Origin: Paracoccaceae bacterium
GTDB taxonomy: Bacteria; Pseudomonadota; Alphaproteobacteria; Rhodobacterales; Rhodobacteraceae
Length of the DNA stretch: 36,250 nt
Reading direction: 5' to 3'
Assembly (NCBI GenBank): GCA_020441385.1
Contig: JAGRMG010000033.1
Span: 1-36,250, forward strand
How positions within the stretch are numbered: position 1 is the first letter of the stretch; each line of letters opens with the position of its first letter. Positions 1-36,250 of this stretch are shown here, piece after piece. The notes beneath the pieces are model-generated. The model made no database searches. It was not told where the DNA came from and worked only from the letters and a program-made list of their open reading frames with translations. The translations under genes and the position numbers were made by a program.

Positions 1-383
1 CCCTTCTGCTCCTTGGGCGTCAACACCACCTTGGCGCCCAGGAAACGCATCAGCTTGCGCCGCTCGATCGAAAAGCTCTCGGCCATCGTCACCACCAGCG
101 GATAGCCCTTGGCGGCACAGACCATCGCCAGCCCGATTCCGGTGTTGCCGCTGGTGGCCTCGACAACGGTCTGACCCGGCTTCAGCGCGCCGCTGGCTTC
201 GGCGGCCTCGATGATGCCCAGCGCCAGCCGGTCCTTGACCGAACCGGCCGGGTTGAACGCCTCGAATTTCACATAGACGCTTACATGATCCGGCGCGATC
301 CGGTTGATGCGGATACAGGGCGTATTGCCCACCGTGTCCAGAATGCTGTCGAAAAGCCGCCCGCGCCCCTGGGTCTGCCGCAT
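1..383 (-). CDS. cysK: Cysteine synthase A (O-acetylserine sulfhydrylase), N-terminal part
   Basis: The reading frame starts with ATG at 383 and runs off the left edge, so only about 127 N-terminal residues are visible. The protein is a fold-type II PLP enzyme that makes L-cysteine from O-acetylserine and sulfide in the cytoplasm. Visible signatures are the N-terminal VGNTP motif (residues 18-22), the PLP-lysine motif NPAGSVKDR with Lys50, and the substrate loop TSGNTG at 77-82. The gene lies 77 bp downstream of cysE on the same strand, so the two adjacent steps of cysteine synthesis are probably co-transcribed. Cystathionine beta-synthase-like or CysM paralogs share these motifs, but the sequence and the cysE neighbour favour CysK. 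Confidence 0.93.
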   Translation of the reverse strand, partial: MRQTQGRGRLFDSILDTVGNTPCIRINRIAPDHVSVYVKFEAFNPAGSVKDRLALGIIEAAEASGALKPGQTVVEATSGNTGIGLAMVCAAKGYPLVVTMAESFSIERRKLMRFLGAKVVLTPKEQK

Positions 384-460
384 CGTCTCGTTCTCCCGAT
401 CGGTGTCCTGCCATCCGATAGAGTGGTATCGAACGGCAGAGTCAATGGCGCGGGTCCGCT

Positions 461-1270
461 CTAGTGCTGGTCCCGGAACAACTGATCCATCTCGACCGAA
501 GGATGCTCGCATCCCGCCTCGCCGACGATCCGGGCCGGGACGCCGGCGACCGTGGTGCAGGGCGGCACCTCCTTGAGCACCACCGAACCGGCGGCGATAC
601 GCGAACAATGTCCCACCTTGATATTGCCCAGGATCTTGGCCCCGGCGCCGATCAGCACACCGTCGCCGATCTTGGGGTGGCGGTCCTCGTCCTCCTTGCC
701 GGTCCCGCCCAACGTCACCGAATGAAGCATCGACACGTTGTTGCCGACCACGGCGGTTTCGCCGATCACGATGGAATGGGCGTGGTCGATCATGATCCCG
801 CGCCCGATCCGGGCGGCGGGGTGGATGTCGATCCCGAAAATCTCGGACACCCGCATCTGGAAGAAATAGGCCAGATCCCGCTGGCCCCGGTTCCACAGCC
901 AATGCGCGATGCGATAGGCCTGCATCGCCTGGTAGCCCTTGAAGAACAGGATCGGCTGCAACAGCCGGTGGCAGGCGGGGTCGCGTTCGTACACCGCCAT
1001 CAGATCCGCGCGCGCCGCCTCGACCAGATCGGGCATCTCGTCATAGGCCTGATCGGCGATCTCGCGCAGCACGACCATCGACATCTCGTTCGATGCCAGC
1101 TTTGCCGCGATGCGATAGGACAGCGCCTTTTCGATCTTCTTGTGATGCAGGATGCAGGCGTGGACCAGCGCACCCATAAGGGGTTCCTTGGCCACCGCGT
1201 CGCGCGCTTCCTGCGCTATCCTGTCCCAGACCGGATCGACCGGCGCAATCCTTGCGTGCGTCTCAACCAT
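461..1270 (-). CDS. cysE: Serine O-acetyltransferase
   Basis: The 269-residue protein acetylates L-serine with acetyl-CoA, the committed step of cysteine synthesis. It has the helical N-terminal SATase domain (about residues 10-145) followed by a left-handed beta-helix of hexapeptide repeats. The catalytic elements are present: Asp162-His163 in the IDHAHSIVIGE segment and His198 in RHPKIGDG. The start at 1270 is preceded by a strong GGAGAGGAAGG ribosome site. CysE classically docks its C-terminal isoleucine into the CysK active site. This protein instead ends in FRDQH, so the canonical cysteine synthase complex may not form. A serine acetyltransferase gene next to the GTA cluster is a known arrangement in Rhodobacterales. 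Confidence 0.95.
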   Translation of the reverse strand: MVETHARIAPVDPVWDRIAQEARDAVAKEPLMGALVHACILHHKKIEKALSYRIAAKLASNEMSMVVLREIADQAYDEMPDLVEAARADLMAVYERDPACHRLLQPILFFKGYQAMQAYRIAHWLWNRGQRDLAYFFQMRVSEIFGIDIHPAARIGRGIMIDHAHSIVIGETAVVGNNVSMLHSVTLGGTGKEDEDRHPKIGDGVLIGAGAKILGNIKVGHCSRIAAGSVVLKEVPPCTTVAGVPARIVGEAGCEHPSVEMDQLFRDQH

Positions 1271-1353
1271 GGCTTACCTTCCTCTCCTTGGTCTAGACTA
1301 CCCACCTAAGGCGTCAGACCGCAAACACAAAGTCCGGAGAGGACGTTCGGATC

Positions 1354-1692
1354 ATGGACAAGGCAGACCTCGCGCATTTCGCCGCCCTGATCCGCGACAG
1401 GCTGAGCCGGATCGAGGCCGAAGACCGGCTGGGCCAGGACGGGCGGGCGATCGTCCGGCTCGACCAGCAGTCGGTCGGTCGGCTAAGCCGCATGGATGCG
1501 CTTCAGAACCAGGCCATGGCCAAGGCGCAACAGGCCCGGCGCGGCGCCGAGGCCCACCGGCTGCGCGCGGCGCTCGGGCGCATCGCGTCCGGCGAATTCG
1601 GGCTGTGCGAGGATTGCGGCGAACGTATCGCGAAACGCCGGCTTGACCTGAATCCGGCGGTTACGATGTGCATTTCCTGTGCCTCCGGCTGA
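1354..1692 (+). CDS. DksA/TraR-type C4 zinc-finger protein
   Basis: The 112-residue protein has a helical, partly coiled-coil N-terminal half (about 1-80, Arg/Ala/Gln rich) and a C-terminal four-cysteine zinc finger: Cys85-x2-Cys88 and Cys106-x2-Cys109. This is the layout of short TraR/DksA-like proteins that enter the RNA polymerase secondary channel. Full DksA is about 150 residues, and the acidic tip residues cannot be confirmed here, so activity like DksA is inference. ATG at 1354 follows a GGAGAGG ribosome site. It is divergent from cysE, and its last 32 bp overlap the last codons of the oppositely oriented DUF7742-like gene. Confidence 0.85.
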   Translation: MDKADLAHFAALIRDRLSRIEAEDRLGQDGRAIVRLDQQSVGRLSRMDALQNQAMAKAQQARRGAEAHRLRAALGRIASGEFGLCEDCGERIAKRRLDLNPAVTMCISCASG

Positions 1693-1969
1693 TCCGGTGC
1701 TCGACAAGTAACCGCAGGACCATTTCGAAACAGGCGCAATAGTCGTCGTCCTCGAACCCCGGTTCGTCGGCCAGCAGCCGCTTTCGCGCCGCGGACATGA
1801 GCGAGCCGTTGCCCCAGACGGGGTGAACCCGCCCGGTACGCATCACATGTGCATCCGCCGCTTCGGCCTCGCGGATCATGCGGGCGCCCAGGCCTGCCCG
1901 CGCGCCCGGTGGCAGCAGCAAGAGCGCGCGCGCCGCGTTGCTGACGTCGCCATGAAGAACCGGACGCAT
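1661..1969 (-). CDS. DUF7742-like protein at the end of the GTA operon
   Basis: This is a small protein of 102 residues. I chose ATG at 1969 because it lies 4 nt after the gp15 stop codon; a longer in-frame start at 1990 would overlap gp15. The protein is mainly helical, with an LLLLPPGARA segment near the N-terminus and an EDDDYCACFEMVLRLL segment near the C-terminus. The sequence resembles the small DUF7742 proteins annotated just downstream of gp15 in Rhodobacterales. No catalytic motif is visible and the function is unknown. Its position suggests co-expression with the GTA structural genes. Its 3' end overlaps the convergent zinc-finger gene by 32 bp, with no terminator between them. Confidence 0.7.
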   Translation of the reverse strand: MRPVLHGDVSNAARALLLLPPGARAGLGARMIREAEAADAHVMRTGRVHPVWGNGSLMSAARKRLLADEPGFEDDDYCACFEMVLRLLVEHRISRRHRKCTS

Positions 1970-1973
1970 GCCG

Positions 1974-4900
1974 CTAGGCCGGCACATCAATGCCCGCGAA
2001 CAGGCCCGGGCCGTAACGGGCCGAAACCTGCGCCACCTCGATGCGCGCCGGTGGTGCGATTCCGTCCTCGCCCTGCATCGCGGCCGAATAGACCCATTGC
2101 GGTTCGCTCACGGTGATCTCGCGAACGATCGCGCCGCCCTGCCGCACCCTGACGACATATTTCTCGCTTTCCTCGCCAAGCGGCACCTCGGCCAGGGTCC
2201 AGCTGTCCCCGTCGATCCGCGTGCGCCGCACCCAGCGCACCGCGACATCCCCCGTCAGGCTGCGTGAGGCGTCCAGATGGCAGGGCGCATATGGCCGCAG
2301 ACCGTTTCCGTCGAAGGCCTCGACCCGATGCACATAGGACGGATCGTCATAGCCACGCCGCGCGGGCCCCAGCCGGAAGTGGCGCGCAATGCGCCGCTGC
2401 GCGCTGGTCAGTTCGATCTGTTCGGGCGTTCCGTCCAGCAGTACGAACCACGACCCTTCCGGCCAGTATTCGGGCATCATCGCGTCGCTGCCCAATTGCC
2501 CGCGCAACCGCTCCGACAGCCAGTAGGTATCGGGCGCGATCAACTCGGCCCGACGAAACTGGAACATTTCCCAGCGCCCACTGGAACCGTCACCGATGGC
2601 CGCCAGGTTGGCGCCGTTCAGAACCGCCCCGGCGGATCGCGACTCCAGCGCACCGCCGATCAGTTTGACCTGTACCGGGGCGCCCTGATCCCAAAGACCG
2701 GCCGGTGCCGCGGCCAGCGGCGTTTCGCTCACGCCGATGACCGAACGATCGGCCACGACACCGCTCAAGCCATAGCCGCTGTCCTCGGACGAGGCGTAGA
2801 CGGCAACGCTGCCCGGCCACGGACGCGCCGTCACCGCCAGATGCGGGGCATGCGCCACTTCGTCGCCGCTCATCAGGGGCAGGTCCAGGAACAGCGGCAG
2901 CACCGGCACGGGCGCCGCGAACGCGCTTTGGGTCGGCATATCGCCCAACAGGTCCGAAGGCGTGTAGACCGCCGGCTCGATGCGCACCGCCTCCACGATC
3001 TGCAGGCCCGCCTGTTCGACACGGTCGATCCGGTACAGCGTGCCGCCCTCGCCCCCGTCGCCCGGCAGGCGGACAACATCGCCCGCGCCCAGCGCCATCC
3101 GCGAGGGCGGCAAGGCAAAGCGCGCGGTCTCGCGCGCAACCCTTGCCTCGGTCAGCCAACGCTCGGCCACCGCGCGCCCCTCCCCCCTCGTCATCGCCAG
3201 GGGCAGGTCGCGCGAGGCAACCGCATGCGTCCTGCTGTCCGCCAGGACCGCCTCTTCCGACACGATCGCATGATCGCCGCCAGACTGAACGAACCGGACC
3301 CGGACCCGCCCGGTCATCTCGGCTTCGGCATCGCGCGCCTGTTCCAGCAGACCCGGTATTTCACCGGTTTCCGCGAACCGGTCGCGATCGAGTTCCTTCG
3401 CCAGGCGGCCATCGCGCATCCTGAACTGCAAGAGGCCGTCACGCTCGATCGCGTCGAACCCGTATCGCAGCATCAACGGCTGCAACGCCGAGCGTGCATC
3501 GCCCACATCCTCGACCGAATAGCCGCGTACCAGCTCGTGCAAGCATGACACGTCGATCGACCTCAGCCCCGAGCGGCGACAGACCTCGGCCACGACCGAA
3601 CCCAGCGTGCGCGCCCCGACCCTGCCGTTCAGCCAATGGCCCCTCGCGTGGTTCGTCCCGTCGCTCCACAATTCCAGGTTGTTGGGAAAGGCAGGAAACG
3701 GGCGCGCGTCCCAGGCCCAGACATAGGCGTTGGACAGATCGACCATGCGCCCGCCATAAACCTCGGAAACCGGGTTGCGCGCCCCGTTCTGCCAATGGCC
3801 CAGCACGGCCTGGAGATAGCGCAACTGGATCAGGTCGTCACGCGCCCCGGTCGAGTATTTCGGCAGGCTGGATTCCGAGGATTTCGGATCGACGAACAGG
3901 TTGGGCTGGTTGGTTCCCTTGTCCACCGCTGGACAGCCCAGTTCGGTGAACCAGATCGGTTTCGATCGCGCCACCCAGGCGGTCGGTTCCGTCTGCCGCA
4001 CTCCGCCGATGCGCTCATGATGGGCATTGTCCCACCAGCCGCGCAGATCCTTGTAGCGCCAGATCCACGGCTCGCCATGCGCTTCGTCCGTTATCGGGGT
4101 GCGGATTTGCGCCGCTTCCGCCTCAGCCGAATGATAATACCACTCAAACCCCTCCCCGCCCTCGACATTGGCGTCCAGATAGCCGGGATCATGAATGCTG
4201 CCCCAGCCGGCATCGGCATGGTCATCGCCCTCGCGCCAGTCCGACAGCGGCATGTAGTTGTCGATCCCGATGAAATCGACGTTGTCGTCCGCCCACAGCG
4301 GATCGAGATGGAAGTACCGGTCGCCGCTGCCATCCGCCGGCTGATACCCGAAATACTCCGACCAGTCGGCGGCATAGCCGATCCGGACATCCTCACCCAG
4401 CAGGCTGCGAACCTCCGCCGCCAGATCGCGCATCGCCTCCACGGCGACGAACCCCGCCGCGCCCCTGATCTGGGTCAGCCCGCGCAACTCCGAGCCGATG
4501 CAGAACGCCGATACCCCACCCGCCGCCTTGCAGAGCGCCGCATAATGCAGGATGAACCGCCGCAGACCCCATTCCTCCGGCCCGGAATAGGTGACGCCGC
4601 CATCGCCGACGGTGAAATCCGACGCCCGCGCCGCGCCGAAGAACGCCGCCACCTCGGCATCCGCCGCCGCGCTGCGGTCCGGCGATCCGTCCTGCCCGGG
4701 TGCCACCGACAGGGTGATCCGCCCGCGCCAGGGCAGATGCGGCTGATCCTCGGCCCCCGTCCACGGATCGGGCAGGCCGTTTCCCGCCTGCTGGTCCATC
4801 AGGATGAATGGATAGAACATCACCCTTCGTCCGGCGGCGTTCATGTGCGCGATCGCCTCGATCACCGAGGCATCCGCCGGCGTGCCGCCATAGATCGGCC

Positions 4901-5897
4901 GCCCCCCCTCTCGGGCGATCTGTTCGACCGCCGCGCGCAACTGCCCGGCCACCTGCCAGGGCATCGTGGCGCTCTCGATCGCCTTGTGTTCGACCTTGGG
5001 CACGATCCGGCACGACCCGCAGCGCAGATCTCCGCCAAACCACGACACCACCAGCGAAACCGCCTCGCAACCGGGCAGTTCTTCGCTCAGCGACTCAAAC
5101 GAGGTGGCGAAATCGCTCTTGCCCGACGGCGTGTTGACGTTGGCCGCCCATTGGCTGCCGGGCCCATCGCTGTAATAGACCGGGCTCGTCGCCAGGGCGT
5201 ATTCCCCGGTTCCCGGCATCATCGCCACGCCTCGCACCAGTTGCGCGGGATCGCTGTGGAACCCCGGCGCATCGGGCTGTTCGGCCCGCACCACCTCGAA
5301 TGAAAACTGCGGCACCCGGTTGCCGAACGGTTCCAGCGAAAGATCTTCCATCACCACATAGGCCGTTCCGCGATAGGCCGGCACCATCCCCGGCCCCTCG
5401 ATCGCCTCCAACACCGGATCGGGCGACTGATCCGAACTGCCCGAATAGATGCGCATATTCAGATCGTCTCGCGCCACTTCCTCGCCATCGGCCCAGACCC
5501 GACCTATGGTGGCAATCTCGCCCTCGCAAACCGCGATCGCCAGCGACAGGCTGTAACTGTAGCGCGTGGTCCTGGGCGTACTGGGCATGCCCTTGCCGCC
5601 ACCCGTCGTGGTGGCGGTTTCCTGAAAGTCCGAGGCCCAGATCACCTGGCCGCCAACCCGCATCCGGCCATAGACCTGGGCCACCGGCGCACCATCCCCC
5701 GCGCGGGTCAGCCGAAACCGCTCCACCCGTCCGGATTCCACCGGGTCCGAGCCCGCGCCGAGCAGGCGTTCGTCGATCACCCGCCCCAGCGTCGCCCCGA
5801 CCGCGCGCCCGAGCGCGACCGAAGACAGGCCCGCGACGGTGCCGCCCACCGTTCCGCCAATGGCCGCCCCGGCGGCAGAAAGAAGTATCGTCGCCAT
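1974..5897 (-). CDS. GTA gp15, baseplate megatron / host-specificity protein (RcGTA rcc01698 type)
   Basis: At 1307 residues this is the largest gene in the cluster. It encodes the central tail-tip protein of the GTA particle, which by analogy with RcGTA contacts the recipient cell. The N-terminus (1-35) is a Gly/Ala-rich hydrophobic helix. A glycoside-hydrolase-like GTA TIM-barrel domain follows at about 400-720, with the segments FCIGSELRGLT near 466 and IWFTELGCPAVDKG near 650, whose Glu residues match barrel acid positions. Phage-tail domains occupy the C-terminal half. The ATG at 5897 shares one base with the gp14 stop (TGATG), indicating translational coupling. The frame is open throughout. 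Whether the barrel still cleaves glycans is not known. Confidence 0.93.
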   Translation of the reverse strand: MATILLSAAGAAIGGTVGGTVAGLSSVALGRAVGATLGRVIDERLLGAGSDPVESGRVERFRLTRAGDGAPVAQVYGRMRVGGQVIWASDFQETATTTGGGKGMPSTPRTTRYSYSLSLAIAVCEGEIATIGRVWADGEEVARDDLNMRIYSGSSDQSPDPVLEAIEGPGMVPAYRGTAYVVMEDLSLEPFGNRVPQFSFEVVRAEQPDAPGFHSDPAQLVRGVAMMPGTGEYALATSPVYYSDGPGSQWAANVNTPSGKSDFATSFESLSEELPGCEAVSLVVSWFGGDLRCGSCRIVPKVEHKAIESATMPWQVAGQLRAAVEQIAREGGRPIYGGTPADASVIEAIAHMNAAGRRVMFYPFILMDQQAGNGLPDPWTGAEDQPHLPWRGRITLSVAPGQDGSPDRSAAADAEVAAFFGAARASDFTVGDGGVTYSGPEEWGLRRFILHYAALCKAAGGVSAFCIGSELRGLTQIRGAAGFVAVEAMRDLAAEVRSLLGEDVRIGYAADWSEYFGYQPADGSGDRYFHLDPLWADDNVDFIGIDNYMPLSDWREGDDHADAGWGSIHDPGYLDANVEGGEGFEWYYHSAEAEAAQIRTPITDEAHGEPWIWRYKDLRGWWDNAHHERIGGVRQTEPTAWVARSKPIWFTELGCPAVDKGTNQPNLFVDPKSSESSLPKYSTGARDDLIQLRYLQAVLGHWQNGARNPVSEVYGGRMVDLSNAYVWAWDARPFPAFPNNLELWSDGTNHARGHWLNGRVGARTLGSVVAEVCRRSGLRSIDVSCLHELVRGYSVEDVGDARSALQPLMLRYGFDAIERDGLLQFRMRDGRLAKELDRDRFAETGEIPGLLEQARDAEAEMTGRVRVRFVQSGGDHAIVSEEAVLADSRTHAVASRDLPLAMTRGEGRAVAERWLTEARVARETARFALPPSRMALGAGDVVRLPGDGGEGGTLYRIDRVEQAGLQIVEAVRIEPAVYTPSDLLGDMPTQSAFAAPVPVLPLFLDLPLMSGDEVAHAPHLAVTARPWPGSVAVYASSEDSGYGLSGVVADRSVIGVSETPLAAAPAGLWDQGAPVQVKLIGGALESRSAGAVLNGANLAAIGDGSSGRWEMFQFRRAELIAPDTYWLSERLRGQLGSDAMMPEYWPEGSWFVLLDGTPEQIELTSAQRRIARHFRLGPARRGYDDPSYVHRVEAFDGNGLRPYAPCHLDASRSLTGDVAVRWVRRTRIDGDSWTLAEVPLGEESEKYVVRVRQGGAIVREITVSEPQWVYSAAMQGEDGIAPPARIEVAQVSARYGPGLFAGIDVPA

Positions 5898-6340
5898 CAG
5901 CGCACCTCCTCAGGAAATCCGAACCGCGCCACGATCCTCCGCGACCACGGCGCACTCAGCGGGCTTTCGATCACCCCATGGCGGGCATAGGCATGAACGA
6001 ACCGGGGTGCCGCACCGCCCCGCGATACGATACCCAGGTGTTTTGCGACCGATCCCGCCCGCATGCGGAACAGGATCACGTCGCCGGCGTCGACCGCTCC
6101 GGCAGGCAATTCCGCGAGGTGCCGACGCGCCGCCGCCCACAGCCGTTCCTCGCGCTGCGGCTCGGACCAGTCCATCGAATAGGCCGGAACCGGCTCGGGC
6201 TCCGCGCCGTAGAGATCGCGCCACACGCCGCGCACCAGTCCCAGGCAATCGCAGCCGGCCCCGCGCCCCGCCGCCTGGTGGCGATAGGGCGTGCCGATCC
6301 AGCTGCGCGCCGCCGCCACGATGTCGCACCGCGTCGCCAT
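5897..6340 (-). CDS. GTA gp14, NlpC/P60 cell-wall peptidase (rcc01697 type)
   Basis: The 147-residue protein is a small tail-associated cysteine peptidase of the NlpC/P60 family, expected to cut peptidoglycan during DNA delivery. The catalytic Cys32 lies in GCDCLGLVRG, the catalytic His101 in VAKHLGIVS, and His116 in FVHAYA is the likely third polar residue. There is no signal peptide, which fits delivery as part of the particle. I chose ATG at 6340 because it overlaps the gp13 stop as TGATG. A TTG codon one position earlier is less likely. Confidence 0.92.
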   Translation of the reverse strand: MATRCDIVAAARSWIGTPYRHQAAGRGAGCDCLGLVRGVWRDLYGAEPEPVPAYSMDWSEPQREERLWAAARRHLAELPAGAVDAGDVILFRMRAGSVAKHLGIVSRGGAAPRFVHAYARHGVIESPLSAPWSRRIVARFGFPEEVR

Positions 6341-7227
6341 CAACGCCGGCTCCCGCCGGTGTTGGGCGCCGACGATCGGGGAACCGCGACCATCCAGTCT
6401 TCGCCCGGGATGTCCGGAAAACCCTGAAAGTTCAAACCATTGCCGAACTTCAGCCGACAGGTTTCAAACCGCTTGTCACAGCCCGCCTCAAGGCGAACGA
6501 CATCGCCTGCCGCAATGCCCCCGGGGATCGGCTCCCACAGTTCGACAACCCGCGCACCATCCTCGCCTCGGTCCTGCTTGACGATCCTCCAAAGCCCCGC
6601 CGCCGCGCCGGTCAGAACGCTCAGCCGCCCGCGCAGGAACCAACCCGCCTCAAACCCCGGCAGCGCATCCCAGCGGAACACCCGCGCCTGCACGACCTGC
6701 GCCACCTCCAGTTCGGTGGCATATCCCGGCGCGGCCAGATCGGCCCGGCACGACCCGTCGCCCAGAACCGCCGTGCAGGGCTTCTGATAGACCCGCCCCA
6801 GCGGCCGGTTCAGAGCTTCGGTCAACCCGCGCAGTTCGGCATGAAACGCCCCGCCGCCGCGGCGGATCTCGCCGATGGTGCCGCGAAACTGCAACCAGCG
6901 CACCGCGACATCGGCCCAGTTGACCAGCCACGCCCGCACCTCGGCCCCGTCGAACCGGCCCGCCTCGATATCCTCCTCACGGATCGCCGCATCGCTCAGC
7001 GCACCGACCGCCTCGCTGTTGTCCACCGACAACCCCGTGCCCTGCTGCAAGGCCAGCGCCGACAACCCGGTATCGGCGCGAAACATGATGCCGTCGAACG
7101 CGATGGGCAGGTCGTGGTCGGTGAACCCGTATCGCACACCATCCGCGCGCGTGATCGCCCAGCACCGGCACAAGCTGGTCAGCCCGCTTTCCACATGCGC
7201 GCGAAACGCCGCATCCATACCCGCCAT
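6340..7227 (-). CDS. GTA gp13, DUF2163 baseplate hub protein (rcc01696 type)
   Basis: The 295-residue protein belongs to the DUF2163 family and corresponds to the tail hub between the distal tail protein and the megatron. Four cysteines stand out: Cys151 and Cys160 (x8 spacing, PCTAVLGDGSC) and Cys250 and Cys257 (x6 spacing, CDKRFETC). The same spacings are known for the [4Fe-4S] ligands of phage lambda gpL, so an Fe-S cluster is likely. The C-terminal NFQGFPDIPGED segment is characteristic of the family. ATG at 7227 overlaps the gp12 stop as TGATG; a GTG at 7230 and an ATG at 7218 are alternatives. Confidence 0.92.
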   Translation of the reverse strand: MAGMDAAFRAHVESGLTSLCRCWAITRADGVRYGFTDHDLPIAFDGIMFRADTGLSALALQQGTGLSVDNSEAVGALSDAAIREEDIEAGRFDGAEVRAWLVNWADVAVRWLQFRGTIGEIRRGGGAFHAELRGLTEALNRPLGRVYQKPCTAVLGDGSCRADLAAPGYATELEVAQVVQARVFRWDALPGFEAGWFLRGRLSVLTGAAAGLWRIVKQDRGEDGARVVELWEPIPGGIAAGDVVRLEAGCDKRFETCRLKFGNGLNFQGFPDIPGEDWMVAVPRSSAPNTGGSRR

Positions 7228-7859
7228 CACACCCGCACCTCGACCACCGGCACATTGGGCACGTCGCCGGCCTGGAAACTGGCCACGCTGGTCTGTATCC
7301 GGTCGGTATCGAACCGCACCGGCACGTCGAATTCGAACCCGGCCGTGATCTGCATGGACTCGGCTGGCGCATGGGCAAAGCTGACCATGCCGCTGGTCGC
7401 GTCCACCTCGTAATCGACACCCTCGCGCATCTCGTCCTGCTCGATCCCCACGCGCACCGATCCGGCCACCGGCTTGCTGATCGGCCGCACATAGGAAAAC
7501 GCCCCGGAACGGTAGGTCTTGACCAGCTGGAACTGCGTTCGATGCCCGTCCGCCAACGCGATAACCTGATCCTCGAACCGGACATCGGCCCGGGCCCTGC
7601 CCGATTTGAAATCCGACCAGTCCTTCCAGCGGAATCCGTACATCTGCCCGCGCCTCGCCTCGAAGAACGCCACCAGCGCCTCGACATCGTCCAGCGACCG
7701 CATCCCCACACCGGCATCATAGCGCCGCCGCGAATGCGCCCAGGGCGTGTTGCGTTCTTCGAACCCGTTGGCCAGCGTCACGACATCCGTGCGCCGCTCG
7801 GGCCCCCCGACCGAGCCGAAGCTCAGCGAGGCGGGAAATCTCACTTCGTGAAAATGCAT
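7227..7859 (-). CDS. GTA gp12, DUF2460 distal tail protein (rcc01695 type)
   Basis: The 210-residue protein opens with MHFHEVRFPASLSFGSVGGPERRTDV style sequence typical of the DUF2460/TIGR02217 family, and carries the RRRYDAGVG and FRWKDWSDFKS motifs of that family. In RcGTA this protein forms the distal tail ring that joins the tail tube to the baseplate hub. Its last codon overlaps the first codon of gp13, and it lies 16 bp after the tape-measure gene, consistent with a single assembly operon. Confidence 0.92.
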   Translation of the reverse strand: MHFHEVRFPASLSFGSVGGPERRTDVVTLANGFEERNTPWAHSRRRYDAGVGMRSLDDVEALVAFFEARRGQMYGFRWKDWSDFKSGRARADVRFEDQVIALADGHRTQFQLVKTYRSGAFSYVRPISKPVAGSVRVGIEQDEMREGVDYEVDATSGMVSFAHAPAESMQITAGFEFDVPVRFDTDRIQTSVASFQAGDVPNVPVVEVRV

Positions 7860-7875
7860 CGTCTGCTACCCTGTC

Positions 7876-8535
7876 CTACCGGTTGCGCGCACCGCGCTGC
7901 AACGCGCGGCCCATCTGTGCCGCGATCTGCCCGCGCGAGCGCGAGAACCCCGCGACATCGGGGGTCGAGATGTTCATCACCACGTTGACGGTTCCGCCGC
8001 CCCCGCCGCGCACCCCCAGCTTGCCGTCAGCACCCCGCGCCAGCGGCATGATCGCCTCGGGCCCGGCCTCGCCCATCAATCCGATGCCGCCACGCATCGG
8101 AAAGCTCACCGGCCCCGACACCACGCCGCCGCTGGCAAAGGGCATCACGCGGCCCTGGGCGAACCCGCCGCCATCGGCAAAGGGCAGCACACCCTGCACC
8201 AGGTTGCCCACACCCTGCGCCAGCATACCGCCGAAATGCTCCGTCACCGGCCGGATCGCGGCCGAATAGGTGGTCTGGATCATCGAGCGCGCCACACTCT
8301 CCAGCGCATCCGACAAGCGCATCCCGTCAAACACCACACCGTCGAACGCACGCCGCAGCCCCCTGGAAAATCCACGTTCCAGCGTGGCCACATCCTGCCC
8401 CGTCGCGGCCAGCGACTCGCGCATCCGCTGCAACTCGGCATCAAACCCCGCCGCCACGTCCGCCACGGCGCCAAGGCTGCCCTCCAGCGCCTCCGCACGG
8501 GTCTCCATCTCGTCGAACCCATCCCGGTCACTCAT
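7876..8535 (-). CDS. GTA gp11, short tail tape-measure protein (rcc01694 type)
   Basis: The 219-residue protein is far shorter than siphophage tape measures, as expected for the short GTA tail whose length it sets. It has a helical N-terminal half, a hydrophobic/glycine-rich middle (GGMLAQGVGNLVQGVLPFADGGG) and a C-terminal segment, GLMGEAGPEAIMPLARG, typical of tape-measure C-termini. ATG at 8535 was chosen because it is preceded by a GAGGAGAG ribosome site and overlaps the gp10.1 stop (ATGAGTGA); an upstream in-frame start at 8556 would lie deeper in that gene. Confidence 0.9.
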   Translation of the reverse strand: MSDRDGFDEMETRAEALEGSLGAVADVAAGFDAELQRMRESLAATGQDVATLERGFSRGLRRAFDGVVFDGMRLSDALESVARSMIQTTYSAAIRPVTEHFGGMLAQGVGNLVQGVLPFADGGGFAQGRVMPFASGGVVSGPVSFPMRGGIGLMGEAGPEAIMPLARGADGKLGVRGGGGGTVNVVMNISTPDVAGFSRSRGQIAAQMGRALQRGARNR

Positions 8536-8731
8536 CGCTCTCTCCTCGTTCGCCATCCGGCCAATGCGCCATCAGCGCATCCAGACCGGCCCGGTCCAGC
8601 GCCGCAGCCGCTCCGCCCTGCCCCAGCATCAGCCGCAGTTCGGCCGGGGTCAGCAGCCAGAACTGCTCGGGCGCCAAACGCAGCCCCTGCATCCCGGCCC
8701 GCATCAACCCCGGCCAGTCGAACCCGCTCAT
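8528..8731 (-). CDS. GTA gp10.1, phage tail assembly chaperone (rcc01693 type)
   Basis: This 67-residue protein is easy to miss because a longer frame runs through it. ATG at 8731 overlaps the stop of the preceding gene as ATGA. The sequence FDWPGLMRAGMQGLRLAPEQFWLLTPAEL contains the WxLTPxEL motif shared by the small rcc01693-type tail assembly chaperones. Such chaperones coat the tape-measure protein during tail assembly and are absent from the finished particle. It sits directly before the tape-measure gene, the expected place for a tail chaperone. Confidence 0.9.
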   Translation of the reverse strand: MSGFDWPGLMRAGMQGLRLAPEQFWLLTPAELRLMLGQGGAAAALDRAGLDALMAHWPDGERGESDE

Positions 8732-9048
8732 GCCTCGCCCGGCACCATGAAGGCCCGCGCCAGCAACTCCGCCGCCGCCCGCGCCGCCGCGACGGGCCCG
8801 CCGTCGATCTCGGCGCGAAGCAGATCCTCGGCGTTCACGTCGGCCCCGCCGCCACGCAAGCCCGCCACCACCAGCGCCAGCACGTCCCGGCTGGAAAACC
8901 CGCCGCCCTCGAACCGCGTCACCAGATCGACCAGCGATCCCGCCTCCAGCACCTGTTCCAGTTCCGCCAGCGCCCCGAGCGTCAGCTTCAGCACGCGGCG
9001 CTGCCCGTCGATGACCAGCGCCACCTCGCCCCTCCACGGATTGGCCAT
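8728..9048 (-). CDS. GTA gp10, GTA-family tail chaperone (Phage_TAC_11-like, rcc01692 type)
   Basis: The 106-residue protein starts MANPWRGEVALVIDGQRRVLKLTLGALAELE-like and matches the 'gene transfer agent family protein' group related to phage tail assembly chaperones. The N-terminal half is a small beta domain (VALVIDGQRRVLKLTL), followed by helices. It lies 3 bp after the tail tube gene and ends in an ATGA overlap with gp10.1. This resembles the paired chaperones (such as lambda gpG/gpGT) found between tail tube and tape-measure genes, but here two separate genes replace a programmed frameshift. Confidence 0.88.
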   Translation of the reverse strand: MANPWRGEVALVIDGQRRVLKLTLGALAELEQVLEAGSLVDLVTRFEGGGFSSRDVLALVVAGLRGGGADVNAEDLLRAEIDGGPVAAARAAAELLARAFMVPGEA

Positions 9049-9051
9049 GGC

Positions 9052-9465
9052 TCAGATCGCGGTAAAGGACAGCGCCCCGGCGCTGGCCAGCGACAGCTCA
9101 TAGGTGGCCTCGCCATTGTGGCTGCCGGCATATTCGATCGCCGTGACCTGAAACGCCCCCTCGACGATGCCGAAATCGGGAATGATCACCTGGAACTCGG
9201 GCGTCTCGCCGTCAAAGAACAGCTGGCGCGCCCGTTCATCCGTCCCGGCATCGCGAAACACGCCCGACCCCGAGATCGCGGCCGACTTGACACCCGCGCC
9301 GGCCAGCAATTCGCGCCATCCGCCCTGACTTTCGAGGCTGGTGACATCCACGCTTTCCGAATTGAAACTGACGCGCGTCGCGCGCAGCCCCGCGATGGTT
9401 TCGAACTGACCGCCACCGGTCATGTCCACCTTGACCAAAAGGTCCTTGCCGTTCTGGGCTCCCAT
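9052..9465 (-). CDS. GTA gp9, major tail tube protein (TP901-1 family, rcc01691 type)
   Basis: The 137-residue protein begins MGAQNGKDLLVKVD and continues with ETIAGLRATRVSFNSESVDVTSLES, the conserved core of TP901-1-family major tail proteins. Most of the sequence is predicted beta strand, as expected for hexameric rings that stack into the tail tube. The length is normal for the family. ATG at 9465 is preceded by a GGAGG ribosome site, one of the strongest in the cluster, which fits the high copy number of the tube subunit. Confidence 0.93.
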   Translation of the reverse strand: MGAQNGKDLLVKVDMTGGGQFETIAGLRATRVSFNSESVDVTSLESQGGWRELLAGAGVKSAAISGSGVFRDAGTDERARQLFFDGETPEFQVIIPDFGIVEGAFQVTAIEYAGSHNGEATYELSLASAGALSFTAI

Positions 9466-9489
9466 GAGCGTCCTCCAAATCTGAAAGGT

Positions 9490-9903
9490 TTAGTTGTCTT
9501 CCACCCGGGCACGAAACCTCAGGTCTATCCGTCGCACCTGCCCGGCCCGCCCGCTGCGCCTTGCGCTCGCGCGTTCGAACCACAGCCCGACCAGCCGCCC
9601 GCGGCCCAGCGCAAGTTCGCCGTTCAACAGGGCATCGCCGACCGCGCCCGCCACACTCTTGGCAGCGGCGAACCCGCGGGCTTCGCTGATCACCGAAACG
9701 GTGAACCTGTGCAGCGCACCGGCACCGTCCGCATCGGACCGGTCGCGCACGTCTTCCGGTCCGAGACTGACGTAGGTCTCCGGCACCGGCCCGTCCGGCA
9801 GCGCATCGTAGACCCCCGCGCCTATCAGGGCGCCAAGCGCGGCATCGCTCCTCAACCGCTGATAGATGGCTTCCTGCAATGCCGCCGATACGCCGTAACT
9901 CAT
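9490..9903 (-). CDS. GTA gp8, DUF3168 tail terminator protein (rcc01690 type)
   Basis: The 137-residue protein has the DUF3168 pattern: an N-terminal helix (ALQEAIYQRLRSDAALGALIGAGVYDALP), the PYVSLG-like strand TYVSLGPEDV and a terminal strand pair. In RcGTA this protein caps the tail tube and joins it to the head connector. ATG at 9903 overlaps the gp7 stop as ATGA, so translation is probably coupled. Confidence 0.9.
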   Translation of the reverse strand: MSYGVSAALQEAIYQRLRSDAALGALIGAGVYDALPDGPVPETYVSLGPEDVRDRSDADGAGALHRFTVSVISEARGFAAAKSVAGAVGDALLNGELALGRGRLVGLWFERASARRSGRAGQVRRIDLRFRARVEDN

Positions 9904-10238
9904 GCCACCACCTCCGCATCCGCAAAGCAGGTCAGATGGCGCGCATCCTCTGCGCGCTCGGCGACCGCGCGGATCACGAACACCTGCGCCCCGTCGCGCA
10001 ATCGGTGCCCCGCCTGCGGCCGCATGGCCGACCCGTGGGGCGCCGCCCGCACGACGATCCTGTAGGCAACCGACGCGACCGGCGTTTCCGCCAATCCGCG
10101 CTCGCGCCCGCTGCGCGCACTCACCCGGCCCCAGACCTCGCCGCGCTCGGCCCAGACCTGCGCAAATCCGCCCGCCCCGTCATCGGCGCGCACAGGCGCC
10201 TCCAGCACCAGACGCCGGTTCAGACGCGGCGCGGTCAC
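9900..10238 (-). CDS. GTA gp7, head-tail adaptor / stopper protein (rcc01689 type)
   Basis: The 112-residue protein resembles small phage head-tail joining proteins (SPP1 gp16 / Phage_H_T_join family). It carries APRLNRRLVLEAPVRADDGAGGF, WAEVWGRV-like strands and a terminal FVIRAVAERAEDARHLTC segment. The start is inferred to be GTG at 10238, which overlaps the gp6 stop as GTGA; an ATG at 10310 in the same frame would give an unlikely 24-residue extension inside gp6. Confidence 0.87.
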   Translation of the reverse strand: MTAPRLNRRLVLEAPVRADDGAGGFAQVWAERGEVWGRVSARSGRERGLAETPVASVAYRIVVRAAPHGSAMRPQAGHRLRDGAQVFVIRAVAERAEDARHLTCFADAEVVA

Positions 10239-10834
10239 GATCCGGCTCCCAATGTGATCCGCGACACCCGATAGCGCTGAATGAGGCTGCTCACGCCGAA
10301 CGGCATGCACCCCTCCCCCAGCGCGGTGGTGTCACGGTACTCGTAATAGTGCGCCGCCAGCAGCATCACGGCCTGGCCCAGATCCGCCGGCAGTGCGCCC
10401 CAATCCGCCGCCATGCCGGCGCTGAACCCGATGCTGACCGACCCGCCCGCAGGCACCGCCGGCAGGCAGGCACCCCTGGGGCGCAGCCGCGGGCGCTGGC
10501 TGTCACGCTCCAGCCGATACGCATCCGGGTTCACGACCACGCGCGCCCCGCCCGCATCCTCAAGCGTGACCTGCGCCACCGAATTCACCGGCGCCACCGG
10601 CAATACCTGCCCCTCGGGGTTGCGCCATGCGCTCAGGGTCAACGAGAAATCGCGCACGATCAGAACCTTGCCCGTGCGCGCCTCTATCGCGGCGATCGCC
10701 GCCCGCAGGAAGCCCGACAGGATACCGTCCTGAAGACTCAGTTCGTCAAACCCTGTCCCCAGCCGCAAATGCGCCTTGAACCGGTCCACCGGCAGCGCCG
10801 CATCGGGCAGGGTGGTTTCCTCGATCAACATCAT
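10235..10834 (-). CDS. GTA gp6, head-tail connector/adaptor protein (rcc01688 type)
   Basis: The 199-residue protein matches phage gp6-like connector proteins that form the ring beneath the portal. It has a helical N-terminal region (VDRFKAHLRLGTGFDELSLQDGILSGFLRAAIAAIEARTGKVL) with the characteristic helix pair, then a beta-rich centre and a C-terminal helix (ALPADLGQAVMLLAAHYYEYRD). ATG at 10834 is preceded by GGAG at 7 nt; TTG at 10837 and ATG at 10831 are alternatives. It follows a 169-bp gap after the capsid gene. Confidence 0.9.
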   Translation of the reverse strand: MMLIEETTLPDAALPVDRFKAHLRLGTGFDELSLQDGILSGFLRAAIAAIEARTGKVLIVRDFSLTLSAWRNPEGQVLPVAPVNSVAQVTLEDAGGARVVVNPDAYRLERDSQRPRLRPRGACLPAVPAGGSVSIGFSAGMAADWGALPADLGQAVMLLAAHYYEYRDTTALGEGCMPFGVSSLIQRYRVSRITLGAGS

Positions 10835-10969
10835 CAATTCACTCCGCAGATCCGGCCCATCGGGGCCCGTTCATCGTCAATGCGCGGACGCGCGCCACCC
10901 CACGTTGCTCGGACGGAGGGGAACAGCTAGACAACGCGGGGGGTCTCGCCTGGCACGCGCCCGCGACGA

Positions 10970-10986
10970 GGCCGGAACGACCGGCC
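10970..10986 (-). other. GC-rich stem-loop just after the capsid gene
   Basis: A perfect inverted repeat, GGCCGG - AACGA - CCGGCC, lies 17-34 nt past the capsid stop codon in the 169-bp gap between gp5 and gp6. No T-run follows on the minus strand, so it is not a standard intrinsic terminator. It could stabilise the capsid end of the transcript or attenuate read-through, giving more capsid than connector. The rest of the gap shows no gene. Confidence 0.4.
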
Positions 10987-11003
10987 CCGCCACCCGGCCC
11001 CGC

Positions 11004-12182
11004 CTACGCGACGCCGAATTTCAGCAGCTTGATCGCCGCAAAGTCGCTGACATCGCCACCCACGCGCTTGGTGGCGTAAAACAGCACGTGCGGCTTGGCG
11101 CTGAACGGATCGCGCAGCACCCGCAGATCGGGGCGCTCGGCCACGGTATATCCGGCCTCGAAATCGCCGAACGCGATGGCAAAGGCGTCGGTGTCCCCGT
11201 CCGGCATGTCCTCGGCGATCACCACCGGATAACCCATCAGCCGCGCCGGCTCACCGGCAGCCAGCCCGTCCGACCACAGGAAGCGGCCGTCATTGTCCTT
11301 TAGCTTGCGCACCACGCCCGCGGTTTTCGAGTTCATCACGAAACTGGCATTGCCGCGGTACTGCGCGCCCAGCGCATAGACCAGATCGACGATATGATCG
11401 GGATCCAGGTCGCCCGCGATTCCGGTCGGCACATAGCCGATATTGCCCCAGGCCCACACGTCGTTATCCACTTTGGGATGCGCCAGCACGCCCTTGGGCT
11501 TGTCGATACCGTCACCGTTGATGAACGCCGCCGCCTCGGCGCGCGCGAACTTGTCGGCGATACGGCCCGCCAGCCAGCCCTCGATATCGAAGGCGCTGTC
11601 ATCCAGCAGCCGCTGGCTGGCCTTGGGCATCGCACTCAGCTCGTGCAGCGGAATCGAGATGCGGTCGATCTGCGGCGTCCCGGTCTCGCTCGCCGGCCCC
11701 GCCTCGGTCGCCCAGCCGGCGCCGATATCGGTGTGATCCACCAGCACGTCAAAGCTGGTCGCCTCGACATTGACGACCGAGGCGATCGAACGGATCGACG
11801 CGGTCGCATGCAGCACCGATTTCACCCGCTCGGCGGTCTGCGGATCGACCAGATAGCCGCCATCGCCGGCCACCGCGCTCGACATCGCCTTGCCCTCCAG
11901 GTCAAGCCCGCGCAGCGCATCGTCGTCGCCGCTGCGAAGATAGGCGTCAAACGCCTTCTGGTGCGGGGCGCCCGCATCGGGGCTCGCGGCCAGGTGCGGG
12001 CGCGCCGCAAAGGTGGTTTTCCGATCCAGCATGGTCAGTCGCTCTTCCGTCTGCTTCAGTTTCGATTGAATGTCGTCCCGGAACGACTTGAGTTCACTCA
12101 CGAAGCTGCTCATCGCCTGCTTCATGTCCCGAACCCCGGACACATGGTCCCCGCTCAAGGCCGGATTGTCGGTCTTGCTCAT
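11004..12182 (-). CDS. GTA gp5, major capsid protein (HK97 fold, rcc01687 type)
   Basis: The 392-residue protein is the HK97-family shell subunit. The N-terminal ~100 residues (MKQAMSSFVSELKSFRDDIQSKLKQTEERL region) are a coiled-coil scaffold domain normally removed by the prohead protease encoded upstream. The mature part begins near the AMSSAVAGDGGYLVDPQ segment, followed by the family's conserved ATEAGPASETGTPQIDRISIPLHELSAMPKASQRLLDDS region. ATG at 12182 has a GGAAGGA ribosome site 7 nt upstream; a GTG two codons earlier is less likely. All HK97-fold landmarks are intact. Confidence 0.95.
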   Translation of the reverse strand: MSKTDNPALSGDHVSGVRDMKQAMSSFVSELKSFRDDIQSKLKQTEERLTMLDRKTTFAARPHLAASPDAGAPHQKAFDAYLRSGDDDALRGLDLEGKAMSSAVAGDGGYLVDPQTAERVKSVLHATASIRSIASVVNVEATSFDVLVDHTDIGAGWATEAGPASETGTPQIDRISIPLHELSAMPKASQRLLDDSAFDIEGWLAGRIADKFARAEAAAFINGDGIDKPKGVLAHPKVDNDVWAWGNIGYVPTGIAGDLDPDHIVDLVYALGAQYRGNASFVMNSKTAGVVRKLKDNDGRFLWSDGLAAGEPARLMGYPVVIAEDMPDGDTDAFAIAFGDFEAGYTVAERPDLRVLRDPFSAKPHVLFYATKRVGGDVSDFAAIKLLKFGVA

Positions 12183-12218
12183 CAGCACTTCCTTCCGATG
12201 CGTGACTTTTCGGCGCGG

Positions 12219-12797
12219 CTAGTTGCGCGCCAGTTCCAGCCGCGCGCCCTCCAGGGCGGCCGCCAATTCGCGCAGGGTGTTCATGGTTCCGGGCTCATCG
12301 CCCTTGCCCGCCACCCGCGCACTGGGCAGCATCGGGAACGTCACCAGCGACACTTCCCAAAGCTCCAGTTCGCTCAGGACCCGCTGGCCCTTGTCGTTCT
12401 TGCCCGCGCGCCGCGTGCGATACCCGATGGAAAGCCCGTCGATGGCCCCCGCCGCGATCAGCGCCGCCGCCTCGCGCCCCTGCCGCGTGCTGTCCAGCAA
12501 CCGCCCCTTCACCCACAGCCCGCGCGCATCCTCGCGCACCTCGTCCCAGACGCCGATCGGCTGGGCCGGGTCGTGCTGCCACAGCATCTTGACCCGGCAC
12601 CCCTCCGCCTCCAGCGCCGCGATCGAACGGCGGTAGGCCCCCGCCTGCACGACATCGCCGCCCTGATCGGCCACACCGAACAGGCTGGCATAGCCGGAAA
12701 TCACGGCACCGTCCTGCACGCTCAAACCGCCGCCGAACCGGGCGAACTTGTGCTCCAGGCACCCATCTGACTCCATGAAGATCCCACTGTAGTCCAT
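12219..12797 (-). CDS. GTA gp4, prohead protease (HK97 family, rcc01686 type)
   Basis: The 192-residue serine protease matures the capsid by removing the scaffold domain of gp5. The conserved fold is visible in ISGYASLFGVADQGGDVVQAGAY, followed by the catalytic His in KMLWQHDPAQPIGVW and the catalytic Ser in the GLSIGYR segment. Gly/Arg and the ELWEVSLVTFPM motif complete the family pattern. ATG at 12797 lies 13 nt after the preceding stop, with GGAG at 8 nt; an in-frame TTG at 12803 is less likely. Confidence 0.93.
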   Translation of the reverse strand: MDYSGIFMESDGCLEHKFARFGGGLSVQDGAVISGYASLFGVADQGGDVVQAGAYRRSIAALEAEGCRVKMLWQHDPAQPIGVWDEVREDARGLWVKGRLLDSTRQGREAAALIAAGAIDGLSIGYRTRRAGKNDKGQRVLSELELWEVSLVTFPMLPSARVAGKGDEPGTMNTLRELAAALEGARLELARN

Positions 12798-12810
12798 TGT
12801 CAAAACTCCG

Positions 12811-13038
12811 CTATTGCGCCGCCGCCATGACCGACTGAAAGGCTTGCGCGAGGATCACCCCGGCCACGCCGTAAACGCTCAGCCACAACCGCCGCTCCAG
12901 CCGCTCCATCATCTCCTCCAGCCGGTCCAGCCGCAGGTTCAGATGTTCGTGATGAATCGAACTGACCCGCTCATGCGCCGCCAGCCGCAGCCCGGGCGCG
13001 CAGTCGAACGGCTCGTAGATCCGGCGCTGCTCAGTCAT
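12811..13038 (-). CDS. Small GTA membrane protein between portal and protease genes (g3.5 position)
   Basis: The 75-residue protein has an N-terminal polar segment, a helical coiled-coil stretch rich in Leu/Glu/Arg (LNLRLDRLEEMMERLERR, about 33-51) and one C-terminal transmembrane helix (about 52-72). It would be a tail-anchored inner-membrane protein. A short membrane protein is known at this position in RcGTA-type clusters (orfg3.5), but its role is unclear; prohead docking to the membrane during assembly is a guess. ATG at 13038 overlaps the portal stop codon (ATGACTGA) and has a GGAAGG ribosome site. Confidence 0.8.
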   Translation of the reverse strand: MTEQRRIYEPFDCAPGLRLAAHERVSSIHHEHLNLRLDRLEEMMERLERRLWLSVYGVAGVILAQAFQSVMAAAQ

Positions 13039-14212
13039 CGGCACCGCCTTCCGGCAAGGCCGGCAGCCCCAGCAGCGCCCGCTTCTCCGCCTGGGTCAGA
13101 AACGTCGAACCCGACACCCGCGCCCATTGCGCATCGCGCTCGGCGGCCAGCGCCGGAACCTGATCCAGATCGGGTTTCAGCTCCAGCGCCTCGCCCTGAA
13201 ACCGCGACAGCCAGTCCGACAGCGCCGCCGCCACCCGGCTCGCCAGCGGCAGAACCGCCAGACGATAGAAGGCGCGGTTGGCCTCCTGGTAATTGGCATA
13301 GGTCGCATCGCCCGGAATTCCCAACAGCATCGGCGGCACCCCGAAGGCCAGCGCGATCTCGCGCGCCGCCGTTTCCTTGGTTTTCTGGAACTCCATGTCG
13401 CTGGGCGAAAACCCCATGGGTTTCCAGTCAAGCCCGCCTTCCAGCACCATCGGCCGCCCGGCATTGCGCGCGCCCTGGAAATTGGCCTCGATCTCGTCGC
13501 TCAGCCGGCGGAACTGATCTTCCGCCATGACGCCCTGCCCGTCCGAACCCTGCCAGACCAGCGCCCCGCTGGGCCTTGCCGCATTGTCAAGCAGCGATTT
13601 CGACCAGCGCGAGGCACTGTTGTGCACATCCACCGCCGTCGCCGCCGCCTGCATCGGCGAGAATCCGTAATGGTCGTCCTGCGGGTGAAAGCTGCGCACA
13701 TGACAGATCGGCGATACCCCACCGCCCACCGCGAACCGGTGCGTTCTGGCACCCACCGCATATTCATAGGCCACCGGCCAGCCATCGGCACCGGGAACCA
13801 CGCTCATGCGGTCCGAGCGCAGCACATGCAGTTCGGCGGGAAACCCGTCCCCCCCGGGCACCGCCTCCAGATAGGCATTGCCCGAAAGCAGCAATTGCCC
13901 GAACAGCGCCTCGAGCAGCTCCGCCCGCCCCTGCGCCGCGTTCGGCCGCCGCACCAGGTCCAGAACCGGATGCTCGTCATAGCGGCGAACCCGGTCCTGA
14001 AGGATCAGCGGCAGGGCCGCCGCCGCCTCGGCGATCAGCTTGACACAGCGAAACCCCACCGGATTGCCGGCAAACCCCGCCCGGGTCAGCGACACGGTAT
14101 CGCGCGGGCTCCAGGCGACGCGCCCGGCGCCGTGCCATGCCACCACCGGCCCGGCCGCACTCGCCTTGGTCTCGCACGCCCTCTCGGACCGCCGCAAGAA
14201 ATCGAAAACCAT
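13031..14212 (-). CDS. GTA gp3, portal protein (HK97 family, rcc01684 type)
   Basis: The 393-residue protein forms the dodecameric portal at one capsid vertex, through which DNA enters and leaves. Family landmarks are present: the N-terminal VVAWHGAGRVAWSPRD segment, FRCVKLIAEAAAALPL, LLLSGNAYLEAVPG, IRSFHPQDD-like VRSFHPQDDHYGFSPMQAA, and the C-terminal REIALAFGVPPMLLGIPGDATYANYQEANRAFY motif that defines phage portal proteins. The length is normal. ATG at 14212 has a short AGGAG site upstream. A 201-bp gap with no visible gene separates it from gp2. Confidence 0.95.
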   Translation of the reverse strand: MVFDFLRRSERACETKASAAGPVVAWHGAGRVAWSPRDTVSLTRAGFAGNPVGFRCVKLIAEAAAALPLILQDRVRRYDEHPVLDLVRRPNAAQGRAELLEALFGQLLLSGNAYLEAVPGGDGFPAELHVLRSDRMSVVPGADGWPVAYEYAVGARTHRFAVGGGVSPICHVRSFHPQDDHYGFSPMQAAATAVDVHNSASRWSKSLLDNAARPSGALVWQGSDGQGVMAEDQFRRLSDEIEANFQGARNAGRPMVLEGGLDWKPMGFSPSDMEFQKTKETAAREIALAFGVPPMLLGIPGDATYANYQEANRAFYRLAVLPLASRVAAALSDWLSRFQGEALELKPDLDQVPALAAERDAQWARVSGSTFLTQAEKRALLGLPALPEGGADD

Positions 14213-14413
14213 GCCTCATGCTCCTATCTGTTCGCGCCCGCCACCGGCCGGCCCGCTTCCCAACCCGCATCCCGGCTCCGTTGCGATCCCTTATGCCGCA
14301 AACCTGCCAACAAGCCGCAAACCCACCGCCCGCAGCGAACGCAACGCCCCGCCAGCCGCTTCTTTCTGGTCGCAAATACTCGATTCCCGCGCAGCGGCAC
14401 GTCGCAGCCCCGG
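14213..14413 (-). other. 201-bp gap between large terminase and portal genes
   Basis: No convincing gene is visible. Read on the minus strand it holds two direct copies of GTTTGCGGC about 20 nt apart, followed by the portal ribosome site (AGGAG). The gap is unusually long for this otherwise tightly overlapped operon and could hold an internal promoter or processing site, but no standard promoter was recognised. Confidence 0.3.
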
Positions 14414-15784
14414 CTACAGCACCCGCACCCGCGGCCGCCGCCACCTGGCCGCCGGCGCGATCATCAGCTCATGCAGCGCCCAGACCAGCGCATCGACGCG
14501 ATCGGGCGAACCCCGGCCCTCGAACCCGCGCGCCGTCATCAGGCACATCTGGTCCTCCAGATCGGCCAGCCCGGCGCCATGGCGCACCCGCCCCTGCTCG
14601 TAAAGGGCCGCCACCGGCTCGGCCCGCGCCACCTTGCCGCGCGCTGCCCGTACGCTGCGGTAGGGCACCATCGGATCGGCCTGGCGCAGCACCTCCTCGA
14701 CCAGCTGCCCGCCCTGGTTCACCTCGGCCACCAGCCGCTCGGCGCCGAATTCCTCCATCGCCGCGATCGCCGCCCGCGCCCAGCCCAACGGCCCGACCCC
14801 CTGCACCGTCCGGTCGGCCAGCACATAGGCCCGCCAGTCCTGCGGCGGCCCCTGCACCTGCGCGCCCGCCACGACGATGCCGCAGGCGTCCGCACCCGCG
14901 CCGCCGCTGACCGAAGGGTCCACGGCCACAACCACCCGGTCCAGCGCAGGCACCGACGCCACCCGCGCCGCCTCCAGCATTGCGCCGCTCCACAAGGCCC
15001 CCTCGGCATCAGCCAGCAGGATCCCGTCCAGTTCCTGCCGCCCCAGCCGCGTGCCGGCATAGCGCGCCCGCACCTCCGCCAGGAAAGACGCCGCCAGATT
15101 GGCCCGGTTCGCCTCGGTGGGCGCATGCGTCGCCACCGTCGAGGAGGCAGCCAGCAGCGCCTTCAGCACCCCGACATTGCGCGGCGTCGTCGTCACGCAG
15201 ACCCGCGGATCCTCGCCCAGCCGCAGCGCGAATTGCAGCATGTCCCAGGTCTCTTCCGCGCGTTTCCACTTGGCCAGCTCGTCCACCCAGGCGGCATCGA
15301 ACTGCGGCCCGCGCAGGCCCTCCGGGTCATGCGCCGAAAACGTCTGCGCCTCGGCGCCGTTGGGCCAGATCAGCCGGCGTTCGCCGGCCTTCCAGACCGG
15401 CCGGCGGTCGGGCGGCGAACAGGCCAGGATGCCGCTGTCGCCGAACACCATGACATCGCGCACCTGATCGAATGTCTCGCCCACCAGGGCGAGCCTGCGG
15501 CAGCGCCCGCCCTCCGTCGGGCCGGCGCCCTCGACGACGCTGCGCACCCATTCCGCGCCGGCCCGGGTCTTGCCGGCTCCGCGCCCGCCCAGCACGACCC
15601 AGGACCGCCAGCCGCCCCCGGGCGGCAACTGATGCGCATGGGCCCAGAACTCGAACAGGAAAGGGAGGGCCATGAGCCCTCCCTCCCCGATCTCACTCAG
15701 GAATTCCTCCCGGATCCGCGCAGGCGCGCAGGCGAGCCAGGCGGCCCCCGATCTCAAGCCGGGCCCGGTCGAGGTCGAGAGCAT
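14414..15784 (-). CDS. GTA gp2, large terminase ATPase/nuclease (rcc01683 type)
   Basis: The 456-residue protein pumps and cuts DNA during head filling. The N-terminal ATPase domain has a Walker A motif GGRGAGKT at about 66-73 and a Walker B segment ending in the AWVDELAKW stretch. The C-terminal nuclease domain shows the acidic motif VVVAVDPSVSGGAGAD. I chose ATG at 15784 because the WLACAPARIREEFLSEIGEGGLMALPFLFEFW-type N-terminal helices, which lie before the ATPase core, are common in this family. That choice makes it overlap gp1 by about 92 bp. An ATG at 15673 with a strong GGAGGGAGG site is an alternative giving a shorter protein. Confidence 0.93.
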   Translation of the reverse strand: MLSTSTGPGLRSGAAWLACAPARIREEFLSEIGEGGLMALPFLFEFWAHAHQLPPGGGWRSWVVLGGRGAGKTRAGAEWVRSVVEGAGPTEGGRCRRLALVGETFDQVRDVMVFGDSGILACSPPDRRPVWKAGERRLIWPNGAEAQTFSAHDPEGLRGPQFDAAWVDELAKWKRAEETWDMLQFALRLGEDPRVCVTTTPRNVGVLKALLAASSTVATHAPTEANRANLAASFLAEVRARYAGTRLGRQELDGILLADAEGALWSGAMLEAARVASVPALDRVVVAVDPSVSGGAGADACGIVVAGAQVQGPPQDWRAYVLADRTVQGVGPLGWARAAIAAMEEFGAERLVAEVNQGGQLVEEVLRQADPMVPYRSVRAARGKVARAEPVAALYEQGRVRHGAGLADLEDQMCLMTARGFEGRGSPDRVDALVWALHELMIAPAARWRRPRVRVL

Positions 15785-16037
15785 AGCCCCCCCGAACGAT
15801 TCCCGCCTGTCTGTGTTGTTGCTCGACAAAACGCTCCTCCACGTTCTGGCAGGACCGGATCAGCTTTACCAGCTGCTCCACCTGCCGGTTGCCTCCGGCC
15901 AGATCGGCATCCCCCCCCGCCTCGATCCGCCGCTTCAGGTCTTCCGCCTGCCGCCGCAGATCGCGAACCGAATCCTCAAGCGACCGAAGCAGATCGGCCG
16001 TCCGCGACACCCGCTCATCCGGGGTAATCAAAGTCAT
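15693..16037 (-). CDS. GTA gp1, small terminase subunit (rcc01682 type)
   Basis: The 114-residue protein is the first gene of the GTA operon. It is highly charged and predicted helical, with a heptad-like stretch (TADLLRSLEDSVRDLRRQAEDLKRRIEAG, about 13-42) that should form a coiled coil for oligomerisation. No helix-turn-helix DNA-binding domain is evident, unlike phage small terminases. This fits the known near-random packaging of host DNA by GTAs. ATG at 16037 was chosen over an upstream start at 16106 because sequence before it does not resemble the family. Its 3' end overlaps gp2. Confidence 0.85.
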   Translation of the reverse strand: MTLITPDERVSRTADLLRSLEDSVRDLRRQAEDLKRRIEAGGDADLAGGNRQVEQLVKLIRSCQNVEERFVEQQHRQAGIVRGGYALDLDRARLEIGGRLARLRACADPGGIPE

Positions 16038-16092
16038 GTGTGATGTGACCTCATGCGAGAGTGATCTCCGCACGAGAGAAACGGAAAAGCGA

Positions 16093-16113
16093 CCGCCGGG
16101 TGACACCCCGCGG
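16093..16113 (-). promoter_or_regulatory. Imperfect palindrome in the GTA leader
   Basis: An inverted repeat centred at 16103 pairs CCGC with GCGG on the outside and GGGTG with CACCC on the inside (one mismatch pair and a single central base). It lies between the promoter and gp1, about 25-45 nt past the predicted transcription start. It may be a protein-binding operator. A one-base loop makes a hairpin less likely. Confidence 0.35.
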
Positions 16114-16144
16114 CCGCTCGCCCAGTTCTTCTAGCTTGACACAA

Positions 16145-16173
16145 CCTATACGCGAAACCGCGCGGTTTGTCAA
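16145..16173 (-). promoter_or_regulatory. Predicted GTA operon promoter with palindrome in the spacer
   Basis: Read on the minus strand there is a perfect -35 hexamer TTGACA (16173-16168), a 17-bp spacer and a -10 hexamer TATAGG (16150-16145). Transcription would start near 16138 and leave a leader of about 100 nt before gp1. A perfect 14-bp palindrome, AAACCGCGCGGTTT (16155-16168), fills the spacer and touches the -35 box, the position of a repressor or activator site. In RcGTA the activator GafA works at the orfg1 promoter; whether this palindrome is its target is unknown. Confidence 0.65.
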
Positions 16174-16329
16174 GCGCTTCGGCAACGGATCCGGGCGCGG
16201 ACCGGCCGGTATGGTTGCCCAATTCCTAACGATCGCGTCCCTGGCGGCCGGACGCGGGCACAAATCGCGCCCGTCCCGCCCCAACAGCCGCAGGCGCGAT
16301 CGGGTTCGCCCGGGGAACGCGCCGAATGC

Positions 16330-17379
16330 CTATTCGAACCCGTCCAGCACCGCCCGCGAATAGGGCGCCAGGTCGGCGCCGGCGCTCAGCCGGGCGACCA
16401 GGTCGGGATTGGCCAGGAACAGCTTGCCGAATGCCGCGAGATCGAAGTCGCCCCGGTCGATGCCCTCGGCGGCGAATCCGGGCGTGTAGCCGCCATTACC
16501 GATCAGCGTGCCGGCCCAGCGCCGGCGCAGATAGGCGGTCGAGGTACCGTCCAGATACCCGACCGGATTGTCGGTCACGACACCGGTATGGACATAGGCC
16601 AAACCGCAATCCGACAGGTTTGAAAGGATCAGGTCCAGCGCATCGTTGTCGCCGTCGCTGTATTTCATTTCGCTGAAGTAGGCGGCCGGCGACAGCCGGA
16701 TCCCGACCCGGCCGGCGCCGACGGCCTGCGCGCATGCGCCCGCCACCTCGATGGTGAACCGCGCACGCCCGGCCGCGGTTCCGCCCCAGGCATCGGTGCG
16801 CCTGTTGGTATGCGCGCGCCAGAACTGTTCCGGCAGATAGCCGTTGGCGGCATGGATTTCGACGCCGTCGAACCCGGCCGCGATGGCCCGGCTTGCCGCG
16901 GCGGCATAGGCGGCGATCACCGCGCCGATCTCGGCCCCGCTCAACGGCCGGGGCCGTTCGTGATACAGTTCCAGCCCGCCGACCTGGCGCCTGCGCGCCG
17001 GGTCCAGCACGTCCGAGGCCGACCGCGGCGCGGTCCCGGCAAAATGTGAATGCGACATCCGCCCGGGATGCCAGAGCTGAAGGAAGATGCGCCCGCCCCG
17101 GTCATGCACCGCGTCGGCCACCCCGGCCCAGGCGCGCTGATGACTGTCAAGGAAAATGCCCGGCGTGTCGATGAACCCCTGGATACCGGGCAGGATCAGA
17201 ACCGCCTCGGTGATCAGCAGGCCGGCGTCGGCACGCTCGCCGTAGTGGCGCGCCGCACCCGGTGTGGGCGACAGATCGGCGGTGGCCCTGTTGCGCGTGC
17301 AGGGCGCCAGCACGATCCGGTTCGGCAACGTCAGCCGCGGGGTCAGGCGGTAGGGCCGGAACAGCGCGTCAAGGGTCAT
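16330..17379 (-). CDS. Old Yellow Enzyme family ene-reductase (NemA-like NADH:flavin oxidoreductase)
   Basis: The 349-residue FMN-dependent TIM-barrel enzyme reduces activated C=C bonds such as those of enones, maleimides or unsaturated acids. Landmarks are LAPCTRNRA (24-32) in strand 1, QLWHPGR (101-107), the substrate-binding His176-x2-Asn179 pair with Tyr181 as proton donor (IHAANGYLPEQF) and the HTNRRTDAWGG turn. The late FMN phosphate loop is GNGGYTP. ATG at 17379 overlaps the dctM stop as ATGA, so it is the last gene of the ten-gene catabolic operon. Its substrate is not known, but the operon suggests reduction of an unsaturated intermediate. Confidence 0.93.
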   Translation of the reverse strand: MTLDALFRPYRLTPRLTLPNRIVLAPCTRNRATADLSPTPGAARHYGERADAGLLITEAVLILPGIQGFIDTPGIFLDSHQRAWAGVADAVHDRGGRIFLQLWHPGRMSHSHFAGTAPRSASDVLDPARRRQVGGLELYHERPRPLSGAEIGAVIAAYAAAASRAIAAGFDGVEIHAANGYLPEQFWRAHTNRRTDAWGGTAAGRARFTIEVAGACAQAVGAGRVGIRLSPAAYFSEMKYSDGDNDALDLILSNLSDCGLAYVHTGVVTDNPVGYLDGTSTAYLRRRWAGTLIGNGGYTPGFAAEGIDRGDFDLAAFGKLFLANPDLVARLSAGADLAPYSRAVLDGFE

Positions 17380-18674
17380 TGGATCAGTCCCGCCACTCTC
17401 GGCACAAAGAGGGTCAGGCCAGGCCAGAACGCGATGCCCAGCAACACGACGATCTCGGCCGCCAGAAACGGCAGGACCGCGCGGGCGACGGTCATGAGGC
17501 TGGTATTCGCCAGCGGCGCCACCATGAACAGGCACAGGCCCAGCGGCGGCGTCAGCAGCCCCAGCAGCAGCCCGACCATCAGCCAGATGCCGAATTGCAG
17601 CGGATGCAGCCCCAGACCGTCGACCATCACCGGCATCAGCAATGGCCCGAGAATGATCATGTTGGCCAGCGCATCCATGAACGCGCCCACCACCAGCAGC
17701 AGCCCGGTCAGGATCAGGATCGCGATCACCGGGTTTTCCGAGATCGTCAGCAGCAGGTTCAGCAGTTCCTGCGGCACGCGCTGAAAGGTCAGGATGCGCG
17801 AAAACACGAAGGCCGTCGAAACGATGAACAGCGCCGAGGCCGAGATCCGCACGGTTTCGGCCAGCGCCGTACCGAGGACGCGAGGCGAAAGCTTCCGGTA
17901 GAGCAGGCCGAGAAACAGCGAATAGAGAACCGCCGCCGCGCCCGCCTCGGTCGGGGTGAAGACGCCCAGCACGATGCCGCCGATCAGAAATAGCGGAATG
18001 GTCACGACCGGCGCCGCGCGCAGCACCGCCTCCAAGATCTCGCCGGCCCCCGAAGGCAGGTAGATCTCGCCATAACCGTGCCGCAGGCTGGCGACGAAGG
18101 CGACCGCCATCAGCGCAACGCCGATCAGCAGCCCGGGCACGATGCCGGCGGCGAACAGCCCGCCGATGGAAATGCCCAGATGCGCGCCGATGATGATCAT
18201 CACGGTCGAGGGCGGGATGATGGCGCCGATCAGCGCGCTGGCCGCGGTCACGGCGGCCGAGAACCCGGCCGGATAGCGTTCGCGGATCATCGACGGGATC
18301 ATGATCGACCCGACCGAGGCGAGATCACCGAAGATCGAGCCGGAAATGCCGGCAAACAGCATGCTGGCGGTGACGTTGACATGCGCCAGCCCGCCGCGCA
18401 TCCATCCGACCATGATCCGCGCCAGCGCGATCAGCCGCTCGGTCAGTTCGAACCGGTTCAGCAATTCGCCGGTCAGCACGAACATCGGCAACGCCAGCAA
18501 CGCGAATTTCGCAATTGAATCATACATTTCGGTGACGATCAGCAGCGGCGGCAGCCTCGTGCCGGAAAACAGCAGGAAAATCGCCGAAGACAGGCCCAGC
18601 GCCACCGCGACCGAGGCGTTGATCGCCAGCAGCACGAAGAACGGCAGCAGCAGGTACAGGCTGACGATCTCCAC
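17376..18674 (-). CDS. dctM: TRAP transporter large permease (DctM family), first system
   Basis: The 432-residue inner-membrane protein forms the transport domain of a tripartite ATP-independent periplasmic transporter. About a dozen hydrophobic segments are visible, with the family motifs FAGISGSIFGDLASVGSIMIPSM and ASALIGAIIPPSTVMIIIGAHLG and the repeat PTEAGAAAVLYSLFLG. GTG at 18674, 5 nt after the dctQ stop, was chosen; the in-frame extension upstream to 18806 lies inside dctQ and is arginine rich. It couples Na+ import to substrate uptake together with the adjacent DctP and DctQ proteins. Confidence 0.93.
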   Translation of the reverse strand: MEIVSLYLLLPFFVLLAINASVAVALGLSSAIFLLFSGTRLPPLLIVTEMYDSIAKFALLALPMFVLTGELLNRFELTERLIALARIMVGWMRGGLAHVNVTASMLFAGISGSIFGDLASVGSIMIPSMIRERYPAGFSAAVTAASALIGAIIPPSTVMIIIGAHLGISIGGLFAAGIVPGLLIGVALMAVAFVASLRHGYGEIYLPSGAGEILEAVLRAAPVVTIPLFLIGGIVLGVFTPTEAGAAAVLYSLFLGLLYRKLSPRVLGTALAETVRISASALFIVSTAFVFSRILTFQRVPQELLNLLLTISENPVIAILILTGLLLVVGAFMDALANMIILGPLLMPVMVDGLGLHPLQFGIWLMVGLLLGLLTPPLGLCLFMVAPLANTSLMTVARAVLPFLAAEIVVLLGIAFWPGLTLFVPRVAGLIQ

Positions 18675-18678
18675 GCGC

Positions 18679-19170
18679 CTAGCCCCGGCCGGCGTCAAGA
18701 AAGGCGCGAATGTCGCGGGCCAGATGGCGCAGCGTGAACAGAACCATGAACGAAGCCCCGAGCGGCAGCGCGATCTTGACCCAGAGCGTCGAGAGGCCGA
18801 GAACATGGTTGAACGTGTGGGTGGCGCGGGTCAGCCAGTCCAGCCCCAGCCAGACGACCAGCCCGGCGAAGGCCAGCGTCGCCAGCCGCGCGAGGATGGC
18901 GCAGGCCGCCCGCCCGCGCCGCGGCAGCATGTCGACCAGCGTGGGGATAGAAACCTGCACGTCGCGCGCCACCAGTTCGGCCGCGCCAAGAAACACCAGC
19001 CAGACCAGCGCGAAAACCGCTCCCGCCTCGGACCAGCGCAGCGGATCCTCCAGCAGATAGCGCCAGATCACCTGGGCCGCCATCGCGGCGGTGATGATCA
19101 GCAACGCCAGCACCGAAAGGGCCAGCGCCGCCCTCTCCAGCCCCCACGCGATCCGCGTCAGCAGGCGCAT
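18679..19170 (-). CDS. dctQ: TRAP transporter small permease (DctQ family), first system
   Basis: The 163-residue membrane protein has four hydrophobic helices (roughly 10-35, 45-68, 92-112 and 127-150) and the family motif WRYLLEDPLRWSEAGAVFALVWLVFLGAAE. DctQ anchors and supports the DctM transport domain. It starts 6 nt after the binding-protein stop codon and ends 4 nt before dctM, so the three TRAP genes form one transcriptional block. Confidence 0.92.
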   Translation of the reverse strand: MRLLTRIAWGLERAALALSVLALLIITAAMAAQVIWRYLLEDPLRWSEAGAVFALVWLVFLGAAELVARDVQVSIPTLVDMLPRRGRAACAILARLATLAFAGLVVWLGLDWLTRATHTFNHVLGLSTLWVKIALPLGASFMVLFTLRHLARDIRAFLDAGRG

Positions 19171-19176
19171 GCCCGA

Positions 19177-20202
19177 TCAGCCGCGGATGCGGGCGATCAG
19201 GTCGGGGTCTATGCCCGACTGGTCCCAGGTCGCCAGCGCCAGCTTGCGCCACTCGGCCATCTCGCCTTCATCGGGCGAATAAATCGCCATGCCGTCGGCC
19301 TCCAGCTTGGCCAGGAATTTCTGTTCGACTTCCCGGTCCAGCGCACTGCCCTCGTCCGCCGCGATCTGGGCGGCCTGCATGAACGGATCGCGGATGTCCC
19401 CGGGCATCTCCTCCCAGGTCGCGGCATTGATCACCTGCAACTGACCGACCCAGTTCGAAGGTACCCTCGTGCCGAAACCCAGGATCTCGGCAAAGCCCGC
19501 GATCGAGGTCCAGATCGGTTGCACGAACATGCCGTCGATCACGCCCTGCTGGATGCCGGAATAGCTCTCGCCCCAGGGCAGCGGCGTCGGAATCGCGCCC
19601 CAGCCCGACAGCGTGTTCATGTCGATCACGGCGCCACCAAAGGACGACCGCATCTTGATCCCCTTCAGGTCGGCCGGCGTCTTCACCTCGCGCAGGCGGT
19701 TGCTTATCAGCCGGTAGCCGCCGCCACCGACGATCGGCAGCATCTTCAGCGGCATGTCGGTTTCGGCCCTGGCAAAGCGTTCCATCATCAGATCGGACCT
19801 GACCGATGCCAGCGCCTCGTCCCAGCTCGGATAGAGGAACGGCAGATCCATGAAATGAAAGGCATCGGTAAAGCCGGCGAAGGACGCGGTGGCGTTGCTG
19901 GCGATGTCGAACAGCCCGTTCTGCACGCCTTCCAGCTGGCCCATGTCGCTGGCCAGCTGCGACGAGGGATAGATCTCGATGGTCACATCGACATCGAACT
20001 GCTCGGCCAGGATCTCGGGGATGCGGCGGATCGAGATATCGGTCGGATCGCCCTCGCGGCCGTTCAGGCCGGCAACGATCGGCCGGTCCCAGCCGCGCCG
20101 CCCCTGCGCCCGCAGGATCGACGGCGCCGCCATCGCGCCGGCGCCGATGGCGGCGGCCCCGGCCAGAAAGTCCCGGCGGGACGTTTTGGTTGTCGTTGTC
20201 AT
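19177..20202 (-). CDS. dctP: TRAP transporter substrate-binding protein (DctP family) with Tat signal
   Basis: The 341-residue periplasmic protein binds the substrate for the DctQM permeases. Its N-terminus carries a twin-arginine signal (TSRRDFLAGAAAIGAGAMAAPSILRAQG, Arg9-Arg10), so it is exported folded. The mature protein has the DctP layout: IYPSSQLASDMGQLEGVQNG, FLYPSWDEALAS, then LKGIKMRSSFGG and the SGIQQGVIDGMFVQP segment. ATG at 20202 was preferred over GTG at 20211 because a GGGAG site lies 8 nt upstream. The ligand, probably a carboxylate, cannot be predicted. It follows the PrpD gene by 36 bp. Confidence 0.93.
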   Translation of the reverse strand: MTTTTKTSRRDFLAGAAAIGAGAMAAPSILRAQGRRGWDRPIVAGLNGREGDPTDISIRRIPEILAEQFDVDVTIEIYPSSQLASDMGQLEGVQNGLFDIASNATASFAGFTDAFHFMDLPFLYPSWDEALASVRSDLMMERFARAETDMPLKMLPIVGGGGYRLISNRLREVKTPADLKGIKMRSSFGGAVIDMNTLSGWGAIPTPLPWGESYSGIQQGVIDGMFVQPIWTSIAGFAEILGFGTRVPSNWVGQLQVINAATWEEMPGDIRDPFMQAAQIAADEGSALDREVEQKFLAKLEADGMAIYSPDEGEMAEWRKLALATWDQSGIDPDLIARIRG

Positions 20203-20238
20203 TGTCCTCACTCCCTTGGTTGCGATCGTTCCCGGTCT

Positions 20239-21600
20239 TCATTCGTCCTGAAACAGCGATCCGGCATCAGGCAGGGTGTCGATGGATTGCAGCCGTTCGA
20301 ACAGAATCCGCGCCCGGTGTTCGGCCAGCCCGCTCCACTCGGCGCAGCCCGCGAACTTGCGCCACAGTTCATCCGGCGACAGCGGCGCATCGGCATGCCC
20401 GCTGGCGCGGCGGATCCTGGGGCTTTCGATCCGGCTTCCGTCGCGCATGGTCAGGACGATCCAGTCCTCGGGCGCGGCATTGGGATAGCCGGGGTCGTAG
20501 ATCTCCCCTCGTTCTATCGCCGCCGCGCCGATCAGACGGCGCAGTTCGCCATCGCCGAGCGCCGCCTGCGACACCTCGGCCATGCCGACCTTGCCAAATC
20601 GCAGCGCGGCCGCCACGGCGAACTGGGCGCTGAACTTGGCCTCGGCCGGAATCGCCGGATCGCCAAACGGCATGACGGCGGCGAACTTGCGGCTGATGCG
20701 GATTTCCATGCCCGCGATGTCGGCGGTATCCAGCGGCGTCTGCGCCATCAGCGCCAGGGCGGCGTCGATGATGCGCTGCGAGGCGCCGACGGTCGGGTAT
20801 TTCTTGATGTTCAGCCCGGCCTCGGCCGACCGCCAGCGGCGGCCGAACTGCGGCGGCGTTTTCAGATCGACATTGCCCCTTGGGCTGAGTGCGGCCAGCA
20901 GCCCCGCCGGCCCTTCCAGAACGTCGCCGCGGGCGGTGAACCCGGCGCGGGCCAGCAGCGCGGCGCGCACCCCCGCCTCGGCCGCGCGGCCGGCATGATA
21001 GGGTTTGGCCATAGACCCGAAATTGCCCATCACCCCGCCCGAATGCGACGCCGACAGCGCGATGGCATGGCCCGCGCCCGCGCCGTCCAGCCCCAGCACA
21101 TGCGCGGCCGCCGCGGCGGCGCCGACCGGGCCCAGCACGGCGGTCGGATGCCAGCCCTTGGAATGGAAATGATCGGCCTCGCGCAGCATCAGATCGCCCC
21201 AGATCTCGTAGCCCGCCAGGTAGGCCCGCGCCATGCGCGCCCCGTCTGCGCCCGACACCTGGGCACAGGCCAGGATGGCCGCCACCAGCACCGCGCTGGG
21301 ATGGTTGGAAAACATGTAGTCGTCGTAATCCAGCGCATGCGCGGCGGTGGCGTCGATCAGGGCGGCCAGTTCCGGGGCCGCGCGGCCCCGGCCCAGAAGA
21401 CAGACCGATCCCTTCCCGTCCGATCGGCCCGCCACATAGTCGCGCAGGATGACGCTCACCGGCTCGTCCCGCCCCGCCAGCAGGCAGGCAATCGCGTCGG
21501 TAAAGCCCAGCCGTGCCGTCGACAGCGCCGCCGCCGGGATCGCGGCCGTTGCGATCCCGGCGGCAAAGTCTCCGGCAGCGCGGGTCAGCGGCGCGGTCAT
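20239..21600 (-). CDS. MmgE/PrpD family protein, first copy
   Basis: The 453-residue protein belongs to the MmgE/PrpD family, which includes 2-methylcitrate dehydratase, cis-aconitate decarboxylase and iminodisuccinate epimerase. Conserved segments are AHALDYDDYMFSNHPSAVL, YEIWGDLMLREADHFHSKGWHPTAVLG, GGVMGNFGSMAKPYHAGRAAE and IKKYPTVGASQRIIDAAL. ATG at 21600 overlaps the preceding stop as ATGA; an in-frame start at 21645 is less likely. A close relative is encoded at 27923-29287. The reaction is likely dehydration, decarboxylation or isomerisation of a di- or tricarboxylate, but the exact step is open. Confidence 0.9.
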   Translation of the reverse strand: MTAPLTRAAGDFAAGIATAAIPAAALSTARLGFTDAIACLLAGRDEPVSVILRDYVAGRSDGKGSVCLLGRGRAAPELAALIDATAAHALDYDDYMFSNHPSAVLVAAILACAQVSGADGARMARAYLAGYEIWGDLMLREADHFHSKGWHPTAVLGPVGAAAAAAHVLGLDGAGAGHAIALSASHSGGVMGNFGSMAKPYHAGRAAEAGVRAALLARAGFTARGDVLEGPAGLLAALSPRGNVDLKTPPQFGRRWRSAEAGLNIKKYPTVGASQRIIDAALALMAQTPLDTADIAGMEIRISRKFAAVMPFGDPAIPAEAKFSAQFAVAAALRFGKVGMAEVSQAALGDGELRRLIGAAAIERGEIYDPGYPNAAPEDWIVLTMRDGSRIESPRIRRASGHADAPLSPDELWRKFAGCAEWSGLAEHRARILFERLQSIDTLPDAGSLFQDE

Positions 21601-22526
21601 TGCTGCGCTTTCCAGGCATCGAGGATTTCGCCCCCGGTGGCGCACCAGATGCCGCCCGTCCGGGCCATGTGATCCAGCGTCTGCTCCAGCGCGGCGATGC
21701 GGTGCGGCGCGCCGATCAGCCGTGGATGCAGCGGCAGCGCCAGCAACCGCCCGCCCTTGCGCCCGGCCTCGTCATGCAGGAAGTCGAACGCGTCGATCAG
21801 CTGTTCGGCATAGTCCCAGGCGGGACGCTTGTACTCCTCGATCAGCCGCTGGTCGGACAACTCGAAGCCCAGCGGCATCGCGTGCAAGCCCGCCGCCCCG
21901 CCGGTCATGGCGAACGGCAGTTCGTCGCTCACCCAGTCGCAGGTGTAGTCGAACCCGGCCTCGGCCACCAGGCGCGTCGTATTGCGCGACAACGCGCCGG
22001 CCGGCGCGTACCAGCCGCGCGGCGCGCTCTCCAGAACCCCGGCCAGCGTGTCGCGGGCGCCGATCACAAGCGCGCGTTCATCCTCCTCCGACAGGTGATC
22101 GCCATGCAGATGCCCCATGTCGCGGCCATGCGCGACGATTTCGAATCCCGCCTCCCGGCAATCCCGCGCGAGGGCCGGATAAAGTTCGGCCAGGCGGCTG
22201 GACATGGCGACCGTCGCGGTGAGACCGCGCTCGCGGATCGCCTTGATGACCCTGTAAAGGCCGACGCGGATGCCGTAATCGGCCAGCGTGTAGTTCCAGT
22301 AGTCGGGATAAAGCCGGGCCAGCCCTCCGGGCGGCATGAAGGGCTCGGGCCTGGGGTTCATGTCGAAGGGAAAGAACTCCAGCACCGGCACCAGCCAGAC
22401 GGCCACCCTCGCGCCGCCCGGCCACTCCACCGGCTTGCGGTCGGGCAGAAAGGAGGCCCCGTAAAGGTCGTGATCCTGCCCGCGCTTGCGGCCGGGATAC
22501 TCCAGATAGCCAGGCTCCAGCGTCAT
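21597..22526 (-). CDS. NodB-fold deacetylase-like protein (PuuE/imidase-type), first copy
   Basis: The 309-residue protein has the polysaccharide-deacetylase (NodB) fold but lacks the TFDDG motif of true chitin/xylan deacetylases. It carries instead VEWPGGARVAVWLVPVLEFFPFD, DYGIRVGLYRVIKAIRERGLTATVAMSS, VAHGRDMGHLHG and the GWYAPAGALS strand, the pattern of PuuE-type allantoinases and cyclic-imide hydrolases. It is cytoplasmic (no signal peptide). ATG at 22526 overlaps the stop of its paralog upstream as ATGA. A hydrolase acting on a cyclic amide, imide or ureide is the best guess; the substrate is not known. Confidence 0.85.
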   Translation of the reverse strand: MTLEPGYLEYPGRKRGQDHDLYGASFLPDRKPVEWPGGARVAVWLVPVLEFFPFDMNPRPEPFMPPGGLARLYPDYWNYTLADYGIRVGLYRVIKAIRERGLTATVAMSSRLAELYPALARDCREAGFEIVAHGRDMGHLHGDHLSEEDERALVIGARDTLAGVLESAPRGWYAPAGALSRNTTRLVAEAGFDYTCDWVSDELPFAMTGGAAGLHAMPLGFELSDQRLIEEYKRPAWDYAEQLIDAFDFLHDEAGRKGGRLLALPLHPRLIGAPHRIAALEQTLDHMARTGGIWCATGGEILDAWKAQQ

Positions 22527-23458
22527 CCGTTCATCTCCTGCAAGCGGGCCAGGTCGCGGTCATGGTAATGGTCGAGGTAATGCCGGGCGATCTCGCGCGC
22601 GGTGGCGTGCCAGACGCCCTCGTGGCCCAGCACATATTCGATCGCCTCGGCCAACGGGCCATGACGGTGCGGATAGCCGATCATCCATGGGTGCAGCGGC
22701 AGGCACATGACGGTGCCGCTTTCCTCGCCCTCGGCATAAAGCCGGTCGAACTGCGCCTTGATCATGCGGGCATAGTCGCGGGGTGAACCGGCGCCGGTAT
22801 GCAGCGCCGTCCAGTCGTTGATCTGCAACGAATACGGCAGGCTGATCAGCCGGCCGCAATCGGTGATGACCGGCTGCGGCTGGTCGTCATGGAACAGATC
22901 CAGCGTGTAGTGCACGCCCTCGCGGGCCAGCACGTTCATGGTCTGCGGCGAATTGGACAGCGCCGGCGACAGCCAGCCCGACAGATTCTGCCCGGAATGC
23001 CGCTTGATCGAATCGCGCACGTCGCGGACCAGTTCGGCCTCCTGCTCCGGGTCCATGCCGTACATGTAGCGGGTGTTGTAGACCCCGTGCGAAAACAGCT
23101 CCCATCCCCGGTCGGCCATGGCGCGGCCGATCTCGGGGAAGTGGTCCAGTACCGCGACGTTGAGCGAGATCGACGCCGTGACGCCCAGCCGGTCGAACAT
23201 TTCCGCCATCCGCCAGAAGCCGACCCGGTTGCCGAAATCCCGGATGCCGTAATGCAGCACATCCGGGTTGGGCCGAAACCAGCTGTGGCGTGCCGGGTTG
23301 GCAGGCGGGGCGAGTTCGTAGAACTCGACATTGGGCGCGACCCAGAAGGCCAGGCGCTTGCCGCCCGGCCACTCGATCCTGGGCCGGTCTCGCCAGGGGT
23401 TGAAATGGTAAAGGCCCGGCGTCTCGGCCTTGTCGCTGTCCGGGATCGGCCAGGTCAT
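22523..23458 (-). CDS. NodB-fold deacetylase-like protein (PuuE/imidase-type), second copy
   Basis: The 311-residue paralog of the following gene shares its layout: RIEWPGGKRLAFWVAPNVEFYELAPP, HYGIRDFGNRVGFWRMAEMFDRLGVTASISLN, ELFSHGVYNTRYMYG and GWLSPALSNSPQTM. It too lacks the classical TFDDG metal motif and a signal peptide. ATG at 23458 overlaps the preceding stop as ATGA. Two adjacent copies may form a heteromer or act on successive substrates. The Met-Tyr-Gly replacing His-Leu-His-Gly in the metal-site segment suggests the two do not have identical chemistry. Confidence 0.85.
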   Translation of the reverse strand: MTWPIPDSDKAETPGLYHFNPWRDRPRIEWPGGKRLAFWVAPNVEFYELAPPANPARHSWFRPNPDVLHYGIRDFGNRVGFWRMAEMFDRLGVTASISLNVAVLDHFPEIGRAMADRGWELFSHGVYNTRYMYGMDPEQEAELVRDVRDSIKRHSGQNLSGWLSPALSNSPQTMNVLAREGVHYTLDLFHDDQPQPVITDCGRLISLPYSLQINDWTALHTGAGSPRDYARMIKAQFDRLYAEGEESGTVMCLPLHPWMIGYPHRHGPLAEAIEYVLGHEGVWHATAREIARHYLDHYHDRDLARLQEMNG

Positions 23459-24147
23459 CTTGCAGTCTCCCCAAGCTTGGCCGCCGCCCTTTCGGCCGCC
23501 GCGCGGCGCGCCTCGCCGAACCCCGCGGCCATGGCGCACACGGCTTTGACCAGGTCGGGCGGCGCGGTTTCGGGCGAACCGGCGTCAAACAGCGGCTGCG
23601 GATCGTATTCGATCATCAACTGGATCGTCTCGGCGGCCCTGCGGCCCTGGATTTCGGCCACCAGCGCCAGCGCCCCGTCGATACCCGCCGAAACCCCGGC
23701 GGTTGTCAGGATATTGCCGTCTCGCACCACCCGCTCGGCCACCGGCTGCGCGCCGAACAGCGACAGCAGCGGCAACGACAGCCAGTGGCAGGCGGCACGC
23801 CGGCCGGTCAGCAGACCGGCAGCGGCCAGCACCAGCGAGCCCGTACAGACCGACATCGCCCATTTCGCCCCCGCCGCCTGGGCACGCAGAAAGGCCAGCG
23901 TCCGCGCATCCTCCATCAGATCCTGCTGCCCCGGACCGCCGGGCACGACGATCACGTCGTATTGCCCGGCGCCTTCGAAGGACATGGTGGGCTGAATGAC
24001 AAAGCCGGTATCGGACGCGATCGGCCCGGTATCCTTCCAGACCAGATCGAGCGTGGTGCCCTGCATCCGGCTGAATACCTCGTAGGGGCCGGTCAGGTCC
24101 AGTTGCGTAACCTTCGGAAAGGCCAGAATGGCGATGCTCGCGCTCAT
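23455..24147 (-). CDS. DJ-1/PfpI family protein, isonitrile hydratase-like
   Basis: The 230-residue protein has the DJ-1/PfpI fold. The nucleophile is Cys101 in SVCTGSLVLAAAGLLTGRRAACHW, next to Thr102, and Asp17 lies in TQLDLTGPYEVF. These residues and numbers match the isocyanide hydratase InhA (Cys101, Thr102, Asp17), which converts isonitriles to N-formamides; the overall length is also the same. An AraC-type regulator is excluded because the protein ends after the DJ-1 domain. It lies 24 bp after the CoA-transferase gene. In this context it could hydrate a nitrogen-containing intermediate, but family members without known substrate are common. Confidence 0.85.
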   Translation of the reverse strand: MSASIAILAFPKVTQLDLTGPYEVFSRMQGTTLDLVWKDTGPIASDTGFVIQPTMSFEGAGQYDVIVVPGGPGQQDLMEDARTLAFLRAQAAGAKWAMSVCTGSLVLAAAGLLTGRRAACHWLSLPLLSLFGAQPVAERVVRDGNILTTAGVSAGIDGALALVAEIQGRRAAETIQLMIEYDPQPLFDAGSPETAPPDLVKAVCAMAAGFGEARRAAAERAAAKLGETAR

Positions 24148-24171
24148 TGCCCCCGCCTCACGACATGCCCC

Positions 24172-25377
24172 TCACAATATGCCCTCGTCGCGCAGCGCGG
24201 CGATGTCCTCGGCGCTCAGGCCCAGTTCGCCATAGATCTCGGCATTGTCCTGCCCGGGCGTCTGCGCACCCAGCCATTCGATATCGCCGGGAGTTTCGGT
24301 CAGCTTGGGCGCGATACCCGGCACCGCCAGATCGCCAAAACGCGGGTCGGGGATACGGCGGATCATGTCGCGCGCCCTGAAATGCGGATCGGCCATGATA
24401 TCGGCGATGGAATAGATCGGCCCGTAGACCACGCCGTGCCGGTCCAGCCGGGCCTGCAATTCCCCCGCCGTGAGGGTTCGCGTCCAGTCCGCGATCAGCC
24501 CGTCCAGTTCCTCGGCATGTTCGCCGCGCAACAGATGCGTGGCATAGCGCGGATCGTCGGCCAGTTCCGGGCGGTCCATCGCGGCGCACAATCTGCGGAA
24601 CATCGGGTCGAGATTGGCGGCAATGACGGTCCAGCCGCCATCGCTGGTCGGAAAGCTGTTTGAGGGCGAGACGTTCTTCAGCCCGGTGCCCGACGGTTCG
24701 CGAACGACACCGCACTTGTCATATTCGGCGACCGAACTTTCCAGCATCGAAAAGCAGCTGTCCACGATCGAGGCGTCGACCACCTGGCCCCTGCCGGCGC
24801 CGGCATCGCGCCAGTAGAGCGCCATCAGCAACCCCTCGAAGGCGAACAGCGCGGTCAGCGTGTCTCCCAGCGAGATGCCGAACCGCGGCGAGGGCTGGTC
24901 GGGAAACCCGTTGACATAGCGGATTCCGCCCATCGCCTCGCCGACCGAGGCAAAACCGGGGCGCGCGGCATAGGGGCCGGTCTGGCCGAACCCCGACACC
25001 CGGACGATGACCAGCCCGGGGTTGATCGCGTGCAGCTCCTCGGGGCCCAGGCCCCATTTTTCCAGCGTTCCGGGTTTGAAGTTCTCGATCAGCGCATCGG
25101 CATCGGCCAGCAGCCGGCGCACCAGTTCCTGACCGCGCGCCTCGCGCAGGTTTGCGGTAACGGATTTCTTGTTGCGCGCCAGGATCGGCCACCACAGCCC
25201 CATGTCGTTATAGCGGTTGTGCCCCCAGTTGCGCATCGGATCGCCCGAACCCGGGGTCTCGATCTTGATCACGTCGGCCCCGAAATCCGCGCATCTCGTG
25301 CCGACGAACGGACCGGCCAGAAGCTGGCCCATCTCGACGATCCTGAGACCCGCCAGCGGGCCGGCGCGCTCACTCAT
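24172..25377 (-). CDS. Class III CoA-transferase (CaiB/BaiF/formyl-CoA transferase family)
   Basis: The 401-residue enzyme transfers CoA between carboxylic acids. Family landmarks are LRIVEMGQLLAGPFVG, FGADVIKIETPGSGDP, the KPGTLEKWGLG helix and RVSGFGQTGPYAARPGF. The catalytic aspartate is Asp172 in ISLGDTLTALFAFEGLL, matching Asp169 of formyl-CoA transferase. The length is normal. The start overlaps the 3' end of the hydrolase gene by 8 bp. In the operon it probably activates the transported acid or an intermediate as a CoA thioester, setting up cleavage by a lyase of the HMG-CoA-lyase type encoded in the neighbouring operon. Confidence 0.93.
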   Translation of the reverse strand: MSERAGPLAGLRIVEMGQLLAGPFVGTRCADFGADVIKIETPGSGDPMRNWGHNRYNDMGLWWPILARNKKSVTANLREARGQELVRRLLADADALIENFKPGTLEKWGLGPEELHAINPGLVIVRVSGFGQTGPYAARPGFASVGEAMGGIRYVNGFPDQPSPRFGISLGDTLTALFAFEGLLMALYWRDAGAGRGQVVDASIVDSCFSMLESSVAEYDKCGVVREPSGTGLKNVSPSNSFPTSDGGWTVIAANLDPMFRRLCAAMDRPELADDPRYATHLLRGEHAEELDGLIADWTRTLTAGELQARLDRHGVVYGPIYSIADIMADPHFRARDMIRRIPDPRFGDLAVPGIAPKLTETPGDIEWLGAQTPGQDNAEIYGELGLSAEDIAALRDEGIL

Positions 25378-26185
25378 TGTCCTCGACCTCCTTCAGGAAC
25401 CCCAGCACCGCATCCGAGAACCGCCCGCGCATCTCCTTTCCGGCAACCACATGCGCCGCCCCCTCGAGCACCAGGCCGCGGGCACCGGGTATCGCCCGTT
25501 CGATCGGTACCGTCAGGCGCGGCCCGTTCACCGTATCCAGCGGACAGTGAATGATCAGCGTGGGCGCGACGATCTGACCCAGGCGGTCCGTGGTGTCATG
25601 GCCCAGACACGCCTCGATCAGCCTGGCATGCGCCTCATAGCGGCCGTTCAGTTCGCTCCACGGGCCTTGCGGACCCAGCAGGCGCCGGTGGTTTTGCAGA
25701 TAGAACCGCTCTTCGAACGACCACAGGCAGACGAGTTTCTGAAACGCCTCCCAGCCCATGATCCGGTGACAGTCGCGAAACATTTCCAACTGGTGGCGCA
25801 ACAGGGCGTCGGGTTTGCTCCAGGTGTTCATGTTGATCATGGAGCGCACCAGGTCGGGGCGGTTGATCGCCATTTCCTGGGCGATGCAGGCGCCCATGCC
25901 AACCAGACCGACCACATGCACCCGCTCGAGGCCGAGCCGATCAAGCAACCCGGCGGCATCCTCGGCATAAAGCCGCATCGAGGGTGGAACCGAAAGATCG
26001 TCGCCCGACGCGGCCAGGCCGCGATGATCGAAGATGATCGCGCAATAGCGATCGGTCAGGCCGCGCGCCAGGTGGTGATGGCCGCCGTGACAATAGCTGC
26101 CCCAGCCGCCCATGCACAAAACCGGCGGGCCATCGCCGTGAACCTCATAGTACATGTCATGGCCGTTGATCTGCAGGCTGGGCAT
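25370..26185 (-). CDS. Alpha/beta-hydrolase fold protein with an altered nucleophile elbow
   Basis: The 271-residue protein has the alpha/beta-hydrolase fold: MYYEVHGDGPPVLCMGGWGSYCH (oxyanion region), IIFDHRGLAASGDD, and later the acid Asp217 (CPLDTVNG) and His245 (EGAAHVVAG). The nucleophile elbow, normally G-x-S-x-G, reads VVGLVGMGACIAQE (92-104), with no serine, and the elbow residue is most simply Gly. The acid and histidine remain. It may therefore be inactive as a hydrolase, bind a ligand, or use different chemistry. ATG at 26185 with a GGGAG site was chosen over a longer start at 26314. It is the first gene of the ten-gene operon. Confidence 0.85.
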   Translation of the reverse strand: MPSLQINGHDMYYEVHGDGPPVLCMGGWGSYCHGGHHHLARGLTDRYCAIIFDHRGLAASGDDLSVPPSMRLYAEDAAGLLDRLGLERVHVVGLVGMGACIAQEMAINRPDLVRSMINMNTWSKPDALLRHQLEMFRDCHRIMGWEAFQKLVCLWSFEERFYLQNHRRLLGPQGPWSELNGRYEAHARLIEACLGHDTTDRLGQIVAPTLIIHCPLDTVNGPRLTVPIERAIPGARGLVLEGAAHVVAGKEMRGRFSDAVLGFLKEVEDNE

Positions 26186-26425
26186 GCCGCGCTCCCGAAT
26201 TCGGCTGCGCCAACGGCCCGCCGGCAAGGGCGGCGGCGCTGACTTTCCGGTCTTGGTCAAGGCAGGATCGAATACAAAATTTCCAAAGTCAAGCGACGTG
26301 AAGCCACCGAACACCAGACTTTCGGATCCTGGATTACATCAGTGCAACCGGGTAATTTCATGATAAAACTTATATTTATACGGCATTTCGCCGTTCGCTC
26401 AGCGCGGTCGCGGAATGTCGAACCT

Positions 26426-26454
26426 TTGGCTGGAAGTGCGTGATTGTGTACGAT
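26426..26454 (+). promoter_or_regulatory. Promoter-like element of the YrdC-GntR-PrpD operon
   Basis: A -35-like TTGGCT at 26426-26431 is separated by 17 bp from a -10-like TACGAT at 26449-26454. The -10 box lies inside the operator-like site at 26443-26454, so a bound regulator would block RNA polymerase. The predicted start is about 50 nt before the YrdC-like ATG. Hexamer scores are modest. Confidence 0.45.
26443..26454. promoter_or_regulatory. GntR-type operator-like site 1
   Basis: The sequence ATTGTGTACGAT is nearly identical to the sites at 31500-31511 and 31635-31646 and resembles the GTATAC-centred palindromes bound by GntR/FCD-family regulators. It overlaps the likely -10 box of the plus-strand operon that encodes the GntR regulator itself, suggesting autoregulation, and may also serve the divergent operon. 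Confidence 0.65.
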
Positions 26455-26511
26455 ACTCTGCGACACGACTTGCCGCGAATCGACGGCGAATGCAGACGGG
26501 ACCGGACGACA

Positions 26512-27189
26512 ATGACAGCAGAGGCCGACGCAGAACGCATATTCCGGACCGTCTCGCGGGGCGGCGTCGCGGTGTTCGGCGTCGATGTCGGCTATGCCAT
26601 CGTCGGCCATGGCGGCGACGCCATCGCGCGGATCTTCGCGATCAAGCAGCGCAGTTTCGCCAAGCCTTGCGGCTGCTTCGGCAATTGGGAGATGTTCGAA
26701 CAGATCATCGACGCCGATGCCCGGGCGCGCAGGTTCGTCTCGGCGGTCATCCATGACCACGGCTTGCCGCTGTCGATCGTCGGGCGCTTCCGGCCCGATC
26801 ATCCCATCCTGGCCAATGCGCCGGACTTCACCCGCCGGCACGCCACCAAGGGTGGTACGATGGATCTGCTGATGAACGCCGGCGCGCGCCACGACGCGCT
26901 GGCCGCGCTGGCGCTCGAACACGGCATCGGCGTGTTCGGATCGTCCGCCAACATGTCGCTGGGCGGCAGCAAATACGCCTTCGAAGATGTCGAACCGGCG
27001 GTGCGCAGCGGCGCCGATCTGGCGCTCGATTGCGGCGCCACGCGGTATTCGCACCCGCAAGGGCTGGGATCGACCATAATCGATATGGACAGCATGCGGC
27101 CCTTCCGGATCGGCATCGCGTTCGACGATATCCGCCGCATCGCCGCAACGGAATGTGGTATGGACATACCCGGCCAGGTGATCCGATGA
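26512..27189 (+). CDS. YrdC/Sua5 (TsaC-like) domain protein of unknown substrate
   Basis: The 225-residue protein has the YrdC fold, known for making threonylcarbamoyl-AMP in tRNA modification. It keeps the nucleotide-binding KQRSFAKP motif (45-52), SSANMS (144-149) and the terminal GST-type strand (GLGSTIID). The N-terminal T-x-T-x-YGL motif of TsaC is replaced by GVDVGYAIVG, and the middle of the protein does not match the usual PGPxTLIL segment. It is therefore probably a paralog with a different carbamoyl- or adenylate-type substrate, not the housekeeping enzyme. ATG at 26512 was chosen over 26440 because the operator and promoter lie between them. It is the first gene of the operon with gntR and prpD. 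Confidence 0.75.
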   Translation: MTAEADAERIFRTVSRGGVAVFGVDVGYAIVGHGGDAIARIFAIKQRSFAKPCGCFGNWEMFEQIIDADARARRFVSAVIHDHGLPLSIVGRFRPDHPILANAPDFTRRHATKGGTMDLLMNAGARHDALAALALEHGIGVFGSSANMSLGGSKYAFEDVEPAVRSGADLALDCGATRYSHPQGLGSTIIDMDSMRPFRIGIAFDDIRRIAATECGMDIPGQVIR

Positions 27190-27229
27190 TGAACGCGGCC
27201 CGGCCGGGCACGCAAACAGGCGAATCCCG

Positions 27230-27895
27230 ATGAATGCATCCGAACAGGCGTATCATTTCGTCAAGAACGCCATTCTGTCGGTCGAATACCCGTCGGGCAG
27301 CCGCCTGCCCGAAGAGCAGATCGCGACCGAACTCGGGGTCTCGCGCACGCCGGTGCGCGATGCGCTGCGGCGCCTGCAATCCGAGGGTCTGATCGAATTC
27401 ATCCCCAACGCCGGGGCGCGTGTGGCGTCCTGGGGGGTCTCCGAACTGACCGAAACGACGCATATGCGCAGCTTTCTCGAAGGCTATGCCGCCGAACTGG
27501 CGGCGCAGAAGATCACCGCCTCGGAGCTGGCCGGGCTGGAGGATTCGACCGCCCTGATGGAGGCCGCCGCCCGCCGAACCGGCACGCCGGACCTTGAGGC
27601 GGTCAGCGAAGCCAACCTGTGCTTTCACCGCCAGATCGCCGAAGCGGCGCGCAACTCGCATCTGCTGACCGCGATCAACCCGCTGTGGCACTACCCGCTG
27701 GTGATCCGCAAATTCGCCCTGTTCAACCCCGAACGCCTTGAGTTGAGCATCCGGCATCACCGCGAGATCCTGGCGGCGCTGACGGTCGGGGATGCGAACT
27801 GGGCCGGGGCGATCATGCGCGCGCATATCCATTCGGCCCGCCCGTTCGACCGTCAGCTGACGGCGAACGATGCCGGCGGATCCGCGGGAACCTGA
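27230..27895 (+). CDS. GntR family transcriptional regulator, FCD subfamily
   Basis: The 221-residue regulator has an N-terminal winged helix-turn-helix (about 1-70, LPEEQIATELGVSRTPVRDALRRLQSEGLIEFIPNAGARV) and a C-terminal FCD ligand domain. Likely metal ligands are Asn129, His133, His177 and His199 (the last two in HHREIL and MRAHIH). Such regulators usually repress catabolic operons until an acid or CoA metabolite binds. ATG at 27230 overlaps the stop codon of a 15-codon mini-ORF, suggesting translational coupling. It most likely controls the neighbouring operons through the GTATAC-like sites described separately. Confidence 0.93.
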   Translation: MNASEQAYHFVKNAILSVEYPSGSRLPEEQIATELGVSRTPVRDALRRLQSEGLIEFIPNAGARVASWGVSELTETTHMRSFLEGYAAELAAQKITASELAGLEDSTALMEAAARRTGTPDLEAVSEANLCFHRQIAEAARNSHLLTAINPLWHYPLVIRKFALFNPERLELSIRHHREILAALTVGDANWAGAIMRAHIHSARPFDRQLTANDAGGSAGT

Positions 27896-27922
27896 GATTT
27901 CACCGCAAAGGGAACCGCCCGC

Positions 27923-29287
27923 ATGGGACAGCTGACCGAAAGCCTGGTGCGGTTCATCGAGGAAATGCCCGCCCGCACCATGCCCGACGGCGCCGGCGAT
28001 GTCGTCGGCACCGGGTTCTGCGATGCCATCGGCGTCATGATCGCCGGGCTGGGTGAACCGGTGCATCGGGCCGCCCTCGCGGCGGTGCACGAACGCGCCA
28101 GCCGGCCCGAGGCACGGATCGCGCTGGGCGCGCAACGCTGCGCCACGTCCGACGCGGCCATGGTCGGTGTCGTTGCCGCACACGCGCTGGATTACGACGA
28201 TTACGCGTTTTCCAACCATGTCAGCGCGGTTCTGGTCCCCGCGATCCTGGCCGAGGCCGAACATCTCGGTGCCGATGGCGCCATGATGGTACGCGCCTAT
28301 GTGGCAGGCTACGAGGTCTGGCGCGTGCTGATGAAACGCGAACCTGACGATTTCTATGCCCGCGGCTGGCATCCGACCGCCGTGCTGGGCGGCTTCGGCG
28401 TGGTCGCGGCGATATCGGTGCTGCATCGCCTGGACGCCCCGCGCATCCGCAACGCGCTGGGTCTGGCGGTGGCGCAGGGCGGCGGCGTGATGGCGAATTT
28501 CGGCTCCATGGCAAAGCCGTTTCAGGGCGGCCACGCGGCGCAGGGCGGCATTGCGTCGGTTCGCCTGGCACTGGCGGGAATGGATGCGGGCGTCGATGCG
28601 CTGGATGGCGAGAACGGCTTGCTCATGGCGCTGTCGCCCGAACGCCGGATCGACGCAACGACTCCGGCCGACACGCTGGGCCGCGATTGGGGCATCCTGG
28701 ACGAGCGGCTGAACATCAAGCGCTACCCCACCGTGGGCGCATCCCAGCGCAGCGCCGATTGCGCGGTGCAGATCCATCATGCCCATGCCCCCCGAATTGC
28801 AGGGATCGCGCGAATTCGCGCCCATATCAGCGAGAAACACGACCGCGTCATGCCGATCCACGCGCCGCAGACCGCGCTCGAGGCCAAGTTCAGCCTGGAA
28901 TTCGCCGTCGCCGCGGGCCTGATCGCGGGCGAGGTCGGGTTCGCGCAGCTGACCGACGCCTTCGTGCGGCGCGACGACGTGCAGGCGCTGATGCGCCGGA
29001 TCGAACGAGTCGTCGGCCCCGATGACGACCCGGAGTTTTCCGCCGGTGCGCGGGCCGACATCGTGCATCTGGACATGGCCGACGGGCGGGTGATCTCCGG
29101 CCCCGAGGTGACGCGGTGGCGTGGCCACGCCCGCAACCCGATGACCGCGGACGAACTGAAGGCAAAGTTCATGGATTGCGCCGCACGGCGGATCGGAACC
29201 GCCGAGGCAGGCGCGCTGTTCGATCAGATGCGCGCAATAGCCGCGCTGCGCTCGGTTCGGGATATTCCCGTGATTGCGCCGCGCTGA
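27923..29287 (+). CDS. MmgE/PrpD family protein, second copy
   Basis: The 454-residue protein is a close relative of the one at 20239-21600, sharing AHALDYDDYAFSNHVSAVLVPAIL, AGYEVW, DDFYARGWHPTAVLGG, GGVMANFGSMAKPF and IKRYPTVGASQRSADCAV. Both have the normal family length and no signal peptide. It follows gntR by 27 bp and ends 9 bp before the convergent amidase gene. Divergence is highest in the C-terminal half, so the two copies may act on different isomers or steps. Confidence 0.9.
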   Translation: MGQLTESLVRFIEEMPARTMPDGAGDVVGTGFCDAIGVMIAGLGEPVHRAALAAVHERASRPEARIALGAQRCATSDAAMVGVVAAHALDYDDYAFSNHVSAVLVPAILAEAEHLGADGAMMVRAYVAGYEVWRVLMKREPDDFYARGWHPTAVLGGFGVVAAISVLHRLDAPRIRNALGLAVAQGGGVMANFGSMAKPFQGGHAAQGGIASVRLALAGMDAGVDALDGENGLLMALSPERRIDATTPADTLGRDWGILDERLNIKRYPTVGASQRSADCAVQIHHAHAPRIAGIARIRAHISEKHDRVMPIHAPQTALEAKFSLEFAVAAGLIAGEVGFAQLTDAFVRRDDVQALMRRIERVVGPDDDPEFSAGARADIVHLDMADGRVISGPEVTRWRGHARNPMTADELKAKFMDCAARRIGTAEAGALFDQMRAIAALRSVRDIPVIAPR

Positions 29288-29296
29288 AATCGCGCC

Positions 29297-30583
29297 TCAG
29301 CGCGCCCCGACGACCGGCGCGACCGCTTCGGCCACCGCCAGCAGCGCGGCATCGGCCAGTCGCGGCGCGACGATCTGCACGCCGACCGGCAATCCGTTCG
29401 GCCCCGTCGCGGCAGGCAGCGTGATGCAGGGGCCGTGCATCGCGGTCCACATCCGGTTGAAGATCGCCTCGCCCGTGGACAACAGCCCGACCGGCGCCTC
29501 GCCGATCACCGATGGCGTCAGCCACGCATCGTATCCGGCAAAGGCATCGTCAAAGGCCATGGTCCCCCGCGCGATCAGGTTCGCAGCCCGGCGCACATCG
29601 TCGTGGCTGCGCCCCTTCGTGTTTTCCACCTCGTCGCGGAATTTCGGGTGCAGATCGGCATAGCGCCCGAGATATTCGGCGCGGTAGGCGCCCCGCCCCT
29701 CCCAATGCATGATCACGTCCTGCGCGTCGGTAAGCGCGTCAAAGACCTGCGGGCCCTGAACGTCGGCCAGCGCGGCGCCCGCACCCGCCAGCGCCTGCGC
29801 CGCCCGCTCGATCGCGGATACGGTTTCCGGTGCCGCCCGGTCCCAGTGCGGCCCGCGGAACACGCCGATGCGCAGCGCCCCCGGATCGGGCGGCGCGGCG
29901 GCGGAGTCGATGACGCCCAGCGCCCGAGCCGTCAGCGTCAGATCGGCGGCGGACCGGCCGAAGAATCCGATCGTGTCCAGCGATTGCGAATAGACCTTGG
30001 TACCCTCGGTCGAAATCAGGCCATAGCTGGGTTTCATGGCGTGGGCGCCGCAGAACGACGCCGGCCGGATCACCGATCCGCCGGTCTGGGTGCCCAGTGC
30101 GACCGGCACCTGCCCGTCGCCGACCGCCGCCCCCGACCCGCTGGACGACCCGCCCGGGGTGCGGGTGGTGTCATGCGGATTCGCGGTGGCGGCGGTGCGA
30201 CCGTGGGATGCGAATTCCACCGTGTCGAGCTTGCCCAGAATGACCGCCCCGGCGCTGCGCAGGATCGACACGCAGGCCGCATCGCGCGCCGGGCGGAACC
30301 CGGAATAAAGCGGTGAATTGTACTGTGTCGGCATGTCGCCGGTGTCGATCATGTCCTTGATGCCGACCGGAACGCCGTGCAACGGGCCGCGCACCGGCCC
30401 GTCATCGCAGGCCCGCGCCTGCGCCATCGCCAGTGCCGGATCGAGGAACGCCCAGGCCCGCACCGCCGGATCGCGTTCGGCGATCCGGTCGAGGCAGGAG
30501 CGGACCAGTTCGGCGCTGGTCAACTCCCCCCGCGCAATGGCCGCGGCGGCCAAGGCCGCGGAAAGGTCGCAGGGTCGGGTCAT
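29297..30583 (-). CDS. Amidase signature family enzyme
   Basis: The 428-residue enzyme hydrolyses an amide to acid and ammonia. The catalytic Ser-cisSer-Lys triad is visible: Lys76 in VGIKDMIDT, Ser146 in the GGSSSGSGAAV loop and the nucleophile Ser170 in GTQTGGSVIRPASFCG. The spacing of Ser146 and Ser170 (24 residues) equals that in known amidases. The protein lacks GatA's glutaminase partners, so it is a stand-alone amidase. Its start overlaps the VOC gene stop as ATGA. It could act on a half-amide product of imide ring opening. Confidence 0.93.
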   Translation of the reverse strand: MTRPCDLSAALAAAAIARGELTSAELVRSCLDRIAERDPAVRAWAFLDPALAMAQARACDDGPVRGPLHGVPVGIKDMIDTGDMPTQYNSPLYSGFRPARDAACVSILRSAGAVILGKLDTVEFASHGRTAATANPHDTTRTPGGSSSGSGAAVGDGQVPVALGTQTGGSVIRPASFCGAHAMKPSYGLISTEGTKVYSQSLDTIGFFGRSAADLTLTARALGVIDSAAAPPDPGALRIGVFRGPHWDRAAPETVSAIERAAQALAGAGAALADVQGPQVFDALTDAQDVIMHWEGRGAYRAEYLGRYADLHPKFRDEVENTKGRSHDDVRRAANLIARGTMAFDDAFAGYDAWLTPSVIGEAPVGLLSTGEAIFNRMWTAMHGPCITLPAATGPNGLPVGVQIVAPRLADAALLAVAEAVAPVVGAR

Positions 30584-31479
30584 GTCGCACTGTCCTCATG
30601 CGCGCCGGCCGTATCGCGGCCGCGCGAATTCGCCCCCAGAAACTCGACGATAACACCGCCGGCACGATCCGGCGAGGCCCAGATGCGGTCTTCGCCCGAA
30701 GTGGCCGCGATACCGGCGGCGTCGAGAAACGCGGCGCTCTGGCCCGGATCGCGGCTGTGCACGGCGAATGCGGCCAGCCAGGGCAGGCCGGGCGCCGTGA
30801 CGCCGGGAAACCGGGCGGCCAGACCGGCGGCGTCCAGCATCCGCACCTGCACGGCGCCGGCATCGACGATCCATTCGCCGTCACCGGGGCGGGCCTGCGA
30901 ACCGACGATGTCGCCAAGCCGGCGGGCCGTCTCCTGCGGCCGCTCGCAGCACAGGCTGAGCGATGCCAGCCCGCAGGCGCCGTTGGGATGGTCGTTCAGC
31001 GCGGGATCGAACACCAGATCGCGATCCAGATGTTCGACCTCGCACAGGAACGCCTCGGGGAACTCGGCCTCGGGTATGCGGAACCAGCGGAACCGGGCCA
31101 GCCCCGACCCGCCGGGATAGGACACATGCCGGCCGGCCAGCGCCGGGGCCGGCGCCAGGCTGCCCCCGCGCTTCAGGCGGGCCTGCTGCGCATCCGCGTC
31201 CGCGGTTCGCAACACCACGATATGCAGCCCCCAATAGCGCGCGATGGCATCGCGCAGATGATGCGCCGAGCGATCGCCCCGAACCGCCGTCAGTTCGACA
31301 TAGCTATCGCCGAACACCAGATGGCTGTTGACCTGGCCCATCGGGGTCGCGCCCCCGTTTTCGTCCAGCGCCACCAACTCGCACCGGGGCGCCACGCGAA
31401 AGCCAAGCCGGCCGAACGCGGCTTCCAGCGCATCCAGGTCCGGCCCGACGATTCCGATATGGTCCAGTTCAGCGGTCAT
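30580..31479 (-). CDS. VOC/glyoxalase-like domain protein
   Basis: The 299-residue protein starts with a VOC module (MTAELDHIGIVGPDLDALEAAFGRLGFRVAPR, residues about 1-130) and has a second, more diverged half ending in a long strand region (VIVEFLG). It matches the Glyoxalase-like (PF13468-type) family. The first conserved His7 and Glu/His candidates suggest a metal site, but the full set cannot be confirmed. The ATG at 31479 lies only 21 bp from operator site 2. The amidase gene follows with a 4-bp overlap, making a two-gene operon. Function is unknown; an isomerase, epimerase or dioxygenase of the pathway is possible. Confidence 0.75.
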   Translation of the reverse strand: MTAELDHIGIVGPDLDALEAAFGRLGFRVAPRCELVALDENGGATPMGQVNSHLVFGDSYVELTAVRGDRSAHHLRDAIARYWGLHIVVLRTADADAQQARLKRGGSLAPAPALAGRHVSYPGGSGLARFRWFRIPEAEFPEAFLCEVEHLDRDLVFDPALNDHPNGACGLASLSLCCERPQETARRLGDIVGSQARPGDGEWIVDAGAVQVRMLDAAGLAARFPGVTAPGLPWLAAFAVHSRDPGQSAAFLDAAGIAATSGEDRIWASPDRAGGVIVEFLGANSRGRDTAGAHEDSAT

Positions 31480-31499
31480 GCCCGGGGCTTTGTCTCATT

Positions 31500-31511
31500 A
31501 TTGTATACGAT
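31500..31511. promoter_or_regulatory. GntR-type operator-like site 2
   Basis: The sequence ATTGTATACGAT lies 21 bp upstream of the VOC/amidase operon. On the minus strand it contains TACAAT, a good -10 match, so a bound regulator would block transcription. It is identical in 11 of 12 positions to site 1 (26443) and in 11 of 12 to site 3 (31635). Confidence 0.7.
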
Positions 31512-31623
31512 TACGGTACCGACGCCCGTGCGCCGATGATTCGCAGGCTATCGCGTTGCACCAATTGCAATCAAGATAATAGTTCATGTATCACGCCGAC
31601 GCATAATGGGTGTCCCAACGGAC

Positions 31624-31655
31624 TTGACGGGCAGATTGTATACGTTATTGATATT
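31624..31655 (+). promoter_or_regulatory. Promoter of the second TRAP operon
   Basis: A good -35 box, TTGACG, at 31624-31629 is followed after 16 bp by a weak -10 candidate TATTGA (31646-31651), or after 20 bp by GATATT (31650-31655). Operator site 3 fills the spacer. The leader to the dctP start is roughly 60-70 nt and includes a GGAGGG ribosome site at about 31711. Confidence 0.5.
31635..31646. promoter_or_regulatory. GntR-type operator-like site 3
   Basis: The sequence ATTGTATACGTT sits between the -35 and -10 regions of the second TRAP operon, the classical repressor position. Together with site 2 it makes the 243-bp divergent region (31480-31722) the control point for both the VOC/amidase and TRAP/lyase operons. 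The rest of that region shows no gene. Confidence 0.7.
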
Positions 31656-31722
31656 GGGATCAGCCCCGCATGCGGCGTCCGGCTGTCTTCGTCATGGGGC
31701 GGACCAACCTGGAGGGAACCAC

Positions 31723-32790
31723 ATGAAACGCATTTCACGGCAGTTGCAGGCCGCATTGGGCGCGCTCGCATTTCTGTTCGCCCCGGCGCATGCCGCCGAA
31801 TACGAATGGAAGATGGCGACCATCGCGCCGGAAAACAGCTTTGTCTTCGACATCTTCGCCAAGGGCTTTACCGAACGCGTCGAGGAATATTCCGGCGGCC
31901 GGATCAAGATCACGGCCTACGGCGCGGGGGTTCTGGCGCATCCCTTCAAGATTTACGAGGCGGTGCAGGACGGCACCGTCGACATCGGCTGGAGCTATGC
32001 CGGCTTTCTGGTGAATGCCGATCCGACCAACGCGATGTTCTCGGGCTTTCCCGGCGGCATGGGGCCCGAACCGTTCATGCACTGGTACTACATGGGCGGC
32101 GGCCAGCAGCTCTACGAGAATCTGCGTCGCGAGAAGATGGGGCTTCAGGGCTTTTATACCGGGCAGGGCACGACCGAGATCTTCGCGCATTCGCACAAGC
32201 CCATTCGCACGCGCGAGGATCTGAAAGGCTACAAGCACCGCACCACGGGCGCCTGGGCGGCGATCCTGAAGGATCATTTCGACGGCGCCCCCACCGTGAC
32301 CGAATTCGGCGAGATCTACGGCATGTTGCAGCGCAAGGCCATCGACGGCGTCGAATATGCCGGCCCGGGCGGCAACCTGGCGCTGGGCTATCACGATGTG
32401 GCCAAATATATCATCCTCCCCGGGGTGCATCAGCCGGGCACCATGACCGAGATGTTCATGAAGGCCGAAACCTTCGACGCGCTGCCCCCCGACCTTCAGC
32501 ACATCATGAAGGAAGCGGCCAAGATGACCGTGTTCAACACGTATCTCGCGCTCGGCAACCAGGACCAGGAGGCGATGGAGGTCTATCGCTCGGGCAACAA
32601 CGAGATCGTGATGATGGAGCCGGAACTGGTGGCCGAGATCAAGGCCGCCGGGCGCGACTGGATCGAGGCCGAGGCGGCGAAGATGACCGACGAGGGCAAG
32701 CCGTGGATGGCCGAGATCTGGGCCAGCTACAAGGCGTATCAGGACACCTGGGCGAAAAACGCCTTCACCCGCACCTGGGACGTCGAGTAG
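31723..32790 (+). CDS. dctP: TRAP transporter substrate-binding protein (DctP family), second system
   Basis: The 355-residue periplasmic protein has a Sec-type signal (MKRISRQLQAALGALAFLFAPAHA, cleavage near residue 25), unlike the Tat signal of the first system. Family landmarks are ENSFVFDIFAKGFTERVEEYSGGRIKI, GAGVLAHPFKIYEAVQDGTVDIGWSYAG, and later IYGMLQRKAIDGVEYAGPGGNL. ATG at 31723 has a strong GGAGGG site. It shows low resemblance to the first DctP, so the two systems probably bind different ligands. It is the first gene of dctPQM-lyase. Confidence 0.93.
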   Translation: MKRISRQLQAALGALAFLFAPAHAAEYEWKMATIAPENSFVFDIFAKGFTERVEEYSGGRIKITAYGAGVLAHPFKIYEAVQDGTVDIGWSYAGFLVNADPTNAMFSGFPGGMGPEPFMHWYYMGGGQQLYENLRREKMGLQGFYTGQGTTEIFAHSHKPIRTREDLKGYKHRTTGAWAAILKDHFDGAPTVTEFGEIYGMLQRKAIDGVEYAGPGGNLALGYHDVAKYIILPGVHQPGTMTEMFMKAETFDALPPDLQHIMKEAAKMTVFNTYLALGNQDQEAMEVYRSGNNEIVMMEPELVAEIKAAGRDWIEAEAAKMTDEGKPWMAEIWASYKAYQDTWAKNAFTRTWDVE

Positions 32791-32796
32791 GCGCGC

Positions 32797-32823
32797 CGGC
32801 GCGGCCCCGTCCGGGCCGCGCCG
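32797..32823 (+). other. Strong stem-loop between dctP and dctQ (second TRAP operon)
   Basis: An 11-bp perfect stem (32797-32807 pairing with 32813-32823, core GGCGCGGCCC/GGGCCGCGCC) with a 5-nt loop follows the dctP stop by about 6 nt. No T-run follows, so it is not a strong terminator. Such hairpins commonly stabilise the upstream message and allow higher levels of binding protein than permease. This role is inferred. Confidence 0.65.
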
Positions 32824-32847
32824 CCCCAGAGAAAGCCGGATTTTCCC

Positions 32848-33384
32848 ATGATCGCTAAAGCCGCCAGACTGGCCGACGGATTATCGCTCTGGGTCGGGCG
32901 CATCGGCATGGCCCTGATCGCCGCGCTGGTTGTCGTCGTCTTCTACGAGGTCTTCGCCCGCTATGCGCTGGGGGCGCCGACAGTGTGGGCCTACGACCTG
33001 ACCTACATGATGAACGGCACCATCTTTCTTCTGGGCTCGGGCCTGGCCCTGTCCAAGAACCTGCATGTCAGGATAGATTTCCTGTCCTCGCGAATGCCGG
33101 TCCGAATTCAGCACCTGGTGAATTTCCTGTCCTACGTCCTGTTGCTGCTGCCGGTCTTCGCCATCCTGACGCATCAGGCATTCCGCAAGGCATGGAAGGC
33201 GTATCTGACCGGAGAGCTGGAACCGGTCAGCGTCTGGGCGCCGGTGATCTGGCCGTTCATGGCCGGTATCGCGCTGGGGCTGGGCTGCCTGCTGGTGCAG
33301 ATGCTGGCCGAAACGGCGCGGCACGGGCTGGGCATGGCCGATCCCGCGGCCGTGCGCGGCCCCGGTGAGTCCGATGACCACTGA
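32848..33384 (+). CDS. dctQ: TRAP transporter small permease (DctQ family), second system
   Basis: The 178-residue protein has four hydrophobic helices (about 15-38, 50-68, 85-110 and 130-155) and the family pattern VVVVFYEVFARYALGAPTVWAYDLTYMMNGTIFLLGSGLALSKNLHVRIDF. It is the membrane partner of the following DctM protein. It lies 57 bp after dctP, the gap containing the stem-loop, and 18 bp before dctM. Confidence 0.92.
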   Translation: MIAKAARLADGLSLWVGRIGMALIAALVVVVFYEVFARYALGAPTVWAYDLTYMMNGTIFLLGSGLALSKNLHVRIDFLSSRMPVRIQHLVNFLSYVLLLLPVFAILTHQAFRKAWKAYLTGELEPVSVWAPVIWPFMAGIALGLGCLLVQMLAETARHGLGMADPAAVRGPGESDDH

Positions 33385-33402
33385 GCCGCAGGGATACGGG
33401 GC

Positions 33403-34725
33403 ATGAGCGGCGGGTTGCTGGCGGCGCTGATGTTTCCGGCGCTTTTCGCGCTGATCTTTCTGGGCATTCCCGTATCCTTCAGCCTGGCGGGCGTCGCGTT
33501 CCTGTTCGGCATCGGGGTTTTCGGCGACGTCATCGGCGCGGTGTTCTACGACCGGCTTCTGGGGGTTTCGACCGCCTCCACCCTGGCCGCCGTGCCGCTG
33601 TTCGTGTTCATGGGCGCGGTACTGGAACGCTCGGCCATCGCCGAACGCCTGTTCCGGGTGATGCAGGTCTGGTTCGGGTTCATGCCCGGCGGCCTGGGTA
33701 TCGCGGCGATCACCATGAGCGCGGTCTTTGCCGCCGCCACCGGCATCATCGGCGCCGTCGAGGCGGTGATCGGCATGATGGCGATCCCGGCGATGATGAA
33801 GCTGGGCTATGACAGGGGCCTGATCTCGGGCACCATCTGTGCCGGCGGATCGCTGGGCACGATCATTCCGCCGTCGATCGTCGTCATCATCTATGCGTCG
33901 CTGGCCGAACTGTCCATCGGCGCGCTGTTTGCCGGCATCATGATCCCCGGGGGGCTGATGGTCGCGCTGTTCATCCTCTATATCGCCGGGCGCGCCTGGC
34001 TGCGCCCGCAGGACGGCCCGCCGGCACCGCGCGAGGTCTATGCGATCCCGTTGCGCCAGAAACTGGTCGTCACCGTACAGGGCCTGGTGCCCGCGGTCCT
34101 GCTGGTCGCGGCCGTGCTGGGCGCCATCCTGGGCGGCATCGCCTCGCCCACGGAATCGGCTTCGGTCGGGGCGGTGGGCGCCATGTTGCTGACGCTCTTA
34201 TATCGCGAATTCAGCCTGAAAGTGCTGCGCGAAAGCCTGACCAAGACGCTGACCGTGACCGCCATGGTGATGATGATCGTGGTCGGCGGCACGATGTTTT
34301 CCAGCGTCTTCCTGGTGATCGGCGGCGGCTCGCTGATCCGGGACACGGTGGCGAGCCTGCAACTGGGCCCGGCCGGCATGGTCGCCCTGTTCCTGTTCAT
34401 CGTGTTCCTTCTGGGTTTCGTCCTGGACTGGATCACCGTGGTGCTGATCTGCCTGCCGATCTTCCTGCCGTTGCTGCGCGGCGCCGGCGTCGATCAGATC
34501 TGGTTCGCGGTGATGATGACGGTCGTGATCCAGACCGCCTATCTGACCCCGCCGATGGCGCCCGCGGTGTTCTATCTGCGCACCATCGCGCCACCCGAGA
34601 TCACCTATCGCGACATGTATCTGGGGGTTGCGCCCTTCGTCGCGCTCGAGGCCATCGTGCTGGCCATCGTCGCGCTGGTCCCGGCCACCGCCACCTATCT
34701 GCCATCGGTCCTCATCGGGTTCTGA
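33403..34725 (+). CDS. dctM: TRAP transporter large permease (DctM family), second system
   Basis: The 440-residue membrane protein has about a dozen hydrophobic helices and the DctM motifs AATGIIGAVEAVIGMMAIPAMM and AGGSLGTIIPPSIVVIIYASLAELSIGALFAGIMIPG. The second half carries LDWITVVLICLPIFLPLL and TPPMAPAVFYLRTIAP. ATG at 33403 follows dctQ by 18 bp with a GGGG ribosome site. It would import the ligand of the second DctP. Confidence 0.94.
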   Translation: MSGGLLAALMFPALFALIFLGIPVSFSLAGVAFLFGIGVFGDVIGAVFYDRLLGVSTASTLAAVPLFVFMGAVLERSAIAERLFRVMQVWFGFMPGGLGIAAITMSAVFAAATGIIGAVEAVIGMMAIPAMMKLGYDRGLISGTICAGGSLGTIIPPSIVVIIYASLAELSIGALFAGIMIPGGLMVALFILYIAGRAWLRPQDGPPAPREVYAIPLRQKLVVTVQGLVPAVLLVAAVLGAILGGIASPTESASVGAVGAMLLTLLYREFSLKVLRESLTKTLTVTAMVMMIVVGGTMFSSVFLVIGGGSLIRDTVASLQLGPAGMVALFLFIVFLLGFVLDWITVVLICLPIFLPLLRGAGVDQIWFAVMMTVVIQTAYLTPPMAPAVFYLRTIAPPEITYRDMYLGVAPFVALEAIVLAIVALVPATATYLPSVLIGF

Positions 34726-34746
34726 ACCGCGAAAGGAATATCCGAC

Positions 34747-35685
34747 ATGAACGTGAACGAGGTCTATCCGCCGGATCGCGTCGCCCTGCGCGAGGTCGGT
34801 CTGCGCGACGGGCTGCAACTGGTCGGCTCATGGCCCGGCACGGCGGCCAAAGGCGAATGGGTCCGGCGCGAAGGCGCCGCGGGCGTGCGCTGGTTCGAGA
34901 CCGGATCGTTCCTGCCCGCCGGCACGTTTCCCCAGTTCGCCGACGTGCGGCAGGTGGTCGATGCGGTCCGCGATGCCGGCGCCCACGGCATCGGGCTGGT
35001 GCTGAACGAACGCGGCGCCGAGGCGGCCATCGCCAGCGGCGTGCCGGAACTGGCCTGCGTGGTCTCGGCAACCGAAACCCACAGCCGGGCCAACGTGCGC
35101 CGCAGCGTCGCCGAGTCCATCGCGGTGGCCGCCCATGCCTGCGCCCTGCGCGACGCCGCCCCGCACCGGCCGCTGGTCTCGGCCACCATCGGCATGAGCC
35201 TTGGCTGTTCGATGACCGGCACCGTCGCGGCGGCCGATGTCCTGAGCATCGCCGAAAGGCTGTTTCACGCCGGGGTCGACCTGGTGACGCTGGCCGACAC
35301 GGTCGGATATGCCGGGCCGGCCGAGGTCGGGGCGCTGGTCCGGGCGGTGCGCCCCATCGCCGGTTCCCGGCCGCTGGCGGTGCATCTGCACGATACCCGG
35401 GGCCTGGGGCTGGCCAACGCCGCCGCCGCGCTGGATGCGGGCATTCGCATACTCGACGCATCGCTGGGCGGGCTGGGCGGCTGCCCCTTCGCGCCGGGGG
35501 CGACCGGCAACATCGTGATGGAGGATCTGGCATTCCTGTGCGAAAAGCAGGGCTTCGCGACCGGGATCGACCTCGAGGCGCTGTGCGCGACACGCGCCAT
35601 CCTGGCCGACGAGATGCCGAATGAGCGTCTCCATGGCGGGCTGGCGCGGTCGGGACTGCCGCTGGGATTTTCCGGCGCCGGGTAG
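34747..35685 (+). CDS. HMG-CoA lyase family enzyme
   Basis: The 312-residue TIM-barrel lyase resembles hydroxymethylglutaryl-CoA lyase, which splits a 3-hydroxyacyl-CoA into an acyl-CoA and a keto acid. All catalytic residues have counterparts: Arg20-Asp21 (EVGLRDGLQ), Glu51, the metal-binding pair His213/His215 (VHLHDTRG), Cys246 in GGLGGCPFAPGATGN and Asn255. The signature Pro-Arg-Asp is Leu-Arg-Asp here and the usual Asn-Glu after Gln is missing, so the substrate may differ from HMG-CoA. It follows dctM by 21 bp. With the CoA-transferase it suggests a thioester-lyase route. Confidence 0.9.
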   Translation: MNVNEVYPPDRVALREVGLRDGLQLVGSWPGTAAKGEWVRREGAAGVRWFETGSFLPAGTFPQFADVRQVVDAVRDAGAHGIGLVLNERGAEAAIASGVPELACVVSATETHSRANVRRSVAESIAVAAHACALRDAAPHRPLVSATIGMSLGCSMTGTVAAADVLSIAERLFHAGVDLVTLADTVGYAGPAEVGALVRAVRPIAGSRPLAVHLHDTRGLGLANAAAALDAGIRILDASLGGLGGCPFAPGATGNIVMEDLAFLCEKQGFATGIDLEALCATRAILADEMPNERLHGGLARSGLPLGFSGAG

Positions 35686-35811
35686 TCGGCGCCGCCGCCC
35701 GGTCATCGCGCCAAAGCGGGCGATCCCTCGCCCCGCGCCCATAACCCGCATTTACAATGCCGGATTTGACGACCATAATATGCATGGACAATACCAGATG
35801 AGAAATCCGCC
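35686..35811. other. 126-bp intergenic region before the Rrf2 regulator gene
   Basis: No gene is seen. The part nearest the regulator is AT-rich relative to the surroundings and holds a -35-like TTGACG (35766-35771) and a short palindrome ATGCAT (35780-35785), a possible autoregulatory site. A -10 box is not convincing. Confidence 0.4.
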
Positions 35812-36225
35812 ATGCGCCTTGCCGCCTTCACCGATTACGGATTGCGCGTGCTCATGCGTCTTGCCGGCACGCCCGATGCCCGCCTGAGCACGGCGGAACT
35901 CGCCGCGCAGTTCCGGGTTTCGCATCATCACCTGACCAAGGTCGTGCAGGATCTGGTGCGCGGCGGATTCGTCACCACCCGCAGGGGCCTTGGCGGCGGC
36001 ATCAGCCTGGCCCGCGATGCCCACGAGATCGGACTGGGAGAGGTGGTTCGCCACCTCGAGCGCCGCTTTGCCCCGGTCGAGTGCTTTCGCGACGATGGCG
36101 GCACCTGCGTGCTGAATGCGGCCTGCCGCCTGCGCGCGCGCATCGCCGCGGCGCAGGAGACGTTTCTGGACACCCTGGACCAGACGACGCTGGCCGAATG
36201 CGCCTGGTCGCCCGAGGCGTCATGA
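35812..36225 (+). CDS. Rrf2 family regulator, NsrR-like
   Basis: The 137-residue protein has the Rrf2 winged helix (MRLAAFTDYGLRVLMRLAG... LSTAELAAQFRVSHHHLTKVVQDLVRGGFVTTRRGLGGGISLA) followed by three cysteines, Cys91, Cys99 and Cys105, in the ECFRDDGGTC...AACRLR segment. NsrR uses Cys91/96/102 to hold an Fe-S cluster that senses nitric oxide; the spacing here differs slightly (x7 then x5). Start and length are typical. The nearest neighbours are not NO-detoxification genes within the window; any target genes likely lie to the right. Confidence 0.88.
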   Translation: MRLAAFTDYGLRVLMRLAGTPDARLSTAELAAQFRVSHHHLTKVVQDLVRGGFVTTRRGLGGGISLARDAHEIGLGEVVRHLERRFAPVECFRDDGGTCVLNAACRLRARIAAAQETFLDTLDQTTLAECAWSPEAS

Positions 36226-36241
36226 CGGCCCGAACGGGCCG
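36226..36241. terminator. Stem-loop after the Rrf2 gene (possible terminator)
   Basis: An inverted repeat CGGCCC-GAAC-GGGCCG begins directly after the regulator stop codon. The window ends 9 bases later, and the visible part shows no T-run, so terminator function is uncertain. Confidence 0.35.
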
Positions 36242-36250
36242 CCCGGCCGG

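Follow-up and report, generated by a model that had tools for sequence, protein, structure and literature searches.

Predicted operators of a local VanR-type FCD/GntR regulator in two divergent control regions of a catabolic locus from a Paracoccaceae bacterium

Several gene units of unusual enzymatic content lie around two divergent control regions in the 36,250-nucleotide stretch of Paracoccaceae DNA analyzed here (the window), and the locus raises the question of whether they answer to a single regulator encoded between those regions. A sequence-only reading had proposed that three matching GTATAC-type operators define such a regulon. Our analysis makes it very likely that a single, locally encoded VanR-type FCD/GntR regulator (27230-27895) has four sites, O0 to O3, as its operators, through which it would repress four units. 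The genes concerned are the following:

24172-25377, minus strand: family III CoA-transferase (CaiB), second gene of the predicted ten-gene operon
25370-26185, minus strand: alpha/beta hydrolase, first gene of the predicted ten-gene operon (start re-assigned to ATG 26185)
26512-27189, plus strand: diverged Sua5/YrdC-like protein, first gene of the O1 unit (Pfam, 2e-07)
27230-27895, plus strand: GntR/FCD (VanR-type) regulator (Pfam GntR and FCD; alignment to 6z74/Atu1419)
27923-29287, plus strand: MmgE/PrpD family protein, O1 unit (YrdC-like/GntR/PrpD)
29297-30583, minus strand: amidase, second gene of the O2 unit
30580-31479, minus strand: VOC (Glyoxalase_3) protein, first gene of the O2 unit
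31723-32790, plus strand: TRAP solute-binding protein DctP, first gene of the O3 unit
32848-34725, plus strand: TRAP small and large permeases DctQ and DctM
34747-35685, plus strand: HMG-CoA-lyase-like enzyme, with homologues that adjoin related GntR genes in relatives

The three proposed sites are indeed present, and a weaker fourth site, O0, had been overlooked:

26267-26278, minus strand: O0, candidate fourth operator, TTTGTATTCGAT, ahead of the ten-gene operon
26443-26454, plus strand: O1, predicted operator, ATTGTGTACGAT, upstream of the YrdC-like/GntR/PrpD unit and overlapping a putative -10 element, TACGAT
31500-31511, plus strand: O2, predicted operator, ATTGTATACGAT, 21 bp ahead of where the VOC/amidase unit (minus strand) starts
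31635-31646, plus strand: O3, predicted operator, ATTGTATACGTT, between TTGACG (31624-31629) and TATTGA (31646-31651), before the TRAP/lyase unit

Their description as GTATAC-type holds for O2 and O3, which share the core GT-AT-AC, but not for O1, which reads GT-GT-AC; in O0 the core is GT-AT-TC, the A of AC being absent. Centre to centre, O0 and O1 lie 176 bp apart (region 26267-26454) and O2 and O3 135 bp apart (region 31500-31646).

AT-rich 12-mers in two AT-rich promoter regions might resemble one another by chance, and an equally similar triple was found in 163/3000 shuffles of the two control regions. The resemblance of the 12-mers is therefore weak when taken alone, and we rejected it as a proof of the regulon in its own right, since shuffled sequence yields such triples in about 5% of cases. 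What speaks against chance is that the sites share the very motif one would predict for regulators of this class: the 10-base motif TTGTATACAA, which was derived from relatives and the literature and hence independently of the window sites, has four sites matching at 8/10 or more in the two regions versus 0.17 expected (shuffle fraction 0.0004). The sequence-only reading had itself named a motif common at random genomic sites as the outcome that would count against it. When the whole genome was scanned (273 contigs, 3,714,602 bases), however, ATTGTRTACGWT had just three exact matches, all of them in the window and identical with O1, O2 and O3, as expected from the claim that the sites are confined to the two divergent control regions. 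Allowing one mismatch added eight places elsewhere, 8/8 of them within long open reading frames. The looser pattern WTTGTRTWCGWT, which takes in O0, occurs at eight places, four in the two intergenic control regions and four inside open reading frames elsewhere; it was picked after O0 had been seen, so that its count describes rather than tests. A common predicted operator is thus found in the promoter regions of the units rather than scattered over the genome. The case for operators is built on this genome-wide uniqueness together with the match to an independently known motif, and a chance resemblance appears very improbable.

The position of the sites relative to promoters was said to be one of overlap in each case, a description that survives in part. 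By eye, TTGGCT-N17-TACGAT (26426-26454) is a plausible promoter that overlaps O1, and TTGACG-N16-TATTGA (31624-31651) is another that overlaps O3, but O2 covers a TACAAT without a clear -35 element, and a strict sigma-70 consensus scan returned no promoter in either control region. O0 lies 7 bp downstream of TTGACT (26291-26286, minus strand). Some GntR proteins activate transcription, and the regulator might accordingly activate rather than repress some of the units. Against this, O1, O2 and O3 lie over or between likely -10 and -35 elements as judged by eye, which is the position of a repressor and that of the Atu1419 sites described below; we therefore regard activation as improbable.

The longest open reading frame of the hydrolase (25370-26314) contains O0, and it appears to be over-long at its start. 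The pattern typical of coding sequence is missing from its first 43 codons (GC at the three codon positions 0.58/0.60/0.67, as against 0.68/0.43/0.80), and a GGGAG lies 6 bp before ATG 26185, so that the gene very probably starts at ATG 26185 and not at 26314. Because of this start, O0 would belong to the operon's promoter region, although it is inside the longest reading frame, and the predicted ten-gene operon therefore has a candidate operator of its own. The earlier suggestion that this operon probably also belongs to the regulon has gained support from the site. Two reading frames of the predicted operon (416 and 324 amino acids; 19268-21619, minus strand) have no Pfam or NCBIfam match.

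That a GntR/FCD regulator is encoded between the control regions was borne out by Pfam matches at 27230-27895 to PF00392 (GntR, 8.3e-18) and PF07729 (FCD, 1.4e-25), both above the curated cut-offs; an N-terminal GntR winged helix followed by a C-terminal FCD domain places the protein in the FCD (FadR) subfamily. A search of solved structures matched it (2.2e-17) to Atu1419, a VanR-type FCD/GntR protein of Agrobacterium fabrum that controls hydroxycinnamate degradation (PDB 6z74 and 6za0-6zab; PMC7797058). The two proteins have in common an SRTPVR recognition helix (residues 38-43 of the window regulator) and an N/H/H/H metal site: the putative ligands N129, H133, H177 and H199 align with the Atu1419 zinc ligands N137, H141, H192 and H214, in keeping with the Asn/Asp plus three His of VanR-type proteins, and R39, T40, R43 and E28 align with the DNA-contacting R45, T46, R49 and E34. 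The Atu1419 operator is the 10-bp ATGTATACAT, in which G3 and C8 are essential, and its palindromes lie over -10 boxes, with one between the -10 and -35 elements in a divergent region (PMC7797058). G3 and C8 are likewise kept in 4/4 of the window sites, which resemble the Atu1419 sites in lying on a likely -10 element or between likely -10 and -35 elements and in numbering two per divergent region. The Atu1419 operators are perfect palindromes, whereas the window sites are imperfect in the right half (ACGA). Atu1419 is a tetramer that can loop 190 bp of DNA (PMC7797058).

A comparative study of the FadR subfamily described operators made up of TKGT/ACMA boxes separated by 2 or 3 nt; at the K position a G/C pair is avoided when residue 40 of the helix-turn-helix is Pro, and A/T is favoured, albeit without significance, when residue 59 is Asn (PMC4494728). 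The window regulator has Pro at 40 and Asn at 59 in a hand alignment, consistent with TTGT rather than TGGT, and its predicted operators have the left half-site TTGT, which fits the consensus, and the right half-site ACGA, which departs from ACMA by one base. They conform to the subfamily pattern NyGT-N2/3-ACNy with a 2-nt gap between GT and AC in O1 to O3, O0 lacking the A of AC. In common with the systems of that study, the window thus has A/T-rich TKGT/ACMA palindromes with a 2-nt gap, as well as divergent double sites that are each near their own operon.

The sites might instead serve another FCD/GntR paralogue, or several, with the window regulator acting on a different target. Seven other FCD/GntR-type genes are present in the genome, several of them encoding an SRTP recognition helix. 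Two of these paralogues have GTATAC palindromes of their own upstream, GTGTATACAC at L102:6525 (C10) and CTGTATACGG at L101:9609 (C250), which makes cross-binding the main alternative where the identity of the regulator is concerned. The paralogue sites differ in their flanking bases, however, and ATTGTRTACGWT occurs nowhere else in the genome; moreover, the two control regions flank the window regulator, whose own promoter region holds O1, and an operator adjoining the regulator gene is common among relatives. We consider a paralogue an improbable owner of the sites, though a slightly better candidate than activation, and continue with the local regulator.

The genus is represented by this genome only, and comparisons were made at the level of family and class. 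A search for related loci returned a single distant locus (28%). In the gene tree the nearest rows by path are mostly lyase-linked, and no starred clade holds the window regulator. Identity to the relatives examined is 30-44%, and the wing reads PNAGARVA versus the GYSTRVA type of lyase-linked relatives. Nine of the closest family regulators have next to them an HMG-CoA-lyase-like gene and, in the opposite orientation, one for a CaiB CoA-transferase; both kinds of enzyme are also encoded in the window. In eight non-redundant divergent CoA-transferase/lyase-GntR promoters, TGTATACA was the best of 256 palindromic 8-mers (8 mismatches in total, against 14 for the next best palindrome) and tied for best among all 65,536 8-mers; none of 400 shuffles held a palindrome as good. 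A TTGTATACAA-like site lies at most 150 bp upstream of the regulator gene in 26/45 relatives or, with the genome's own paralogues included, in 27/52 cases; shuffled sequences gave 1.4 on average and 5 at most. The same motif thus recurs at the promoters of related regulators and of homologous enzymes, in line with the earlier statement that the class binds palindromes of this kind. Loci L080, L115, L157 and L162 have a homologous regulator (30-44%), lyase (37-41%) and CoA-transferase (52-55%, a match that the window CaiB also finds at the divergent promoter of many relatives), with TGTATACA operators in a divergent promoter common to lyase and CoA-transferase. Among class-level relatives, ATGTATACAT and TTGTATACAT lie 157 bp apart in this promoter in L157 and L158, and TTGCATACAA and TTGTATGCAA 62 bp apart in L162. 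The window differs in that its lyase and CoA-transferase belong to separate units and its operators are spread over two control regions.

A ranking motif built from fifteen sites of relatives, with no window sites, bears on whether the regulator acts at all four places. O2 and O3 ranked 1st and 2nd in the window (17.8 and 16.0), 26266-26279, which holds O0, ranked 3rd (11.0), and O1 ranked 5th, the weakest of the four (9.5); the scores of O0 and O1 are near chance, about 2.75 matches at or above O1's score being found per shuffled window. O2 and O3 might therefore be real and O1 and O0 chance matches. O1 nevertheless agrees with O2 at 11/12 bases, both weak sites lie in the promoter regions where the relatives' arrangement predicts them, namely those of the CoA-transferase operon and the regulator unit, and such matches are rare elsewhere in the genome, where they are coding matches. 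In addition, Atu1419 binds a palindrome conserved at 8/10 bases (PMC7797058). Action at O2 and O3 alone thus seems unlikely to us, if less so than a paralogue. The points that weigh against control of all four sites by the local regulator are its modest identity to relatives, its place in the gene tree outside any starred clade, its differing wing, the paralogues with GTATAC-type sites of their own, the near-chance scores of O0 and O1 and the empty strict promoter scan.

From the position of the sites and from homology we infer the following mechanism of repression. Two operators per divergent control region, O0 with O1 and O2 with O3, would receive a dimer or tetramer that blocks RNA polymerase at four units, because each operator overlaps or falls within the likely promoter of the unit it precedes. 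These would be the ten-gene operon (hydrolase, CoA-transferase and others), the YrdC-like/GntR/PrpD unit, through which the regulator would control its own gene by way of O1, and the VOC/amidase and TRAP/lyase units. The regulator may leave the DNA, and uptake and breakdown be turned on together, when a carboxylate, either an intermediate or the substrate, binds near the FCD metal site, and the spacing of the paired sites would allow DNA looping if the regulator is a tetramer like Atu1419. Such a mechanism is ordinary and the arrangement of a known type. Its interest is that four transcription units, two TRAP permease sets and an unusual set of enzymes would be tied to one switch, so that the substrate can be sought as whatever frees the regulator from O2 and O3; the motif is also a prediction for relatives in which lyase and CoA-transferase have one divergent promoter. 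Literature searches for the literal operator strings together with GntR, and for GntR together with a lyase and TRAP, found nothing.

As to what the regulon is for, we offer tentatively the possibility of an undescribed route of cyclic amide or imide breakdown, in which the diverged YrdC-fold protein would be a catabolic enzyme, rather than one of tRNA modification, alongside PuuE-like hydrolases, the amidase, CoA-transferase, lyase and PrpD. The YrdC-like protein scores 28.9 bits against the t6A synthase model TIGR00057, far below the cut-off of 123.2, and may be catabolic. Most of the window's enzyme set is also found around a similar divergent promoter in L115, from the same family, where YrdC-like, CoA-transferase, lyase, GntR, two PuuE-like, VOC and PrpD genes surround one such promoter; genes for an isochorismatase-like hydrolase and a MetNIQ-like transporter are interspersed among these. 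Strong homologues of the YrdC-like protein (among them L115:9425-10123 and those in L145-L154) are found in 26/385 genomes of the class, this one included; in several cases their neighbours are genes for PrpD, CoA-transferase or lyase, and sometimes two YrdC-like genes form a divergent pair.

A separate observation concerns the lyase genes of the family relatives. In 8/10 of those beside a GntR gene (L080, L085, L086, L091, L092, L095, L098 and L115), the Ile of the RDG(I)QNE motif near the gene start is encoded by ATA, a codon otherwise rare in them (6 among 130 other Ile codons; Fisher p 4e-8); lyase homologues outside that set have Leu at this residue where readable. The context spells GG(N)ATACA(A/G)AA, which resembles an operator, either a half-site or a full one, within the coding sequence. 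In the window itself, the catabolic genes directly adjoin a Rhodobacter-type gene transfer agent cluster (about 1974-15829, minus strand) that comprises terminase, portal, prohead protease, capsid, DUF2460, Gp84-like and NlpC/P60 genes and a gene for a 1307-amino-acid GTA_TIM/Rcc01698 protein.
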